Shown piece by piece: positions 1 to 64,000 of a DNA stretch of 64,000 nt; positions within the stretch are counted from its first letter, which is position 1; every line of letters starts with the position of its first letter. The notes beneath the pieces were generated by a model, which was not told the DNA's origin, did no database searches, and worked only from the letters and a program-made list of their open reading frames with translations. The position numbers were made by a program, and so were the translations under genes. The DNA is from Variovorax sp. IB41 (lineage in GTDB: Bacteria > Pseudomonadota > Gammaproteobacteria > Burkholderiales > Burkholderiaceae_C). Location of the stretch: the NCBI RefSeq assembly GCF_016405905.1, contig NZ_JAEFCB010000006.1, forward strand, positions 186,001 through 250,000, written 5' to 3'.

Positions 1-463
1 AGACTTCGGCCATCGATTCTTCGCAGGCGAGCGATTCGGCGCGGCGCGCGTCCGGCGAGGCGATGCGCCAATCGTCGAGCCGGGTGAACAGGCGGCGCAA
101 TGTGTCGCCGAGCCTTGCGTCCTGGATGACGGGACGCGTCAACGCCACATCGGCGGCGACATCGCCATTCATCGCGGCCATGACGCCGGCATCGAAATAC
201 ACCATGCGCCAACGGCGCGACGGCCCGCCGAGCGGCTGGCCGTCATGCACTTCACCGGGGTTGGTGGCGATCAAATCGCCGACATACGCATCGACCTTGC
301 CGCGCCCGCTGGCCGAGCGCTGCGCGCCCTGCTCCAAGAGGCCCAATCCGTAGGTGGAATGCCAGTGCCGGCCGTAGTGGCGGGCACTCTCGATCGCGGT
401 GCCGTGCACGCCCTCCCAGGGCGTGCCGAACACCTGCGATCGATGGTCCGGCGGCGTCTTCAT
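1..463 (-). CDS. AraC-family transcriptional regulator, ligand-binding N-terminal part (truncated by window edge)
   Basis: Reading leftwards from an ATG at 463, about 154 residues are open to the window edge, so the C-terminal DNA-binding half lies outside. The visible part looks like the cupin-type sensor domain of AraC regulators: an aromatic and histidine-rich start (HYGRHWHSTYG), then GLLEQGAQRS, a GDLIATNPGEVHDG stretch and a WRMVYFDAG strand. The pattern of GD, P-EVHDG and WRM-YFD is characteristic of sensor domains of this class. The gene begins 21 bases after the stop of the upstream hydrolase and may be its last operon partner, but no target is visible. No clear Shine-Dalgarno is well spaced from this ATG, so the exact start is uncertain. 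Confidence 0.8.
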   Translation of the reverse strand, partial: MKTPPDHRSQVFGTPWEGVHGTAIESARHYGRHWHSTYGLGLLEQGAQRSASGRGKVDAYVGDLIATNPGEVHDGQPLGGPSRRWRMVYFDAGVMAAMNGDVAADVALTRPVIQDARLGDTLRRLFTRLDDWRIASPDARRAESLACEESMAEV

Positions 464-484
464 CCGCCGGATGATCGCAGAGGA

Positions 485-1333
485 TCAGAGCTTGAAGGGA
501 ATCACTTCCTGGCGTTGTTCGCCGAGGCCCTCGATGCCCAGCGTCATCACGTCGCCCTTCTTCAGGAACAGCGGCGGCTTCATGCCCATGCCGACGCCGG
601 GCGGCGTGCCGGTGGTGATCACGTCGCCGGGCATCAGCGTCATGAACTGGCTCACGTAACTCACGATCTTGGCGACCGTGAAGATCATGGTCTTGGTGCT
701 GCCCGTTTGCACGCGCTGGCCATTGAGGTCGAGCCACATCGCGAGCTTCTGGGGGTTCTCGATTTCGTCGCGCGTCACGAGCCACGGGCCGAGCGGGCCG
801 AAGGTGTCGCAACCCTTGCCCTTGTCCCAGGTGCCGCCGCGCTCGATCTGGTATTCGCGCTCGCTCACGTCGTTGATCGTGCAGTAGCCGGCCACGTAGT
901 CGAGCGCGCTCTTCTGCGAGACGTAGCGCGCCTGGGTGCCGATGACCACGCCGAGCTCGACTTCCCAGTCGGACTTGACCGAGCCCTTGGGCAGCATCAC
1001 CGGGTCGTTCGGGCCCTGGATGCAGCTGGTGGCCTTCATGAAGACCACGGGTTCCTTGGGCACCGGCAGGCCCGATTCGGCCGCGTGGTCCGCATAGTTC
1101 AGGCCGATGGCGATGAACTTGCCGACGTTGGCCACGGGGCTGCCCAGGCGCGGCTTGCCCTTGACCAGCGGCAGCTTGTCCAGCTTGGTCTTGCGCAGCT
1201 TGGCAATGGCGGCATCGCCGAGCTGGTCGGGACCGATGTCCTTGACGATGGCGCTCAGGTCGCGCAGCTTGCCTTCGCTGTCGATGAGGCCGGGCTTCTC
1301 CTTGCCGGGGTTGCCGTAACGGACGAGTTTCAT
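485..1333 (-). CDS. Fumarylacetoacetate hydrolase family protein; probable 2,4-diketo-3-deoxy-sugar-acid hydrolase
   Basis: This 282-residue protein has a short N-terminal domain followed by the FAH catalytic fold. Visible signatures are IGLNYADHAAESG, the metal-site region KSDWEVELGVVIG, NDVSEREYQIERGG, GKGCDTFGPLGPWLVTRDE and GDVITTGTPPGVGMG. The E-x-E of WEVELGVV and the downstream aspartate would bind the divalent metal. The sequence pattern, especially SEREYQIERGGTWDKGKG, is like the L-2,4-diketo-3-deoxyrhamnonate/fuconate hydrolases of non-phosphorylative deoxyhexose pathways, which yield pyruvate plus lactate. Database names for close relatives also include ureidoglycolate lyase. It lies directly downstream of two SDR dehydrogenases, which supports a terminal pathway role. 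Exact substrate is inference. Confidence 0.88.
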   Translation of the reverse strand: MKLVRYGNPGKEKPGLIDSEGKLRDLSAIVKDIGPDQLGDAAIAKLRKTKLDKLPLVKGKPRLGSPVANVGKFIAIGLNYADHAAESGLPVPKEPVVFMKATSCIQGPNDPVMLPKGSVKSDWEVELGVVIGTQARYVSQKSALDYVAGYCTINDVSEREYQIERGGTWDKGKGCDTFGPLGPWLVTRDEIENPQKLAMWLDLNGQRVQTGSTKTMIFTVAKIVSYVSQFMTLMPGDVITTGTPPGVGMGMKPPLFLKKGDVMTLGIEGLGEQRQEVIPFKL

Positions 1334-1358
1334 GCTTTCCTTTCAGTGCATTGAATGA

Positions 1359-2105
1359 TCAATAAGTGGAGCGGCCACCCGACAGGTCGAAGACCGCGCC
1401 GGTGGAGAACGAGCAATCCTCGGTGCAGAGCCAGCCGACCATCGCGGCCACCTCCTCCACCGCGCCGAATCGGCCCATGGGTATTTTCGACAACATGAAC
1501 GCGATGTGCTCGGGCGTCATCTGGTCGAAGATCGCGGTCTTCACCGCCGCGGGCGTCACGCAGTTCACGCGGATGCCGGTGTCGGCCAGTTCCTTGCCGA
1601 GCGACTTGGTGATGCCGATGACGGCGGCCTTGCTCGCGCTGTAGGCGCTGGCGTTGGGGTTGCCCTCCTTGCCCGCCACCGAGGCGATGTTGACGATGCG
1701 CCCGTAGCCCTGTTTGCGCATCTGGCCGACCACCTCGCGGCAGCACAGGAACACGCCGTTGATGTTGACCTCCATCACCTGGCGCCAGTCGTCCACCGGG
1801 TAGTCCCACAGCTTGACGTTGGGACCGGTGATGCCGGCGCTGTTGACCAGCGCGTCGATGCGCCCCGCGTGCGCGAGCGTCGCGGCCACGGCCTTGGCGA
1901 CCGAGGGCTGCTGCGACACATCGACCTTCAGCGCGAAGGCCTTGTCGCCGAGCGCCTCGGCGGCATGGTTGGCTGCCGCCTCGTCGCGGTCCCACAGCGT
2001 GACGCTGCCGCCCGATGCCACCAGCCGCTGCGCGATGCCCAAACCCAGGCCTGTGGCGCCGCCGGTGATGACCGCGTGCCGGCCGGTGAAGTCGAGCTGG
2101 TTCAT
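1359..2105 (-). CDS. SDR-family dehydrogenase (sugar or 2-keto-3-deoxy-sugar-acid dehydrogenase)
   Basis: A classical 248-residue short-chain dehydrogenase. The cofactor motif TGGATGLGLG is near residues 14-23, NSAG is at about 88, and the catalytic SVAG...YSASK stretch supplies Ser, Tyr and Lys. The acidic residue in LWDRDE after strand beta-2 suggests NAD rather than NADP. Its ATG overlaps the stop of the upstream SDR gene by four bases (ATGA), indicating translational coupling. With the FAH hydrolase and the other SDR it would supply either the first oxidation of the free sugar or the C4 oxidation of the 2-keto-3-deoxy acid; the sequence alone does not say which. Confidence 0.87.
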   Translation of the reverse strand: MNQLDFTGRHAVITGGATGLGLGIAQRLVASGGSVTLWDRDEAAANHAAEALGDKAFALKVDVSQQPSVAKAVAATLAHAGRIDALVNSAGITGPNVKLWDYPVDDWRQVMEVNINGVFLCCREVVGQMRKQGYGRIVNIASVAGKEGNPNASAYSASKAAVIGITKSLGKELADTGIRVNCVTPAAVKTAIFDQMTPEHIAFMLSKIPMGRFGAVEEVAAMVGWLCTEDCSFSTGAVFDLSGGRSTY

Positions 2106-2836
2106 ATCGTGATGCCGCCGTCGACGGTGAAGAACTGGCCGGTCGCGAAGATCGATTCGTCGCTCGCGAGGAACACCACCACGGGCGCGATTTCTTCGGC
2201 CTGCGCGAGCCGGCCCATCGGCTGGCGCGCGATGAAGGCCTTGCGCGCCTCCTCGGGGTCGGCGTTGGCGTTGATGCGGTCGCCCAGCGACGGCGTATCG
2301 ACCGTGCCCGGGCACACCGCATTGCAGCGGATGCCCTTGGTCACGTAGTCGGCCGCCACGCTCTTGGTGAGGCCGAGCACCGCGGCCTTGGTGGTGCCGT
2401 AGACGAAGCGGTTGGGCAGGCCCTTCATGCTGGAGCACACGCTCGCCATGTTGATGATGCTGCCGCGCCCGGCCTTGAGCATGCCGGGCAGCACGGCCTG
2501 GATGGTCCACATCTGCGCGCGCACGTTGAGCGCGAAGGCAAAGGCCAGGTCGTCGTCGCTCGCCTGCTCGATGGTGCCGTTGTGCACCACGCCCGCGCAG
2601 TTGAAGAGCACGTCCAGCGCGGGAAGCCTGGCGAACAGCCCGCCGATGGCGGCCTTGTCGAGCACGTCGAGCTTCACGGCCGTGACGTTCGCGACGCCGG
2701 CGTAGCGCTCCAGCAGCTTCTCGTTGACGTCGGTGGCCCAGACCTGGGCGCCTTCGGCGGCGAGCGCCAGCACGCTCGCGTGGCCGATGCCCTGGCCGGC
2801 GGCAGTGACGAGCGCGGTCTTTCCCTTCAATCGCAT
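2102..2836 (-). CDS. SDR-family dehydrogenase, DHRS6/2-keto-3-deoxy-L-fuconate dehydrogenase type
   Basis: A 244-residue short-chain dehydrogenase with TAAGQGIG near the N-terminus, FNCAGVVHNGT, NMASVCSSMKG, YGTTKAAVLGLTKSVAADY and GIRCNAVCPGTVDTPSL. This signature set closely matches the DHRS6/BDH2 subgroup, which includes bacterial 2-keto-3-deoxy-L-fuconate 4-dehydrogenases. I therefore favour C4 oxidation of the dehydrated aldonate. The chosen ATG at 2836 has GGAGA about eight bases upstream; an in-frame TTG five codons earlier would consume that ribosome site and is rejected. It is the first gene of a minus-strand operon and is divergent from the FadR-type repressor, with an operator-like palindrome between them. 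Confidence 0.88.
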   Translation of the reverse strand: MRLKGKTALVTAAGQGIGHASVLALAAEGAQVWATDVNEKLLERYAGVANVTAVKLDVLDKAAIGGLFARLPALDVLFNCAGVVHNGTIEQASDDDLAFAFALNVRAQMWTIQAVLPGMLKAGRGSIINMASVCSSMKGLPNRFVYGTTKAAVLGLTKSVAADYVTKGIRCNAVCPGTVDTPSLGDRINANADPEEARKAFIARQPMGRLAQAEEIAPVVVFLASDESIFATGQFFTVDGGITI

Positions 2837-2895
2837 GGTGTCTGTCTCCAATTCGGGTTTGGCCCGATGGGTGACACGGGCGGCACATCGTATTC

Positions 2896-2924
2896 TGAAT
2901 TGGCCTTACCACTTGTCCAATTCA
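2896..2924. promoter_or_regulatory. Candidate FadR/GntR operator in divergent promoter region
   Basis: A perfect 8-base inverted repeat, TGAATTGG and CCAATTCA, is separated by 13 bases. Its left arm overlaps TGGCCTTACCA (2901-2911), which matches the TGG-T-NNN-A-CCA pattern typical of FadR-subfamily repressors at all fixed positions but one. It lies between the divergent SDR operon (start 2836) and the GntR gene (start 2970), where an autoregulatory and pathway operator would be expected. Confidence 0.55.
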
Positions 2925-2969
2925 GGACAACCCTTAACCCTGTTCGTTCACCCACCCCTCGCTCCCCTC

Positions 2970-3677
2970 GTGCCCCTCCAGACTGTCGAACCCCAGCGCC
3001 TCTATCGCCAGATCGCCGACCAGCTGCGCGCGCTGATCGCCAAGGGCGAGTTCGCCGTGGGCGCGCGCCTGTCCGCCGAGCGCGACCTGGCCAAGCAGCT
3101 GGGCGTGAGCCGCCCCTCGGTGCGCGAGGCGCTGATCGCGCTCGAAGTCGAGGGCTGGGTCGAGGTGCGCACGGGCTCGGGCGTGTACGTGCTCGACCGC
3201 TCGCACCGGGCCGCCGCGCCGGTCGCGCCCACCGAATGGGGGCCGCTCGAGCTGATCCGCGCGCGCCGCGTGATCGAGGGCGAGACGGCCGCCATCGCCG
3301 CCCTCGCCGGCAAGCGCAAGGACGTCGATGCGATGACGCGCGCCATCGAAGTGATGCGCGAGATGGCCGACCGCAAGGTGATGCCGCTGGAGGGCGATCG
3401 CGCTTTTCACCTGTCCATCGTCAATGCCAGCGGCAACGCGGTGCTGGTGGAGACGGTGCAGAACTTCTGGGACTCGCGCAACGGCCCGATCTTCACGCGC
3501 CTGGGCGGCTACTTCGAGAACGTTTCTTCCTGGCGCTCGGCCATTTCCGAGCACGAGGCCATCCGCGATGCGGTGGCCGCCCGCGACGCCGAGGGGGCAC
3601 GTGCCGCGATGCACGCGCACATGGACAAGTCGCACCAGCGATTCAGCGCGAGCTGGCGACGCGCGAAGCCTTCCTGA
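2970..3677 (+). CDS. GntR-family regulator, FadR subfamily (FCD domain)
   Basis: A 235-residue repressor with an N-terminal winged helix (roughly residues 8-72: LYRQIADQLRALI, LSAERDLAKQLGVSRPSVREAL, EGWVEVRTGSGVYV) and an all-helical FCD ligand domain. FCD metal-site residues are suggested by EGDRAFHLSIV and SEHEAI; such domains often bind small carboxylates or sugar acids. The frame is open upstream, so the start is a choice: GTG at 2970 gives the usual FadR-type length, but no good ribosome site precedes it, and an upstream TTG at about 2910 is an alternative. The gene faces away from the SDR operon and precedes the transporter genes, so it probably controls both. Confidence 0.85.
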   Translation: MPLQTVEPQRLYRQIADQLRALIAKGEFAVGARLSAERDLAKQLGVSRPSVREALIALEVEGWVEVRTGSGVYVLDRSHRAAAPVAPTEWGPLELIRARRVIEGETAAIAALAGKRKDVDAMTRAIEVMREMADRKVMPLEGDRAFHLSIVNASGNAVLVETVQNFWDSRNGPIFTRLGGYFENVSSWRSAISEHEAIRDAVAARDAEGARAAMHAHMDKSHQRFSASWRRAKPS

Positions 3678-3737
3678 TTTTTTCGCCAGCGGTTTACCTG
3701 AATTTTTTCTGCCATGACTACAACGGAGACAAGCCAC

Positions 3738-4751
3738 ATGACCAGCAACAGCAGCAAGAACAGCAAACGCACCGCCCTCAAGGCCCTGGCCGCCTGCGCC
3801 CTCGCGGCCGGCGCACTGGGCGTTTCGGGCATCGCCTCGGCTCAGACCAAGCTCAAGTGGGCCCACGTCTACGAGACCTCCGAGCCCTTCCACAAGTACT
3901 CGGTGTGGGCGGCCGAGGAGATCAAGAAGCGCACCAACGGCAAGTACGACATCCAGGTGTTCCCGGCCTCCACGCTCGGCAAGGAAGCCGACATCAACCA
4001 GGGCCTGACGCTGGGCACGGTGGACATCATCCTGTCGGGCGCGAGCTTCGCGGGGCGCACCTACACGCCGCTGGCGATCTCGTACTTTCCCTTCATCTTC
4101 CGCGACGCCGAGCACCAGCTGAAGTACGCCAAGAGCGACGTGTTCAACGAGCTCGCCAAGGGCTACGACGACAAGAGCGGCAACCACATCACCGCGCTGA
4201 GCTACTACGGCGCGCGCCACGTGACATCGAGCGCCGCGCGGCCGGTGAGCAAGCCCGAGGACATGAAGGGCCTGAAGATCCGCGTGCCCGACGCGCCGGC
4301 CTACCTCGCCTTCCCGAAGGCGCTGGGCGCCAACCCGACGCCGATCGCCTTCGCCGAGGTGTACCTGGCCCTGCAGAACAACACGGTCGATGCGCAGGAG
4401 AACCCGCTGCCCACCATCGAGGCCAAGAAGTTCTTCGAGGTGCAGAAGAACATTTCGCTCACGGGCCACATCGTCGATTCGCTGCTCACGATCTGCTCGG
4501 GGCAGCTGTGGGCGAAGCTCTCGGCGGATGAAAAGAAGATCTTCACCGACGTGATGCAGGAGGCCGCCGAGAAGACCGGCCGCGAAATCATCGCCTCCGA
4601 GGCGCGGCTGGTGGAAGAGTTCAAGAAGAAGGGCAACAACGTGATCACGGTCGACAAGAACGCGTTCCGCGAAGCGGTGCTGAAAGCCACCAAGCCCACC
4701 GACCAAGGCTACCGCCAGCAAGACTACGACCGCATCCTCGCCATCAAGTGA
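3738..4751 (+). CDS. TRAP transporter substrate-binding protein, DctP family
   Basis: A 337-residue periplasmic binding protein with a cleavable signal peptide (basic start, AALAACALAAG-like hydrophobic core, cut near ASAQ). Family features include LKWAHVYETSEPFHKYS, VFPASTLGKEADINQGL, and the conserved arginine stretch GLKIRVPDAP, whose Arg normally forms a salt bridge with the substrate carboxylate, followed by PTPIAFAEVYLALQNNTVDAQENPL. This indicates an organic or sugar acid as ligand. ATG 3738 has GGAGAC eight bases upstream; an in-frame ATG at 3714 would place that site inside the gene. It is the first gene of a TRAP operon with the two membrane subunits. Confidence 0.9.
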   Translation: MTSNSSKNSKRTALKALAACALAAGALGVSGIASAQTKLKWAHVYETSEPFHKYSVWAAEEIKKRTNGKYDIQVFPASTLGKEADINQGLTLGTVDIILSGASFAGRTYTPLAISYFPFIFRDAEHQLKYAKSDVFNELAKGYDDKSGNHITALSYYGARHVTSSAARPVSKPEDMKGLKIRVPDAPAYLAFPKALGANPTPIAFAEVYLALQNNTVDAQENPLPTIEAKKFFEVQKNISLTGHIVDSLLTICSGQLWAKLSADEKKIFTDVMQEAAEKTGREIIASEARLVEEFKKKGNNVITVDKNAFREAVLKATKPTDQGYRQQDYDRILAIK

Positions 4752-4756
4752 GCTAA

Positions 4757-4809
4757 CCCCCTTGCAGGGGGCGATACCTGAGGCCCGGCAAAGCCGGTTC
4801 CTCGGTATC
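4757..4809. repeat. Intergenic palindromic repeat with two hairpins between dctP and dctQ
   Basis: The first hairpin is CCCCC-TTGCA-GGGGG (4757-4771). A longer one follows at 4772-4809: outer arms GATACC...GGTATC, a TGAGG/CCTC segment with one bulge, and an inner CCGGC-AAA-GCCGG stem. No T-run follows, so it is not a classical terminator. It resembles small GC-rich intergenic repeats scattered in Variovorax-type genomes. Here it could lower expression of the membrane genes relative to the abundant binding protein. Confidence 0.7.
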
Positions 4810-4843
4810 CCCATGAAACACCCATCGCACCATCTGGATCTGT

Positions 4844-5401
4844 ATGACTGAACAAAAGATCATCGACGACGAAGGCCACTTCCATGCGCAGGACGAGGTG
4901 GTCGACCTGTCGGACACCATCGCCGAGGGCTGGATCTCGCTGGCCATCTTCTGGCTCCTGGGCCTCACGGTTTTCTACCAGTTCGTCACGCGCTATGTGA
5001 TGAACGACTCGGCCGCCTGGACCGAGGAGGTGGCGCGCTACATGCTCATCGGCGTGGTCTTCATCGGCGCGGCGGTGGGGGTGGCGAAGAACAACCAGAT
5101 CCAGGTCGACTTCTTCTACCGCCACATGCCGCGCGCCATGGGCCGCGTGCTCTCGATGGTGGTGGACGTGCTGCGCACCGCCTTCTTCGTGGCGGCCGTG
5201 GTGATGACCATCCAGATGATGATGAAGATCGGCAACCAGACGCGCATGACCATCGTGGACCTGCCGATGAACGTGGTGTACGCGCTGTGCGTCTTCGGCT
5301 TCGCCGCCATGGCGTGGCGCTCGCTGCAGGTGCTGCGCATCCACTGGAAGCGCGGCTACAGCGTGCTGGAGCGCCCCGAGTCGACGCTGTCCGACCACTG
5401 A
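4844..5401 (+). CDS. TRAP transporter small membrane subunit, DctQ family
   Basis: A 185-residue protein with four predicted membrane segments: WISLAIFWLLGLTVFYQFVT, YMLIGVVFIGAAVGVA, the helix around AFFVAAVVMTIQMM, and VVYALCVFGFAAMA. The DctQ signature RYVMNDSAAWTEEVARY follows the first segment. It would form the membrane complex with the large subunit downstream. No Shine-Dalgarno precedes ATG 4844. A 12-codon reading frame (4813-4851) overlaps this start out of frame and could couple translation, though that is only a possibility. The hairpin repeat upstream may reduce its expression relative to dctP. Confidence 0.88.
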   Translation: MTEQKIIDDEGHFHAQDEVVDLSDTIAEGWISLAIFWLLGLTVFYQFVTRYVMNDSAAWTEEVARYMLIGVVFIGAAVGVAKNNQIQVDFFYRHMPRAMGRVLSMVVDVLRTAFFVAAVVMTIQMMMKIGNQTRMTIVDLPMNVVYALCVFGFAAMAWRSLQVLRIHWKRGYSVLERPESTLSDH

Positions 5402-5446
5402 CCGCGCGACCGCTGACCACGCACTGCAACGCCAAGAAAAAGACCC

Positions 5447-6844
5447 ATGCTGAAAATCATCTTCCTGTTCTTCATGGCCGGCGGCATCCCCGTGGCCATC
5501 GCCATGGCCGGCGCCTCGCTGGTCTACATCCTGGTGAGCGACAGCACGTTGCCGCCCTTCGTGGTGATCCACCGGATGGTGAGCGGCATCGACAGCTTTC
5601 CGCTGCTCGCGGTGCCCTTCTTCATCCTGGCCGGCAACCTGATGAACAACGCCGGCATCACCACCCGCATCTACAACTTCGCGCTCGCGCTGGTGGGCTG
5701 GCTCAAGGGGGGCCTGGGCCACGTGAACGTGCTGGGCTCGGTGATCTTCGCGGGCATGAGCGGCACGGCCATCGCCGATGCCGCGGGCCTGGGGACCATC
5801 GAGATCAAGGCGATGAAGGAGCACGGCTACTCGACCGAGTTCGCCGTGGGCGTGACGGCCGCTTCGGCCACGCTGGGCCCGATCATTCCGCCGAGCCTGC
5901 CCTTCGTGATCTACGGGATGATGGCCAACGTGTCGGTGGGCGCGCTGTTCCTGGCGGGCATCCTGCCCGGCGCGATGCTCGCCGTCCTCATGATGCTCAC
6001 GGTGGCCTACTACGCGCACAAGAACAAGTGGGGCGCGGACGTGAAGTTCTCGCGCACCCGGCTCTTCAAGGCGCTGATGGAGCTGGCCGTGGTGATCGGC
6101 TGGCCCATGCTGCTGTGGGTGCTGGTGGTCAAGCTGGGCACGCCACCGCAGCTCACGGTGTTCGCGGGGCTGGCCTCGCTCTTCGTGCTGGACAAGATCT
6201 TCAACTTCGAGGCGCTGCTGCCCATCATGACGCCGGTGCTGCTGATCGGCGGCATGACCACGGGCCTCTTCACGCCCACCGAGGGCGCCATCGCGGCCTG
6301 CGTGTGGGCCATGATCCTCGGGTTCGCGTGGTACCGCACGCTCTCGTGGAAGATGTTCGTGAAGGTGTGCCTGGACACCATCGAGACCACGAGCACGGTG
6401 CTCTTCATCGTGGCGGCGGCATCGATCTTCGGCTGGATGCTCACGGCCACGGGCGTGACCACCGACATCGCCGCGTGGGTGCTGGGCTTCACCAAGGAAG
6501 CCTGGGTGTTCCTGCTGCTGGCCAACCTGCTGATGCTCTTCGTGGGGTGCTTCCTGGAGCCGACCGCGGCCATCACGATCCTCGTGCCCATCCTCTTGCC
6601 CATTGCCACGCAGCTGGGCGTGGACCCGATCCACTTCGGCCTGGTGATGGTGCTCAACCTCATGATCGGCCTCTTGCACCCGCCCATGGGCATGGTGCTG
6701 TTCGTGCTGGCGCGCGTGGCGGGCCTGAGCTTCGAGCGCACGACGATGGCGATTCTTCCGTGGCTGGTGCCGCTCTTGCTGAGCCTGGGCGTGATCACCT
6801 ACATGCCCAAGCTCGTGCTGTGGCTGCCCAAGATGTTCTTCTGA
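5447..6844 (+). CDS. TRAP transporter large membrane subunit, DctM family
   Basis: A 465-residue polytopic protein of the usual DctM length with about a dozen hydrophobic segments. Family landmarks include FFMAGGIPVAIAMAG, VPFFILAGNLMNNAGIT, the GLGHVNVLGSVIFAGMSGTAIADAAG-type loop, SATLGPIIPPSLP, the glycine-rich TPTEGAIAACVWA and FVGCFLEPTAAITILVPILLP. It forms the sodium-driven translocation channel. It follows dctQ by 45 bases with an AAGAAAAAG ribosome site, and is separated from the dehydratase gene by only two bases. That spacing ties uptake to catabolism and suggests the imported acid is the dehydratase substrate or its precursor. Confidence 0.92.
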   Translation: MLKIIFLFFMAGGIPVAIAMAGASLVYILVSDSTLPPFVVIHRMVSGIDSFPLLAVPFFILAGNLMNNAGITTRIYNFALALVGWLKGGLGHVNVLGSVIFAGMSGTAIADAAGLGTIEIKAMKEHGYSTEFAVGVTAASATLGPIIPPSLPFVIYGMMANVSVGALFLAGILPGAMLAVLMMLTVAYYAHKNKWGADVKFSRTRLFKALMELAVVIGWPMLLWVLVVKLGTPPQLTVFAGLASLFVLDKIFNFEALLPIMTPVLLIGGMTTGLFTPTEGAIAACVWAMILGFAWYRTLSWKMFVKVCLDTIETTSTVLFIVAAASIFGWMLTATGVTTDIAAWVLGFTKEAWVFLLLANLLMLFVGCFLEPTAAITILVPILLPIATQLGVDPIHFGLVMVLNLMIGLLHPPMGMVLFVLARVAGLSFERTTMAILPWLVPLLLSLGVITYMPKLVLWLPKMFF

Positions 6845-6846
6845 CC

Positions 6847-8373
6847 ATGACCCCCTACATCCGACTCCATCCCGCCGACGACGTCGTCATCGCGCGCTCG
6901 CAATTGCTCGGCGGCACGCTCGTCGAGGACGTGGCCGTGCGCGGCCTCATACCGCCGGGCCACAAGGTCGCGATGCGCGCGATTGCGCAGGGCGAACCGG
7001 TGCGGCGCTACAACCAGATCATCGGCTTCGCGAGCAAGCCGATCGCGCCCGGCGAACACGTGCACACGCAGAACCTGGACATGGGGCCGGACAAGGGGGA
7101 CTTTGCGCGCGACTACGCCTTCGGCGCCGACGTGAAGCCCGCGCCCGCCAAACGCGAGGCGACGTTCATGGGCATCAAGCGCGCCGACGGCCGCGTGGCC
7201 ACGCGCAACTACATCGGCGTGCTGACCAGCGTGAACTGTTCGGCCACGGCTGCGCGCGCCATTGCCGATCACTTCTCGCGCCGGACCAACCCTTCCGCGC
7301 TCGCAGCATTCCCCAACGTGGACGGCATCGTCGCGCTGACGCACGGCACTGGCTGCGGCATGGACACCGAGGGCATGGGCATGCAGGTGCTCTCGCGCAC
7401 GCTCACGGGCTACGCCACACACCCGAACTTCGCGGGCGTGCTGGTGGTCGGGCTCGGCTGCGAGGCCAACCAGATCAACGCATGGCTCGCGACCGGTCAC
7501 CTGGCCGAAGGCGAGAACTTCCGCACCTTCAACATCCAGGACACGGGCGGCACGCGCAAGACGGTCGAGAAGGGCGTGGCGCTCATCAACGAGATGCTGC
7601 CGCGCGCCAATGCGGTGAAGCGCGAGCCGTGCAGCGCGGCGCACATCACCATCGGGCTGCAGTGCGGCGGCTCGGACGGCTACTCGGGCATCAGCGCGAA
7701 CCCGGCGCTCGGCGCCGCGGTCGATCTGCTGGTGGCGCACGGCGGCACGGCGATCCTGAGCGAAACGCCCGAGGTCTACGGCGCCGAGCACTTGCTCACG
7801 CGCCGCGCGGTGAGGCGCGAAGTGGGCCAGAAGCTGGTGGACCGCATCAAGTGGTGGGAGCACTACACCGAGATCAACGAAGGCGAGATGAACAACAACC
7901 CCTCGCCGGGCAACAAGGCGGGCGGGCTCACCACGATCCTGGAGAAGTCGCTGGGAGCGGTCGCCAAGGGCGGCACCAGCAACCTGGAGGCGGTGTACGA
8001 ATACGCGGAGCCCGTGACCGCGCACGGCTTCGTCTACATGGACACGCCCGGCTACGACCCGGTGAGCGCGACGGGCCAGGTGGCCGGCGGCGCGAACCTG
8101 ATCTGCTTCACCACCGGCCGCGGCTCGGCCTACGGCTGCGCGCCCTCGCCTTCGCTCAAGCTCGCGACCAACTCGGCGCTGTGGCAGCGGCAGGAAGAGG
8201 ACATGGACATCAACTGCGGCGAGATCGTCGACGGCACGGCCTCGATCCAGGAGATGGGGCAGCGCATCTTCGAGCTGGTGCTGGCCACCGCTTCGGGCAC
8301 GCAGTCCAAGAGCGAGCAGCACGGCTACGGGCAGAACGAATTCGTGCCGTGGCAGGTCGGCGCCGTCATGTAA
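6847..8373 (+). CDS. UxaA/altronate dehydratase family protein (probable sugar-acid dehydratase)
   Basis: A 508-residue two-domain protein. Residues 1-95 form a SAF-like domain (LHPADDVVIAR, GHKVAMRAIAQGEPVRRYNQIIG). The remainder is the UxaA/GarD catalytic part, with GYRRADGRVATRNYIGV-like IKRADGRVATRNYIGV, LTHGTGCGM, VVGLGCEANQ, LQCGGSDGYSGISANPALG, NPSPGNKAGGLTTI, FTTGRGSAYG and DINCGEIVDG. Conserved cysteines and histidines would hold the iron or other divalent metal. The family dehydrates D-altronate, galactarate or, in related soil betaproteobacteria, D-arabinonate, L-fuconate and L-galactonate. With an FAH hydrolase nearby, a 2-keto-3-deoxy product is likely. Exact substrate unproven. 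Confidence 0.88.
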   Translation: MTPYIRLHPADDVVIARSQLLGGTLVEDVAVRGLIPPGHKVAMRAIAQGEPVRRYNQIIGFASKPIAPGEHVHTQNLDMGPDKGDFARDYAFGADVKPAPAKREATFMGIKRADGRVATRNYIGVLTSVNCSATAARAIADHFSRRTNPSALAAFPNVDGIVALTHGTGCGMDTEGMGMQVLSRTLTGYATHPNFAGVLVVGLGCEANQINAWLATGHLAEGENFRTFNIQDTGGTRKTVEKGVALINEMLPRANAVKREPCSAAHITIGLQCGGSDGYSGISANPALGAAVDLLVAHGGTAILSETPEVYGAEHLLTRRAVRREVGQKLVDRIKWWEHYTEINEGEMNNNPSPGNKAGGLTTILEKSLGAVAKGGTSNLEAVYEYAEPVTAHGFVYMDTPGYDPVSATGQVAGGANLICFTTGRGSAYGCAPSPSLKLATNSALWQRQEEDMDINCGEIVDGTASIQEMGQRIFELVLATASGTQSKSEQHGYGQNEFVPWQVGAVM

Positions 8374-8483
8374 CCCCACACCGCCTTGATGCCGCGCTCT
8401 GGCCGGCGCGTCATCGCACCACGGGCATCCGCAGGAGACAACTGGAGTCGGGACAGCGGCTTCAGCCAAAGAAGGACAACCCC

Positions 8484-9512
8484 ATGAACAAGATCCGACT
8501 CTCATCCACCGCACTGGCCGCCGCGCTCGTGCTGGGCGCCGCCGCACTGCACCTGCCGGCCAGCGCGGCCGACACCAAGGCCAGGAAGATCGCGCTGTCG
8601 AACAACTTCGCGGGCAACTCGTGGCGACAGGCCATGCTCAAGAGCTGGGACAAGGTCACCAAGGACGCGGTCGCCAAGGGCGTGGTGGCGCAGGCGCCCA
8701 GCTTCACCACCTCGGAGAACCAGGCCACCGAGCAGGCCGCGCAGATCCAGAACATGATCCTGCAAGGCTTCGACGCCATCGTGATCAATGCGGCATCGCC
8801 CACCGCCCTGAACGGCGCGGTCAAGCAGGCCTGCGACGCGGGCATCGTGGTGGTGTCGTTCGACGGCATCGTGACCGAGCCCTGCGCCTACCGCATCGCG
8901 GTGGACTTCAAGCAACTGGGCCAGATGCAGATCGACTACTTCGCCAGCCGCGGGCTCAAGGGAAACCTGCTGGAGGTGCGGGGCCTGGCGGGCGTGTTCG
9001 TGGACGACGAGATCCACCAGGGCATCACCGCGGCCGTGGCCAAGCGGCCCGAGTACAAGATCGTCGGCTCGGTGCACGGCAACTGGACGCAGACCGTGGC
9101 GCAGAAGGAGGTGTCGGCCATCCTCTCGACGCTGCCGCAGGTGACGGCGGTGGCCACGCAGGGCGGCGACGGCTACGGCGTGGCGCAGGCCTTCAAGGCC
9201 GCGGGCCGGCCCACGCCGGTGATCTTCATGGGCAACCGGCAGGACGAGCTTGCGTGGTGGAAGGAGCAGCGCGACGCCAACAAGTACCAGACCATGTCGG
9301 CCAGCATCGCGCCGGGCGCCTCGACCTTCGCCTTCTGGGTGGCGCAGCAGATCCTCTCGGGCGCCAAGGTGCCCAAGGACATGAAACTGCCGATCAGCGT
9401 GGTGACCCAAGAGACGCTGGACGATGCGGTCAAGAAGACCGAGGTCGGCAGCGTGGTGAACGTCGAGTACTCGCAGAAGGAAGTCATCGACTTCATTGCC
9501 AAGGCCAAGTAA
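8484..9512 (+). CDS. Sugar ABC transporter substrate-binding protein, ribose-type (periplasmic binding protein family 4)
   Basis: A 342-residue periplasmic protein with a signal peptide (MNKIRLSSTALAAALV, cleavage near ASA-AD). The type I binding fold shows ALSNNFAGNSWRQAMLKSW, AQIQNMILQGFDAIVINAASP, GIVVVSFDG, VRGLAGVFVDDEIHQGI, and ATQGGDGYGVAQAF. These match the RbsB/rhizopine-binding class rather than the CUT1 class. ATG 8484 has GAAGGA upstream. It is the first gene of a four-gene importer (binding protein, ATPase, two permeases) with tight spacing. The ligand is probably the free sugar whose acid enters through the TRAP system, but this is inferred from context only. Confidence 0.9.
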   Translation: MNKIRLSSTALAAALVLGAAALHLPASAADTKARKIALSNNFAGNSWRQAMLKSWDKVTKDAVAKGVVAQAPSFTTSENQATEQAAQIQNMILQGFDAIVINAASPTALNGAVKQACDAGIVVVSFDGIVTEPCAYRIAVDFKQLGQMQIDYFASRGLKGNLLEVRGLAGVFVDDEIHQGITAAVAKRPEYKIVGSVHGNWTQTVAQKEVSAILSTLPQVTAVATQGGDGYGVAQAFKAAGRPTPVIFMGNRQDELAWWKEQRDANKYQTMSASIAPGASTFAFWVAQQILSGAKVPKDMKLPISVVTQETLDDAVKKTEVGSVVNVEYSQKEVIDFIAKAK

Positions 9513-9518
9513 GCCGCG

Positions 9519-11030
9519 ATGCAAGTCTCATCGCAAGCTTTCGCGGGCTCGGTGCTGGCCGATGTCCGCGGCGCCGCGCGCGCCTTCGGCGCCGTTCAGG
9601 CGCTGCGCGGTGTCGACCTGCAACTGCGGCGCGGCGAATGCGTGGGCCTGGTCGGACACAACGGCGCGGGCAAGTCCACGCTGGTCAACATCCTGTGCGG
9701 CGCGCTGGCACCGGACCGTGGCGAGCTGCACTTTGCCGGCCGGCCGGCGGACGGCGCCGCGTGGAGCCTGCGCGAGGCGCGGCGCTGGGGGCTGCGCTGC
9801 GTGTTCCAGGAACTGTCGCTGTGCGACAACCTCACGCTCGCGGAGAACATGCGAATCGCGCAGCCGCAGTCGGCCGAGTGGGCCTGGCGCAAGCGCGCGG
9901 GCGCGCAGCTGATGGCCACGCTGGAGCGCATCTTCCCGGGCCACGGCCTGCGGCCCGACGACGTGGTGGGCGAGCTGCCGATCGGCAAGCGCCAGATCGT
10001 GGAGGTGGCGCGCGCATTCACGCCGGGCGCGCAGCCGCTCGAATTGATGATCCTGGACGAGCCGACCTCCTCGCTCGACGGGCAGGCCGCCGCGCAGCTG
10101 CTGGCCTACATCCGCAGCTTCGTGGCCGAGGGCAAGACCTGCGTGCTGATCACGCACAAGCTGCGCGAGATCTTCGCGGTGACCGACAGGCTGGTCGTGA
10201 TGCGCGACGGACAGGTGGTGCGGGCCACGCCGACCGCCGAGACCGACCGAGAGCGGCTGGTTTCGGCGATGGGGCAGGCGGTGGTCAACGACGCGCCACA
10301 GGCCGCGGCGGCTCGCACGCGCACGGGCGGCGGCCACGCGCAAACCGTGCAGGACGTGGTGCAGGTGCGGGCCTCCCCGCAGCGCGGCATCGCCCTGCGC
10401 GCGGCGCGCGGCGAGGTGATCGGCCTGGCGGGGCTGGCCGGGCACGGGCAGACCGAGATGCTGCTCGCGCTGCAGGAAACCTCGCAGCACAGGAACACGG
10501 ACGCGATGCGCGTCCAGGGCGGCACCGCGTTCGTGGCCGGCGACCGGCAGACCGACGGCGTGTTCGCGCTCTGGTCCATCGCCCGCAACATGACGGTGGG
10601 CTGGCTCGCGCAACTGCGCGCCCGCAGCCCGCTGATCGACCTGAAGCAGGAGCAGCAGCAGGCCCAGCAATGGCGCCAGCGCCTGGGCCTGGTCACGCCC
10701 GACATGGACCTGCCCATCGGCTCGCTCTCGGGCGGCAACCAGCAGAAGGTGCTGTTCGCGCGGGCGCTGGGCTCCCGGGCGCCGGTGATCTTGATGGACG
10801 ACCCGATGCGCGGCGTCGATGTCGGCACCAAGCGCGACGTGTACGCGCTCATCCGCCAGGAGGCCCGGGGCGGGCGCACCTTCGTCTGGTACACGACCGA
10901 ATTCGACGAGCTGCACCATTGCGACCGCGTCTACGTGTTCAGCAACGGGCGCGTGGTTGGCGAACTGGCCGGCGACGACATCAGCGAGGAGCGCGTGGTG
11001 GCACTTTCCTTCGAGGAGGCCGCGGCATGA
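9519..11030 (+). CDS. Sugar ABC transporter ATP-binding protein with two NBDs (RbsA/MglA type)
   Basis: A 503-residue tandem ATPase. The first domain has an intact Walker A (GHNGAGKST), a weak signature (LPIGKRQ) and Walker B ILDEPTSSLD. The second has a degenerate Walker A (GLAGHGQTE), a good signature (LSGGNQQK) and Walker B LMDDPMRGVD, where the usual catalytic Glu is Asp. This complementary degeneracy is normal for RbsA-type proteins, in which each composite site borrows from both halves. It starts six bases after the binding-protein gene and overlaps the next permease by four bases. Confidence 0.92.
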   Translation: MQVSSQAFAGSVLADVRGAARAFGAVQALRGVDLQLRRGECVGLVGHNGAGKSTLVNILCGALAPDRGELHFAGRPADGAAWSLREARRWGLRCVFQELSLCDNLTLAENMRIAQPQSAEWAWRKRAGAQLMATLERIFPGHGLRPDDVVGELPIGKRQIVEVARAFTPGAQPLELMILDEPTSSLDGQAAAQLLAYIRSFVAEGKTCVLITHKLREIFAVTDRLVVMRDGQVVRATPTAETDRERLVSAMGQAVVNDAPQAAAARTRTGGGHAQTVQDVVQVRASPQRGIALRAARGEVIGLAGLAGHGQTEMLLALQETSQHRNTDAMRVQGGTAFVAGDRQTDGVFALWSIARNMTVGWLAQLRARSPLIDLKQEQQQAQQWRQRLGLVTPDMDLPIGSLSGGNQQKVLFARALGSRAPVILMDDPMRGVDVGTKRDVYALIRQEARGGRTFVWYTTEFDELHHCDRVYVFSNGRVVGELAGDDISEERVVALSFEEAAA

Positions 11031-12019
11031 GCGCGGTTCCGGCAGTCCCCACGGTTGCCGCGGTTGCTTCGCGCAACGGCCGCCATCCCGCGCGCCGCGT
11101 GGCGATCCTGCATGCGCTGCTGCCGGCCGTGGCGCTCGCGCTGCTGCTCGCGGCGGTATTCCTGAAGCAGCCGCGCGCGATGTCCTACTTCGGCATCAAC
11201 CTGCTGCTGAACCTGGCGATCCCGGTGATGTTCGCCACGCTCGCGCAGATGATGATCCTGGCGGTGAGCGACCTGGACCTGTCCATCGGCCCGTTCGTGT
11301 CGCTGGTGGCCTGCATCGGCGCCACGCTGATGCCCGCGCAGCCGGCGCTCGCGGTGCTGGCACTGGTCGCGGCGGTGGGCGTCTATGCGTTGGCGGGCGC
11401 GGTGATCCAGGCCAGGCAACTGCCGTCCATCGTGGTCACGCTCGGGCTCTCGTTCGTGTGGCTGGGCTGCGCCGTGCTGCTGCTGCCCACGCCCGGCGGC
11501 ACGGCGCCCGAGTGGCTGCGCGCCGCGATGAGCTGGCGCACGCCGCTCCTGCCGATGCCGATCTGGATGGCCATCGCCACGGCCATCGTGGGTCACCTGC
11601 TGATCACGCGCAGCGCCTTCGGCACGCTGGTGCGCGGGCTGGGCGGCAACCCCGGCGCCATTGCGCGCGCGGGCTGGAACATGGTGCGCGTGCGCGCCGG
11701 CGTGTATGCGATCGCCGGCGTCTTCGGCGTCTGCTCGGGCCTGATGCTGGTGGGCCAGGCCACCTCGGCCGATGCCAACATCGCCTCGCGCTACACGCTG
11801 GTGGCGATCGCGGCGGCGATCCTGGGCGGCGCGGAATTCGCGGGCGGCAAGGTGGCGCCGGTGGGCGCGGTCATCGGCGCGCTCACGGTGACGCTGGCGG
11901 CCTCGTTCCTGACCTTCCTGAACATCGCGCCCGACTGGCAGGTGGGCATGCAGGGCCTGATCCTGGTGGCGGTGCTCGCGCTGCGCGCCGCCATCGACCT
12001 GCTCGGAGGCAAGCGATGA
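11027..12019 (+). CDS. Sugar ABC transporter permease (RbsC type), first of two
   Basis: A 330-residue membrane protein with eight to ten hydrophobic segments. Typical BPD_transp_2 features are MMILAVSDLDLSIGPFVSLVA near residue 80, the VVTLGLSFVWLG segment, GNPGAIARAGWNMVRVRAGVYAIAG and the C-terminal AAAILGGAEFAGGKVAPVGAVIGA loop that contacts the ATPase. It overlaps the ATPase gene and the second permease gene by four bases each (ATGA), so it is translationally coupled. Two different permeases rather than one homodimer distinguish this importer from the standard ribose system. Confidence 0.9.
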   Translation: MSAVPAVPTVAAVASRNGRHPARRVAILHALLPAVALALLLAAVFLKQPRAMSYFGINLLLNLAIPVMFATLAQMMILAVSDLDLSIGPFVSLVACIGATLMPAQPALAVLALVAAVGVYALAGAVIQARQLPSIVVTLGLSFVWLGCAVLLLPTPGGTAPEWLRAAMSWRTPLLPMPIWMAIATAIVGHLLITRSAFGTLVRGLGGNPGAIARAGWNMVRVRAGVYAIAGVFGVCSGLMLVGQATSADANIASRYTLVAIAAAILGGAEFAGGKVAPVGAVIGALTVTLAASFLTFLNIAPDWQVGMQGLILVAVLALRAAIDLLGGKR

Positions 12020-13014
12020 GCGCGGCGAACGAACGCATCGCCGCCGCTGCAGCTGCCGGCCCGGCGCCTGCCCGATGGAAGCGCCTTGCGCGCAACCGCC
12101 CGTGGCTGGGCTCGTGCGTGGCCGCAGTGCTCGCCTGGGGCGCGACGGTGTGGAGCGGGCACGGCCAGGGCTCGGGCGACCTGCTGACCGCGGCGCTGGC
12201 GTTCTCGGCCTTCACGGTGCTGGTCTCGCTCGGGCAGATGCTGGTGATCAGCGTCGGGCCGGGCAATGCGGACCTGTCGATTCCATCGACCATCGCGCTC
12301 TCGGGCGCGGCCGCGATGATCGTGATGGACGGCAGCAACGCGATGCTGGTGCCGGGCCTCTTGGCGGCGGGCGCCGTGGGCATCGGCGTGGGCCTGTTCA
12401 ACTTCGGGTTGATCCGGCTGCTGCGCATTCCGCCGATCATCGCCACGCTCGCGGCCTCGCTGATCGTGATGTCGGTGGCCATCAACGTGGGGCGCGGCTT
12501 GAAGATGAAGCCGCCCGCGCTGTTCTCGGACCTGATGGCGCAGCGCGTGGCGGGCATCCCGCTGGTGGCGATCGTGGCGCTGGCCGTCACGGTGCTGGTG
12601 GCGGTGATGCTGGAGCGCACGGTGCTCGGCCGCTCGATCGCCGCGGTGGGCCAGAACCGCCGGGCCGCTCAGCTCGCGGGCCTCCATGTGGAGCGCACGC
12701 GCCTCCTGGCCTACGTGATCTGCGCCGGCCTCGCGGGCCTGACCGGCGCGCTGATCGCGGGCTTCTCGGGCGGCAACTCGCTGGACCAGGGGCAGGAGTA
12801 CCTGCTCATGACCATCGCCGTGGTGGTCATCGGCGGCACGGCCGTGGCGGGCGGGCGGCCCAGCGTGCCGGGCATCTGGGGCGCGGCCATGTTCATGTTC
12901 CTGCTGGTGGCGCTGCTCAACGCCGTCGGCGCCGGGCCGGGGCTGCGCATGCTCTTGACCGGCGTCATCATCATCGCGGTCATCGTGCTGGCAAGCGGTC
13001 GCCCGGGCCGCTGA
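12016..13014 (+). CDS. Sugar ABC transporter permease (RbsC type), second of two
   Basis: A 332-residue permease of the same family as the preceding gene and probably its heterodimer partner. Landmarks are GQMLVISVGPGNADLSIPSTIALSG-type loop (position about 78-100), IPPIIATLAASLIVMSVAINVGRG, AVGQNRRAAQLAGL, and the glycine-rich VVVIGGTAVAGGRPSVPG loop. The N-terminus is an alanine-rich cytoplasmic extension of about 30 residues. The gene begins within the stop of the first permease, and the lactonase gene follows after 46 bases. Confidence 0.9.
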   Translation: MSAANERIAAAAAAGPAPARWKRLARNRPWLGSCVAAVLAWGATVWSGHGQGSGDLLTAALAFSAFTVLVSLGQMLVISVGPGNADLSIPSTIALSGAAAMIVMDGSNAMLVPGLLAAGAVGIGVGLFNFGLIRLLRIPPIIATLAASLIVMSVAINVGRGLKMKPPALFSDLMAQRVAGIPLVAIVALAVTVLVAVMLERTVLGRSIAAVGQNRRAAQLAGLHVERTRLLAYVICAGLAGLTGALIAGFSGGNSLDQGQEYLLMTIAVVVIGGTAVAGGRPSVPGIWGAAMFMFLLVALLNAVGAGPGLRMLLTGVIIIAVIVLASGRPGR

Positions 13015-13060
13015 AGCCGCTGCCGCCTATTGCTTTTTTGCAAGAAGAGAAACGACACCC

Positions 13061-14002
13061 ATGGCACCTCTGCAAGATCTCCCCTTCGGCTTCCTGGAAG
13101 GCACCGGCTTCGAACGGCTGGATGCGCGCTTCAACACCTGCATCCCCAGCCCCGAGCGCGTGGAGCGCCTGTGGACCGGCGCGCGCTGGTGCGAGGGACC
13201 GGTATGGTTCGGCGCGCACCGCACGCTGCTGTGGTCGGACATTCCGAACAATCGCATGCTGCGCTACGACGAGGTGAACGGCACGGTCGGCGTGTTCCGC
13301 GAACCGTCGAACAACACGAACGGCCACACGGTGGACCGCGAAGGCCGGCTCGTGAGCTGCGAGCACTTGACGCGGCGCGTGACGCGCACCGAGCACGACG
13401 GATCGGTCACCGTGCTGGCCTCGCACTGGCAGGGCAAGCGCCTGAATTCGCCGAACGACGTGGTGGTGCATTCGGACGGCGGCGTGTGGTTCACCGACCC
13501 GAGCTACGGCATCCTCTCGGACTACGAGGGCGTGCGCGCCGAGAGCGAGATCGGCGCCTGCCACGTCTACCGCATCGACCCCGCGAGCGGCGACGTCGAG
13601 CGCATGGCCGACGACTTCGTCAAGCCCAACGGCCTGGCGTTCTCGCCCGACGAATCGCTGCTCTACGTCGCCGACACCGGCGCGAGCCACCTGAAGGACG
13701 GGCCGCGCCACATGCGCCGCTTCAAGGTGGGCGCCGACGGCCGCAGCTTGAGCGGCGGCGAGGTGTTCGCCGAATGCACGAGCGGCATGTTCGACGGCTT
13801 CCGGCTCGACACCGAAGGCCGCATCTGGACCAGCGCGCTGGACGGCGTGCACGCCTACCACCCCGACGGCACGCTGCTGGGCAAGATCCTGCTGCCCGAG
13901 CGCGTGGCCAACGTCTGCTTCGGCGGACCCAAGCGCAACCGCCTTTTCATCTGCGCGACGACGTCGCTCTACGCCATCACATTGAACGCAAAGGGAGCCT
14001 GA
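13061..14002 (+). CDS. SMP-30/gluconolactonase family sugar lactonase
   Basis: A 313-residue six-bladed beta-propeller hydrolase. Visible metal and active-site regions are WCEGPVWFG (Glu ligand), NNTNGHTVDREGRL, LNSPNDVVVHSDGGVWFTDPSYG, KPNGLAFSPDESLLYVADTG and the late MFDGFRLDTEGRIWTS. Enzymes of this family open aldonolactones made by sugar 1-dehydrogenases. That step is required between a sugar dehydrogenase and the dehydratase encoded here, so the gene strengthens the case for a pathway starting from a free sugar. AAGAGAAACG upstream of ATG 13061 serves as ribosome site. Confidence 0.9.
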   Translation: MAPLQDLPFGFLEGTGFERLDARFNTCIPSPERVERLWTGARWCEGPVWFGAHRTLLWSDIPNNRMLRYDEVNGTVGVFREPSNNTNGHTVDREGRLVSCEHLTRRVTRTEHDGSVTVLASHWQGKRLNSPNDVVVHSDGGVWFTDPSYGILSDYEGVRAESEIGACHVYRIDPASGDVERMADDFVKPNGLAFSPDESLLYVADTGASHLKDGPRHMRRFKVGADGRSLSGGEVFAECTSGMFDGFRLDTEGRIWTSALDGVHAYHPDGTLLGKILLPERVANVCFGGPKRNRLFICATTSLYAITLNAKGA

Positions 14003-14005
14003 TCC

Positions 14006-15067
14006 ATGCCCAGAACACTGCCGGCCGAGGGCCTGCAAACCAACGTTGCCCGCATCCTCGAAGCCGCGGGCAGCAGCGCCGCCGAGGCGCAGCAGGTGGC
14101 CGCCAACCTCGTGCTGGCCAACCTGAGCGGGCACGACTCGCACGGCGTGGGCATGCTGCCGCGCTACATCGATGCGGTGGCCGAGGGCGGCCTCAAGCCC
14201 AACGCGGCCGTGAAGGTCAACCTGGACATCGGCACGCTGATGGGCCTCGATGGCCAGCACGGCTACGGGCAGATCGTCGGCGTGCAGGCGATGGAACTGG
14301 GCATCGCGCGGGCCAAACAACACGGCAGCTGCATCTTCACGCTCTCGCATGCGCACCACCTGGGGCGCATCGGGCACTTCGCCGAGATGGCGACGGCGCA
14401 AGGGCTGGTGGCGATGCACTTCGTCAACGTGCTGTCGCGGCCCGTCGTCGCGCCCTGGGGCGGCGGCGATGGGCGCTTCGGCACCAATCCGTGCTGCATC
14501 GGCGTACCGCTCGCGGGCGCGGAGCCCTTCGTGCTCGACTACGCGACCAGCCGCGTGGCGCAAGGAAAGATGCGCGTGGCCCACAACAAGGGCGAGCAGG
14601 TGCCCGACGGCTACCTCATCGACGAAAAAGGCGCACCGACCAACGACCCGGGCGTGGTGGTCGTGCCGCAGGGCAACGGGCTCTTCGGTGCGCTCATGAC
14701 CTTCGGCGAGCACAAGGGCTACGGCATGGCGGTGGCGTGCGAGCTGCTCGGCGGCGCGCTGACGGGCGGCGGCACCTGGCACCGCCCGGCGGACACGGCG
14801 CGCTCGGTGCTGAACGGGATGCTGACGGTGCTGATCGATCCGGTGAAGCTCGGGACGCAGAAGGCTTTCGACGAGGAGGCGCACGAGTTCATCGACTGGT
14901 TGAGGCAGAGCCCGCCGGGGCAAGGCTTCGACGCGGTGCAGATCGCGGGCGAACCGGAGCGCAAGGCGCGTGCGGCGCGCAAGCAGGACGGCATCTGGGT
15001 CGACGATGCGACGTGGGGAGAGATCGTCGCGGCCGGTGCCAAGGTGGGCGTGGCCGTCACGGCCTGA
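14006..15067 (+). CDS. Malate/L-lactate/ureidoglycolate dehydrogenase family (Ldh2) oxidoreductase
   Basis: A 353-residue NAD(P)-dependent hydroxyacid dehydrogenase of the Ldh2/MDG fold, unrelated to Rossmann lactate dehydrogenases. Signatures are ANLSGHDSHGVGMLPRYIDAV, the catalytic-histidine region TLSHAHHLGRIGHFAEMA, PWGGGDGRFGTNPCCIGVP, DYATSRVAQGKMRVA, and FGEHKGYGMAVACELLGGALTGGG. If the locus degrades a 6-deoxyhexose to pyruvate plus L-lactate, this enzyme could oxidise the lactate; for a pentose route it could act on glycolate or another 2-hydroxy acid. It starts three bases after the lactonase gene and ends the operon. Confidence 0.88.
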   Translation: MPRTLPAEGLQTNVARILEAAGSSAAEAQQVAANLVLANLSGHDSHGVGMLPRYIDAVAEGGLKPNAAVKVNLDIGTLMGLDGQHGYGQIVGVQAMELGIARAKQHGSCIFTLSHAHHLGRIGHFAEMATAQGLVAMHFVNVLSRPVVAPWGGGDGRFGTNPCCIGVPLAGAEPFVLDYATSRVAQGKMRVAHNKGEQVPDGYLIDEKGAPTNDPGVVVVPQGNGLFGALMTFGEHKGYGMAVACELLGGALTGGGTWHRPADTARSVLNGMLTVLIDPVKLGTQKAFDEEAHEFIDWLRQSPPGQGFDAVQIAGEPERKARAARKQDGIWVDDATWGEIVAAGAKVGVAVTA

Positions 15068-15078
15068 GCCCTCTTGCT

Positions 15079-15178
15079 CCTTCCCCCTCTGGGGGAAGGT
15101 TGGGATGGGGGCAGGCAGAGCGTGCCCCATGGAAGCGCCGCTTGCCCCCCACCCCTGCCCTCCCCCAGAGGGGGAGGG
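15079..15178. repeat. Inverted pair of GC-rich hairpin repeats between convergent genes
   Basis: Two perfect 9-base-pair hairpins face each other: CCTTCCCCC-TCT-GGGGGAAGG (15079-15099) and CCCTCCCCC-AGA-GGGGGAGGG (15158-15178). The flanks are also inverted copies (GGTTGGGATGGGGGCA against TGCCCCCCACCCCTGCC). The element lies between the stop of the Ldh2 gene and the stop of the convergent catalase gene. It may work as a bidirectional terminator or mRNA-end stabiliser, though no T-run is present. Confidence 0.75.
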
Positions 15179-15194
15179 TGAAAGACCGCCGACT

Positions 15195-16718
15195 TCAGCT
15201 GTTGCTGCTGTCGTGCGCCGGTTTGCCGATCTGCACGCTCACATCCTCGCCCTTGATCTTCGCCTGCACCGCCTTGATCGCCTTTTCGAGCCGTGCACCG
15301 TAGTCCGCATCGGCCTGGCGGAAATAGCTCACCGAGCGGTCGATGATGTCTTGCCGCGTGACCGCGCCCAGACCACCCGCGATGCTTTGAATCAACCGCT
15401 CCTTCGCGGCCTCGTCCATCAGGCGATAGAGATCGCCGGCCTGCGCGAAGTCGGTGTCGGCCTCGTGCTGCTGCCACTGGTGACTGCCGGTCCAGCCGTG
15501 GATCTCCAGCGGCGCGTAGACCGGCTCGTTCGTCTGCTTGGGCGCATCGCTGAAGCTGTTGGGCTCGTAGTTCGGGCCGCGTCCGCCGTTGCCGTCGCCG
15601 CGCATCGCGCCGTCGCGGCCGTAGTTCTGCGCGGTCGTGGCGTGCGGGCGGTTCACCGGCAGTTGCGTGTGGTTGATGCCCAGGCGGTAGCGCTGCGTGT
15701 CGCCGTAGCTGAAGAGGCGCCCCTGCAGCATCTTGTCGGGCGAGGGGCCGATGCCGGGCACGAAGTTGGCCGGGTTGAAGGCGGCCTGCTCGATCTCGGC
15801 GAAGTAGTTGTCGGGGTTGCGGTCGAGCGTGAGGATGCCGATGTCGATCTTCGGGTAGTCCTTGTGCGACCAGACCTTGGTGAGGTCGAAGGGGTTGAAG
15901 CGGTAGGTCTGCGCCTCGGCCACCGGCATGATCTGCACCTGCACACGCCAGCTCGGAAATTCGCCGCGCTCGATGGAGTGCAAGAGGTCCAGGTGGTGGT
16001 GATTCGGGTTCTCGCCGCCCACGCGCTGCGCCTCTTCGGCCACGAAGGTCTCGATGCCCTGGTTGGTCTTGAAGTGGTACTTGACCCAGAAGGCCTCGCC
16101 CTTCGCGTTCACCCACTGGTAGGTGTGCGAGCCGAAGCCGTCCATGTGGCGGTAGCTCTTCGGAATGCCGCGGTCGCCGAAGAGCCAGGTGAACTGGTGC
16201 GTGGCCTCGGGCGAGTGCGAGAAGAAATCCCACGCGTTGTTGGGCTCCTGCACGTGGCTGTAGGGGTCGCGCTTTTGCGAGTGGATGAAGTCGGGGAATT
16301 TCAGCGGATCGCGGATGAAGAAGATCGGCGTGTTGTTGCCCACGAGGTCGTAGTTGCCGTCTTCCGTATAGAACTTGAGCGCGAAGCCGCGCGGGTCGCG
16401 CACGGTATCGGCCGAGCCGAGCTCCAGCGCCACCGTCGAGAAGCGGGCGAGCACCTCGGTCTTCTTGCCGACCTGGCCCATGAATCTGGCCTTGGTCCAT
16501 TTCGAGACATCGGCCGTGACCTCGAAGGTGCCGAAGGCGCCCGAGCCGCGGGCATGCACCACGCGCTCAGGAATGCGCTCACGGTCGAAGCGGGCCAGTT
16601 TCTCGATGAGGTTATGGTCCTGCATCAGCACCGGACCGTTGACGCCAGCCGTCTGCGACTGCTGGTTGTTTTCGATGGGGGCACCGCTTTCGGTGGTGAG
16701 CTTGCGGGTGTCTGTCAT
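15195..16718 (-). CDS. katA: Monofunctional haem catalase
   Basis: A 507-residue small-subunit catalase that dismutates hydrogen peroxide. The distal His lies in RVVHARGSGAFG (His55 from the chosen start), the distal Asn in DLVGNNTPIFFIRDP, and the proximal haem-ligand Tyr in RLFSYGDTQRYRLG. The C-terminus is short, as expected for the clade without a flavodoxin-like domain. ATG 16718 is chosen because GAGGACAG precedes it and typical catalases begin close to here; an in-frame start 18 codons earlier lies over the promoter region. The single gene is followed by hairpin repeats and preceded by a possible OxyR-type site. Confidence 0.95.
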   Translation of the reverse strand: MTDTRKLTTESGAPIENNQQSQTAGVNGPVLMQDHNLIEKLARFDRERIPERVVHARGSGAFGTFEVTADVSKWTKARFMGQVGKKTEVLARFSTVALELGSADTVRDPRGFALKFYTEDGNYDLVGNNTPIFFIRDPLKFPDFIHSQKRDPYSHVQEPNNAWDFFSHSPEATHQFTWLFGDRGIPKSYRHMDGFGSHTYQWVNAKGEAFWVKYHFKTNQGIETFVAEEAQRVGGENPNHHHLDLLHSIERGEFPSWRVQVQIMPVAEAQTYRFNPFDLTKVWSHKDYPKIDIGILTLDRNPDNYFAEIEQAAFNPANFVPGIGPSPDKMLQGRLFSYGDTQRYRLGINHTQLPVNRPHATTAQNYGRDGAMRGDGNGGRGPNYEPNSFSDAPKQTNEPVYAPLEIHGWTGSHQWQQHEADTDFAQAGDLYRLMDEAAKERLIQSIAGGLGAVTRQDIIDRSVSYFRQADADYGARLEKAIKAVQAKIKGEDVSVQIGKPAHDSSNS

Positions 16719-16736
16719 GCGCGCTGTCCTCTGATG

Positions 16737-16765
16737 AAGTTGTCGGGGTCCATCGATTTTGTCAA
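16737..16765 (-). promoter_or_regulatory. Candidate catalase promoter (consensus -35, weak -10)
   Basis: On the minus strand a consensus TTGACA (16765-16760) is followed after 17 bases by CAACTT (16742-16737), a poor -10. The leader to ATG 16718 would be only about a dozen bases but still holds GAGGACAG. A weak -10 is common at activator-dependent promoters. Confidence 0.35.
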
Positions 16766-16783
16766 TGAACATGGCGACATGGC

Positions 16784-16820
16784 ATCAGATTCGGCTATCG
16801 TCTTGATAGAACGCGTTCGT
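16784..16820. promoter_or_regulatory. Possible OxyR-type binding site upstream of catalase
   Basis: The two inner tetramers of the OxyR pattern are exact: CTAT (16795-16798), seven bases, ATAG (16806-16809). The outer tetramers are degenerate (ATCA and TCGT), giving 11 of 16 defined positions. The site lies about 20-55 bases upstream of the candidate -35, where OxyR would contact polymerase. Confidence 0.35.
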
Positions 16821-16852
16821 AGCGCCTACGCGACCAGCGCAGCTCAAAAGGA

Positions 16853-17713
16853 CTAGGCAGAGGGCGGCTTCCTGGCCTCGAAGATCAATGCACCGGGACC
16901 GACGATGCCGTGGGTCGACTCATCCAGATCCCATTCCGTCGCCTCGAAGCCCAACGATCGCAAACGCGCGAGCATGCTCAGGCCGAAGATCGTCCAGACC
17001 AACACGCCTTCATCAGGCCGGACCGGATCGCCGTGGAAGGCCTTCTCTTCGAGGTAGACGATTTCTCCATCGACGATTTTGGCGCGTACTTGGTCCTCGA
17101 CCAGCAACGGATTGTAGGGAACCGTGAAGATGTGACGCCCCCCGGGTTTCAGCACACGAAAGATTTCTGCATGCGCGGCGTACGGCTCGGGCATGTGCTC
17201 CATCACGTCGCTCGACATCACGAGGTCGAGCGAGTTGTCGGCAAAAGACAGCGCCTGAAGGTCTTCATGACGACGGCCGTCGACCATCTCGCCGGACCTG
17301 TATTCGTCGCCAAAGTACTCCGAGCACACATAGCCGGGCAGTCCATTCAATTGGAGGTGCAGCGCGCCGGTCGTCTCGGTGTTGTAGATGACAAGGCCAG
17401 AGGGGAAGTGCCAACTGCCCCCTTGAGACAGCCCGCACTGCTGGCGAATCAGATAGGCCATCTGCCGCTGTCGATTGAACGACTGGCAATTCGAGCATCG
17501 GCCCGATTCACGCGGGTTGTCGGTAAAGCCGGTGAAACGGGCATTCATGCCGCAGACGGGGCAAACGCCCGAAAGCACGAGCCCTTCCTCCACCGGCTCG
17601 GCGACGGGGGACTGTTCCAGCGAATCCGCGGCAGCTGTCCGCGGAGCGTGTCGCCTGTGCCAACCCGGAACGGCCAGACGCAATTTGCGCAGAGCCCTTT
17701 CTACGATGCCCAT
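16853..17713 (-). CDS. SAM-dependent methyltransferase with N-terminal zinc ribbon
   Basis: A 286-residue class I methyltransferase-like protein. Residues about 50-85 carry two CxxC pairs (CPVCGMNARF and CSNCQSF), typical of a small zinc ribbon. The catalytic fold is of the Methyltransf_11 type: a central LSFADNSLDLVMSSDVMEHMPEPY motif and EIFRVLKPGGRHIFTVPY. The glycine-rich motif I is not clear, since its place is taken by YNTETTGALHLQLNGLPGY, as in many sugar or lipid-head methyltransferases annotated beside polysaccharide genes. No substrate can be read from the sequence. It is a single gene between catalase and slmA. Confidence 0.75.
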   Translation of the reverse strand: MGIVERALRKLRLAVPGWHRRHAPRTAAADSLEQSPVAEPVEEGLVLSGVCPVCGMNARFTGFTDNPRESGRCSNCQSFNRQRQMAYLIRQQCGLSQGGSWHFPSGLVIYNTETTGALHLQLNGLPGYVCSEYFGDEYRSGEMVDGRRHEDLQALSFADNSLDLVMSSDVMEHMPEPYAAHAEIFRVLKPGGRHIFTVPYNPLLVEDQVRAKIVDGEIVYLEEKAFHGDPVRPDEGVLVWTIFGLSMLARLRSLGFEATEWDLDESTHGIVGPGALIFEARKPPSA

Positions 17714-17881
17714 GGTCTCTTGCCCCCGGTTCTTTGATCGAACGGCCGCAGTCTACGTCCTTGCACATGGCGCTGATCGGCAATGTGCCAGTCAAGCATG
17801 TCGATCTTCTGGCAGGTAAGCAACCGACGGCCGGGCTTGTTGCCTGTCTCGGCGTGCGACGACGTCGCGCGCCAGGCGCGC

Positions 17882-18529
17882 TCAGACGATTAGCGCGATC
17901 GTGGCTTCGAGGTGTTCGGAAGGCGCGCGGCGAAAGCCCGAGCGCGCAAAGCGCTGCAGCTGCCCGACCACGAAGGCCGTGAGCGCCGCGGCGCGCACCT
18001 GCGCATCGACGGTGGGCGTGGCCGAACCTTCGGCGCTCGCCGCGCCGCGCAGCACCTGGCGCAGCGTGGCTTCGATCTTGTCGAAGAACTGGTTCATGCG
18101 CTGCTGCAGGCGCTCGTTCTCGTAGACCAGCGCATCGCCGACCATGACGCGCGTCATGCCCGGGTTGCGTTCGGCGAACTGGACCAGCAGCGTGAGGATC
18201 TTGGCGGCCTGCTGGGCGCCGGTGGCGCCTTCGCGTTCGAGGATCTGGTTCACCAAGGTGAACACGCTCTGCTCGATGAAATCGATCAGGCCTTCGAACA
18301 TCTGGGCCTTGCTCGCGAAATGGCGGTAGAGCGCAGCCTCGCTCACCTCGAGCCGCGCGGCCAGTGCAGCGGTCGTGACCCGCTCGGCGCCGGGTTGTTC
18401 CAGCATGGCGGCCAGCGCCTGCAGGATCTGCACGCGCCGCTCCCCCGGCTTCGGACGCTTGCGCGTGGCGGGGGCTGGCGTTTCCGCTGGGGTCTCTACG
18501 CCGGGAGCAGCTGTCTCTTCGTTCTGCAT
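17882..18529 (-). CDS. slmA: TetR-family nucleoid occlusion factor SlmA
   Basis: A 215-residue TetR-fold protein. After a proline/alanine-rich tail, the helix-turn-helix spans roughly residues 30-80 (RRVQILQALAAMLEQPGAERVTTAALAAR as separate helices, then VSEAALYRHFASKAQMFEGLIDFIE). The sequence around SEAALYRHFASKAQM and the QSVFTLVNQI helix is characteristic of SlmA. SlmA binds specific chromosomal sites and antagonises FtsZ over the nucleoid. The gene sits immediately downstream of argB, an arrangement I associate with Burkholderiales. The start at 18529 avoids an unlikely N-terminal extension, but no strong ribosome site is visible. Confidence 0.85.
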   Translation of the reverse strand: MQNEETAAPGVETPAETPAPATRKRPKPGERRVQILQALAAMLEQPGAERVTTAALAARLEVSEAALYRHFASKAQMFEGLIDFIEQSVFTLVNQILEREGATGAQQAAKILTLLVQFAERNPGMTRVMVGDALVYENERLQQRMNQFFDKIEATLRQVLRGAASAEGSATPTVDAQVRAAALTAFVVGQLQRFARSGFRRAPSEHLEATIALIV

Positions 18530-18595
18530 GGGAGCGCGTGCAAAGATGTAATCAATTGATTCTCGCACAGCGCAACAAGCGCTCCCCTCGTCCGT

Positions 18596-19489
18596 TCAGC
18601 GGGCGCGGATCATCGTCCCGTAGGCCTGGTCGGTCAGGATCTCGAGCAGCATCGCGTGCGGCACGCGGCCGTCGATGATGTGCACCGCGTTCACGCCGCT
18701 CTTGGCCGCGTCGAGCGCGCCTTCGATCTTGGGCAGCATGCCGCCCGAGATGGTGCCGTCGGCGAAGAGGTCGTCGATTTCGCGGGCGCTCAGGTTGGTG
18801 AGGAGCTTGCCGTTCTTGTCGAGCACGCCGGGCGTGTTGGTCAGGAGCATGAGCTTCTCGGCCTTGAGCACGGTGGCCAGCTTGCCGGCGACGACGTCGG
18901 CGTTGATGTTGTAGCTCTCGTTCTCCTCGCCGAAGCCGATCGGGCTCACAACGGGGATGAACGCGTCGTCCTGCAGCGCCTTCACGACGCTCGGGTCGAT
19001 GGAGACGATATCGCCGACCTGGCCCACGTCGTGGTGCACATTGGGATCGGTGCGGTCGGCCAGCTTGAGCTTCTGCGCGCGAATGAGGCCGCCGTCGCGC
19101 CCGGTCAGGCCCACGGCCTTGCCCCCGGCCTGGTTGATGAGGCCCACGATGTCCTGCTGCACTTCGCCGGCCAGCACCCATTCGACGACTTCCATGGTCT
19201 CCGCGTCGGTCACGCGCATGCCCTGGATGAAGCTGCCCTTCTTGCCCAGGCGATTGAGCGCGGCCTCGATCTGCGGGCCGCCGCCGTGCACCACCACCGG
19301 GTTCATGCCGACCAGCTTGAGCAGCACCACGTCTTCGGCGAAGTCGGCCTGCAGGGCCGGATCGGTCATGGCGTTGCCGCCGTACTTGATGACGATGGTC
19401 TTGCCGTGGAACTTGCGGATGTACGGCAGCGCCTGGGCCAGGATCTCGGCCTTGTCGCGCGGGGGGATGTTGAGGACGGGGTCGGTCAT
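18596..19489 (-). CDS. argB: Acetylglutamate kinase
   Basis: A 297-residue amino-acid kinase that phosphorylates N-acetylglutamate in arginine biosynthesis. Signatures are [17 protein letters not shown] near residue 35, [53 protein letters not shown], and the C-terminal [20 protein letters not shown] stretch with the catalytic lysine. Length is normal. It lies upstream of slmA on the same strand with a 66-base gap, and the sugar-phosphate transferase gene ends 47 bases before it. Confidence 0.95.
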
Positions 19490-19536
19490 GGGCGGTCAGG
19501 CTCCAAGTTGAACGATGGGAACGAACGGAAATTCTC

Positions 19537-20634
19537 TCAAGGTCGCAGCCAGCGCGGCACCTTGAATCGCACGATCATCAGGTACGCACCCACGTACGTC
19601 GTGACGAACAGCAGGCAGAACAGCACCAGCACGATGGTGTTGTTCCAGAACAGCACCGCGGGCACCACCGAGAGCGCCGCGAACATCCAGAGGTAGGGCG
19701 AGGTGCGGTTGTTGCGCGCGAGCAGTTGCCGCGCCTCGTCGTCCGCCAGCGCCACGCGCACGATGCGGCGGAAGATCAGCTGGTGGAAGTGCAGCGCATC
19801 GGCCGTGCCGGGCGACTGGCCGCGCGCGAGCTTGCGGTAGATGGAGAAGAGCGTCTCCCACACCGGGTAGATCAAGAGCAGCATCGGGAACCACGGCGAG
19901 ACCACGCGGTGGCGCTGCACCAGCGTCACGCAGGCCACGGCGATCACCATGCCCCAGACGTAGGCGCCGCCGTCGCCGGCGAAGATCTTGCCGCGCGGGT
20001 AGTTCCAGACCAGGAAGCCGAAGGTCGCGCCCACCAGGCAGATCACCATCGCCGCCAGTTGCCGGTCGCCCACCTGCAGGGCCACGTGCGAGATCGCCAG
20101 GCATACCAGCACGGCGACCGTGCCGGCCAGGCCGTTGTAGCCGTCGATGATGTTGAAGGCATGCGGCAGGCCGCCGATGGCGAGCGCCGCGAACAGCACC
20201 GTGGCGTACGGCAGCATGGCCAGCCAGCCGTCCACCAGCGGGACGCCGGTGCGCGAAACGCCCAGGCCGAGCAGCCAGCACACCAGCAGCGCCGAGCCGA
20301 TCGTGAGGCCCAGCCGATAGCGCACCTTCACCTGCTGCGTCATGTCTTCGACGATGCCGCCCAGCACCGCGGGCGCGATGCACAGCAGCGTGAGCATCGA
20401 GGTCTTGACCGGCCACGACACGTTGAAGGGGTCGGTGCCGGTGATGCCCGCAGCCAGCCAAGCCGCCCCCATGCCCAGCAGGATGCCCGCACCGCCCAGG
20501 CGCGGCACGTGGCCCTTGTGGAAGCGCTGCGGCATGTCGGCGCCGTAGAGCCGTGCGTGCCTGCGCGCCCGGCGCATGAAGAGCTGGACCGCGAAGGCGG
20601 CGACGAAGAAACTGATGACGATCAGGGCAATCAT
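19537..20634 (-). CDS. Polyprenyl-phosphate sugar-1-phosphate transferase, WecA/glycosyltransferase family 4 (membrane)
   Basis: A 365-residue integral membrane protein with about ten hydrophobic segments. Family motifs are RFHKGHVPRLGGAGIL, the cytosolic HAFNIIDGYNGLAG loop, FLVWNYPRGKIFAGDGGAY and the HFHQLIFRR sequence corresponding to the carbohydrate-recognition loop. The second aspartate motif reads GGIVEDMTQQV, with Glu96-Asp97 where WecA has Asp-Asp. Such enzymes load the first sugar phosphate onto undecaprenyl phosphate in the inner membrane. It is the only initiating transferase in the window and probably primes the polysaccharide made by the region that follows on the other strand. 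Confidence 0.85.
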   Translation of the reverse strand: MIALIVISFFVAAFAVQLFMRRARRHARLYGADMPQRFHKGHVPRLGGAGILLGMGAAWLAAGITGTDPFNVSWPVKTSMLTLLCIAPAVLGGIVEDMTQQVKVRYRLGLTIGSALLVCWLLGLGVSRTGVPLVDGWLAMLPYATVLFAALAIGGLPHAFNIIDGYNGLAGTVAVLVCLAISHVALQVGDRQLAAMVICLVGATFGFLVWNYPRGKIFAGDGGAYVWGMVIAVACVTLVQRHRVVSPWFPMLLLIYPVWETLFSIYRKLARGQSPGTADALHFHQLIFRRIVRVALADDEARQLLARNNRTSPYLWMFAALSVVPAVLFWNNTIVLVLFCLLFVTTYVGAYLMIVRFKVPRWLRP

Positions 20635-20679
20635 GTGTGGGAGTTGGGGAACCCTAGAATTCCCGAGCGAAATTAGACC

Positions 20680-21450
20680 ATGCCAACGCCCCCCTCCCCC
20701 GTCTCCCCACCGCCGTTGCCCCCGATCACCATTTCCATCGTGAGCCACGGCCAGCTCGCCCTGGTGCGCCCGCTGCTCGACCAGCTGGACCGGCACAGCC
20801 GCGCGTCGATCGCCAAGGTCGTGCTCACGGTGAACATCCCGGAGCCCGACGTGCTGGCGGGGCAAAGCTGGGGTTTCGAGGTCGAGCGGATCGAGAACGC
20901 GAGCCCCATGGGCTTCGGCGCCAATCACAACCAGGCCTTCAAGCGTTGCGCCACGCCGTGGTTCCTGGTGCTCAACCCGGACATCCGCGTCGACAGCGAC
21001 GTGCTCGCGCCGCTGATCCTGCAGGCCGCGCCTGACGCCGGCCTGATGACCCCGCGCATCCTGGAGCCCGGCAAGCCCGCGCCCGAGCCGCACCGGGCGC
21101 TGCTCACGCCCCTGGAGATCCTCGGGCGAAACAAGCCGGGCTATGTGCGGCCGGCGGTGCCCGCGTGGATTCCGGGCCTCTTCATGCTGTTTCGAAGCGA
21201 TGCCTACCGCCAGGTCGGCGGCTTCGACGAGCGCTTCTTCATGTACGGGGAAGACTTCGACATCTGCGCCCGCACCCGCCTGGCGGGCTGGAAGCTGCAG
21301 GTCGGCGAAGACCTGCTCGCGCGGCACGACGCCCAGCGCGCGAGCCACCGCAGCAAGCGCTATCTGTACTGGCACGTCACCAGCCTGCTGAAAGTGTGGC
21401 GCTCGGGCGCCTTCTGGCGCTACCGGCGGATGCAGCCGCCCGACGCTTGA
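20680..21450 (+). CDS. Family 2 glycosyltransferase (rhamnosyltransferase-like)
   Basis: A 256-residue GT2 enzyme with ITISIVSHGQ at the start of the nucleotide fold, NPMGFGANHNQAF-like SPMGFGANHNQAF, the D-x-D-type LVLNPDIRVDSDVLAP, and acceptor-side PGLFMLFRSDAYRQVGGFDERFFMYGEDFDICAR. The ED(F)D motif before ICAR holds the likely catalytic base. The pattern is that of short WbbL-like transferases that add a deoxyhexose to the lipid-linked primer. It begins 45 bases from the divergent WecA-like gene, consistent with a shared promoter region and with action on its product. Confidence 0.85.
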   Translation: MPTPPSPVSPPPLPPITISIVSHGQLALVRPLLDQLDRHSRASIAKVVLTVNIPEPDVLAGQSWGFEVERIENASPMGFGANHNQAFKRCATPWFLVLNPDIRVDSDVLAPLILQAAPDAGLMTPRILEPGKPAPEPHRALLTPLEILGRNKPGYVRPAVPAWIPGLFMLFRSDAYRQVGGFDERFFMYGEDFDICARTRLAGWKLQVGEDLLARHDAQRASHRSKRYLYWHVTSLLKVWRSGAFWRYRRMQPPDA

Positions 21451-21529
21451 GGAGGGCGTCAATCAGGGCGAAAAGCGTTTGCGAAGACAATCGGGAACCA
21501 AAAAAGCAAGCGCGCTTTCAACACCGACG

Positions 21530-23584
21530 ATGACGACGACAACGACGAGCCCGACGTTCCACAACGAACACGCCCACCTGGTTCACCCCAAATACCGCCC
21601 GGACATCGACGGGCTGCGCGCCGTGGCGGTGCTCTCGGTTCTGGGCTACCACGCGTTCCCGCAATGGATCAAGGGCGGCTTCATCGGCGTCGACATCTTC
21701 TTCGTCATCTCGGGCTTCCTGATCACCACGATCATCCTGGCCAGCTTCGAGGGCGCGGGCTTCAGCTACCGCGAGTTCTACGCCCGACGCGTGAAGCGGA
21801 TCTTCCCGGCGCTCGCGCTGGTGCTGGCGGCAACGCTCGCCTTCGGCTGGTATGCGCTCCTGCCCAACGAGTGGGAACAGTTGGGCAAGCACGTGGCCTC
21901 GGGCGCCGGATTCGTCTCGAACTTCGCGTTCTGGAGCGAGGCCGGCTACTTCGACAACGCGGCCGAGACCAAGCCGCTCTTGCACCTCTGGTCGCTGGCC
22001 ATCGAGGAGCAGTTCTACATCTTCTGGCCCGTGCTGCTGGGCCTGGCGTGGAAGCGCAAGTGGCGCGTGCTCTGGGTGGTGGGCATCGTGGCGGCGGCGT
22101 CGTTCCTGCTCAACGTGACGACCATCCACAGCCACCGCGAGGCCGCGTTCTATTCGCCGCTCTCGCGCTTCTGGGAGTTGATGATCGGCGGCATGCTCGC
22201 GTACATGCGGCTGCACCGGCCACTGCCCAAGCCGGGCTGGGGGCGCCATGCGCAGTCCATCGCCGGGCTGGCGCTGATCGTGCTGGGCCTGTGCTTCATC
22301 CGTGGCGGCAAGGCGTTCCCGGGCTTCTGGGCGATCCTGCCGACGCTGGGCGCCTTCTTCTGCATCGCCGCCGGTCCGACCGGCGTGCTGAACCGCTACG
22401 TGCTCGCGTCCAGGCCGATGGTGTGGGTCGGGCTCATCAGCTATCCGCTGTACCTGTGGCACTGGCCGCTGCTGGCGTATGCGCGCATCCTGGAGGGCAA
22501 GCTGCCTTCGGACGGCATCCGCGCGCTGATGCTGGTCGCCGCCTTCGTGCTCGCGTGGCTGACCTACCGCTTCATCGAACGCTACACGCGCAAGACCGAG
22601 AACCCCACGGTGACCTCGGGCCTCGTGGCCGCGATGGTGGGCTTCGTCGTGCTCGGCCTGCTGGCCACTTCGGGCTACTACGTCGGACGCCACAGCGACC
22701 CGTACTTCAACAAGACGGCGGCGGCGGCCAAGGACTGGGGCTACCCCGATGGCCTGAGCCCGATCAAGGTCGATGGCGAGGTGCTGCAGCAGATCGGCCA
22801 CGGCAAGCGCCGCGTGCTGTTCTTCGGCGACAGCCACATCGAGCAGTACGGCCCGCGCGCGGTGGAACTGAGCAAGACCGCGCCCGACACGCTCGACTCG
22901 CTCTCCTTCGTGACCTGGGGCGCCTGCCCGCCGATTCCCAACGTGGTCGACGAGCAGAACAACCTCTGCGCGGAACGCCGCGACGGCGGCATGCGCCTGG
23001 CGGTGAGCGACAAGTTCGATGCGGTGGTCTTCGGCGGCTGCTGGAACTGCTACTTCTCGGAAACCGGCAAGCCCAACGCCGACAACGCCGCGGCCGACCG
23101 CTACTACTACCTGGACGGCAAGAACAAGCGCCGCTTCATGGGCGGCGGCGGCGCGGACTTCGCGCTCAACACGCTGGAGACGGTGATGACGGCGCTCTCC
23201 AAACACAAGCAGGTCTACCTGCTGTTGGACAACCCGGTCGGCGAAGGCTTCGGGCCCGAGGAGTTCGTCAAGGGCGGGCGCCTGGGCAACATGACCGTCG
23301 GGCGCATGTCGCCGACCGCGCCGTGGGTGCCGGAGCAGAAGGCGCTGCACGAGCGCATGCGGCAAATCGCCAAGCGCAGCGGGGCCATCGTGATAGATCC
23401 GATTCCGACGCTGTGCGAGAAGGACTGGTGCACGCGGGCGGATGCCGATGCGACGCCGATCTACAAGGACGCGGGGCACCTGCGGGCGCAGTACGTGAGC
23501 AAGTTCGCCACCTACATCGACCCCGCGATGACCACGCCGAAGCAGCCGGCAGCGGCTGCCCCGGCCGCGACCCCTGCTCGCTAA
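21530..23584 (+). CDS. Acyltransferase family 3 with C-terminal SGNH domain (OafA-like O-acetyltransferase)
   Basis: A protein of about 684 residues. The N-terminal half is the ten-helix AT3 domain: YRPDIDGLRAVAVLSVLGYH with the conserved His, GGFIGVDIFFVISGFLIT, FYARRVKRIFPAL, LLHLWSLAIEEQFYIFWP and ISYPLYLWHWPLL. The C-terminal half is a periplasmic SGNH-like hydrolase domain with FFGDSHIEQYGP (nucleophile Ser) and a late KDAGHLRAQYVSKF holding the Asp-His pair. Proteins of this layout move acetyl groups across the inner membrane onto surface glycans, so it probably O-acetylates the polysaccharide. The start is uncertain between ATG 21530 and TTG 21479. Its stop is three bases from the convergent gene. 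Confidence 0.88.
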   Translation: MTTTTTSPTFHNEHAHLVHPKYRPDIDGLRAVAVLSVLGYHAFPQWIKGGFIGVDIFFVISGFLITTIILASFEGAGFSYREFYARRVKRIFPALALVLAATLAFGWYALLPNEWEQLGKHVASGAGFVSNFAFWSEAGYFDNAAETKPLLHLWSLAIEEQFYIFWPVLLGLAWKRKWRVLWVVGIVAAASFLLNVTTIHSHREAAFYSPLSRFWELMIGGMLAYMRLHRPLPKPGWGRHAQSIAGLALIVLGLCFIRGGKAFPGFWAILPTLGAFFCIAAGPTGVLNRYVLASRPMVWVGLISYPLYLWHWPLLAYARILEGKLPSDGIRALMLVAAFVLAWLTYRFIERYTRKTENPTVTSGLVAAMVGFVVLGLLATSGYYVGRHSDPYFNKTAAAAKDWGYPDGLSPIKVDGEVLQQIGHGKRRVLFFGDSHIEQYGPRAVELSKTAPDTLDSLSFVTWGACPPIPNVVDEQNNLCAERRDGGMRLAVSDKFDAVVFGGCWNCYFSETGKPNADNAAADRYYYLDGKNKRRFMGGGGADFALNTLETVMTALSKHKQVYLLLDNPVGEGFGPEEFVKGGRLGNMTVGRMSPTAPWVPEQKALHERMRQIAKRSGAIVIDPIPTLCEKDWCTRADADATPIYKDAGHLRAQYVSKFATYIDPAMTTPKQPAAAAPAATPAR

Positions 23585-23587
23585 GCG

Positions 23588-24649
23588 CTAGGCGTACAGG
23601 CGCCGCAGGCTTCGGATGCCGGGCAGGCGCGTGATGGCGCCGACCAAGCGAACCACGCCCGGCGGGCAATGGTTGAGCAGGAACAGCGTGATCCGCAGGC
23701 GCAGCTTCTTCTTGCGCCCCACATAGGGGTTGGCCAGCACCATGGCGCCGTACTCGTTGAGGATCGCGCTCATCTCCGCGCGGTACTGGTCGTCGTTCTT
23801 GATCGACTCGATCGCGTGGTTGACGAAGTACGGCTGGAACCGCGGCACCAGGCAATCGCGGAAGTAGTAGCGCCCGCGCAGGTGCTCGTCGGGGAACATC
23901 TGGGTGAGCTTCTTGAAGTACTTGAAGCGGCTGCGGATCATCCGGATGCCGAACGACGTGCTCGCCGTGTGGATGCACCAGACGGTCACGGCCTTGTCCA
24001 CGAAGTAGTTGCTGAACCCCTTGCGGAAGATGCGCAGGAACAGGTCGTCGTCCTCGAAGCCCATGAACTGCGAATCGAAACCGTCGACGGCCTCGAAGGC
24101 CTTGCGGCTCACCAGCGCGGCCGAGGGCAGCACGAACATGTCGTTGCGCAGCAGGTCGTTGATGTTGCGCTTGGGGTGCGTCGCGTGCTCCTTGATGACA
24201 CCGGTGCGAATCACGTTGCCGTCGGCGTCGGCTTCGTACAGATCGGCGTAGACATAGCCGAACAGCCGGTCGCCGGGCGGAATCGAAGCGGCCAGCGTCT
24301 CGATGTGGTTGGGCAGGTAGAAGTCGTCCTGGTCGAGAAAGCAGATGAAGTCCGAGGTGGAGGCCTTCACGCCGGCGTTGCGGGCCGACCCCTGCCCGCC
24401 GTTTTCCTTGTCGATGATGCGGAACGGATAGCGCGCGGCCAGGCCGTCGAGCGCGGCGCGCTCCTCGGGGCGCGAGCCGTCGTTGACCACGATCACCTCG
24501 GCTGCGGGCACCGATTGCTCGAAGACGCTCTTGACCGAACGCTCGATGAAATCGGCGCCGTTGTAGAACGGGATGATCACCACGACGCTCGGCCAGGCCG
24601 TCGGGTGCGCTGCGAGGGTGGAATCTGGAGAGGCGTTCATTGGGTTCAT
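23588..24649 (-). CDS. Family 2 glycosyltransferase
   Basis: A 353-residue GT-A fold transferase. The N-terminal domain shows VVVIIPFYNGADFIERSVKSV, EVIVVNDGSRPEE, NGGQGSARNAGVK, the D-x-D-type FLDQDDFYLPNH and later GFDSQFMGFEDDDLFLRIF with the catalytic-base region. The C-terminal 120 residues are helical and basic and may associate with the membrane. Donor and acceptor cannot be read off. Two ATG codons (24649 and 24640) are possible starts. It is the last of three minus-strand glycosyltransferase genes that read away from manC. Confidence 0.86.
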   Translation of the reverse strand: MNPMNASPDSTLAAHPTAWPSVVVIIPFYNGADFIERSVKSVFEQSVPAAEVIVVNDGSRPEERAALDGLAARYPFRIIDKENGGQGSARNAGVKASTSDFICFLDQDDFYLPNHIETLAASIPPGDRLFGYVYADLYEADADGNVIRTGVIKEHATHPKRNINDLLRNDMFVLPSAALVSRKAFEAVDGFDSQFMGFEDDDLFLRIFRKGFSNYFVDKAVTVWCIHTASTSFGIRMIRSRFKYFKKLTQMFPDEHLRGRYYFRDCLVPRFQPYFVNHAIESIKNDDQYRAEMSAILNEYGAMVLANPYVGRKKKLRLRITLFLLNHCPPGVVRLVGAITRLPGIRSLRRLYA

Positions 24650-24668
24650 GGTTCTTTGGGGGCGGAGC

Positions 24669-25673
24669 CTACACAGATTCGAAAAGGTCGCGGACCACGC
24701 CGCGCACGCCGCGGCCGAACTTGTCGTAGCGGCCGGTCAGCGCTTCGCGCGCGATCGGCACGATGCGCGCGAGGCGCGATGCGGGCAAGGCGGCGCGAAA
24801 ACGCTGGTGCTCGATCTTGCTGCGCACTTTGGCAAGGATCTCGGGCGGGACCCGGTCGCCCAGCTGCACCAGCCGCGCGAGCAGAAGCTCGGCCTTGACC
24901 GCCCTCTCCACGTGCGTGTTGCCCCGGGAGGCCAGTGCCTTGCGCACTTTTTCCGCAAAGGTGTCGCGCCGCGCGCCGATCTGGTTGGATTCGTGCTGGC
25001 GGTATTCGATGAAGGGCTGCTCCAGCAGGTCGACCCGCGCCGTCGTCGAGGCGACGATGCCCAGCCACTCGTCGTGCACCCACTCGACCGGCAGCGGCAG
25101 CGCGTCGGCCAGCAGCGTGCGGCGAAAGACGGTGGTCGCGCCGGTCACGAGGTTGCGCCGCAGCAGCACCTCGAAGGCGTTGCCGGCGTGCACGCGCGCC
25201 AGCTCGGAGGGCGTGACTTCGAGTGCGTGGAACAGCGTCTGGTTCAGGTCGCGGCGCTCGGCGTCGACCAGGCGCGCATCGGTGTGCAGCAGCAGCAGGT
25301 TGGCGTCCTGCTCGAAGCGGGCCACCATTTCTTCGAGCCGGTCGGGCATCCACACGTCGTCCTGGTCGCTCAGCGCGACGAGCTCGCTGGTGCAGGCGCT
25401 GATGGCCTGCTCGAAGTTCTTGACGACGCGCAGGGCGACCGGGTTCTCGAAGACCCGCAGCGCGATCGGCGGGCCCGGGCGCTCGGCCGCGCATTCGGCG
25501 ACGGCGGCGCGCACCACCTGGACCGAACCGTCGCGCGAGGCATCGTCGGACAGCACGATCTCCACCGGCGGCCGGGTCTGCAGGCAGATGCTGCGCACCT
25601 GCTCGCGCAGGAACCGGGCGCCGTTGTAGGTGCACAGCGCGACGGAGACTTCGAGGGGACGGGGAGCGTTCAT
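24669..25673 (-). CDS. Family 2 glycosyltransferase (RfbF/WbbL-like)
   Basis: A 334-residue GT-A transferase: EVSVALCTYNGARFLREQVRSI, EIVLSDDASRDGS, ALRVVKNFEQAISAC, ALSDQDDVWMPDRLEEM (metal-binding Asp-rich motif), TGATTVFRRTLL and WVHDEWLGIVAS. The LCTYNGA...QDDVW combination resembles rhamnosyltransferases of O-antigen clusters, which fits the dTDP-rhamnose genes further along. Its ATG overlaps the stop of the upstream transferase by four bases, so the two are translated together. The C-terminal region is helical and arginine-rich. Confidence 0.86.
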   Translation of the reverse strand: MNAPRPLEVSVALCTYNGARFLREQVRSICLQTRPPVEIVLSDDASRDGSVQVVRAAVAECAAERPGPPIALRVFENPVALRVVKNFEQAISACTSELVALSDQDDVWMPDRLEEMVARFEQDANLLLLHTDARLVDAERRDLNQTLFHALEVTPSELARVHAGNAFEVLLRRNLVTGATTVFRRTLLADALPLPVEWVHDEWLGIVASTTARVDLLEQPFIEYRQHESNQIGARRDTFAEKVRKALASRGNTHVERAVKAELLLARLVQLGDRVPPEILAKVRSKIEHQRFRAALPASRLARIVPIAREALTGRYDKFGRGVRGVVRDLFESV

Positions 25674-27490
25674 GAAGAGGTTGTGGGGCGCGGTGGCCAC
25701 GCCAGGTCGAAATCTTCGGTGTCGAGCGTGAGGTTGGGGTTGTAGGCGGGGTCGCGGTCGATCAGGCCGGCCCAGCGGCTTCGCATGAAGGCGGATTCGC
25801 GCGCCAGCCGGTCGCGCGATTCGGCCGCCACCTCCAGGCCGCGGCTGGCCGACTCGTGGTGCAGCAGCTCGGCGTAGGGCGTCCAGACATTGCGGTAGCC
25901 GGCCTCGCGCAGGCGCAGGCAGAAGTCGACGTCGTTGTACGCCACGCCGAGTTCTTTTTCATTGAGCCCGCCGACCTGTTCGTAGAGCGCCTTGCGCACG
26001 ACGAGGCAGGCCGCGGTGACCGCGGAAAAGTTCTGCACCAGCTGCGCGCGGCCGCCATGGCCCGCGATGGTCGATGGCAGGTGCTTGTGCGCGTGCCCCG
26101 CCATGCCCCCGATGCCCAGGACCACGCCGCCGTGCTGGATGGTCATGTCGGGGTAGAGCAGCTTCGCGCCGACCGCGCCCACGCCCGGTTGCAGCGCGAG
26201 CGAGACCATCTCGTGGAGCCAGTCCGGCGAGATGACCTCGATGTCGTTGTTGAGGAGGCCGACGAGTTCCCCGCGGGCTTGCGCCACGGCCGCGTTGTTG
26301 AGCGCCGAGTAGTTGAAGGGGCGGTCGTCGCGAATCACGGTGATGCCTGGCTGCGCGTCGAGTGCCGCGAAGTACGCGAGGGCCTCGGGATCGTCCGAGC
26401 CGTTGTCGACCAGAAGGATCTCGTAGTTCGGGTAGGCGGTTTCCAGGATGATGCTCTCGATGCATTGGCGCACGAGGTTCAAGCCGTCGCGGGTCGGGAT
26501 GACCAGCGAGACGAAGGGCGGCACCTCGGGCAATGCATAGCGTGTGCGCAGGCCGTGAGGCATGGCCTCGGCGGAGGCCGCGGTGCCTGTGCGCTGGAAG
26601 TGACGGTCGAGCGCTTGCACATCGGCCACGCCCACTGCTGCGAGCGGCGCGCGGGAATGGCTGAGGATGCGCGGGATGTGGCGGATCTGGTCGGGTCGAA
26701 CTCGCTCCACGCAACGCAACGCCAAGTCGAACCCCTGCGCGCCATCAGCGGCTGCATCGAGCCCCCCGGCCTCCTCGAACAGGCGGGCCTCGATCACGCC
26801 CATCGGCGAGAAAAGATTGCGGGACAGGAACAGGTCCGGGTTCCAGTCGGGCTTGAAGCAGGGGTCGCCGCGGCGGCCTTCCGCGTCGATCGCGTCCGTG
26901 TCGGCATACAGCATGCGGGCCTCGGGATGCGCAACGATTTCCTTCGCGACAGCGAAGAGAGCGTGGGCGGGCAGCGTGCAGCCGGGTTCGAGCCAGACGA
27001 CCCAGTCCGCATCCACCGCACCGGCGAAGGGACCCGTCTGAAGCTTCCACTGCGCATAGGCCTGCGCCGCCAGGGACCGGGTCGTTTCTTGCAACGACGC
27101 TGCATTTGCACCGGAGGTGCCGGTCAACACCAGGAAGCGCAGATGCACAGGCCACTTGGCCATCTCCACGCGCCGGCTTTCTTCATGGGCATCGCTTCCG
27201 GGGCCGTCATAGCGCGCCACCCAGTCGGCATAGGTGCCGCGATGGACAGGAACAGCCGCCTGCGGCACGCCCCGCACAATGCGCTGAAAATGACCGCCCA
27301 GCCACCGCAAGGGGGCAGTCAGGCGCCAGCTGCTGGACTGCGTCATGCTGCGCACCTGCGCATCCAGGGCCTTGACCTGCACTTCCAGCAAACCGATCTG
27401 CCGCTGCAGCTGCGCATTGCTCGAAGCGACATCGAGCCCGCGCCGCCGGGAGGAAGGCTGCGCAGGCGGCAGCGTAGGCTTACTGAACAT
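25670..27490 (-). CDS. Two-domain family 2 glycosyltransferase with N-terminal coiled coil and SWRLTAPLR motif
   Basis: A 606-residue protein. Residues 22-50 form a short coiled coil (NAQLQRQIGLLEVQVKALD), followed at 52-63 by SSSWRLTAPLRW. A degenerate GT2-like domain follows (LRFLVLTGTSG, DWVVWLEPGCTLP, ARMLYADTDAIDAEGRRGDP, FKPDWNPDLFLSRN). The second, canonical GT2 domain begins near residue 325: FVSLVIPTRDGLNLVRQCIESI, EILLVDNGSDDPE, FNYSALNNAAV, LLNNDIEVISPDWLHEM, GGLNEKELGVAYNDVDFCLR. Paired domains of this sort occur in rhamnan-type O-antigen transferases. It is the first gene of its operon and divergent from manC across 93 bases. Confidence 0.87.
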   Translation of the reverse strand: MFSKPTLPPAQPSSRRRGLDVASSNAQLQRQIGLLEVQVKALDAQVRSMTQSSSWRLTAPLRWLGGHFQRIVRGVPQAAVPVHRGTYADWVARYDGPGSDAHEESRRVEMAKWPVHLRFLVLTGTSGANAASLQETTRSLAAQAYAQWKLQTGPFAGAVDADWVVWLEPGCTLPAHALFAVAKEIVAHPEARMLYADTDAIDAEGRRGDPCFKPDWNPDLFLSRNLFSPMGVIEARLFEEAGGLDAAADGAQGFDLALRCVERVRPDQIRHIPRILSHSRAPLAAVGVADVQALDRHFQRTGTAASAEAMPHGLRTRYALPEVPPFVSLVIPTRDGLNLVRQCIESIILETAYPNYEILLVDNGSDDPEALAYFAALDAQPGITVIRDDRPFNYSALNNAAVAQARGELVGLLNNDIEVISPDWLHEMVSLALQPGVGAVGAKLLYPDMTIQHGGVVLGIGGMAGHAHKHLPSTIAGHGGRAQLVQNFSAVTAACLVVRKALYEQVGGLNEKELGVAYNDVDFCLRLREAGYRNVWTPYAELLHHESASRGLEVAAESRDRLARESAFMRSRWAGLIDRDPAYNPNLTLDTEDFDLAWPPRPTTSS

Positions 27491-27583
27491 TGCTCGAGAT
27501 CACGAAAATAGACGCTTCCAATCGTTACGGGGTCGCCCCGTGGGGGCCGGTAAAATTATCCCCTCATCACAACCTATAAAAAA

Positions 27584-29002
27584 ATGCGCGTCCTTTCAGT
27601 TGTGCTTTCAGGGGGGGCAGGTTCCCGGCTTTGGCCAGCGTCTCGGCAAGCCTTTCCCAAGCCCTTCATGAAACTGGGTGGCACCACCCTGCTCCAGCAG
27701 GCCATCGAGCGGGGCCAGGCCTGCGGCACGGGCGACCTGATGGTCGTGACCAACAAGGACCACCTGTTTCTCACCAAGGACGTGCTGCGCCAGATGTCCG
27801 ACCCGCCCGAGGCCACGCTGCTGCTGGAGCCCCGGGGCCGCAACACCGGGCCGGCGATTGCACTGGCCGCGCTGCAGTGCATCCGGCAGTTCAGCGGCGA
27901 CACCGTGATGCTCGTGCTGTCGGCCGACCACCTGGTGCCCGACGTGGAGGCCTTCGTGGCCAGCGCCAACCAGGCGTTCCGCCTCGCCACGCAGGGCAAG
28001 CTGGTGGTGTTCGGCATCAACCCCACGGGGCCCGACACGGGCTTCGGCTACATCGAGGTGGCCAAGGTCTCGCGCGAAAGCCAGGCGGCCAAGCGCTTCG
28101 TTGAGAAACCCGACCTCCAGACCGCGCAGGAGTACCTGGCCACCGGCCGCTACTACTGGAACAGCGGCATGTTCTGCTTCACCGCCGACGCCATCGTCGC
28201 GGCCTTCGAGCGCCACGCGCCCGAATTGCTGGCCGCGGCACGCCGCGCGCTCGAATCGTCGCAGGCGGCGGGCGAGACGATCCAGTTCGATCTGCACACC
28301 TTCGGGCTACAGCCGGACATCAGCATCGACTACGCGGTCATGGAGCCGGCCGACAACGTGCACGTGGTGCCCGCCAAGTTCGGCTGGAGCGACGTCGGCT
28401 CGTGGCCCGCGCTGGCCAACGCGCTCACGCCCGATGCCAGCGGCAACACCATGCCCTCCAACGTCGTGGCCATCGACACCACCGGCACCCACGTGCAGGT
28501 GGACAGCCACTCTCCAAAGGTGGTCGCCACGGTCGGCGTGCATGATCTGGTCATCGTCGACACGCCCGATGCGCTGCTGGTCGCGCACAAGGACAGCGCC
28601 CAGCTGGTAAAAAATGTTGTCGATACCCTGAAAGCGCGCCAGCACGAGACCGTTCATTCGCCTGCCGTAGTCAACCGCCCTTGGGGAACCTACGCAGCGC
28701 TGAAGGAAGAAGAAGGCTACAAGGTCAAGCGGATCACGGTCATACCCGGCCAGTCGCTGTCCTTGCAATATCACCACCACCGCGCGGAGCACTGGGTCGT
28801 GGTGCAGGGCCGAGGCATCGTCCAGATCGGCGATGTCGAGCACGAGACCCTGCCCGGGCAGTACCGCTACATCCCCTTGAAAGAGAAACACCGCTTGACC
28901 AATATCGGCGACGAAGAACTTGTGCTCATCGAAGTCCAGTGCGGCGGCTACCTTGGCGAGGACGACATCGTTCGCCTCGCAGACACTTACGGACGCGCAT
29001 GA
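27584..29002 (+). CDS. manC: Mannose-1-phosphate guanylyltransferase / mannose-6-phosphate isomerase (bifunctional)
   Basis: A 472-residue bifunctional enzyme. Residues 1-280 are the pyrophosphorylase (VVLSGGAGSRLWPASRQAFPKPF, with the GTP-binding GGxGxRLWP and catalytic FPK; VLSADHLV; FGYIEVAKV; FVEKPDL; WNSGMFCF; GWSDVGSWPAL). Residues about 350-472 are the cupin isomerase (RPWGTYAALKEEEGYKVKRI, LQYHHHRAEHWVVVQG, YIPLKEKHRLTN). It makes GDP-mannose, the precursor used by Gmd. No clear ribosome site precedes ATG 27584, where the leader reads CCTATAAAAAA. The wzm start lies within its last codons (ATGA overlap), so GDP-mannose synthesis and export are co-translated. Confidence 0.95.
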   Translation: MRVLSVVLSGGAGSRLWPASRQAFPKPFMKLGGTTLLQQAIERGQACGTGDLMVVTNKDHLFLTKDVLRQMSDPPEATLLLEPRGRNTGPAIALAALQCIRQFSGDTVMLVLSADHLVPDVEAFVASANQAFRLATQGKLVVFGINPTGPDTGFGYIEVAKVSRESQAAKRFVEKPDLQTAQEYLATGRYYWNSGMFCFTADAIVAAFERHAPELLAAARRALESSQAAGETIQFDLHTFGLQPDISIDYAVMEPADNVHVVPAKFGWSDVGSWPALANALTPDASGNTMPSNVVAIDTTGTHVQVDSHSPKVVATVGVHDLVIVDTPDALLVAHKDSAQLVKNVVDTLKARQHETVHSPAVVNRPWGTYAALKEEEGYKVKRITVIPGQSLSLQYHHHRAEHWVVVQGRGIVQIGDVEHETLPGQYRYIPLKEKHRLTNIGDEELVLIEVQCGGYLGEDDIVRLADTYGRA

Positions 29003-29802
29003 GCCAAGTTCACTCCAATCTGCATCGAAGCCCCCTGTCCGACTGGTGGGAGGGCACGCGTCGTACCGACATCTGGTGGACGCTCGCCTGGTTCGATATC
29101 GTGCTGCGCTACCGCCGCTCCATGCTGGGGCCGCTGTGGCTCACCCTGAGCATGGGCGTCATGATCGGTGGCATGGGGCCGCTGTACAGCTCCCTGTTCG
29201 GCAGCGAACTGTCGCGGTTCTTTCCGCACCTGGCACTCGGCGTGATCTTCTGGGGCTTCTTCTCCAGTGTGGTTACCGACGCCTGCAACGCCTTTGTCGG
29301 CTCGTCCAACTACCTAAAGCAAGGCTATTTTCCGATCAGCCTTTTCGTTTGGCGCGGTCTTGCGCGCAACCTGATCCAGTTCGGTCACCAGATCGTGCTG
29401 TACATCCCGGTCGCCATCTGGGCCGGCGTCTCGCTGTCATGGTCAGTGCTGTTGATCGTTCCAGCCTTTCTGATCCTGATCGTCAACGCCCATGCTCTCG
29501 GCCTCCTTCTGGGGCTCATCTGCACCCGCTACCGCGACGTGACCCAGATCGTCACCAGCGTCATGCAGATGCTGATGTTCCTCACCCCCGTGTTCTGGCT
29601 GCCCGAAAACCTTCCGAGCCGCGCCAAGTATGTGCTCTGGAACCCTTTCGCGCAGATGCTCGACCTGCTGCGCACGCCGCTGATGGGCGGCGTGGCGCAC
29701 ATCCACAGCTGGATCGGCATCGGCGTGTGGACGGTGCTGTGCCTGACCGCCGCGAGCCTTCTGTTCATCAAATACCGCCGCCGCGTTGTCTACTGGCTCT
29801 GA
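28999..29802 (+). CDS. wzm: ABC-2 type polysaccharide exporter permease
   Basis: A 267-residue inner-membrane protein with six predicted membrane segments (for example LWLTLSMGVMIGGMGPLYSSLF and LIVPAFLILIVNAHALGLLLG). Family landmarks are DIVLRYRRSMLGPLWLTLS near residue 35, the GVIFWGFFSSVVTDACN re-entrant region, ICTRYRDVTQIVTSVMQMLMFLTPVFW and WNPFAQMLDLLRTPLMG. It forms the channel that moves the undecaprenyl-linked polymer to the periplasm together with the ATPase three bases downstream. The start overlaps manC's stop. Confidence 0.92.
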   Translation: MSQVHSNLHRSPLSDWWEGTRRTDIWWTLAWFDIVLRYRRSMLGPLWLTLSMGVMIGGMGPLYSSLFGSELSRFFPHLALGVIFWGFFSSVVTDACNAFVGSSNYLKQGYFPISLFVWRGLARNLIQFGHQIVLYIPVAIWAGVSLSWSVLLIVPAFLILIVNAHALGLLLGLICTRYRDVTQIVTSVMQMLMFLTPVFWLPENLPSRAKYVLWNPFAQMLDLLRTPLMGGVAHIHSWIGIGVWTVLCLTAASLLFIKYRRRVVYWL

Positions 29803-29805
29803 TCC

Positions 29806-30510
29806 ATGGCATTCATTTCACTCAAGAACGTCGCCGTCAACTTTCCCATCTACGGCGCCGGTGCGGCGTCGCTCAAGAAAACACTCGCCGCATCGGTCAC
29901 CGGCGGGCGCTTCGGCAAGGAAACCGGCGTCACCGTGGTGCAGGCACTCAGCGGCATCAACCTCGAGCTCAAGAGCGGCGATCGGCTGGGGCTGGTTGGT
30001 CACAACGGCGCTGGCAAGTCGACACTGCTGCGCACGCTTGCGGGCGTCTATGAGCCGTCCGCCGGTGAGTTTGCACGGCAAGGCTCGGTGGCAAGCCTGA
30101 TCGACCCGTCGCTGGGCATCGAAATGGATGCAACGGGTGTCGAAAACATCATGCTGCGCGGCCTCGTGATGGGCATGAGCAAGAAAGAGGTCGACCGACT
30201 CACGCCGGAGATCTGTGAATTCAGCGGGCTGGGCGAATACGTCAATATGCCCGTGCGCACTTACTCTACCGGCATGATGATGCGGCTGGCGTTCTCGATC
30301 TCCACCAGTGTGGAGGCCGACATCCTGCTGATGGACGAGTGGCTGTCTGTCGGCGACGCAGAATTCACCGAGAAGGCCGAGAAGCGCATGCGGGATGTGG
30401 TCTCGAAGTCAGGCATCCTGGTGCTGGCATCGCACTCCCCGGAATTGATTGCCAAGGAGTGCAATCGCGTGATTCACATGGAGCACGGTCGGATCGTCGA
30501 GGTTTCCTGA
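29806..30510 (+). CDS. wzt: ABC-type polysaccharide exporter ATPase, short form without C-terminal sugar-binding domain
   Basis: A 234-residue ATPase with Walker A GHNGAGKST (65-73), the Wzt-type signature YSTGM (153-157), Walker B LLMDEWL (174-180) and a switch His in ASHSPELIA. The protein stops right after the nucleotide-binding domain. The roughly 150-200-residue carbohydrate-binding domain that reads a chain-terminating cap in O9a-type systems is missing. Short Wzt proteins export non-capped chains in other systems, so the methyltransferase at 45078 is unlikely to act through this ATPase. Its stop abuts the stop of the convergent large glycosyltransferase with no gap. Confidence 0.92.
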   Translation: MAFISLKNVAVNFPIYGAGAASLKKTLAASVTGGRFGKETGVTVVQALSGINLELKSGDRLGLVGHNGAGKSTLLRTLAGVYEPSAGEFARQGSVASLIDPSLGIEMDATGVENIMLRGLVMGMSKKEVDRLTPEICEFSGLGEYVNMPVRTYSTGMMMRLAFSISTSVEADILLMDEWLSVGDAEFTEKAEKRMRDVVSKSGILVLASHSPELIAKECNRVIHMEHGRIVEVS

Positions 30511-33500
30511 TCAACGCCGCTTGCCGGCGCCGCTGCTGCGACGCAGCGCCCTGATTTCCGCCAACCGGGCCGCGACTTTTCGGCCCGCCACATCCAGGGA
30601 CAACGACATCTCCGCATCGGACTTGGCCCTGGTGCCGAGTTCAATGGCCCAAGCCTGATTGTCGAAAACACGCCTCATGAGTTGCGCAGCGTGCTCCTCC
30701 GAAGGCTCCGCCCACTCCAGATGGGCGTCGTAAGGGGGAATCGCTTTGCCCAGTTGAACAAGCTTGTAGTTCACCGGCAGGCTGTTGCTTTCGTCCATGA
30801 AATCCACGTTGCCCGAGAAGTTGGTTGCAATGACGGGCTTTCCCATCAGCATCGCCTCGGCCATCGTCAGCCCCAGGCCCTCGCTGCGGTGCAGCGACAC
30901 GTACGCGTCGCAAGCGTTCATCAAGGACAGCACGTCCTCCTGGCTGTAGACCTCGTTGATGATGGTGACGTTGGGCGCGAGCGCCGCGGCCTGCAGCTCC
31001 TGGAATTGCGCCGGATGGCGGTCGCCGAACGAGGTCTTCAGCACAAGGTGCACGGCGTCGCTCCTGCCGAAAGCCCGCTCGAACGCACGGATCAGCCCCA
31101 GTGGATTCTTGCGCTCCATGACACTCATCATGTGGAAGGTGAAGAGAAAGGTGTACGGCGCCTCCTGCAGACCGAAATACGAGCGCGGTCGTTTTTCATA
31201 TTGCCCCAGCTTGACTCCGGGGAACAAGGTGTGGACGGGGAGCGAGAGCCGCTTGCGCAGGCCGCGCGCCACAAACTCGGTAGCGGCCCACACTTCGTCG
31301 ATGTTCTGGGCATGCGCGGCCCAGGACTCGGGAATGGAATCGAATTCCCAGTACCAGTACGCAATGCGATGTGTTCGAGGCACCCGCTCACACAGATCGC
31401 TGCGGACAAACGCCTGATCGAAATAAGGATCCGGCTGCACGTGGATGAGGGTCGTTTCGTACTCCTCGAAGCCGCGAAAGTTCACGTGCGTCGGATCGTC
31501 TTTCTGATCCGTCCTGAGATCGCGCAATGCACTTCGGACGCCCACACGCTGCAAGCCTTCGACAAGGGCTTCGACCGAAACGCGAAGGCCCGAGGGATAG
31601 GAGAAGTGGCCGATGACATTGAGGCCGAGCTCGACCAGCTCGATGGCGGTCGTTTCCGTATCGAGACGGGCGCACCACTCGACGACTTCGCGAGGCTGAG
31701 CGGCCTCGGGCGATTGCAGCCACTCGATCAAGGCGGCAGCATGGTGTGGATCGTCCAGGCCCTGCGGGTGCCGGCGGCTCCAATCTTCACGGGCCAGATA
31801 GGCCAGCCGTATCTGTTGCGCAGCACTCATGTCGACGGGCCAGCACGAGGGATCTACCCAGGCCTGCGTCACCCTGTAGGCCGAGCCAAACCAGGCCGCA
31901 AACGCTCGGCGGCCGAAGACGGTCAGTCCGTCCGGATAGAGCGCCTGCCACGCTGGCGTGAATTCATAGGCACGCACCAACTCCCGGGCAGGCCGCTCCG
32001 ACGCCTCCCAGAACAGCCACCAAATCTCCTCGAACCGCAAACCGGCCAATCGCCGCCCGCGCCGCATGAACCAGTGGAACAGCTCGAATTGCCCCGCCGG
32101 CAGCAGCCCATAAGGCAATGCGCTCCTGATTTCGTCATGGAACAGAAAAGCCTGCCGCGCGCGCGCCCCGAGGTCTGCAGCCAGGCACTCGATCAACGCC
32201 GATCTCGCTGCGTCCGACAGCTGCAGCGCGCGGCCGCCCTCACCTCCGATCCAGCGGCCGAAGTCGCCATTCGCACCGTCGGAAAGCGCAGTTGGAAAGC
32301 GTCTGGCGATGTCGGGGCAGGTGCGCACGAGATCCAGGCACCAACGCGCCGCGGACCAGATGTCCCTGATTGCATGCGCCGGCTGCGGCAGCCACACCAC
32401 GTCCTGGCGCCCCAGCCCGGCGGCCTCCAGGCCGGTGCGGTCGCATGACAAAACCAGCGTCGAGGCAGGCAGCGTGGGTGAACCGAGCGCGCGCACGTCC
32501 GCCGCCAGACTTTCACGAACCGTCGGAGCCGCCCGAAGGCGCAACGAAGGGATCGGGTTTCGGGCATCCAATTCGGGATGAAGGTAGGGATCCTCGTCGA
32601 TGCCCAAAATTCGGATGTCGTCCGCAAAACGCTGCAGGTCGGGCGTCGGATTGACGGTGCCGCGCGTGGCGCCCTCGTGATGGACAAGACAGGCATGCGG
32701 CGCGTAGGCAATGCGGTAGCCCGCGCGCCAGATGCGAAGGCACAACATGACATCGCTGACCGCGACCAAGTAGGCCTCGTCGAAGCCGCCTACGCGCTCG
32801 AATGCATCGCGTCGTACCAACTGGCATGCGCCCATGATCGCCAGCCAGTTCCTGGGGTGCTCGGCGGAGCCAAAAACCCCCCACTCGCCTTCTTCTGCGG
32901 CGCGATACATCAGCCCGCCCAGGTTGATTCCGATTCCGACACCGCCATGCTGGATTTCCCCACTCGGGTAGCGCAGCTTGGTGCCGACAACCCCCACGCC
33001 GGGACGGCAGGCAAACCTCACCATTTCCTGCAGCCAGTCGCGCGACATCACTTCGATATCGTTGTTCAGGAACATGAGCAACTCGCCCGCCGCGAAAGAA
33101 GCGCCGTGATTGCACGCTGCGGAGTAGTTGAACTTCTTGCTGAAATGGACGACCGACACGTCGGCGTGGCACGCCAGTTCTTCGTAGTACGCCCAGGTCC
33201 TGGGCTCGACCGAACCGGTATCGACCAGAATGATCTCCCTGTTGGCATAGTCGGTGCCATGGAGCAGGCCTTCGACGCAGGTGCGCAGCAGTTCGACCTT
33301 GTCCTTGGTCGGAATGACGATCGACACCCGTGGCGGTGCCGTCAATTCCCAAGTGGCACGCTGCGTGCCGTCCGGCTGGGTCTCGATGGCGGCGTCGATC
33401 CCCGTGCGCGCCCAGAACCTGCGCAACGCCTCCCGGTTTTCCGCAGCCGCATCCGTACCGGCGCTCGCTCGATCACGTGCGACGCCCGCTGGCGTCCGGT

Positions 33501-34521
33501 GACACAACACCTTGGGAATGCGGGTAACGATGCCTGCAACATCGCTCACCCGAAGATTCAGGTCCCATTCGACATTCGCGCCCGAAGCCGTATCCACGCC
33601 GCCAACGGCGTCCACCAAATGCCTTCGCAGCAACGTCAGTCGTCCGAAGTAGTTGAACGCATAGAGCAGATCGGGCGACCAGCCAGGCTTGAAGTAGGGC
33701 TTTCGGCGAAAGCCTTCCGCGGAAATTTCGTCTTCGTCGCCATAGAGGATGTCGCTGTGCGGCAACCTGGCCAGCTCACCGGCAACCTCGGCGAGCGCAC
33801 CGGCGGCCACGATGTCACCTGCATCCAGAACGGCGAGAAAATCGCACGCAGCAGAGGCTGCGCACGCTGCGAGAGCCTGCGAGCGCGAATCCCCGTCGCC
33901 CATCGGGATTCGCACAATGCGCTGCTCTTTGGAAAATGCGTCCAACACGACCTGGATTGCAGGAGCGGCGCCTGACTCAATGGCGATCAAAGCTTGCCAG
34001 CGCTCGAAGGCCTGCGACCGCAATGACTCGAGGGTACGGCTCAGTGCATGCGGATCCGCTCCTGCGACGAGGATGAAGGAAAGTGAAGGCCCCGTCGAAA
34101 GGTCGCTCACGATCGGTGTACGGCTTTCGATCTCCGCAATCCAGCGAGCATATGCATCGTCAGCGTCGAGAGATCCGCCCAGCGCCTCTTCCACACGCGG
34201 CCTCACGCGCATTGCACGCAGGCGCTGCGGCATGCGCCAAGGCGTCAGTGCCCACCAAGCCGCCTTTACCATGCGCCGCGCATTCACCCGGACCGACGGC
34301 GGAACTGCCGTCGAGACTTTTCTCAGTGGCGCGGTCACGCGCCAGGAGATGGAATCGTGCATCGCGCGCTGCTGGCTCAGAGCTGCATCGGCTCGCTGAT
34401 TGGCCGCCTCGAGCAACGCCTCGAAGGCCAACGCATTGCCGCCTTCCAGGTTGCCTGGCTCATCAACACGGATCCCGTTTGGGGGAACCGGTTGATCCTG
34501 CTTGGACCCGTTATCGTTCAT
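30511..34521 (-). CDS. Giant multi-domain glycosyltransferase (GT2-GT2-GT4)
   Basis: A 1336-residue cytoplasmic protein. A short helical start ends in the SISWRVTAPLR motif (57-67). A degenerate GT2-like domain follows (SFILVAGADPHALSRTL, DFLAVLDAGDIVAAG, ILYGDEDEISAEG). A canonical GT2 domain starts near residue 385 (VSIVIPTKDKVELLRTCV, EIILVDTGS, FNYSAACNHGA, MFLNNDIEVMSRDWLQEM). A region of some 350 residues that I cannot assign follows (LRFEEIWWLFWEASERPAREL). The last third is a GT4 domain (ELGLNVIGHFSYPSGL, EGLGLTMAEAMLMGKPVIATNFSGN). It may add several residues of the repeat unit by itself. ATG 34521 keeps it clear of the upstream gene; no good ribosome site is visible. Confidence 0.85.
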   Translation of the reverse strand: MNDNGSKQDQPVPPNGIRVDEPGNLEGGNALAFEALLEAANQRADAALSQQRAMHDSISWRVTAPLRKVSTAVPPSVRVNARRMVKAAWWALTPWRMPQRLRAMRVRPRVEEALGGSLDADDAYARWIAEIESRTPIVSDLSTGPSLSFILVAGADPHALSRTLESLRSQAFERWQALIAIESGAAPAIQVVLDAFSKEQRIVRIPMGDGDSRSQALAACAASAACDFLAVLDAGDIVAAGALAEVAGELARLPHSDILYGDEDEISAEGFRRKPYFKPGWSPDLLYAFNYFGRLTLLRRHLVDAVGGVDTASGANVEWDLNLRVSDVAGIVTRIPKVLCHRTPAGVARDRASAGTDAAAENREALRRFWARTGIDAAIETQPDGTQRATWELTAPPRVSIVIPTKDKVELLRTCVEGLLHGTDYANREIILVDTGSVEPRTWAYYEELACHADVSVVHFSKKFNYSAACNHGASFAAGELLMFLNNDIEVMSRDWLQEMVRFACRPGVGVVGTKLRYPSGEIQHGGVGIGINLGGLMYRAAEEGEWGVFGSAEHPRNWLAIMGACQLVRRDAFERVGGFDEAYLVAVSDVMLCLRIWRAGYRIAYAPHACLVHHEGATRGTVNPTPDLQRFADDIRILGIDEDPYLHPELDARNPIPSLRLRAAPTVRESLAADVRALGSPTLPASTLVLSCDRTGLEAAGLGRQDVVWLPQPAHAIRDIWSAARWCLDLVRTCPDIARRFPTALSDGANGDFGRWIGGEGGRALQLSDAARSALIECLAADLGARARQAFLFHDEIRSALPYGLLPAGQFELFHWFMRRGRRLAGLRFEEIWWLFWEASERPARELVRAYEFTPAWQALYPDGLTVFGRRAFAAWFGSAYRVTQAWVDPSCWPVDMSAAQQIRLAYLAREDWSRRHPQGLDDPHHAAALIEWLQSPEAAQPREVVEWCARLDTETTAIELVELGLNVIGHFSYPSGLRVSVEALVEGLQRVGVRSALRDLRTDQKDDPTHVNFRGFEEYETTLIHVQPDPYFDQAFVRSDLCERVPRTHRIAYWYWEFDSIPESWAAHAQNIDEVWAATEFVARGLRKRLSLPVHTLFPGVKLGQYEKRPRSYFGLQEAPYTFLFTFHMMSVMERKNPLGLIRAFERAFGRSDAVHLVLKTSFGDRHPAQFQELQAAALAPNVTIINEVYSQEDVLSLMNACDAYVSLHRSEGLGLTMAEAMLMGKPVIATNFSGNVDFMDESNSLPVNYKLVQLGKAIPPYDAHLEWAEPSEEHAAQLMRRVFDNQAWAIELGTRAKSDAEMSLSLDVAGRKVAARLAEIRALRRSSGAGKRR

Positions 34522-34559
34522 TTGAATTGCGGGTAGATCGAGAATAAGGCCCGCACGCC

Positions 34560-37097
34560 TCAGTCGGTCCTGGCCGCGTCGAGCAAACCGTTTTCCCTCA
34601 TGATCTTTTCGAGCGAACGCTGGCACTGCAGCTCCTGGCGGGCGAGCCAGGTTTTGTCGGCCACATTCAACGCGTGCAGGCAAATCTTCGAAGTTGCTGC
34701 TCGCGAATAGTTGTCCTCGACATAGCGAAGGCCCGCTTCGCGCATGCAATTCCAAGCCGACTCATCGCCATAGATCCGAAGGACTTCGCTGGCGAACTGC
34801 AAAGGGTCGTCGGCGATCGACAAATGCTCGTCTTGCGCGTGTGCGATGCCTTCCGCAGCAATGTTCGTCGCCACGCTCGGCACACCGTGTGCGAGTGCCG
34901 TCACGAGCTTGCCCTTGATACCTGCCCCGTAGCGCAAAGGCGCCACGAAGACTCTGGACGCCTGAAAATACGGCTCAAGCTCTTCGACGAATCCGGTGAC
35001 GATCACCCGGTCGGACGCCAATGCCAGCACTTCGGCCGGAGGCTTGTTGCCCACAACCAGGAGCTTGGCATGGGGCGGAAGACTGGGAAGCAATTCGGGC
35101 CAGATCGACTTCACGAAGAACAGAACCGAGTCCACGTTGGGCGTGTGTGGGAAGTTACCCAGGAACATGACATCGGCCCGCGCCGAAAAGCCGGGGGTTT
35201 CCCGGTACACCTCGGCAATCCATGGAAGCACGACCAGATTGTCGAGAGGCAGGGGAAGCGCCTTCTGGATCACTTCCTGCTCGAACTGGGTGTGGATGAA
35301 TGAAGCGTCCGCGTGCGCGAACATCTCCAGTTCCTTCTTCTTTGTCAGTTGGGCCGCGAACAGCGCCTGCATGTCGTTGGCGGTTTCCGCGGCACGGGTT
35401 TCCCGCAGGTAATGCAAGTCGACGTTGGCAAACAGCACCCGCGTGGCCGGTGCCTTTGCACGCAGGCTGCGATAGATCGGATGAGCGACGTTGTAACGAT
35501 AGAGCAGCGCGTAATCGAAGGCGTTGTCGACATCGAGCACCTGCTCGACACTTTCGAAGAATGGCTTGTAATAGCAGCACACCCCACGCCGCTGCAGCGC
35601 CGCGGTGTATTTTTTCGACCAGTAAGGCGAATGCTCCGGAAAGAAGCTTTCGCCGAAACCAGCCTGGCGGTATGCGCTCATCACCTCGTTGGTCACGATC
35701 GAGCCCGAATCCTGGTCAGGTGTCGGCGTCAATGCATCGACGATCAGAATGTTCCGCTTGCTGCGCCAGCAAGCTGCTCGCATCGAGCTGCTGCCCGGAA
35801 TGGGATGCTCCGTCAGCTCCGCACTGAAGCGCTTGGCGAGCTTCTGCAGATTGGTGACCTGGTAGGCCTTGATGCCCTTCGTTGTGTCGCGCCCGTGCGT
35901 GATCCCCTCGTAGTGAACGGCGCGCGAGGTCGGGACAAACCACACTTCGTAGCCCGCACGGCGCAGCCGGAATGCAAGATCGGCGTCTTCGCAATATGCC
36001 GGCTTGTATTCGGGATCGAAACCGCCCAGTTCGTTCCAGACCGTTTTGCGAACGGCAATGGACGCGCCCGAAATGAAATCCGCCTGCCGGGCGAAACAGT
36101 ACTGCGGCAGGTTCGGGTCGGCGTTGCGGCCATAGTTGTGTGCAGACCCGTCGCGCCAGAAGATGCCCCCAGCCTCCTGCAGCGTGCCATCGGCATTGAA
36201 GAGCTTGGAGCCCACCATGCCGGCTTTGGGAAACAGGTCGAAAGCCGCAACAAGCTCATCGAGCCAACCCGCGGCAACGCGGGTGTCACTGTTCAGCAGA
36301 ACGACAAACTCGCCTCGAGCCTGTGCGACCGCCCAGTTGCAACACTCCAGAAAACCGCCGTTCGCAGCGCGCCGCTCATAGCGAATCCAAGGAATGCCGC
36401 CCAAGGCCTCCGTCTGTGATGACGCTGGAGAGGCATCGTCGGCAACGATCACCTCGATCGAATACCTGCTCTGCAGCCGCGCGAGCGAATCCAGGCAGTT
36501 CAATGCGAAGTGTGCCTGCCCATACACCGGGATGATGATGGACACCTTGGGCGTGGACAGATCGACGGTGAATGCCGGCACCCGCGCGGCCATTGCCTTA
36601 ACCGCCTCTGCGACGCCGTTGCCTGCTTCGCGCTGCCCGAAATCGAATCCTGCACCCGCGAAATATGCATGGCCTGCCACGAGCTCATATTGGATAACGT
36701 CGTCAGGCAGGGGATATGGACGATCCCTCTCCATCCAAGCGTAGTCTGGCTCCGGGCTGGTCGGAAGTTCTCGCATCTCTCTGCGGCCGAACTCCACCCA
36801 ATGAATCAGCGGATTGAGCGTTGCCCCCCGCACATCTGGATTCTTTCCCGAATAAGCTCGCATCGAGAACTTGGCCGACGGCTCGAGGCCCAGTTTCCAA
36901 CCACTGGAGAGATAGTGTTTCAGCGGATCGGCGCCGCCTGCAACCGCTGCCGGGTACTCCCGCCGATAGAAGTCGGCGTCGAACAAACCGGCCTCCCTGA
37001 TTGCCGCTGCGGCTGACGCGTTGCCAACCAGCTTCGCTCGCATGATGCGCAGTGCTTTCCTTGAAAGCCGTGCGGCCTGCTTGAGTTCTTTGATCAA
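34560..37097 (-). CDS. Two-domain glycosyltransferase (GT2 then GT4)
   Basis: An 845-residue protein. The first 150 residues carry two DADFYRREYP...YLSSGWKLGLEPS-type repeats, seen ahead of GT2 domains in polysaccharide enzymes (LFDADFYRREYPA, PLKHYLSSGWKLG, PLIHWVEFGRRE). The GT2 domain starts near residue 190 (VSIIIPVYGQAHFALNCLDSL, EVIVADDASPASS, GGFLECCNWAVAQARGE, LLNSDTRVAAGWL, EDADLAFRLRRAGYEVWF). The GT4 part begins near 465 (NILIVDALTPTPDQDSGS) and ends with GAGIKGKLVTALAHGVPSVATN. The start codon is TTG, supported by GGAGA four bases upstream; the next ATG is 18 codons further on. The large transferase gene follows 38 bases downstream. Confidence 0.85.
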   Translation of the reverse strand: MIKELKQAARLSRKALRIMRAKLVGNASAAAAIREAGLFDADFYRREYPAAVAGGADPLKHYLSSGWKLGLEPSAKFSMRAYSGKNPDVRGATLNPLIHWVEFGRREMRELPTSPEPDYAWMERDRPYPLPDDVIQYELVAGHAYFAGAGFDFGQREAGNGVAEAVKAMAARVPAFTVDLSTPKVSIIIPVYGQAHFALNCLDSLARLQSRYSIEVIVADDASPASSQTEALGGIPWIRYERRAANGGFLECCNWAVAQARGEFVVLLNSDTRVAAGWLDELVAAFDLFPKAGMVGSKLFNADGTLQEAGGIFWRDGSAHNYGRNADPNLPQYCFARQADFISGASIAVRKTVWNELGGFDPEYKPAYCEDADLAFRLRRAGYEVWFVPTSRAVHYEGITHGRDTTKGIKAYQVTNLQKLAKRFSAELTEHPIPGSSSMRAACWRSKRNILIVDALTPTPDQDSGSIVTNEVMSAYRQAGFGESFFPEHSPYWSKKYTAALQRRGVCCYYKPFFESVEQVLDVDNAFDYALLYRYNVAHPIYRSLRAKAPATRVLFANVDLHYLRETRAAETANDMQALFAAQLTKKKELEMFAHADASFIHTQFEQEVIQKALPLPLDNLVVLPWIAEVYRETPGFSARADVMFLGNFPHTPNVDSVLFFVKSIWPELLPSLPPHAKLLVVGNKPPAEVLALASDRVIVTGFVEELEPYFQASRVFVAPLRYGAGIKGKLVTALAHGVPSVATNIAAEGIAHAQDEHLSIADDPLQFASEVLRIYGDESAWNCMREAGLRYVEDNYSRAATSKICLHALNVADKTWLARQELQCQRSLEKIMRENGLLDAARTD

Positions 37098-37196
37098 ATC
37101 TTCTCCACTTTTTCAGCGTCTTATGCGCCGATTCCTGATTGCGAAACCTCGAACCGGAGCGCGGTCCGGCAGCCACTCAGAAAAGAGAGCCCTTCG

Positions 37197-38687
<1,491 letters not shown>

Positions 38688-39686
38688 ATGCACCTCAAGG
38701 GCAAAAAAGTATTGGTGACAGGTGCTGATGGGTTCATCGGCAGTCATCTGGTGGAAGCATTGATCGCGCACGGCTGCGACGTTCGTGCCTTCGTCTACTA
38801 CAACTCTTTCAGCAGCTGGGGCTGGCTGGATTCGCTGCCCCAGGAGGTCGTGCGCAACCTGAACGTGTTCTCGGGCGATATCCGGGACCCGAACGGCGTG
38901 TTCGAAGCAATGACGGGTTGCGATGTTGTCTTTCATCTGGCCGCGCTGATCGCGATTCCGTTCTCGTACCACTCGCCGGACTCCTACGTCGATACCAACA
39001 TCAAGGGCACCCTGAACGTTCTTCAGGCAGCCAAGCGGCTGGGCATCGAACGCTGCCTGGTGACCTCGACCTCCGAGGTGTACGGCACGGCGCAATACGC
39101 ACCGATCGACGAGAAGCATCCATTCCAGGGCCAGTCACCCTACAGCGCCTCCAAGATCGGCGCGGACAGGTTGGCAGAGTCGTTTCACAAGTCCTTCGAG
39201 ACCCCGGTTGTCATCGTGAGGCCGTTCAATACCTATGGACCTCGCCAGTCGGCACGCGCCGTGATTCCAACGATCATCACGCAGCTGATGCTCGGCGAGA
39301 AGGAACTGCGGCTTGGAAGCCTTTCGCCAACGCGCGACTTCAATTACGTCAAGGACACTGCGCAGGGCTTCATCGCACTGGCCGAATCGGACGAGACCAT
39401 CGGCAAGGAAATCAACATTGCGACCGGCAAGGAATATTCCATCGGCAAGGTCGCGGAGATCCTGGTGGCCGAGCTCAATCCGGATGCGCGCATCGTCACC
39501 GACGAACAGCGCCTTCGGCCAGACGCATCGGAAGTCTTTCGCTTGATGGGAGACAACACGCTGATCACCTCCCTCACGCCTTGGCGGCCTCGCTTCGATC
39601 TGGCGGACGGCCTGCGCGACACCATCGAATGGTTCAAGAACCCGGAGAACCTGTCGCGCTACAAAGCTTGGCTCTACAACGTTTGA
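38688..39686 (+). CDS. NAD-dependent nucleotide-sugar 4,6-dehydratase (LegB-like extended SDR)
   Basis: A 332-residue extended SDR with VLVTGADGFIGSHLVEALIAHG (NAD-binding), YNSFSSWGWLDSLP, DVVFHLAALIAIPFSYHSPDSYVDTN, TSTSEVYGTAQYAPI, the catalytic SPYSASKIGADRLAESF, and RPFNTYGPRQSARAVIPTII. The combination VYYNSFSSWGWLD and ALIAIPFSY is characteristic of the LegB-type 4,6-dehydratase subgroup, whose members act on UDP- or GDP-activated sugars. It would give a 4-keto-6-deoxy sugar. ATG 38688 has AAGAAGAGA upstream. It heads a tightly packed plus-strand operon of six genes, and the nucleotidyltransferase 12 bases downstream presumably charges its substrate. Confidence 0.88.
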   Translation: MHLKGKKVLVTGADGFIGSHLVEALIAHGCDVRAFVYYNSFSSWGWLDSLPQEVVRNLNVFSGDIRDPNGVFEAMTGCDVVFHLAALIAIPFSYHSPDSYVDTNIKGTLNVLQAAKRLGIERCLVTSTSEVYGTAQYAPIDEKHPFQGQSPYSASKIGADRLAESFHKSFETPVVIVRPFNTYGPRQSARAVIPTIITQLMLGEKELRLGSLSPTRDFNYVKDTAQGFIALAESDETIGKEINIATGKEYSIGKVAEILVAELNPDARIVTDEQRLRPDASEVFRLMGDNTLITSLTPWRPRFDLADGLRDTIEWFKNPENLSRYKAWLYNV

Positions 39687-39698
39687 GGAGGTTTCACC

Positions 39699-40412
39699 AT
39701 GAGAGCAGTCATTCTTGCCGGCGGTAAAGGCACCCGGCTTCGGCCCTACACCACGTTGATTCCCAAGCCGCTTGTCCCGCTCGGGGGGAAATACTCGATT
39801 CTCGAGATCATCATCATGCAGTTGAAGCAGGCCGGCTTCACGCGGATCACGCTCGCGGTGAATCACCTGTCGCAGCTGATCATGGCCTACTTCGGCGATG
39901 GCTCGCGCCTGGGCGTGCAGCTGGACTATTCGCTGGAGGAAGGTGAACTCAGCACCATTGGTCCGCTGACGCTCATCCCCGATCTGCCGGAGAACTTCCT
40001 CGTCATGAATGGCGACATTCTTTGCGACCTGGACTACCAGCGTTTTTTCCAGTCGCATGTGGCAGCCAAGGACATGGTGTCGGTGTCGGCCTACCGCCGT
40101 GAGGTCAAGATCGACTTCGGGGTGCTGCGCTACGACGCCGATGGCCGCCTGAACGAATTCCAGGAAAAGCCGACCTACGACTTCGACGTCAGCATGGGCA
40201 TCTACTGCATCCATCGCTCAGTCATCGAACGCCTGCCCAAGGGTGGCAAGTATGGCTTCGACAACCTGATGATCGACGGCCTCAAGGACAACCAGCGCAT
40301 CGCCATCAGGCCATTCGACGGGTACTGGCTGGACATCGGCCGTCCCGACGACTACCAATACGCTGACGACAACTTCGAAGAGCTCGCAACGAAGCTCGGA
40401 ATCGGCTCTTGA
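39699..40412 (+). CDS. Sugar-1-phosphate nucleotidyltransferase
   Basis: A 237-residue NTP_transferase with VILAGGKGTRLRPYTTLIPKPLVPLGG (nucleotide-binding GGxGTRLRP and catalytic PKP), FLVMNGDILCDLDY (metal-binding Asp), NEFQEKPTYDFDVSMGIYC and GYWLDIGRPDDYQYADDNF. It lacks the C-terminal beta-helix of GlmU and the cupin of ManC. The base cannot be assigned from the sequence; GDP and CDP are both plausible, and context with the two SDR enzymes suggests one dedicated nucleotide-sugar route. AGGAGG lies upstream. Its stop overlaps the TTG start of the next gene. Confidence 0.88.
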   Translation: MRAVILAGGKGTRLRPYTTLIPKPLVPLGGKYSILEIIIMQLKQAGFTRITLAVNHLSQLIMAYFGDGSRLGVQLDYSLEEGELSTIGPLTLIPDLPENFLVMNGDILCDLDYQRFFQSHVAAKDMVSVSAYRREVKIDFGVLRYDADGRLNEFQEKPTYDFDVSMGIYCIHRSVIERLPKGGKYGFDNLMIDGLKDNQRIAIRPFDGYWLDIGRPDDYQYADDNFEELATKLGIGS

Positions 40413-41260
40413 AGACGGCGCTGATCACGGGTTCGACGGGCGCATTGGCGCAAGCCATCGTCGCCCGGCTCCAGCAGACGGGGACGTTCAACGTCGTGGC
40501 AACGAGCCGAAGCGCCGACGCGCTGCAACTCGATGTGCGGGACGGCGAGCGCCTGGAGGCGCTGCTCCAGAAAACCCGCCCGGACCTGATCTTTCATCTG
40601 GCCGCCACCTTCTCGGGCGAGTACGACGAGGCCTATGCGGTCAACGTCGATGCCACGCGCCGGCTGCTGGAACTCGTTGAACGCGCACATGCCGGCACCC
40701 GCGTGTTGCTGGTGGGTTCCGCTGCGGAATACGGCGCAGTCGGCGTCGAAGAGAACCCGATTCGGGAAGACCATGCGCTGCGTCCGCAATCCGTGTATGG
40801 CCTGACCAAATCGTGGCAGACCCAGCTGGCTGGTTTCTACGCCCTTCGCGGCGTGCAGGTGGTGGTGGCACGGCTGTTCAACCTTCAAGCGCCCGGTCTT
40901 TCGAACAGGCTATTCGTTGGCCGGGTACAGACGCAGATCGAAGAGGTTCGCAAAGGTGCGCGGTCGGCCTTCGAGTTCGGCCCCCTTGGTGCAACGCGAG
41001 ACTACGTGGACGCGGATGAGGCGGCAAGGCAGATGCTGGCCGTGGCGATCGACGGCGAACCTGGACACGTGTATCACGTCGGAAGCGGCATGCCCGTCAC
41101 CATGCGCTCCCTGCTGGAGCGGTTGCTCGCCTCCGAAGATATGAGCGCAATCCCGGTGCACGAGTCTCCGGCCCTCACCAACCGCGCCGGGTACGACGTT
41201 CCGGCCATCTACGCAGACATGACCAAGACACTCCAGTTGATGGGAGAGGGAAAGCCATAG
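40409..41260 (+). CDS. NAD(P)-dependent nucleotide-sugar 4-reductase/epimerase (Rmd-like)
   Basis: A 283-residue extended SDR: ALITGSTGALAQAIVARL, LIFHLAATFSGEYDEAYAVNVDATRRLLEL, VGSAAEYG, and the catalytic SVYGLTKSWQTQLAGFY (Tyr-x-x-x-Lys). VGRVQTQIEEVRKG and FEFGPLGATRDYVDADEAARQM resemble GDP-6-deoxy-4-keto-D-mannose reductases (Rmd), which yield GDP-D-rhamnose. It could serve the product of Gmd or of the adjacent LegB-like dehydratase. The start codon is TTG, overlapping the previous stop (TTGA), so translation is coupled. Its own stop overlaps the next GTG by one base. Confidence 0.84.
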   Translation: MKTALITGSTGALAQAIVARLQQTGTFNVVATSRSADALQLDVRDGERLEALLQKTRPDLIFHLAATFSGEYDEAYAVNVDATRRLLELVERAHAGTRVLLVGSAAEYGAVGVEENPIREDHALRPQSVYGLTKSWQTQLAGFYALRGVQVVVARLFNLQAPGLSNRLFVGRVQTQIEEVRKGARSAFEFGPLGATRDYVDADEAARQMLAVAIDGEPGHVYHVGSGMPVTMRSLLERLLASEDMSAIPVHESPALTNRAGYDVPAIYADMTKTLQLMGEGKP

Positions 41261-42213
41261 TGACGAAGTTGAAGCTGACCGTTGTCACCCCCGTCTTCAA
41301 CGAGGAGCACGTCATCGCGCACTTTCACGAGCGCGCAAAGAAAGTGCTGGAGTCCATCGAGGAAGTCGAATGGAACATCCTGTATGTGGTGGATCAGTGC
41401 ACCGACCGCACGGTGGAGGTTCTGCGAACGGTCGTCGCCGGCGACCCCGCCGCCAAGGTGCTGGTGCTGTCGTCCCGCTTCGGGCACCAGATGTCGCTGC
41501 TCGCGGGCATCGAGCACTCGCTCGATTCAGATGTCATCGTCATGATGGACAGCGACCTGCAGCATCCACCCGAACTCATACCGACGCTGCTGGAAGAATT
41601 CAAGCGCGGCAACGAGGTGGTGTACACGCTGCGCCAGGATACCGAGGACGTGGGCTTCCTGCGAAAGCAGGCCGGCAACCTCTTCTACAAGCTGCTGGGC
41701 AGCATTTCGCAGGTGCCGATCAATCCCAACGCGGCAGATTTCCGGCTCATCTCCAGGCGGGTGGCGCGCACCTTGTCCCAGGGCTTCCAGGAACGTAACA
41801 TGTTCCTGCGCGGGCTCTTCTCCTGGATCGGATTCAGGCAGGCGGGGGTCGAATTCGTAGCCGAGAAACGCTTCGCGGGGCAGTCCAAGTACTCACTGTC
41901 CAGAATGATCCAGCTCGCCATGGCGGGCATCCTTTCGTTCAGCACCAAGCCGCTTCAGCTGAGCATCTTCGTGGGCGGGCTGTTTGCGTTGCTCGCCTTT
42001 CTGTTGATCGTGGTGCTGGTCATCAAGTACTTCTTCGTGCAGTCCATCCCGAACGGCTGGACGACGATGGTGGTTCTGCTCCTGCTGTTCAGCGGCATCC
42101 AGCTCATCGTCCTGGGCATCATGGGCGCGTACGTGGGAGGCATCTACGACGAGGTCAAGGGCCGCCCACGCTACATCGTCGAAGAAGAAATCTCCCACCG
42201 CCCCGCACCGTGA
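41260..42213 (+). CDS. Polyprenyl-phosphate glycosyltransferase, GtrB/DPM1-like (family 2, two C-terminal membrane helices)
   Basis: A 317-residue enzyme. The cytosolic GT-A domain shows LTVVTPVFNEEHVIAHFHERAKKVLE-type start (TVVTPVFNEE), YVVDQCTDRT, SSRFGHQMSLLAGIEHS, the metal motif VMMDSDLQHPPELIP (Asp97 and Asp99) and FLRGLFSWIGFRQ. Two C-terminal helices (LSIFVGGLFALLAFLLIVVL and MVVLLLLFSGIQLIVLGIMGAY) end in the family tail YVGGIYDEVKGRPRYIVEEE. Such enzymes put one sugar on undecaprenyl phosphate at the inner face of the membrane. Start codon is GTG. The GtrA and YfhO genes follow, with overlaps. Confidence 0.92.
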   Translation: MTKLKLTVVTPVFNEEHVIAHFHERAKKVLESIEEVEWNILYVVDQCTDRTVEVLRTVVAGDPAAKVLVLSSRFGHQMSLLAGIEHSLDSDVIVMMDSDLQHPPELIPTLLEEFKRGNEVVYTLRQDTEDVGFLRKQAGNLFYKLLGSISQVPINPNAADFRLISRRVARTLSQGFQERNMFLRGLFSWIGFRQAGVEFVAEKRFAGQSKYSLSRMIQLAMAGILSFSTKPLQLSIFVGGLFALLAFLLIVVLVIKYFFVQSIPNGWTTMVVLLLLFSGIQLIVLGIMGAYVGGIYDEVKGRPRYIVEEEISHRPAP

Positions 42214-42728
42214 CAGCATGGCACTGGCTCATCGAGCCGGTGCCATGCCTGCAGATGCGAGAGCCTGTCCTTCATTCAAACCTCATGCCGAGACCAGGCT
42301 CCTTCACCCAATCCGTCCTCGATCGCTGCCGCTCCGAACAGGTCCGGCAGCTTTTTCGTTTCCTCGTCGTCGGGGTTGCCAACACGGCGTTCGGCTACTC
42401 CATCATCTTTGCCTGCATGTACCTGGCGGGTCTGTCCGCGGAGCTGAGCAACGCGATCGGCTACGGCATCGGCCTGATGGTCTCCTACGTGATGCACAAG
42501 GTGTTCACGTTCAACAGCGACAGGCCGCATCGCGAAGCCTTCGTCCGTTTCCTCGTGGTGTTCGCGGTGGCCTATGCAGCGAACCTGCTCGTGCTGGTCA
42601 TTCTGGTGCGAGGCCTCGGAGTGCATGAAGCCGTCAGCCAGGTCATCGCGAGCGCGGTCTATGTGATCACTTCCTTCATCATGAACAAGCTGTATGTCTT
42701 CAGGCAACCTCATGACGACGCAAAGTAA
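42210..42728 (+). CDS. GtrA-like membrane protein (probable lipid-linked sugar flippase)
   Basis: Up to 172 residues with four membrane segments: FRFLVVGVANTAFGYSIIFACMYL region, AIGYGIGLMVSYVMHKVFTF, FVRFLVVFAVAYAANLLVLVI and VIASAVYVITSFIMNKLYVF. The pattern of F-x-VG-x-NT, Y--S---NK-FTF and F---NK-YVF is typical of GtrA. These proteins are thought to flip the undecaprenyl-phosphate-linked sugar made by a GtrB partner. The GTG start at 42210 overlaps the previous stop; ATG 42285 gives a 147-residue protein of more usual length and is equally possible. No good ribosome site distinguishes them. Confidence 0.87.
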   Translation: MTAWHWLIEPVPCLQMREPVLHSNLMPRPGSFTQSVLDRCRSEQVRQLFRFLVVGVANTAFGYSIIFACMYLAGLSAELSNAIGYGIGLMVSYVMHKVFTFNSDRPHREAFVRFLVVFAVAYAANLLVLVILVRGLGVHEAVSQVIASAVYVITSFIMNKLYVFRQPHDDAK

Positions 42729-45051
42729 ATCTGCACGCCCACGCGTGGTCATCGTGCTGGCAGCGCTTGTCTCGCTCTGGTGCATCTTTCTGTGGCCCGC
42801 CTTCGACAAAGCACATTCTTTCGCCCTGTGGATGGACAACGAGTTCTTCATCGGCACGGTGCTTTCGTCGATGTCTTCAAGTCTCGCCCACGGCGAATGG
42901 CCGCTCAGGATGAACACCATCCTCGGGGGCGTGCCGCTGCACAACTTCGCACAGCTGTCGGCGTTCTATCCTTTCTATCTGACGCCATTGCCGCTCTTCG
43001 AGAGCCCGCTCCAAGTCGTTCATTCGATGCACTGGCTGACGCTCGTCCATCTGTTGATCCTCGAGGTCAACATGTATGTCCTGCTGCGCACTATGCAGGC
43101 CTCGCGCATCGGGGCGGTCACCGGGGCCGCGCTTTTTGCCTTCGGGGCGAACAGCCTGTCTTATGCGGCGTGGCTCAACATCGTCGCACCCTATGCCTGG
43201 CTGCCGCTGTACCTGGCAGGGCTGCTGGGCCTGTTGTCGCCCGAAAGCTCGCGGCGCCATTTCATCATGGCTCTGACGGGGATCGTGCTGCTGACGCTCG
43301 CATCTCCCGCTCAGCCACTCATCCACGCCATCCTGTTGAGCGGCGTTTTCTGCATTGCCTATGCAATCGGCACCAAGCGGGCCGACGGGTGGAGGAGCAT
43401 CGGAAACTCGGCTGTGAAAGTGGGCATCGTGGCGGTGATCGCGGTGCTCCTGGTCTCACCCGTCATTGTCCCGACTGCCCTGGAATTCAAGAACATGATC
43501 CGGTGGATCGGGCACTTCCCTCCCGTCTTCGGCAACAGCCGCATTCCATTCGAAGCGTTTCAGGTCGATCAGCTCGCCCCCCGGAACCTCGGTGGTGTCC
43601 TGTTCAAATTCGAGTGGAATGCGGTGGGCAGCCAGTTCATTGGGCTGGTCTCGGCGGCTTTGGCATGCGTGGCCGTCGTTTCCCGGCCTCGCTCCTGGCT
43701 GGTGTGGGCGCTCGTGTTCGTTGCGGTCTACGCCTTGATCTCGTCGACGGGCAGCAACCTGGGCCTTGCGCACCTGAACTACATCGTTCCGATCCTGAAC
43801 AAGATCCGTGAGCCCAGCCGTTTTCTCGTCCTGTTCCAACTGGCGATGACAGGGCTTGCAGCCTTTGGCATCGACGAAATTCGCCGCGAACTCTCCTCCA
43901 GCGAAGCTGGCCGTCGTCGCCTGGCGACCCAGCTCTTTGCGATGGGAGCTGTCTTGCTGGTTGCGATCCTTGTGGCTTGGTACTGCAAGGACCGCATCGT
44001 CTCCACCGTGCCCTCGTGGGCCCCGCTTGCCACGTTGTCCGGACTTGTTGTCGCCACCGTGCTGATGGCGCGTTTCCGCTCGGCCACCCGAGGCGTGCAG
44101 GCGGCAGCCATGTGGAGTGCGGCCGCCCTGGTCCTGGTTCTGGTGGATGTCCCGTGGCGGCCACCAGGCATATCGAGCAGTTTCTACAACACCAACCATG
44201 CGGGTCGGCTCGACGAGGCGCTCGACCGGGTGAAGGCACTGGACCCGAATCACGACTATCGCGTCGTGTTCGATGGAAAGATCGACAAGCAGCTGGGCGC
44301 CATGCTGGCGTCCTACAAGGGGATCCGCAGCTTCAACGCCTACTTCAACCCTGCGCCCAAGCAGCAGTTCGACGAGCTTTATTACCATGCACCGCGCAAC
44401 GACAACTACTTCCGCTTGCTCGGCGCCAGATACCTGATTTGCGACGATTGCCCGCCGGAGGCGTTGCGGGGCTACACGCACAAGGAAGACATCGCCGGAC
44501 TGGCGTTGTACGAGGCGGAAGCCGCGCTTCCTCACGTTTACGCGGCCATGACATTGGACGGGGTCTATGAGTCGATGGGCGATTTCTCGGCGAAAGCTGC
44601 GTCCGCCGATCTCACTGGCAGCGTGCTGTTCGCGAAATTGGACAGCGGCGTCCTGCCTCGCTCGACCGATGCAAAGAACCAGGCACGCTGTGATGTCAAG
44701 GAAGACCTTCCGCGCGGCACCAACCAAGTGCGGGTGCGCATCGCTTGCCCCGCGGCGGCCATGCTGGTTCTGAACGAGTTCTTCGACAAGGCGTGGAAGG
44801 TCTCGGTCGATGGCCATCGCTCGAAGCTGGGCCCGATGAACGGCAACCAGATCGGCACGCTGGTGCCGCCGGGAACGCACATGGTCGAGTTCAAGTACCG
44901 GCCCGCCACTTTCATGTGGTCGCTGCCGCTGCTCGCGCTCGGACTGGTTCTCCTCCTCGTGCTGCTGACAGCAAGCCGAAGATGGTTGCCTCGTCTCAAC
45001 CGGAGGCAGCCCACGGTGCCGCACGGCGGCACCTCTTCGTCAATAGGCTGA
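42712..45051 (+). CDS. YfhO-family membrane protein (probable GT-C glycosyltransferase)
   Basis: A 779-residue polytopic protein. Residues about 15-460 contain roughly a dozen hydrophobic segments. A large soluble, presumably periplasmic domain of some 250 residues and a final helix (FMWSLPLLALGLVLLLVLL) complete it. The first loop after helix 1 has the acidic pair in LWMDNEFFIGT, where GT-C enzymes place catalytic acidic residues. FAFGANSLSYAAWLNIVAPYAWLPLYLAGLLG-type segments and NKIREPSRFLVLFQLA match the YfhO family. In Firmicutes such proteins transfer lipid-linked sugars outside the membrane. ATG 42712 overlaps the GtrA gene by 17 bases. Confidence 0.86.
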   Translation: MTTQSKSARPRVVIVLAALVSLWCIFLWPAFDKAHSFALWMDNEFFIGTVLSSMSSSLAHGEWPLRMNTILGGVPLHNFAQLSAFYPFYLTPLPLFESPLQVVHSMHWLTLVHLLILEVNMYVLLRTMQASRIGAVTGAALFAFGANSLSYAAWLNIVAPYAWLPLYLAGLLGLLSPESSRRHFIMALTGIVLLTLASPAQPLIHAILLSGVFCIAYAIGTKRADGWRSIGNSAVKVGIVAVIAVLLVSPVIVPTALEFKNMIRWIGHFPPVFGNSRIPFEAFQVDQLAPRNLGGVLFKFEWNAVGSQFIGLVSAALACVAVVSRPRSWLVWALVFVAVYALISSTGSNLGLAHLNYIVPILNKIREPSRFLVLFQLAMTGLAAFGIDEIRRELSSSEAGRRRLATQLFAMGAVLLVAILVAWYCKDRIVSTVPSWAPLATLSGLVVATVLMARFRSATRGVQAAAMWSAAALVLVLVDVPWRPPGISSSFYNTNHAGRLDEALDRVKALDPNHDYRVVFDGKIDKQLGAMLASYKGIRSFNAYFNPAPKQQFDELYYHAPRNDNYFRLLGARYLICDDCPPEALRGYTHKEDIAGLALYEAEAALPHVYAAMTLDGVYESMGDFSAKAASADLTGSVLFAKLDSGVLPRSTDAKNQARCDVKEDLPRGTNQVRVRIACPAAAMLVLNEFFDKAWKVSVDGHRSKLGPMNGNQIGTLVPPGTHMVEFKYRPATFMWSLPLLALGLVLLLVLLTASRRWLPRLNRRQPTVPHGGTSSSIG

Positions 45052-45077
45052 GTCGGCCCAGCCGCCTGCAGCGCGCA

Positions 45078-46112
45078 TCAACGCAATGCGCGCTGCACCC
45101 AGCGAAGGGGTGCCAGGAGCCTCCAGGAGCGCGAATTCAGGATGGCGGCGAGGCGCTGCTCGCTCTGGGTGGCCTGCTGGGCGAGCGATGCCTCCAGCCG
45201 CCGGCATTCGGCCTCGGACTTCGCGCGCGCTTCGTCCCATGCGGCACGCTCGGCATTCATCGACAAGGCCCACGCACTGCGTTCTTCGAACTCTTTCTGA
45301 AGCGCCACATGCCGGGCCTCGAGTTCGGCGTGCTCCTTGTGCAGTCCGGAAGCCCAGTGCATGACATTCTGCTGATCCGCATACAGATCGTTGCCGGCTT
45401 CGGCAAACAGATTGGGAGCCAGCGGCGGCAGCAAATCCTCATTCGCAGCGCAGACAGCGACGAAGTACATCGCCCGGTCTGCGCTCTGGGTCTGCACCTT
45501 CAACTGATCGCCCGACAGGAGCAAGGCCTCGTAGTTGCGAGCGCTTCCTTCCAGAGGAAACAGCGCCGACGCAGTCAGGAAGCGCTGGGCAAAGTATCGG
45601 TTGGCGGGGAAGAAACGACCCAGCAGCGCATCGAGTTCGTCGAAATACAGCTCCTTGACGTGAAACTCGTTCACGTAGTTTCTTTCGTCCGAGTACACCT
45701 TCTTGTTGGGCGAAGAGATGACCAGGATGCCCGAAGGCTTCAGCACGCGCCGCAACTCTCCCAGCATTTCCTCCTGCTGCGCCAGGTGCTCGAGCGTCTC
45801 GAAAGACACGGCGACATCGACGCTGGCATCTTCCAGGGGAATGGCAGTTGCACTGCCTTGGACGAACCTCAGATTGGTCTGTGCGGCGTAGCGTTGCCGG
45901 GCATGCTCGACGGCTTCATTCGAGATGTCCACCCCGACCACGGAGCCCGCCGTGTTCGCCAGCAGCGCGGAGCCGTAACCCTCGCCGCAGGCAATGTCCA
46001 ACACATCGCGCCCCGCGCACAGCGACTGCATCCACCCATACCGGTGCATGTGCTCGTAGCGGATCTCGCCCTGTTCCGTGGGAATGAACCGTTCACCGGT
46101 GAAATTCAACAT
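45078..46112 (-). CDS. Class I SAM methyltransferase with C-terminal coiled coil and SWRLLAPLR motif
   Basis: A 344-residue protein. Residues 1-200 are a methyltransferase: VLDIACGEGYGSALLA (motif I, 38-50), VVGVDISNEAVEHAR, SFETLEHLAQQEEMLGEL and LRRVLKPSGILVISSPN. From about residue 255 to 326 an uninterrupted heptad-rich helix follows (EHAELEARHVALQKEF, AWDEARAKSEAECRRLEASL). The last 18 residues contain SRSWRLLAPLRW. A methyltransferase plus coiled coil recalls WbdD-type chain terminators that measure O-antigen length, but no kinase domain is present. It sits 27 bases after rfbC on the same strand and is probably the last gene of the rhamnose operon. Confidence 0.85.
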   Translation of the reverse strand: MLNFTGERFIPTEQGEIRYEHMHRYGWMQSLCAGRDVLDIACGEGYGSALLANTAGSVVGVDISNEAVEHARQRYAAQTNLRFVQGSATAIPLEDASVDVAVSFETLEHLAQQEEMLGELRRVLKPSGILVISSPNKKVYSDERNYVNEFHVKELYFDELDALLGRFFPANRYFAQRFLTASALFPLEGSARNYEALLLSGDQLKVQTQSADRAMYFVAVCAANEDLLPPLAPNLFAEAGNDLYADQQNVMHWASGLHKEHAELEARHVALQKEFEERSAWALSMNAERAAWDEARAKSEAECRRLEASLAQQATQSEQRLAAILNSRSWRLLAPLRWVQRALR

Positions 46113-46139
46113 GAGGTCAATTTTTCTTGAAATACGAAG

Positions 46140-46688
46140 TCAGTCGAACGTTTCAGCCGAGCGCAAGGGCGTGGCGCCGGCATCCTTGGCCGACAATTGG
46201 GGGGCGGAGCCGACCTCCGGCCAGCCGATCGCCAGGTCGCTGTCGTTCCAGATGATCGCGCGCTCATGTGACGGCGCGTAGTAGCCCGTGGTCTTGTAGA
46301 GAAATTCCGCCGTCTCGCTCAGCACCAGAAAGCCGTGCGCAAAGCCCTCCGGAACCCACAGTTGCTTGTGGTTTTCCTCGCTCAATTCGACGCCGACCCA
46401 TTGGCCGAACGTCGGCGACGACTTGCGGATGTCCACGGCCACATCGAACACAGCGCCCTTCACCACGCGCACCAGCTTGCCCTGCGGTTGCTGTATTTGA
46501 TAGTGAAGGCCTCGCAGGACACCCTTCGCCGAGCGCGAATGGTTGTCCTGCACGAATTCCACATGCTTGCCGACAGCCTCATCGAAGGCCTTTTGATTGA
46601 AACTCTCGAAGAAGAAACCGCGTGCGTCGCCGAACACCTTGGGTTCGATCACGATCACTTCAGGGATCGCAGTAGGCGTGGCCTTCAT
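46140..46688 (-). CDS. rfbC: dTDP-4-dehydrorhamnose 3,5-epimerase
   Basis: A 182-residue cupin epimerase of normal length: [44 protein letters not shown] (catalytic His region), [37 protein letters not shown] and [19 protein letters not shown] (catalytic Tyr/Asp side). It makes dTDP-4-keto-L-rhamnose. The ATG overlaps the stop of rfbA by four bases, so the gene is coupled to it; an in-frame upstream start is rejected because it would run over rfbA. Confidence 0.95.
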
Positions 46689-47581
46689 GAGCGCACCTCG
46701 TCGTTCAGCAGGTGCTTGAGGTACTTGCCGTAGCCGCTCTTCTCCAGCGGTGCGGCGAGCTTGGTGAGCTGCTCGGTCGTGATGAAACCGTTGCGCCATG
46801 CAATTTCTTCAGGACATGCGATCTTCAGGCCCTGCCGATGCTCCAGCGTGGCGATAAATTGCCCCGCCTCCAACAGGCTGTCGTGCGTTCCGGTGTCCAG
46901 CCACGCGTAACCGCGCTGCATGATCTGCACGTTCAACTGGTCAAGATCGAGATAGGCCTGATTCACCGCCGTGATTTCCAATTCGCCGCGCGCACTGGGT
47001 TTCACGGCTTTCGCAATGTCGACGACCTGGTTGTCGTAGAAGTAAAGCCCCGTCACCGCGTAGTTGCTCTTCGGCTTCAATGGCTTTTCTTCGATGCTGC
47101 TGGCCTTGCCCTTGGCATCGAAGGCCACGACGCCATAGCGCTCGGGGTCCTGCACGTGATAGGCGAACACGGTTGCGCCGCTCTGCTTGGTATCGGCGTC
47201 CGACAGCAAATGCACGAGGTCGTGCCCATAAAAAATGTTGTCCCCCAACACCAACGCGCTCGGGTCATTCCCCACGAACTTGTCCCCGATGATGAACGCC
47301 TGCGCCAGCCCGTCCGGGCTCGGCTGCACTGCGTACTGCAGGTTGATGCCCCACTGGCTGCCATCGCCCAGCAGCTGCTGGAAGCGCGGCGTGTCCTGCG
47401 GCGTGCTGATGATCAAAATGTCGCGCATGCCGCCCAGCATCAGCGTGCTCAGCGGGTAATAGATCATCGGCTTGTCGTACACCGGCAGCAGCTGCTTGCT
47501 CATGGCGAGCGTCGCGGGGTGCAGGCGGGTGCCCGAGCCGCCGGCGAGGATGATGCCCTTGCGTTGCGTCGTCTTGGTCAT
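46685..47581 (-). CDS. rfbA: Glucose-1-phosphate thymidylyltransferase
   Basis: A 298-residue enzyme making dTDP-glucose from glucose-1-phosphate and dTTP. Motifs are [39 protein letters not shown]-type start ([20 protein letters not shown]), [49 protein letters not shown] and [18 protein letters not shown]. Length and motifs are standard for RmlA. It lies between rfbD and rfbC in a minus-strand rfbBDAC operon; the gap to rfbD is 43 bases. Confidence 0.96.
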
Positions 47582-47624
47582 GGGATGTTCGTGTCTCTTG
47601 TCTTGCTCGGGTCTTGCGCTGCGC

Positions 47625-48515
47625 TCAGAAGGTCTCGCGCAACATGCGGGCGACGCCGGACTGCCACTCGGGCAGCACGAGGCCGAAGGTCGATTGCAGC
47701 TTCGTGGTGTCCAGGCGCGAGTTGTGCGGCCGCGTGGCCGGCGTCGGGAAGGCGGTGGTGGGCACGGGCTCGACCGCTTCGGGGCCGGCCTTGAGTTCGA
47801 CGCCCGCGGCCTTGGCCTGCTCGATCACGAAGCGCGCATAGCCGTGCCACGTGGTCACGCCACCGGCCACCGCGTGATAGAGCCCGGCCTTCGCCGGGTC
47901 CTGCAGCGTCGCGCGAATGGCGTGCGCGGTGATGTCGGCCAGCAGTTCCGCGCCGGTGGGCGCGCCGAACTGGTCGTCGATGACGGTGAGCTTGTCGCGC
48001 TCCTTGGCGATGCGCAGCATGGTCTTGGCGAAGTTGCCGCCGCGCGCGGCGTAGACCCAGCTGGTGCGAAAGATCAGGTGCTTCGCGCAGTGCTGCGCCA
48101 CCAGCTGCTCGCCTTCGAGCTTGGTGCTGCCGTAGACGCTGAGCGGGCCCGTGGCATCGTCTTCTTTCCACGGCTTGCTGCCGCTGCCATTGAAGACGTA
48201 GTCGGTCGAGTAATGGACCATCAATGCGCCGATCTGCTGCGCCGCTTCGGCCACCACGCCGGGTGAGGTGGCGTTGAGCTTGCGGGCAAAGTCGGGCTCG
48301 CTCTCGGCCTTGTCGACCGCGGTGTGCGCGGCGGCATTGACGATGACGTCCGGGCGCACCTTGAGCACCGTTTCGGCCAACTGCTCGGGGCGGCTGAAGT
48401 CGGCGTGGAAGTCGGTGCTGTCGAAATCGAGCGCGACCAGTTCACCCAGGGGCGCGAGGCTGCGCTGCAGTTCCCAGCCGACCTGTCCGCCCTTGCCCAG
48501 CAGCAGCAGCTTCAT
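47625..48515 (-). CDS. rfbD: dTDP-4-dehydrorhamnose reductase
   Basis: A 296-residue [20 protein letters not shown] (NADPH-binding), [42 protein letters not shown] (Thr and Asp of the active site), [14 protein letters not shown] (Tyr-x-x-x-Lys), [18 protein letters not shown] and [15 protein letters not shown]. It performs the last step to dTDP-L-rhamnose. The ATG overlaps the rfbB stop by four bases. A longer upstream frame exists but lies inside rfbB and is not used. Confidence 0.95.
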
Positions 48516-49609
48516 GCGGTGGCTTTCGCAGATCCGGCAGATCCGGCCGGTGCGGCGTCGTATTGCTTTTCGACCCACTCGCGGTACGCGCCGCTTTGCA
48601 CGTTGCGCACCCACTCGCCGTTCGCCAGGTACCACTCGACGGTCTTGCGGATGCCGCTGTCGAAAGTTTCTGCGGGCTTCCAGCCGAGCTCGCGCTCGAG
48701 CTTGCGCGCATCGATGGCGTAGCGGCGGTCGTGGCCGGGGCGGTCGGTGACGTAGGTGATCTGTTCCTTGTACGGCTTGCCGTCGGCCTTGGGGCTCAGC
48801 TCGTCGAGGAGCGCGCAGACGGTGTTGACGATCTCGATGTTGGGCTTCTCGTTCCAGCCGCCCACGTTGTAGGTCTCGCCGAGCTTGCCCGCTTCGAGCA
48901 CGCGGCGGATGGCGCTGCAGTGGTCCTTCACGTAGAGCCAGTCGCGCACCTGCATGCCGTCGCCGTACACCGGGAGCGGCTTGCCTGCGAGTGCGTTGAC
49001 GATCATCAACGGGATGAGTTTCTCGGGGAAGTGGAACGGCCCGTAGTTGTTCGAGCAGTTGGTGGTGACCACCGGCAGGCCGTAGGTGTGGTGCCATGCG
49101 CGCACGAGGTGGTCGCTGGCGGCCTTGCTGGCCGAGTACGGGCTGTTGGGCTCGTACTTGTTCTCTTCGGTGAAGGCCGGATCGGTCTTGGAGAGCGAGC
49201 CGTAGACCTCGTCGGTGGACACGTGCAGGAAGCGGAACGCAGCCTTCTGGTCGGCCGGCAGCGCGCCCCAATAGCCGCGCACCGATTCGAGCAGGCGGAA
49301 GGTGCCGAGCACGTTGGTCTGCACGAAGTCTTCCGGGCCGTGGATCGAGCGGTCGACGTGCGATTCCGCGGCAAAGTTAACGATCGCTCGCGGTTTGTGT
49401 TCGGCCAGCAGGCGGTCGAGCAGCGCGCTGTCGCCGATGTCGCCCTGCACGAAGATGTGGCCGGGGTTGTCCTTGAGCGACGCGAGCGTCTCGAGGTTGC
49501 CCGCGTAGGTCAGTTTGTCGAGGTTCACGACCGGCTCGTTGCCTTGCGCAATCCAGTCGAGCACGAAGTTGGCGCCAATGAAGCCGGCGCCGCCGGTTAC
49601 CAGGATCAT
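48512..49609 (-). CDS. rfbB: dTDP-glucose 4,6-dehydratase
   Basis: A 365-residue extended [97 protein letters not shown] (Thr-Asp-Glu catalytic), [42 protein letters not shown] and [10 protein letters not shown]. It heads the rfbBDAC operon. AGGGAA precedes the ATG. On the minus strand GATAAT near 49668-49663 is a possible -10, but no good -35 accompanies it. The C-terminus is slightly extended with an alanine/glycine-rich tail. Confidence 0.96.
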
Positions 49610-49697
49610 GGGATTCCCTGTTGTTTGTCTGAACGATCGCCCTCGGCGAATGTGAATGGAAGATTATCCCACCGGGCCGCAGGGCCGAAATCCAGGC

Positions 49698-49726
49698 TTG
49701 GTGCCCTCGAAAGCCCCACCTACAAT
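49698..49726 (+). promoter_or_regulatory. Promoter for the riboswitch-dadA transcript
   Basis: TTGGTG (49698-49703) and TACAAT (49721-49726) are separated by exactly 17 bases. The -10 matches five of six positions. Transcription would begin near 49733, right where the first glycine aptamer starts, which supports the assignment. Confidence 0.65.
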
Positions 49727-49734
49727 CGCCCCAC

Positions 49735-49946
49735 TGCAGGAGAGCGGGCCATCCCGGTGGCCCTACCGAAGGCGCAAACTCCCATAAACGCTCAGGTCGG
49801 CCCGAACAGGGGGTCAGTACTGCATCACATCGAACGCCGTCTGGAGAGCCATCGCACCCGCAAAGGTGTCGCGATGCACCGAAGGAGCAAACCCGTTGCA
49901 AGGTGCAACAGAGGTGAATCTCTCAGGTACCGAGGACAGGGGGAGC
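49735..49946 (+). promoter_or_regulatory. Tandem glycine riboswitch
   Basis: Two consecutive glycine aptamers are visible. The first (about 49735-49812) has GCAGGAGAGC, CTACCGAAGGCGCAAAC and AAACGCTCAGGTC. The second (about 49839-49946) has CTGGAGAGCC, GCACCGAAGGAGCAAACC, a longer internal hairpin (CGTTGCAAGGTGCAACAG), AATCTCTCAGGTACCG and AGGACAGGGGG. The ACCGAAGG-GCAAAC core and CTCAGGTA-type element are the conserved parts of this class. A hairpin-rich stretch separates it from the dadA ATG at 50048, so control of translation or early termination is possible. Confidence 0.9.
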
Positions 49947-49948
49947 GG

Positions 49949-49994
49949 CAACTTGGACGGCGGACGTCCGGTTGCTTGCTATTGAACCAATAGC
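49949..49994 (+). promoter_or_regulatory. Possible riboswitch expression platform hairpins
   Basis: After the second aptamer, CAAC-TTGGACG...CGTCCG-GTTG can pair imperfectly (about 49949-49974). GCTATTG-AAC-CAATAGC (49978-49994) is a perfect 7-base-pair hairpin. Neither is followed by a T-run, so intrinsic termination is not supported. Confidence 0.4.
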
Positions 49995-50047
49995 ACCCAA
50001 CAGCATCTTGCCCGCCATTCAAGCGCTGCACCTCAAAGGTACTTGCA

Positions 50048-51349
50048 ATGCGCGTGATCGTTCTTGGCGCCGGCCTGCTCGGCGTGACTTCGGCTTATTA
50101 CCTCCAGCAACTCGGCCACGAAGTGACCGTGATCGACCGGCAGGCCACCCCGGCCGCCGAAACCAGCTTCGCCAATGGCGGGCAAATATCAGTCAGCCAC
50201 GCCGAGCCCTGGGCCAACCCCAGCGCGCCGCTCAAGGTGCTGCAGTGGCTGGGCAAGGAAGACGCCCCGCTGCTCTTTCGCATCCGCGCCGACATGCGCC
50301 AGTGGCTCTGGGGCCTGCAGTTTTTGCGCGAATGCACGCCGGCGCGCACCAGGCACAACATCGAACAGATCGTGCGCCTGGGCACCTACAGCCGCGACAC
50401 GCTGCAGCAACTGCGCCGCGACACGGGCCTGAGTTACGACCAGCGCACGCAGGGCATCCTGCATTTCTATACGACGCAAAAGGAGTTCGACGGCGCGCTC
50501 AAGCCCGCAGAGCAGATGCGCGCTCTCGGCTGCGAACGGCTGGTGATCTCGGCCGACGAGGCCGTGAAGATCGAGCCAGCGCTCGCCCACATCCGACCCC
50601 AACTGGCCGGCGCCACCTACACGGCCGAAGACGAATCCGGCGATGCCAACCGCTTCGCGCGCGAACTGGTCGGCCTCGCGGCCGCGGCCGGCGTGAAGTT
50701 CCTCATGAGCCACACGGTGACCGCGCTGCGCGAAGCCGGCGGCAGCATCGACCACGTCGAGGCGACCGACAGCGAAGGGCGCTTCCAGCGCATCCGCGGC
50801 GATGCCTTCGTGCTCGCGATGGGATCGCTCAGCCCGCTGTACGCCGCGCCGCTGGGCATCCGCCTGCCGATCTATCCGGCCAAGGGCTATTCGGTGACGC
50901 TGCCCGTCAAGGACGCGTCCAAGGCGCACCAGGTCTCGCTGACCGACGACGAATTCAAGCTCGTGTTCTCGCGCTACACATCGGAATCGGGCGACCGCCT
51001 GCGCATCGCCGGCACGGCCGAACTCAACGGCTACGACCGCGACCTGAACCGCGTGCGCTGCGAAGCCATCGTGCGCCGCGTCGAGGAGCTCTTCCCCGGC
51101 GCCGGCGACACCACGCAAGCCCAGTTCTGGACGGGCCTTCGCCCCGCGACCCCGAGCAACGTGCCGATGATCGGCAAGACCAAGCTGCCGAACCTGTACC
51201 TGAACACCGGCCACGGCACGCTCGGCTGGACGCACGCGTGCGGCTCGGGCAAGTCGATCGCGCGGATCGTGAGCGGGCTCGTGCCGGAGGTGGACTTCGC
51301 GTTCACCGGCATGCCAGCACCGCAGCCGCGCGTGCTGCAGCCGGCCTGA
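50048..51349 (+). CDS. dadA: D-amino acid dehydrogenase (DadA-like FAD oxidoreductase)
   Basis: A 433-residue flavoprotein of the DAO family. VIVLGAGLLGVTSAYYLQQLGHEV is the FAD-binding Rossmann start, followed by VIDRQATPAAETSFANGGQISVSHAEPWANP, a signature of the DadA small subunit. The middle has DESGDANRFARELVGLAAAAG and the C-terminus has FWTGLRPATPSNVPMIG and NTGHGTLGWTHACGSGK. It oxidises D-amino acids (classically D-alanine), passing electrons to the respiratory chain. The tandem glycine aptamer upstream suggests induction by glycine, so a role in glycine or D-amino-acid overflow is plausible. The start has no strong ribosome site. Confidence 0.9.
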   Translation: MRVIVLGAGLLGVTSAYYLQQLGHEVTVIDRQATPAAETSFANGGQISVSHAEPWANPSAPLKVLQWLGKEDAPLLFRIRADMRQWLWGLQFLRECTPARTRHNIEQIVRLGTYSRDTLQQLRRDTGLSYDQRTQGILHFYTTQKEFDGALKPAEQMRALGCERLVISADEAVKIEPALAHIRPQLAGATYTAEDESGDANRFARELVGLAAAAGVKFLMSHTVTALREAGGSIDHVEATDSEGRFQRIRGDAFVLAMGSLSPLYAAPLGIRLPIYPAKGYSVTLPVKDASKAHQVSLTDDEFKLVFSRYTSESGDRLRIAGTAELNGYDRDLNRVRCEAIVRRVEELFPGAGDTTQAQFWTGLRPATPSNVPMIGKTKLPNLYLNTGHGTLGWTHACGSGKSIARIVSGLVPEVDFAFTGMPAPQPRVLQPA

Positions 51350-51359
51350 TCGCGGCCCG

Positions 51360-52637
51360 TCAATCCTTGCTGGTGAACACCGTCAACACACCGGTGTAGC
51401 CATACAGGTGGTGCCGGGCGATTTCGCCCGCGGCGAAGAAGCCGACCAGCGGCACGTCGCCCAGCGCGTGGCGCACGATCTGCAGCTCGGCGCCCGGGGC
51501 GCCGAAGTGCGGGCCGCCACGTCCGGAGCAGCTCACGTACACCGCGCCCGCGATGCGGCGCGCGGGGTGCGGCGCTGCTTCGGCTTCGCCCGCGGCGACG
51601 GCGCGGGCGGTCGCCAGCGTCTGCTCTTCGGGCTCCAGCTCTTCGCGGATCTCCGCGCAGATGCGCATCAGGTCCGCGCGCGCAGCCTGCGCGTTGCGGC
51701 GGCAGAAGGTCAGCCGCATGCCGGCCTCGGCCGTGTCGGCGATCGCGATGCCGCGGCGCGTCGGGTCCAGGCCGATGATGTGGCGCACCAGCACGTCGGC
51801 GCCCAGGTCACCGGTGCGGCGCACGCCGTCGCTGCCCGCGTCGGCCAGGCCGACCAGCGTGTTGCGTACCGCGTCGATGGCCTCCTGCGGGCGTTCGAGC
51901 GAGACCTGCAGGTCGGCCAGCAGCACGTCCAGCGCGGGCTCGCCGTCCAGCTTGAGCAGCAGGTTGCCGTCGGCTTCGGTGATTTCGCGCTCGCGCACGC
52001 CCGAGCGCAGCGGCTGGCAGCCCTGCGTGACGCGCGACACCAGCCGCACGCCCTCGCCGAACACCACGCCCGACAGGCCCCCCGAGAACACGCCGCCCGC
52101 GGCGCCGTGCCCGCGGATGTTGCCGTTGCCGCCGACCGCGAACTGCAGCGCGCCGCCGCGGCCCGACGAGAGGCCGCCGAAGAGGTAGCCGGTGTCGACG
52201 CGGCCGGCCATCTCGCCGATCAGCTCGGTGAGATCGGGCGTCGCGGGGTCGGCGTGCACGAGCGCGGTGTGCGCCTCGAAACCGCTCATCTCCGAATTGC
52301 CGAGCGGCGCCACGCCCGAGAACACGCGGTACTGGTCGCTGGGCAGCGCGCAGAGCATGAGGCTCATGCCGGGCTCGTCGAAGTACTCGGCGTTGTTGGC
52401 CGAGACGCCGATGCCCACGGTGCCCGACCAGTCGGTCACCTCCGGCAGCTCGGCGCCGAGGTGATCCAGGATCTCCTGCGCCTCGGAGGCGTAGTGGTCG
52501 GTGATGTAGAGGAGCCCGAGCGTGGGCGACGACGCGTAGTCGGGCAGTGCCATCTGCGCGCGCAACTGGGCCAGCACGAGGCCGGCCGCCATGCGCCATT
52601 GCGGATGGGTGGCATGACCCGTGGGAAACAACTTCAT
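51360..52637 (-). CDS. FIST domain protein (FIST_N and FIST_C)
   Basis: A 425-residue protein without obvious signal or membrane segments. FIST_N covers the first half (LLYITDHYASEAQEILDHLGAELPEV, WSGTVGIGVSANNAEYFDEPGMSLML, GYLFGGLSSGRGGALQFAVGG, GVFSGGLSGVVFGEGVRLVSRVTQGCQPL). FIST_C covers the second (GADVLVRHIIGLDPTRRGIAIAD, VYVSCSGRGGPHFGAPGAELQIVRHALGDVPLVGFFAAGEIA). FIST domains are thought to sense small ligands, possibly amino acids; here the protein stands alone rather than fused to a kinase or cyclase. Its stop is ten bases from the convergent dadA stop and it lies downstream of phaM on the same strand. Confidence 0.85.
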   Translation of the reverse strand: MKLFPTGHATHPQWRMAAGLVLAQLRAQMALPDYASSPTLGLLYITDHYASEAQEILDHLGAELPEVTDWSGTVGIGVSANNAEYFDEPGMSLMLCALPSDQYRVFSGVAPLGNSEMSGFEAHTALVHADPATPDLTELIGEMAGRVDTGYLFGGLSSGRGGALQFAVGGNGNIRGHGAAGGVFSGGLSGVVFGEGVRLVSRVTQGCQPLRSGVREREITEADGNLLLKLDGEPALDVLLADLQVSLERPQEAIDAVRNTLVGLADAGSDGVRRTGDLGADVLVRHIIGLDPTRRGIAIADTAEAGMRLTFCRRNAQAARADLMRICAEIREELEPEEQTLATARAVAAGEAEAAPHPARRIAGAVYVSCSGRGGPHFGAPGAELQIVRHALGDVPLVGFFAAGEIARHHLYGYTGVLTVFTSKD

Positions 52638-52681
52638 GATGCGTGCCAACCCGTTCTCTTCAAAGTGGAATGTGTGTGACG

Positions 52682-53446
52682 TCAGCGGCGGCCGGTGGTT
52701 CGCTTGCGGGCGGCGGCCGACGTCTTTTTCTTTGCGGCGGGCGTTGCCGCCTTCTTGGCCGAGGTTCTCGCCGCGGTTTTGGCTGCGGGCTTCTTGGCGG
52801 CGGCCGTCTTGCCCATCGCCTTGCCGACCACGTCGGCCAGCGGCTGGGCCATGGCGGGGACCTTGAGCTGGGCGGCGTCCTGCAGCGCCGAACTGGCGAT
52901 CTGCTGGAACTGCTCGGTCAGAGAGCCCCACCACTGCATCGGATCGACCACGCCGGCGCCATCGGCGGCAGCCGCCTTGCTGCGCGGCTTTTTCTTCGGT
53001 GCCGGTGCTTCTTCTTCCTCGATCTCAGTCTCTTCTTCTTCCTCCTCGACCGGCTCCGGTTCGGGGGCGGCGGCTGCTGCAAAGGGCGCGGGCGCCGGAG
53101 CTGCGGCGGCCGCCTGCTTGGTGAACGCGCTCGCCAGGTCTTCCATCCGCACGTTCATGCCGCGCAGGGTCGAGAGCGTCATCTTCTGCACCTCGAGCGC
53201 CTGGATCGTGGCCTTGAGCGCATGGCCGTTCTGCTCGAGCCAGTACTGCACGGTCTTGAGTTCCTGGATGCGCTTGTCGACTTCTTCCACGCTCAGCGTG
53301 GGCGCCACCCAGCTCGCCAGGCTCGGGATGCCCGGCACCGACGAGGCGGCGCCGGTGCCCGCCGCGGCGCCCCCGGCCAGGTTCTTCAGGAAGTCGAATC
53401 CGGGGACGAACTGGCTGAAGTTGAAAGGTTGGCTGGCGTTGGTCAT
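52682..53446 (-). CDS. phaM: PhaM family polyhydroxyalkanoate granule regulatory protein
   Basis: A 254-residue protein. The conserved N-terminal domain (FVPGFDFLKNLAGG, WVAPTLSVEEVDKRIQELKTVQYWLEQNGHALKATIQALEVQKMTLSTL in several segments) matches PhaM. The middle is alanine/proline- and glutamate-rich (residues about 110-150) and the C-terminus is lysine/alanine-rich with AAKKP and SAKKAATPAAKKK repeats, like a histone-type DNA-binding tail. PhaM activates PHA synthase and tethers granules to the nucleoid, aiding partition at division. The MQWWGSLTEQFQQIASSAL segment is a second conserved block. The acidic-then-basic layout is expected for the family. Confidence 0.9.
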   Translation of the reverse strand: MTNASQPFNFSQFVPGFDFLKNLAGGAAAGTGAASSVPGIPSLASWVAPTLSVEEVDKRIQELKTVQYWLEQNGHALKATIQALEVQKMTLSTLRGMNVRMEDLASAFTKQAAAAAPAPAPFAAAAAPEPEPVEEEEEETEIEEEEAPAPKKKPRSKAAAADGAGVVDPMQWWGSLTEQFQQIASSALQDAAQLKVPAMAQPLADVVGKAMGKTAAAKKPAAKTAARTSAKKAATPAAKKKTSAAARKRTTGRR

Positions 53447-53511
53447 GCGGGAGGTCTCCAGGCTGGGTTTTCTTGTGCTGCCAGCTTACTCCAAGCCTCC
53501 GGCGTCCGGCC

Positions 53512-54957
53512 TCAAAGCTCGTCTCTGACCCTGCTGAAAACTTTCCAGAAAGTGGCGTCCTGCGAGGTCGCGAAATTGATCCGCATCATGGTGCTGGGCG
53601 GCCGGCGCGCATGGAAGAGCGAACCCGGCGCGAGCAGGTAGCCCTGGTCGAGCATGCGCTGGGTGAGCGCGTCGGTGTCCTCGCCCGTGTCGACCCAGCC
53701 GAAGAGCCCCGCCGGCTCCGAGGCGAAGGTGCAGCCGTGCGACATCGCAAGCTTCACCGACCGCCCGCGCGCGCCCTCCAGGCGAATGCGCACGCGCTCC
53801 GAATGCCGGCGCAGCTGGCCCTGGTCGATGCACCACGACAACGCCCGCTCGAAGAGCGTGGGCGAGGTCAGCGTGGCCAGCAGCTTGGTCTCCAGCAGCC
53901 GGTCCTTCAGCGCGGGCGGCGCGGCCAGGAAGCCGATGCGCCAGTTGGGCGCGATGATCTTGGCAAAGCCGCTCACGTACACGGTGCGCTGCAGCCCGTC
54001 CAGCGCGCACAGGCGCGTGGCGTGCTCGGGGGCGAGGTGGCTGTAGGTGTCGTCCTCGACGATGTGGAAGTCGTGCTCGTTCGCCAGCTTGAGCACCCGG
54101 TGGGCGCTCCCGGGCGTGAGGCTGTAGCCGGTCGGGTTGTGCAGCACGCTCACGCTCACGAAGAGCTTGGGCTTGTGCAGCGCGCAGTACTGCGCCATCA
54201 CGTCGAGGTCGGGCCCGTCGGCGCGCCGCGGCACGGGCAGGATGCGCATGCCCAGCGCCTCCAGCCGCGCGAATTCGAGCGCCCAGCCCGGCTCCTCGAC
54301 CATCACCGGATCGCCCGGCCGCAGCAGCGTGCGGCTCACGATGTCCAGCGCATGCGTGGCGCCGATGGTGGTGATGATCTGGTCGGGCGCGGCCGGCACG
54401 TTGATGCCCACCAGCTTCTGCGAGAGGCTGCGGCGCAGGCTCATGTCGCCGGCGGGCTCGCCGTACTGGAGCGACAGCTCCTGCAGCACGGCTGTACTGG
54501 TCATGCGCCGCACGGCCGTGGGCATGAAGGTGGACGACATCCAGTCCGGCGGAAACACGCCCATGCCCGGCTGCGGCTTGTCGCTCGGGCGGTGGAACAT
54601 GCTGCGGATCAGCGAACTCGCATCGGCCGGCACGCGCGAGGCCATCATCTGCACGGCCATGGCCGCGGGCATGTCGCCCACGCCGACGGCGTCGGCGGGT
54701 TTGCCCGGACGGCTGTCCTGGCCCTGCGCCGAATCGCGCACGTAGAAGCCGCGTTGCCGGCGGGCTTCGACGAGCCCCTGCGCGAGCAACTGGTCGTAGG
54801 CCGCGACCACCGTGTACGGGCTCACGCCCTGCTGCCGCGCGCATTCGCGCACCGAGGGCAGCCGGGCGCCGGGCGGCAGCAGCCGGGTGCGGATGCGCTC
54901 GGCCAGGCGGTCTGCGAGCTGGCCGGTCAACGACTGGGTGGAGGTTCGTGTCAGCAT
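53512..54957 (-). CDS. MocR-family transcriptional regulator (GntR HTH fused to aminotransferase fold)
   Basis: A 481-residue fusion. Residues 5-75 are a GntR winged helix (LTGQLADRLAERI, PPGARLPSVRECARQQGVSPYTVVAAYDQLLAQGLVEARRQRGFYV). Residues about 120-480 form a type I PLP aminotransferase domain: TTIGATHALDIVSRTLLRPGD, HNPTGYSLTPGSAHRVLKLA, IVEDDTYSHL and SGFAKIIAPNWRIGFLA with the PLP-binding lysine. MocR proteins sense amino acids or PLP vitamers. It is divergent from a LysE exporter gene across 103 bases that contain strong repeats, so it likely controls export of an amino acid. ATG 54957 removes an implausible upstream extension. Confidence 0.9.
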   Translation of the reverse strand: MLTRTSTQSLTGQLADRLAERIRTRLLPPGARLPSVRECARQQGVSPYTVVAAYDQLLAQGLVEARRQRGFYVRDSAQGQDSRPGKPADAVGVGDMPAAMAVQMMASRVPADASSLIRSMFHRPSDKPQPGMGVFPPDWMSSTFMPTAVRRMTSTAVLQELSLQYGEPAGDMSLRRSLSQKLVGINVPAAPDQIITTIGATHALDIVSRTLLRPGDPVMVEEPGWALEFARLEALGMRILPVPRRADGPDLDVMAQYCALHKPKLFVSVSVLHNPTGYSLTPGSAHRVLKLANEHDFHIVEDDTYSHLAPEHATRLCALDGLQRTVYVSGFAKIIAPNWRIGFLAAPPALKDRLLETKLLATLTSPTLFERALSWCIDQGQLRRHSERVRIRLEGARGRSVKLAMSHGCTFASEPAGLFGWVDTGEDTDALTQRMLDQGYLLAPGSLFHARRPPSTMMRINFATSQDATFWKVFSRVRDEL

Positions 54958-54988
54958 GCTGTGTCGAGGTGCTGTGTCGATGGGGTCA

Positions 54989-55038
54989 CCAATACAGATG
55001 CCTTGTTTGTCCGGCCATCTGTACTGGAACTGTAATGG
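54989..55038. promoter_or_regulatory. Candidate MocR operator with inverted and direct repeats
   Basis: CCAATACAGATG (54989-55000) and CATCTGTACTGG (55016-55027) are inverted repeats with one mismatch in twelve and a 15-base spacer. CTGTACTGG (55019-55027) is repeated directly as CTGTAATGG (55030-55038) after two bases. They lie between the divergent MocR and LysE genes, as expected for a MocR-type regulator that binds spaced half-sites. Confidence 0.6.
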
Positions 55039-55060
55039 TCTCAAGTTTAGAGTGTGTGTC

Positions 55061-55660
55061 ATGAACTGGCAAGAATTCACCGCGCTGCTGGTGTTGGCCA
55101 CGGCGATGAGTTTTTCGCCCGGCCCCAACACCACGCTCTCCACCGCCCTGGCGGCCAACGGCGGCCTGCCGCGCGCGATGCGCTTCGTGGTCGCGGTGCC
55201 GATCGGCTGGACGCTGCTGCTGGCGATCTGCGCGGCGGGCCTGGGCGCGCTGGTGGTGGCGGTGCCGCCGCTGCGCCTGGCGATCAAGGGACTGGGCATC
55301 GCCTACCTGCTGTGGCTCGCGTACAAGCTCAGCGGCAGCGGCACGCTGGGCCGTGCCGACAGCGCAAAACTCACCGTCGGCTTCGGCCAGGGCGTGATGC
55401 TGCAGTTCGTCAACATCAAGGCGTGGCTTCTCGCGCTCACGCTGGTGGCCGGATGGATCGCCGGCCAGCCCGACGCGCTCTCGCGCTTCGCCATCGTCGC
55501 GCCGGTGATGCTGTTCTATGCCTTCGTCAGCAACTTCGCCTATGCGCTGGTCGGCGCGCTGCTGCGCGACTGGCTCGCCAAGGGCAAGCGCCTCCTGTGG
55601 TTCAACCGCGCGATGGGCCTCGTGCTCGTGCTCACGGCTTGGTGGATGGTGAGCGTATGA
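55061..55660 (+). CDS. LysE/RhtB family amino-acid exporter (first)
   Basis: A 199-residue inner-membrane protein with about six hydrophobic segments. The family signature MSFSPGPNTTLSTALAANGG lies near the N-terminus, followed by FVVAVPIGWTLLLAICAAGLGALVV, LGIAYLLWLAYKL and GFGQGVMLQFVNIKAWLLAL with the conserved asparagine-lysine pair. It would export an amino acid. It is divergent from the MocR regulator with repeats in between. An overlapping 20-codon frame links its stop to the next gene. Confidence 0.9.
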   Translation: MNWQEFTALLVLATAMSFSPGPNTTLSTALAANGGLPRAMRFVVAVPIGWTLLLAICAAGLGALVVAVPPLRLAIKGLGIAYLLWLAYKLSGSGTLGRADSAKLTVGFGQGVMLQFVNIKAWLLALTLVAGWIAGQPDALSRFAIVAPVMLFYAFVSNFAYALVGALLRDWLAKGKRLLWFNRAMGLVLVLTAWWMVSV

Positions 55661-55719
55661 GCCGCCGGGCCGCTCCCCACGCGAATGCCGCAGCGCGCAG
55701 CGCGGAGGCTGCGCAATGA
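55657..55719 (+). CDS. Possible 20-codon linker ORF between the LysE and EamA genes
   Basis: An ATG inside the LysE stop (ATGA, 55657-55660) opens a 20-codon frame rich in Ala and Arg that ends in the ATGA of the EamA start (55716-55719). It begins with the same codons as the EamA gene (ATGAGCCGCC). GGAGG for the downstream gene lies within it. It may serve only to carry ribosomes from one gene to the next; no protein role is claimed. Confidence 0.35.
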   Translation: MSRRAAPHANAAARSAEAAQ

Positions 55720-56687
55720 GCCGCCGCCTCGACATCAAGGACGAAACGCTGGGCATGTGGCTCGGCGTGATCGGTGTGGCGCTCTTCGCGGTGACGCTGC
55801 CGATGACGCGGCTGGCCACCGGCACGCAGGCCGCGCCGCAGCTCTCTCCCTGGTTCGTCACGCTCGGGCGCGCGGCGCTGGCCGGCGTGCTGTCGGCGGT
55901 CTTCCTCCTGGTCACGCGCTCGCCCCGGCCCGCGCCGCACCAGTGGCGGCCGCTGGGCATGGCGGTGCTGGGCAACTGCGTCGGCTATCCGCTGCTGCTG
56001 GCCTACGCGCTGCGCGTGGTCACCGCCAGCCATGCGGCCGTGGTGACGGCGCTGCTGCCGCTGGTGACGGCCGCGGTCGCGGCCTGGGTGCTGCACCAGC
56101 GCGCGCGGCTGGGCTTCTGGTTCTGCGCGGTTGCGGGCAGCCTGCTGGTGGTGGCGTTCTCGGTGCTGCGCGCGAATCAGGCGGGCCACGGCTTCGGTTT
56201 CGAATGGGCCGACCTGCTGCTGGTGGGCGCGGTCATCGCGGCCTCCTTTGGCTACATCTACGGCGCGCAGGTCACGCCCTCGCTGGGCGCCGAGCGCGTG
56301 ATCTGCTGGGTCTGCGTAATGGCGCTGCCCTTCACGCTGCCGGCCACGCTGGCGCTGTGGCCGACGCAGCCCATCGCCACGGCATCGTGGCTGGGCTTCG
56401 TGTACGTGGGCATGTTCTCGATGTGGATCGGCTTCTTCGCCTGGTACCGGGGTCTCGCCCTCGGCGGCGCGCTGCGCGTGAGCCAGACGCAGTTGCTGCA
56501 GCCCTTTTTGTCGATCCTCGCGTCGATCCCGATCCTGGGCGAGCCGCTCGATGTGGTCACACTGGGCTTCGCGATCGCGGTGGTGGCCACGGTGGTGATC
56601 GGCAAGAAGCTGTCGCAACCGCAGGCGGCGCCCGCTGCTGCGCCGCTGCCTGCGGGCAATGGCGTCGCGGCCGGAAGAAGCCGATGA
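55716..56687 (+). CDS. EamA/DMT-family transporter
   Basis: A 323-residue protein with ten predicted membrane segments in two EamA repeats: WLGVIGVALFAVTLPMTRLA, LGRAALAGVLSAVFLLV, VLGNCVGYPLLLAYALRVVTASHAAVV (a typical EamA helix pair), then LLLVGAVIAASFGYIYGAQV, VYVGMFSMWIGFFAWYRGLALGG and LQPFLSILASIPILGEPLDVVTLGFAIAV. Members export amino acids or other metabolites. The C-terminus ends in an alanine/proline-rich tail. GGAGG is present seven bases before ATG 55716. The location after LysE and before an aminotransferase suggests amino-acid efflux. Confidence 0.88.
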   Translation: MSRRLDIKDETLGMWLGVIGVALFAVTLPMTRLATGTQAAPQLSPWFVTLGRAALAGVLSAVFLLVTRSPRPAPHQWRPLGMAVLGNCVGYPLLLAYALRVVTASHAAVVTALLPLVTAAVAAWVLHQRARLGFWFCAVAGSLLVVAFSVLRANQAGHGFGFEWADLLLVGAVIAASFGYIYGAQVTPSLGAERVICWVCVMALPFTLPATLALWPTQPIATASWLGFVYVGMFSMWIGFFAWYRGLALGGALRVSQTQLLQPFLSILASIPILGEPLDVVTLGFAIAVVATVVIGKKLSQPQAAPAAAPLPAGNGVAAGRSR

Positions 56688-56783
56688 CCGCATCCCATCA
56701 CGCCGGCTGCAACAAAATCCCTGTTGCATCCCTTGGCGACCTGCCATCGAATCTCACCTCACACGCCTGAAAGAAGAAACGCC

Positions 56784-57986
56784 ATGAACTGGAAACTCGC
56801 CGCCCGCGCCGCCAAGATGAACCCGTCGGTGCTGCGTGAAATCCTCAAGGTCACCGAACGTCCCGGCATCATCAGCCTGGCCGGTGGCCTGCCCTCGCCC
56901 AAGACCTTCCCGATCCAGGCCTTCGCCGACGCCTGCGCCGAGGTGCTGCACAACGACGGCCAGGCCGCGCTGCAGTACGCCGCGAGCGAAGGCTACGCGC
57001 CGCTGCGCCAGGCCGTGGCCGACATGCTGCCGTGGAACGTCGACCCCGCGCAGGTGCTCATCACCACCGGCTCGCAGCAGGGCCTGGACCTCGTGGCCAA
57101 GGTGCTGATCGATCCGGGCAGCAAGGTGCTGGTCGAGACGCCCACCTACCTCGGCGCGCTGCAGGCCTTCGGCCCGATGGAGCCGAACCCGGTGAGCGTG
57201 GCGAGCGATGAAGACGGCGTGATCGTCGCGGACCTGGTCGAGAAAGCGAAGGACGCGCGCTTCGTCTACCTCCTGCCCAACTTCCAAAACCCCACCGGCC
57301 GCACCATGACCGAGGCGCGCCGCGCCGCCGTCTCGGCCGCCGCCGCCGAGGCGGGCCTGCCGATCGTCGAGGACAACCCCTACGGCGAGCTCTGGTTCGA
57401 CGAAGCCCCGCCGCTGCCGCTGACCGCGCGCAACCCCGAGGGCTGCATCTACCTGGGCTCGTTCTCCAAGGTGCTGGCGCCCGGCCTGCGCCTGGGCTTC
57501 CTGGTGGCGCCGAAGGCCATCTACCCGAAGCTCCTGCAGGCCAAGCAGGCGGTGGACCTGCACACGCCGATCTTCACGCAGCGCATGGTGTCGGCCGTGA
57601 TGAAGGACGGCTTTCTCGACCGCCACGTGCCCACCATCCGCGCGCTCTACAAGCGCCAGCGCGACGCGATGATCGCCGCGCTCACCCGCGAGATGGCCGG
57701 CCTGGACGTGAAGTTCAACGCGCCCAAGGGCGGCATGTTCCTGTGGGCGCGCCTGCCCGAGGGCGTCGATACGGTCAAGCTGCTGCCCAAGGCGGTCGAG
57801 CGCAACGTGGCCTTCGTGCCCGGCGCGCCGTTCTACGCCGGCCTGGGCGATCCGCGCACGCTGCGCCTGTCGTTCGTGACGGCCAGCGTCGAAGAAATCG
57901 ACACCGCCATCGCCGCGCTTGCGCTCACGCTGCGCGAAGAGCTGGCGCTGCTGGGCGAGCACAAGCTCGCGCCTGCACCGGTGTGA
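56784..57986 (+). CDS. PLP-dependent aminotransferase (2-aminoadipate/aromatic type, class I/II)
   Basis: A 400-residue fold-type I aminotransferase. Features are ISLAGGLPSPKTFP, LQYAASEGYAPLRQAVA, ITTGSQQGLDLVAKVL, ETPTYLGALQAF, YLLPNFQNPTGRTMT, IVEDNPYGELWF and GSFSKVLAPGLRLGFLVAP with the PLP lysine. The LAGGLP and EDNPYGEL pattern is shared with LysN-type 2-aminoadipate aminotransferases and close relatives of MocR catalytic domains, but without a DNA-binding domain. Substrate unknown. AAGAAGAAA precedes ATG 56784. The LysE gene follows 13 bases downstream. Confidence 0.88.
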   Translation: MNWKLAARAAKMNPSVLREILKVTERPGIISLAGGLPSPKTFPIQAFADACAEVLHNDGQAALQYAASEGYAPLRQAVADMLPWNVDPAQVLITTGSQQGLDLVAKVLIDPGSKVLVETPTYLGALQAFGPMEPNPVSVASDEDGVIVADLVEKAKDARFVYLLPNFQNPTGRTMTEARRAAVSAAAAEAGLPIVEDNPYGELWFDEAPPLPLTARNPEGCIYLGSFSKVLAPGLRLGFLVAPKAIYPKLLQAKQAVDLHTPIFTQRMVSAVMKDGFLDRHVPTIRALYKRQRDAMIAALTREMAGLDVKFNAPKGGMFLWARLPEGVDTVKLLPKAVERNVAFVPGAPFYAGLGDPRTLRLSFVTASVEEIDTAIAALALTLREELALLGEHKLAPAPV

Positions 57987-57999
57987 GGGAGCGGGGACG

Positions 58000-58635
58000 A
58001 TGATCGGCATCGCGACGCTCTCGCTCTTCCTGCTCGCTGTGCTGGCGCTGTTCCTCTCGCCCGGGCCGAACATGGCCTTCGTGCTCTCGCACGGCGTGGC
58101 GCACGGGCCGCGCGGCGGGTTCGCGGCGGCGATCGGCATCTCGGCGGCCGACCTGATGCACACGCTCTTCGCGGCGACCGGCGTCACCGCGCTGGTGGCC
58201 GCCTGGCCACCGTCGTTCGACGTGCTGCGCTATGCGGGCGCGCTGTACCTGGTGTGGCTCGCGGTGCAGGCGTTGCGCAGTGGCGGCCTGCGCATGAATG
58301 CGCAGGCCCAGCCCGCGGGGTTCGGACGCATCGTGCACATGGCGCTCGTGAACAACCTCGTCAATCCGAAGGCGCTGCTGTTCTTCATGGTGTTCCTGCC
58401 GCAGTTCGTCGATCCGTCGCACGGCAGCGTGGCACTGCAGCTGGTGCAACTGGGCGTGGTGCTGTCGGTGGCCGCGCTCGCCTTCAATACGCTCTTGGGC
58501 GCCTGCAGCGGACAGGTCGGCCGCTGGCTGCAGCGCCGGCCCGGTGCTGCGAATTTGCAAAGCAGGGTGCTCGCCACTGTCATGCTGGGTTTGGCGTTTC
58601 GCCTGCTTTTCCTCGACCGACCCGCAGCAAGCTGA
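58000..58635 (+). CDS. LysE/RhtB family exporter (second)
   Basis: A 211-residue membrane protein with LFLSPGPNMAFVLSHGVAHGPRGG near the N-terminus, IGISAADLMHTLFAATGVTALV, VLRYAGALYLVWLAVQAL, VNNLVNPKALLFFMVFLPQFV and a long C-terminal helix pair. The SPGPN and NPKALLFF signatures are standard for RhtB-type efflux proteins, for example for homoserine, threonine or leucine analogues. The start ATG 58000 lies 13 bases after the aminotransferase stop with GGGGA upstream. The PhzF gene follows 12 bases after its stop, giving an operon. Confidence 0.9.
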   Translation: MIGIATLSLFLLAVLALFLSPGPNMAFVLSHGVAHGPRGGFAAAIGISAADLMHTLFAATGVTALVAAWPPSFDVLRYAGALYLVWLAVQALRSGGLRMNAQAQPAGFGRIVHMALVNNLVNPKALLFFMVFLPQFVDPSHGSVALQLVQLGVVLSVAALAFNTLLGACSGQVGRWLQRRPGAANLQSRVLATVMLGLAFRLLFLDRPAAS

Positions 58636-58647
58636 GAGCCGTTGCTT

Positions 58648-59481
58648 ATGAACATCCTGAAGATCGCGGCGTTTTCCGATGGGGATACAGGCGGCAATCC
58701 TGCCGGCGTCTTTATCGGCAGTGCATTGCCGTCCGCAGCGCAGATGCAGGAGGTCGCGGCTGAAGTAGGCTTCTCCGAGACCGTGTTCGCGGCTCGGACC
58801 GCCGACGGGTGGCGCGTTCGCTACTTCTCCCCGCAATCGGAAGTCCCGTTCTGCGGTCACGCGACGATTGCATTGGGTGCCGCGCTGGCGCTGCAACAAG
58901 GCGACGGCGTGTTCGCGCTGACACTGAATCATGCGGAGGTCACGGTGGAAGGAAAACGTGACGGCAGCCTCGTTGCCGCAGCACTCCAGTCGCCGCGCAC
59001 GCGCAGCGTCGCAGCCGAACCCACGCTGGTGTCCGATACGTTGGGGTTGTTCGGCTACACAAGCGACGACCTCGACCCACGCATTCCCCCGGCACTAATT
59101 CATGCAGGCGCAGATCATCTGGTGCTTGCCCTGAAGGACCGTGCCACGCTGTCGGCGATGGCGTACGCATTGGAAGCGGGCCGCAGCCTGATGAATCGCG
59201 CGGGACTGACGACCATCCTCCTTGTCCGTGCAGAAACCGCGCAGTTGTTCCATACGCGCAACCCCTTCGCGTCCGGCGGAGTCTATGAAGACCCGGCAAC
59301 GGGCGCAGCCACGGCTGCGCTGGGCGGCTACCTTCGAGACATCGCATGGCCTCACGCTGGTGCGATCGACGTGGTGCAAGGCGAAGACATGGGCATGTTG
59401 TCGCGCCTGCACGCAGAAATTCCGCCGACGCCAGGCAGTTCGATCCGCGTGTCCGGCAGCGCCCGCATCATGCCGGCTTGA
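58648..59481 (+). CDS. PhzF family isomerase/epimerase-like protein (first)
   Basis: A 277-residue member of the PhzF fold (diaminopimelate-epimerase-like halves). Signatures include FSDGDTGGNPAGVFIG, the catalytic-glutamate region VGFSETVFAA, VRYFSPQSEVPFCGHATIALGAAL, and EDPATGAATAALGGYLRD near the C-terminus. The conserved Glu of FSETVF is present. Beyond phenazine PhzF and a few peptide or dipeptide-like cases, substrates are unknown. It has slightly lower G+C and less biased codon use than its neighbours. An ATG two codons into a TTG-opened frame is taken as start. Confidence 0.87.
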   Translation: MNILKIAAFSDGDTGGNPAGVFIGSALPSAAQMQEVAAEVGFSETVFAARTADGWRVRYFSPQSEVPFCGHATIALGAALALQQGDGVFALTLNHAEVTVEGKRDGSLVAAALQSPRTRSVAAEPTLVSDTLGLFGYTSDDLDPRIPPALIHAGADHLVLALKDRATLSAMAYALEAGRSLMNRAGLTTILLVRAETAQLFHTRNPFASGGVYEDPATGAATAALGGYLRDIAWPHAGAIDVVQGEDMGMLSRLHAEIPPTPGSSIRVSGSARIMPA

Positions 59482-59511
59482 CCTCTCGAAATAACGGAAG
59501 GAAATCCATCC

Positions 59512-60153
59512 ATGCTCAACATCTGGGGCCGCATCAGCTCGATCAACGTCCGCAAGGTGGTGTGGTGCGCGCAGGAGCTCGGGCTCGATTTCCAGCGCAC
59601 CGAGGCCGGCGGCAAATTCGGCGTGGTGCAGACGGCCGAATACCTCGCGCTCAATCCGAACGCGATGGTGCCGACCATCGACGACGGCGAAGGCGCCGAG
59701 CGCGTGACGCTCTGGGAATCGAACGTGATCGTGCGCTACCTCTGCGCGAAGCATTCGCACGGCACGCTCTATCCGAGCGAGCTGCCCGCGCGCTTCGACG
59801 CCGAGCGCTGGATGGACTGGCAGCAGACCACGCTCAACCGCGCGAGCCGCGACGCCTTCGTGCAATGGGTGCGCACGCCGCCCGCCGAGCGCCAGGCCGC
59901 GCTCATCGACGCCTCGGTGCGCCAGAGCGAAGCGCTCTTCGCCGTGCTCGATGCGCACCTGGCGCGCCAGCCCTTCCTGGCCGGCGAGCGGTTCACCATG
60001 GCCGACATTCCGGTCGGCTGCGAGGCGCATCGCTGGTTCAACCTGCCGGCCGCCGAGTACCACCGGCCGAGCTGGCCGAACGTGGAGCGCTGGTACGCCG
60101 ATCTTCTTTCCCGCCCCGGCGCGCGCGGCGTGCTCGATCTCTCCCTCGAATGA
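59512..60153 (+). CDS. Glutathione S-transferase family protein
   Basis: A 213-residue two-domain GST. The thioredoxin-like N-terminal half has IWGRISSINVRKVVWCAQELGLDFQRTEAG, LNPNAMVPTIDDG (cis-Pro) and LWESNVIVRYLCAKH (glutathione-binding Glu-Ser). The all-helical half begins near residue 90 (RFDAERWMDWQQTTLNRAS) and ends with FLAGERFTMADIPVG, the conserved N-capping Asp, and NVERWYADLLSRPGAR. GGAAGGAA precedes the ATG. Its stop overlaps the ATG of the second PhzF gene by four bases. Substrate cannot be inferred. Confidence 0.92.
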   Translation: MLNIWGRISSINVRKVVWCAQELGLDFQRTEAGGKFGVVQTAEYLALNPNAMVPTIDDGEGAERVTLWESNVIVRYLCAKHSHGTLYPSELPARFDAERWMDWQQTTLNRASRDAFVQWVRTPPAERQAALIDASVRQSEALFAVLDAHLARQPFLAGERFTMADIPVGCEAHRWFNLPAAEYHRPSWPNVERWYADLLSRPGARGVLDLSLE

Positions 60154-61082
60154 ATCCGATGAAATCCCGCCCCTTCAAGCAAGTCGACGTCTTCACCGCC
60201 ACCGCGTACTACGGCAATCCGCTCGCCGTGGTGATCGATGGCCAGGACATCGATGACGCCGCCATGCAGCGCTTCGCGCAGTGGACCAATCTCTCCGAGA
60301 CCACCTTCCTCTTGCCGCCGACCGAGCCGACGGCCGACTACCGCGTGCGCATCTTCACGCCCGGCGGCGAGCTGCCCTTTGCCGGCCATCCGACCATCGG
60401 CACCTGCCACGCGTGGCTGGAGGCCGGCGGCAAGCCCAAGGTGGCGGGCCGCGTGGTGCAGCAGTGCGGCGCGGGCCTCGTGCCGCTGCGGCGCGAGGGC
60501 GAGCGCCTGGCCTTCGCCGCGCCGCCGCTCAAGCGCAGCGCCCCGAGCCCCGCGCTGCTCGCCAAGGTGGCCGGCGCGCTGGGCCTGAAGGCGCAGCAGG
60601 TGATCGCGGCGCAGGTGCTGGACAACGGCCCGGTCTGGTTCGGCCTGCTGCTGAACGATGCCGACGCCGTGCTGGCGCTGCAGCCCGACCACCGCGCGCT
60701 GAAAGAGCTGGGCGTGAAGGCGGGCGTCGCGGGCGTGCCCGCGGCGCACGACACGTCGCTGCTCATCGGCCGCTCCAACCGCGAGGCGCGCGCCTTCGGC
60801 AATCGGCCCGCGACGCCGAACGACGACGGCGCGAAGATCGACCTGGAAGTGCGCGCCTTCGCCGAACCGATCGGCGTGCAGGAAGACCCGGTCACCGGCA
60901 GCCTGAACGCGAGCCTCGCTGAATGGCTGATCGCCGACGGCCACATGCCCGAGCGCTACCTCGCCGCGCAGGGCCAGTGCCTGGGCCGCGCGGGCCGCGT
61001 GTACATCGAGCGCGACGCCGAAGGAAAGATCTGGGTCGGCGGCGATGCCGTGACCTGCGTCGACGGCAGCGTCACGCTGTAG
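60150..61082 (+). CDS. PhzF family isomerase/epimerase-like protein (second)
   Basis: A 310-residue PhzF-fold protein: FKQVDVFTATAYYGNPLAVVIDG, WTNLSETTFLLPP with the catalytic Glu, VRIFTPGGELPFAGHPTIGTCHAWL, and QEDPVTGSLNASLAEWLI followed by YLAAQGQCLGRAGRVYIE. It is a full-length PhzF and is not a recent tandem copy of the 277-residue protein upstream, since motifs and lengths differ. Two ATG codons (60150, 60159) are possible starts; the first overlaps the GST stop and suggests coupling. The glyoxalase-like gene follows after 16 bases. Confidence 0.9.
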   Translation: MNPMKSRPFKQVDVFTATAYYGNPLAVVIDGQDIDDAAMQRFAQWTNLSETTFLLPPTEPTADYRVRIFTPGGELPFAGHPTIGTCHAWLEAGGKPKVAGRVVQQCGAGLVPLRREGERLAFAAPPLKRSAPSPALLAKVAGALGLKAQQVIAAQVLDNGPVWFGLLLNDADAVLALQPDHRALKELGVKAGVAGVPAAHDTSLLIGRSNREARAFGNRPATPNDDGAKIDLEVRAFAEPIGVQEDPVTGSLNASLAEWLIADGHMPERYLAAQGQCLGRAGRVYIERDAEGKIWVGGDAVTCVDGSVTL

Positions 61083-61098
61083 CCAGAGGAGCCCGCGC

Positions 61099-61791
61099 AT
61101 GCACGCCCAACTCGACCACCTGGTGATCGCCGCCGCCTCGCTGGCCGAGGGCGTGGCGTGGTGCGAAAAAACGCTCGGCGTCACGCCCGGGCCGGGCGGC
61201 GCGCATCCGCTCATGGGCACGCACAACCGGCTGCTGAACGTGGCGAGCGACGCGTTCCCGCGGGCCTACGCGGAGATCATCGCGATCGAGCCCGGCAAGC
61301 ACCCCTCGCGGCCCGGCACGCGCCGCTGGTTCGACCTGGACGACACCGCGCTGCAGGCGGGCCTCGCGCAGCACGGCCCGCGGCTCATCCACTTCGTCGC
61401 GCGCGTGCCCGACGCCGCCGCCGCAACGCGCGCGCTGGCCCGCGAGGAGCATGCGCACATCGATCGCGGCCACCTCATCGAAGCCTCGCGCGACACGCCG
61501 GCCGGCCGCCTCGAATGGCAGATCACGTTGCGCGACGATGGCCAGCGCCTGTTCTACGGCGCGCTGCCGACGCTGATCCAGTGGGGGCCGGTGCATCCGG
61601 TCGATGCCATGCCCGCATCGGGCCTGGCGCTGCGTTCGCTGCGCGTCGCGCACCCGCGCGCGCCCGCGCTGTCGGCGGCGCTCTCGGCCATCGGCATGAA
61701 AGCGCTGCCGGTGGACGCCGGCCCGCCGAACCTTGTCGCCGTGTTCGATACGCCGCGCGGCCCCGTCACGCTCGAATCCAAGGGACTCTGA
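61099..61791 (+). CDS. Glyoxalase-like domain protein (VOC superfamily)
   Basis: A 230-residue protein with LDHLVIAAASLAEGVAWCEKTLG at the start, where His is the expected metal ligand, GAHPLMGTHNRLLNV, YAEIIAIEPG with a candidate metal Glu, and IQWGPVHPVDAMP. This matches the Glyoxalase_3 type rather than lactoylglutathione lyase. The second half (LRVAHPRAPALSAALSAIG) appears to be a degenerate VOC repeat. Function unknown. It sits between PhzF and LysE genes in the same plus-strand run; the LysE gene starts five bases after its stop. Confidence 0.82.
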   Translation: MHAQLDHLVIAAASLAEGVAWCEKTLGVTPGPGGAHPLMGTHNRLLNVASDAFPRAYAEIIAIEPGKHPSRPGTRRWFDLDDTALQAGLAQHGPRLIHFVARVPDAAAATRALAREEHAHIDRGHLIEASRDTPAGRLEWQITLRDDGQRLFYGALPTLIQWGPVHPVDAMPASGLALRSLRVAHPRAPALSAALSAIGMKALPVDAGPPNLVAVFDTPRGPVTLESKGL

Positions 61792-61796
61792 CCATC

Positions 61797-62429
61797 ATGC
61801 TGACCCTCACCGAAATCGCCTGGTTCGCCCTCGCCTCGCTGCTCTTGGCGCTCACGCCGGGGCCGAACATGATCTATTGCGTCTCGCGCACCTTGATCCA
61901 GGGCCGCCGCGCGGGAATGATCTCGCTGGGCGGCGTGCTGATGGCCTTTCTCGTGCACCTGTTCGCCGCGGCGCTCGGGCTCACCGCGCTGCTGCTGGCG
62001 GTGCCGCTCGCGTTCGATGCGATCCGCATCGCCGGCGCGGCCTACCTGCTGTGGCTTGCATGGCAGGCGGTGCGGCCCGGCGGCAATGCGCCGTTCGAGG
62101 CGCGCGCGCTGCCGGCCGATCCGCCGGGCAAGCTGTTCCGCATGGGCTTTCTCACGAACCTGCTGAACCCGAAGGTCGCGATGTTCTACCTGTCGTTCTT
62201 TCCGCAGTTCATCCATCCCGAACGCGGCTCGGTGCTGCTGCAGAGCGTGCAGCTGGGCATGGCGCAGATGGCGGCGAGCGCGACGGTCAACACGGTGATG
62301 ATCTTCGGCGCCGCGAGCATCACGGCGGTGCTCTCGCAAAGCGCCGGCTGGCTGCGCGCGCAGCGCTACGTGATGGGCAGCGTCCTCGCCGCGCTGGCGG
62401 TGCGCGTGGCGCTCACGGAAAGAAAGTAG
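61797..62429 (+). CDS. LysE/RhtB family exporter (third)
   Basis: A 210-residue membrane protein with LLLALTPGPNMIYCVSRTLIQGRRAG, LGGVLMAFLVHLFAAALGLTALLLAV, IAGAAYLLWLAWQAV and FLTNLLNPKVAMFYLSFFPQFI. The TPGPN and NPKVAMF motifs place it in the RhtB group. It is followed after three bases by the threonine-dehydratase-like gene, which suggests export of a hydroxy-amino acid or its keto product. It is the third LysE-family gene within seven kilobases; sequence differences show the three are old paralogues, not fresh duplicates. Confidence 0.9.
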   Translation: MLTLTEIAWFALASLLLALTPGPNMIYCVSRTLIQGRRAGMISLGGVLMAFLVHLFAAALGLTALLLAVPLAFDAIRIAGAAYLLWLAWQAVRPGGNAPFEARALPADPPGKLFRMGFLTNLLNPKVAMFYLSFFPQFIHPERGSVLLQSVQLGMAQMAASATVNTVMIFGAASITAVLSQSAGWLRAQRYVMGSVLAALAVRVALTERK

Positions 62430-62432
62430 TTC

Positions 62433-63407
62433 ATGCGATTCACCCGCGAAGAGATCGACGCCGCCCAGCGCACCGTGCATGCGGCGATGCCGCCGACCCC
62501 GCAATACACCTGGCCGCTGCTGTCGCAGCGCCTGGGCGCGACGCTCTGGGCCAAGCACGAGAACCACACGCCGGTCGGCGCCTTCAAGATCCGCGGCGGC
62601 CTCACCTACTTCGAGACCCTCGCGCGCGAGCACCCCGAAGTGCGCCACGTGATCAGCGCGACGCGCGGCAACCACGGCCAGTCGCTCGGCTTCGCGGCCC
62701 GGCGGCATGGGCTGGCAGCCACCATCGTGGTGCCGCACGGCAACTCGCAGGAGAAGAACGCCGCGATGCGCGCGCTGGGCGTCACGCTGGTCGAGCATGG
62801 CGACGATTTCCAGGCGGCGTCGGAGCACGCGGCGCTGCTGGCGGAGCGCGATGCGCTGCATCGCGTGCCGTCGTTCCATCGCGAACTGGTGCGCGGCGTC
62901 TCGACCGCGTATGTCGAGTTCTTCAGTGCGTTGAAAGACGCGCCCCCCGACGTGCTGTTCGTGCCCATCGGTCTGGGCTCCGGCTTTGCCGGCGCGGCCG
63001 TGGCGCGCGCGCATTGCGGGGTCGCGACAAAGATCATCGGCGTGGTGTCGGCGCACGCCACGGCGTACCGCGATTCCTTCCGCGCGGGCAAGCCGGTCGA
63101 GTCGCCGGTCAGCACGCGGCTGGCCGATGGCATGGCCTGCCGCGTGCCGGTGCCCGAATCGGTCGAGGTGATCCTGCGCGAAGCCGACGACGTGATCACC
63201 GTCACCGACGACGAAGTGGCCGAGGCGATGCGCATCCTCTTTTCCGACACGCACAACGTGGCCGAAGGTGCGGGTGCCGCCGCCTTGGCGGGCGCGCTTC
63301 AACAGCAGGCGCGCTGGCGCGGCAAGACAGTGGGCATCAGCGTGAGCGGCGGCAATGTCGATTCCGACATGTTCGCCGGGGTGCTCGCGCGCAGCGCTTC
63401 TTCCTGA
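62433..63407 (+). CDS. Threonine dehydratase/serine racemase-like PLP enzyme (fold type II)
   Basis: A 324-residue fold-type II enzyme: KHENHTPVGAFKIRGGLTYF with the PLP lysine (Lys52), SATRGNHGQSLGFAARRHGL binding the phosphate, VPHGNSQEKNAAMRALG, VPIGLGSGFAG (glycine loop), and late SVSGGNVDSDMFAG. It lacks the C-terminal ACT-like regulatory domain of biosynthetic IlvA, as in catabolic or hydroxy-amino-acid ammonia-lyases. The exact amino acid (threonine, serine or hydroxyaspartate) cannot be told. It starts three bases after the LysE gene, and its stop faces the creatininase-type gene across seven bases. Confidence 0.88.
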   Translation: MRFTREEIDAAQRTVHAAMPPTPQYTWPLLSQRLGATLWAKHENHTPVGAFKIRGGLTYFETLAREHPEVRHVISATRGNHGQSLGFAARRHGLAATIVVPHGNSQEKNAAMRALGVTLVEHGDDFQAASEHAALLAERDALHRVPSFHRELVRGVSTAYVEFFSALKDAPPDVLFVPIGLGSGFAGAAVARAHCGVATKIIGVVSAHATAYRDSFRAGKPVESPVSTRLADGMACRVPVPESVEVILREADDVITVTDDEVAEAMRILFSDTHNVAEGAGAAALAGALQQQARWRGKTVGISVSGGNVDSDMFAGVLARSASS

Positions 63408-63414
63408 AGGCGGA

Positions 63415-64000
63415 TCAGGGCAGCGGCTGGGTGTTGGCCGTGTCCAGCGGCAGGCGCGACACCTCCGCCAGCAGCAGCGCCAGTTGCTGCGCGGCGGCGT
63501 CGATCACCGCCTGCCCCTTGGCGGCCGTCGCCGCGGCCGCATTGCCGGCCGCGCCCTGGGCGTTGTAGTCCTCCATCGCCCAGCCGAGCTTGGCGCTCTT
63601 GCCGTTGCCCAGGATCGCGTAGTCGGCCGCGCGCTGCTGCGAGGTCGACTGGAAATCCTTCGCCTCGCCCATGCGCACGCGCTCCGGCGTGAGCGCCAGC
63701 ATCATCGAGGTCTCGACCTCCCCCGCGTGCACGCCGAAGCGGTGCTCCTGGGCACTGAACTGCGCGCCCGCATCGCCCAGTGGCAGGTTGAACCAGTTCA
63801 CGCTGTAGACGATGAGCCCGTGCGCCGCGCGCAGCTCGCGCGCCACGATGTCCATCGCGCCCACATGACCGCCGTGCGCATTGAAGAGCACCAGCTTCTT
63901 CACGCCCGCGCGCGCGACGCCCGCGCCGATTTCGTTCCAGACGCGGATCAGCGTCTCCGCCGAGAGCGTGAGCGTGCCCGCGAAGCGCGCGTGCTCGGGG
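63415..64000 (-). CDS. Creatininase family protein (N-terminus outside the window)
   Basis: About 195 C-terminal residues are present; the frame is open through the right edge, so the start lies beyond 64000. Visible motifs are the family's LVLFNAHGGHVGAMDIVARELR (metal-binding His region), VNWFNLP, EHRFGVHAGEVETSMMLALTPERV (the conserved HAGE-ETS metal motif) and GWAMEDYNAQGAAGNAA. These match creatininase-type amidohydrolases, which cleave cyclic or linear amides using two metals. The terminal helix is alanine-rich. The substrate is not evident; relatives include creatinine amidohydrolase and MftE-type peptidases. An internal ATG at 63903 is not the true start because conserved sequence continues upstream. 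Confidence 0.88.
   Translation of the reverse strand, partial: PEHARFAGTLTLSAETLIRVWNEIGAGVARAGVKKLVLFNAHGGHVGAMDIVARELRAAHGLIVYSVNWFNLPLGDAGAQFSAQEHRFGVHAGEVETSMMLALTPERVRMGEAKDFQSTSQQRAADYAILGNGKSAKLGWAMEDYNAQGAAGNAAAATAAKGQAVIDAAAQQLALLLAEVSRLPLDTANTQPLP

Follow-up and report, generated by a model that had tools for sequence, protein, structure and literature searches.

A probable self-supplied three-component glycosylation cassette in a polysaccharide export locus of Variovorax sp. IB41

In the three-component glycosylation systems of Bacillus, Staphylococcus and Listeria, YfhO is the genetically assigned transferase (PMC8035078, PMC7389260), and the YfhO systems tabulated in the first of these sources add GlcNAc to teichoic acids (PMC8035078). 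Three-component systems acting on ABC-exported O antigens are described for Klebsiella and Citrobacter (PMC11127046): gmlABC galactosylates the Klebsiella galactan (PMC5403891), and the Klebsiella O antigen is ABC-exported (PMC11127046). In this study, a gene module was analyzed within a 64,000-nt stretch of the genome of the soil bacterium Variovorax sp. IB41 (contig NZ_JAEFCB010000006.1, positions 186,001 to 250,000; hereafter the window). This module is probably a three-component extracytoplasmic glycosylation cassette that carries its own sugar supply and decorates an ABC-exported polysaccharide.

The module (38688-45051, plus strand) consists of six tightly packed ORFs, all of which were retained by GC3-based gene calling (Table 1). 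Pfam matches were found for all six encoded proteins, in agreement with the family assignments of an earlier note on this DNA. According to the profile matches, the gene order is: LegB-type 4,6-dehydratase, nucleotidyltransferase, SDR reductase, GtrB-like GT2, GtrA and YfhO; the dehydratase is gene 1 and the nucleotidyltransferase gene 2, and the nucleotidyltransferase-first order given previously was corrected. The gtrA ORF (42210-42728) opens with a GTG located inside gtrB, and the protein probably starts at the ATG in position 42285, as estimated from an alignment with 4 relatives. A promoter scan was uninformative, with 0 promoter-like sites (1.5 in shuffles) and 4 terminator-like sites (5.1 in shuffles). 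An inverted repeat at the module's convergent end is a possible terminator.

Table 1 Features of the Variovorax sp. IB41 module and its surroundings (window coordinates).
Feature	Position	Strand	Evidence or remark
ABC-2 polysaccharide exporter permease	28681..29802	+	PF01061; true start probably inside ORF
ATPase of the ABC exporter (short form, 234 aa)	29806..30510	+	PF00005
LegB-type NAD-dependent 4,6-dehydratase (SDR), module gene 1	38688..39686	+	TIGR04180 494.8 bits (cutoff 475); PF16363 GDP_Man_Dehyd 235 bits
Sugar-1-phosphate nucleotidyltransferase	39699..40412	+	PF00483 NTP_transferase 132 bits
SDR-family probable 4-keto reductase	40409..41260	+	PF01370 Epimerase 106 bits
GtrB/PgfS-like polyprenyl-phosphate glycosyltransferase (GT2 domain)	41260..42213	+	PF00535 Glycos_transf_2 77 bits; two C-terminal hydrophobic segments (hydropathy)
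Single-copy hairpin, gtrB-gtrA junction	42216..42248	.	15-nt arms, 93% complementary, 3-nt loop; sits where relatives have a methyltransferase gene
GtrA-like membrane protein, candidate flippase	42285..42728	+	PF04138 GtrA_DPMS_TM 92 bits (cutoff 26.1)
YfhO-family polytopic protein, candidate GT-C glycosyltransferase	42712..45051	+	PF09586 60.9 bits (cutoff 28.5)
Inverted repeat, convergent end of module	45067..45097	.	12-nt arms, 7-nt loop; repeat structure

The same six-gene order was found in three more Variovorax genomes (G052/J22R193, G841/KK3 and G843), which indicates that the module is a real unit. Relatives of the six genes do therefore occur together, and the earlier view of a six-gene unit stood as far as the gene set is concerned, with the amendment that 3/4 loci have a seven-gene form, in which a methyltransferase gene is added, and the window has the six-gene one.

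The ABC-type polysaccharide locus proposed to surround the module was supported, as an ABC-2 permease and an ATPase were found by profile. The best NCBIfam match of the ATPase is the galactan Wzt/RfbE model NF050108 (264.4 bits, under the cutoff of 400), galactan being also the polymer that gmlABC decorates in Klebsiella (PMC5403891). Judging from this location, the acceptor is probably the ABC-exported polysaccharide, and the families of the six proteins suggest the following order of events. The nucleotidyltransferase would convert a hexose-1-phosphate into an activated sugar (probably a GDP-sugar), from which the LegB-type enzyme would form a 4-keto-6-deoxy sugar, and the SDR reductase would then reduce C4 to give an NDP-6-deoxyhexose, possibly GDP-2-acetamido-2,6-dideoxyhexose. 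GtrB would load the sugar onto undecaprenyl phosphate, GtrA would flip the lipid-linked sugar, and YfhO, as a GT-C-type enzyme, would act beyond the inner membrane and transfer it to the polysaccharide that the neighbouring ABC transporter exports. Three-component decoration with its own sugar remains the best reading of the module, still at the inferential level at which the earlier note had placed it. Three rival explanations were considered, whose odds overlap and which are not mutually exclusive.

The first of these concerns the acceptor. By sequence, GtrB is predicted to be a membrane GT2 enzyme charging polyprenyl phosphate (its solved relatives, alike over nearly the full length, are sll0501 and the undecaprenyl-phosphate Ara4FN transferase), and GtrA is a predicted GtrA-type flippase. 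Every NCBIfam cutoff listed for these two proteins was missed, the nearest model for GtrB being PgfS of Streptococcus mutans (NF047588; 254.9 bits, under the cutoff of 500). PgfS takes part in surface-protein modification, its partners being membrane proteins and an epimerase (PMC5856776), and the acceptors of YfhO differ even between Listeria and Bacillus (PMC7389260). The same machinery might instead modify a protein, the lipid A-core or a different envelope glycan with the sugar, in which case the position of the module inside a polysaccharide locus would be incidental. We regard this as unlikely, since the PgfS match does not reach its cutoff and since all four six-gene loci have gmd and a gene related to that of the window's multidomain glycosyltransferase within approximately 10 kb on the dehydratase side.

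The 42712-45051 protein, whose match to the YfhO profile had been named beforehand as decisive for the module reading, does match it, as do two orthologues (3/3, E<=0.01). Simple hydropathy analysis gave 10 hydrophobic segments in the window's protein and 12 in the G052 orthologue, and the motif MDNEFF is invariant in an alignment of 3 such proteins. AlphaFold2 modelling of YfhO with three sequences reached a mean pLDDT of 41.3, a poor value; a model restricted to the outer domain reached 58.8, and a Foldseek search of the PDB with the latter model returned no match at E<=0.001. The 50 Foldseek matches listed for this domain were a mixture, with chains of phage tails and glycoside hydrolases next to those of the sigma-1 receptor, and they were set aside. 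A PDB profile search with a two-sequence YfhO alignment found no relative at E<=1, and NCBIfam gave no match at E<=0.001. Moreover, in 20 distant YfhO-like contexts (drawn from 30 further genomes in the phylum that had such a match), BLAST with Variovorax queries, by which a diverged GtrA can be missed, detected a GtrA-like match in 0/20 and a GtrB-like match in 1/20. The low model quality, the lack of a PDB fold match at that threshold and the composition of these contexts would suit a YfhO with another membrane role (e.g. acceptor binding), the real transferase being encoded elsewhere. Such a role is nevertheless very improbable, considering the genetic assignment of YfhO mentioned above, the position of yfhO directly 3' of gtrA in 4/4 loci and the reach of the BLAST test.

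The trio product is probably a GDP-linked 6-deoxyhexose, perhaps in its 2-acetamido-2,6-dideoxy form. The dehydratase passes the curated LegB cutoff (TIGR04180), for which the G024 enzyme scores 504.1, and two dehydratases from loci with the trio only fall under it (G224, 470.6; G047, 421). The motifs TSTSE-x-YG and YSA[ST]K are present in 7/7 aligned dehydratases, including that of the window. For the reductase, the best solved relative is 2pk3, a GDP-6-deoxy-D-lyxo-4-hexulose reductase (E 3.3e-27), and for the nucleotidyltransferase the top ones are mannose-1-phosphate guanylyltransferase and then, with a nearly equal score, UTP-glucose-1-phosphate uridylyltransferase. Every NCBIfam cutoff listed for the nucleotidyltransferase and the reductase was missed, as it was for GtrA and GtrB, and YfhO was without a match, so the sugar and the nucleotide can be named only tentatively. 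The 6-deoxyhexose named in the earlier note is thus plausible, but the LegB-type dehydratase equally indicates a GDP-linked 2-acetamido-2,6-dideoxyhexose; the substrate of the Campylobacter LegB is GDP-GlcNAc (PMC7439481). Legionaminate synthesis was rejected, and the dehydratase probably does not feed this pathway, as no match to the LegC aminotransferase (TIGR04181, E<=0.001) was found in its own genome (in the control, this model matched in 13/14 genomes, above the cutoff in 1).

Within 101 Variovorax genomes, GtrB of at least 61% identity was identified in five, the same five that have the reductase at 43% identity or more, a pattern that linkage would give. G024 has the arrangement trio-gtrB-methyltransferase-gtrA, without YfhO within the 19.9 kb read. 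Two polytopic proteins of this genome were tried as YfhO relatives, and neither found support as one: one encoded upstream (745 aa; no Pfam match at E<=0.01, hhalign probability 0.1%) and a second one (hhalign probability 1.4%). In G224, G046 and G047, the stretches that were read contain the trio but no gtrB, and a conventional glycosyltransferase gene comes next each time, so the trio is a sugar supply that can be separated from the other genes. Such loci would be consistent with a module of two unrelated halves, in which the trio feeds cytoplasmic backbone glycosyltransferases and GtrB-GtrA-YfhO uses a housekeeping sugar. This seems decidedly unlikely, since the trio stands immediately upstream, in the same order, in 5/5 loci with this gtrB, and the nucleotidyltransferases are at least 76% identical among the gtrB loci, compared with 41-47% between these and the trio-only loci.

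A PF09586 survey of Burkholderiales, limited in sensitivity, gave matches in 2/399 genomes, including that of the window; the cassette does not seem to be a general feature of this order and looks rare and patchily distributed. Searches of plasmids gave no match to the reductase at E<=1e-25 and none to YfhO at E<=1e-5. A YfhO-like protein of G141 matched in its C-terminal part (35.4 bits, with a genome-search score under the cutoff), and its 8-kb contig showed no gtrA or gtrB match beside it. The reductase match of G095 adjoins a gmd relative, and the trio is absent from the stretch read.

The methyltransferase gene of G052, G841 and G843 is located between gtrB and gtrA, and the window, lacking it, has a strong hairpin at this place. 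With up to 2 mismatches allowed, the 25-base core of the hairpin has a single site in the genome, and a dispersed repeat was therefore ruled out. No convincing methyltransferase remnant was detected in the junction (best E 0.46 in a 270-base stretch, on the other strand). The distance between GtrA of the methyltransferase-less window and the other three is 2.35 times the distance among those three (bootstrap 1.74-3.39), and the same ratio for the dehydratase is 0.95. In the relatives, the sugar would probably be methylated before flipping, a step missing in the window. It is conceivable, although we hold this tentatively and consider it rather doubtful, that the cassette is a tunable decoration device, in which the methyltransferase modifies the lipid- or nucleotide-linked deoxy sugar before the flip and GtrA is adapted to the sugar with or without its methyl group. 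If so, GtrA would flip selectively rather than generically, and the GT-C component could be exchanged (as in G024). This natural pair, with and without the methyltransferase, provides a way to ask if GtrA-type flippases choose their sugar.

If the reading of the module as a decorating cassette is true, a YfhO-type, self-supplied device joins the known ways in which Gram-negative bacteria diversify exported polysaccharides. With CsbB-GtcA-YfhO (teichoic acids; Bacillus, Staphylococcus, Listeria) the module shares the polyprenyl-phosphate GT2, GtrA-type flippase and YfhO families (PMC8035078), but a sugar-nucleotide trio adjoins it and its host is Gram-negative, the YfhO family being known best from Gram-positive bacteria. 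Serotype-converting GtrABC and Klebsiella gmlABC are alike in their three-component addition of side chains to an O-polysaccharide; they add Glc or Gal, however, and their descriptions mention no dedicated deoxy-sugar trio in the relevant passages (PMC11127046, PMC5403891). The Citrobacter youngae GT136 pentofuranose system likewise has sugar-loading, flippase and GT-C genes joined to an O-antigen locus, yet relies on a ribose-phosphate donor from PRPP, a MATE flippase and a GT136 enzyme (PMC11127046). The Pgf system of Streptococcus mutans has a single operon for a GtrB-like PgfS, membrane proteins and a sugar-nucleotide enzyme. It differs in acting on protein and in having a membrane protein of the PMT-2 type, and the main text of its source does not use the word "flippase" (PMC5856776). 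The legionaminic acid pathway shares a LegB-type dehydratase, which in the module is followed by a reductase and not by an aminotransferase. Since Gram-negative three-component glycosylation of ABC-exported polymers is already described in Klebsiella and Citrobacter (PMC11127046), the earlier presentation of the module as a Firmicutes system in a Gram-negative bacterium was too strong; the module is unusual only in its YfhO-type protein and in the sugar trio joined to it.

The six module genes lie on one strand, overlapping or separated by gaps of at most 12 bases (with the gtrA ORF counted from its first start), as an earlier note on this DNA had described, and GC3-based calling picks the same six frames. 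Family profile searches gave the order LegB-type 4,6-dehydratase, nucleotidyltransferase, SDR reductase, GtrB-like GT2, GtrA and YfhO; the first gene is therefore the dehydratase gene and not, as that note had it, the nucleotidyltransferase gene. The last protein does match the YfhO profile (Pfam PF09586; 60.9 bits vs. a cutoff of 28.5), and this family was matched by all three members scanned. The GC content of the module is about 58–63%, that of the neighbouring polysaccharide genes (about 28 to 46 kb) 58–65% and that of the rest of the window 62–72%.

Features of the window and of the compared loci
Feature	Position	Remarks
Methyltransferase	16853-17713	65% identity over 236 residues to the gene adjoining the dehydratase gene in J22R193, G843 and KK3; here >20 kb from the module dehydratase gene, adjoining a catalase gene
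Acyltransferase-3 fused to SGNH domain	21479-23584	
Two very large glycosyltransferase ORFs	30511-37097	GT2 and GT group 1 domains in both (1414 and 845 aa)
GDP-mannose 4,6-dehydratase (GMD)	37197-38231	Adjoins the module
Six-gene module	38688-45051	Plus strand
Junction hairpin	42216-42248	15-nt arms, 3-nt loop; at the place of the methyltransferase gene in three relatives, just inside the nominal gtrA ORF start
yfhO	42712-45051	
Inverted repeat	45067-45097	Perfect, 12 nt; where yfhO and the downstream methyltransferase gene converge; possibly their common terminator
Second GtrA-family gene	G000:C20:35419-35769	Genome of the window, outside the window; 66 bits
Possible second glycosylation set, G024	L054:13845-17981	GT2 protein, stretch matching GtrA by BLAST, 687-residue polytopic protein without Pfam match
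Sugar trio without gtrB match and the glycosyltransferase genes after it, G224	L050:8157-11953	Different family of the same order
Sugar trio without gtrB match and the glycosyltransferase genes after it	L055:9165-14885	
Sugar trio without gtrB match and the glycosyltransferase genes after it	L056:7542-13661	

The surroundings are those of a surface-polysaccharide locus. Upstream are genes for a ManC-type guanylyltransferase/isomerase, an ABC permease, a short ABC ATPase, two large multidomain glycosyltransferases and GMD; downstream are a methyltransferase gene and genes for a dTDP-4-dehydrorhamnose 3,5-epimerase, a nucleotidyltransferase and an SDR-family dehydratase, which are probably rmlC, rmlA and rmlB (the names rmlA and rmlB are our own). 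The exporter ATPase, of just 234 residues, has galactan Wzt/RfbE as its best model (264 bits, under the cutoff of 400). GT2 enzymes are encoded farther away, as are a family-4 sugar-phosphate transferase and the acyltransferase-SGNH protein; the latter perhaps O-acylates the same or another surface glycan.

At 494.8 bits the module dehydratase clears the LegB cutoff of 475; on the GMD model (cutoff 415) it stays far below, at 81.7, as against 466.2 for the adjoining true GMD. According to an excerpt of PMC7439481, the substrate of Campylobacter LegB is GDP-GlcNAc, and a dehydratase review (PMC8987622, in part) recognises the GDP-GlcNAc route. The top solved relative of the nucleotidyltransferase is a mannose-1-phosphate guanylyltransferase, a UTP-glucose-1-phosphate uridylyltransferase scoring almost equally, while that of the reductase is a GDP-6-deoxy-4-hexulose reductase; a profile search of the window's own genome gave no LegC match. 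Because of the LegB match, these GDP-type relatives and the lack of a LegC match, a GDP-linked 6-deoxy sugar is the favoured product, its 2-acetamido and plain forms being about equally likely.

The cassette is real and conserved: the same six-gene order, whose conservation the earlier note had put forward as a check, was read in three further Variovorax loci (J22R193, i.e. G052; KK3, i.e. G841; and G843). It is apparently rare. Relatives of the YfhO protein were found at two loci of a named genome collection, both from Variovorax (J22R193 and KK3), in a non-exhaustive scan with only two peptide patterns that may omit the window's own genome, and in 2 of 101 drawn relatives (the window genome and J22R193), a draw seemingly without KK3 and G843. 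PF09586 was matched in 2/399 genomes of the order Burkholderiales, once over the cutoff. With the window genome counted, the module reductase (E ≤ 1e-30) occurred in 7/101 Variovorax genomes, 3/399 genomes of the order and 1/299 of the phylum. These searches scored just some candidates per genome (2 for YfhO in the phylum; 6, 8 and up to 24 for the reductase in the order, the phylum and Variovorax, respectively), and therefore a missing match is no proof of absence. Across the phylum, YfhO was matched in 31 of 398 genomes, the window's own included; among the matches listed, all but the window's start at model position 580 or beyond, i.e. in the C-terminal part. In 20 contexts, each from a different one of the 30 other genomes, a GtrA-like match was never found by BLAST and a GtrB-like one once (25% identity); thus these proteins seem usually to lie outside such cassettes, although BLAST easily misses GtrA proteins, which are short and divergent, and some of the contigs are short.

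Three forms of the cassette were distinguished: (a) the six-gene form of the window, which has no methyltransferase gene, (b) a seven-gene form (J22R193, G843 and KK3) in which a methyltransferase gene lies between gtrB and gtrA, and (c) dehydratase-nucleotidyltransferase-reductase-gtrB-methyltransferase-gtrA in another Variovorax, G024, with no YfhO match within the 19.9 kb read. Immediately upstream of the G024 cassette a 745-residue polytopic protein is encoded, which could stand in for YfhO; Pfam and hhalign gave no support for it as a YfhO relative. The same genome may carry a second lipid-linked glycosylation set (Table). The 56-nt stretch around the junction hairpin of the window folds with −35.4 kcal/mol (z −5.6; 0/200 shuffles as good), and the hairpin core has a single place in the genome; both a scar and a control element are conceivable explanations.

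A divergence ratio was calculated on trimmed alignment columns without gaps, with 2000 bootstraps, by dividing the mean distance of the window from the three loci of the methyltransferase type by the mean distance of these three from one another. It was 1.10 for gmd, 0.95 for the dehydratase, 1.44 for the nucleotidyltransferase, 1.22 for the reductase, 1.72 (1.42–2.15) for GtrB, 2.35 (1.74–3.39) for GtrA and 1.42 for YfhO; untrimmed, with spurious N-terminal extensions kept, GtrB, GtrA and YfhO gave 1.32, 2.52 and 1.39. The highest ratio, that of GtrA, whose gene directly follows the site at which the window lacks the methyltransferase gene, fits a flippase matched to the methylated or unmethylated sugar, in one comparison with a single methyltransferase-less locus. 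The same signal would be expected had the window gtrA been replaced by another gene, and the simple version of a sugar-matched flippase is opposed by the overlapping intervals of GtrB and GtrA and by YfhO, which should meet the sugar too, yet is not exceptional.

The trio was also found without a gtrB match in the 19–20 kb read from each of three genomes (G046, G047 and G224; nucleotidyltransferase identity 41–47%), in all of which the gene directly after it encodes conventional glycosyltransferase domains. Sugar supply therefore looks like a separable unit, joined to the three-component machine in one lineage.

Judging from the protein families, the nucleotidyltransferase would activate the sugar, the dehydratase dehydrate it and the reductase reduce it, after which it would be loaded on undecaprenyl phosphate, flipped and transferred outside; we infer every step, as well as the acceptor, named from gene location. 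The earlier note saw a Firmicutes-type system in a Gram-negative bacterium, which holds in part. Among 14 control genomes, PF09586 was matched in Bacillus, Lactococcus and a Bacteroides, and therefore the YfhO family is not confined to Gram-positives. In the literature searched, with few subscription papers, neither a YfhO-type transferase in a Gram-negative three-component cassette nor Variovorax together with YfhO was found described. An excerpt of PMC11127046 reports three-component systems of Klebsiella that act on ABC-exported O antigens, and also covers a Citrobacter O1/O2 case; gmlABC is a Klebsiella example (PMC5403891, in part). Both the mechanism and the setting of the cassette therefore have precedent, and what is apparently new here is the putative YfhO-type transferase in a Gram-negative cassette of an otherwise known three-component kind.
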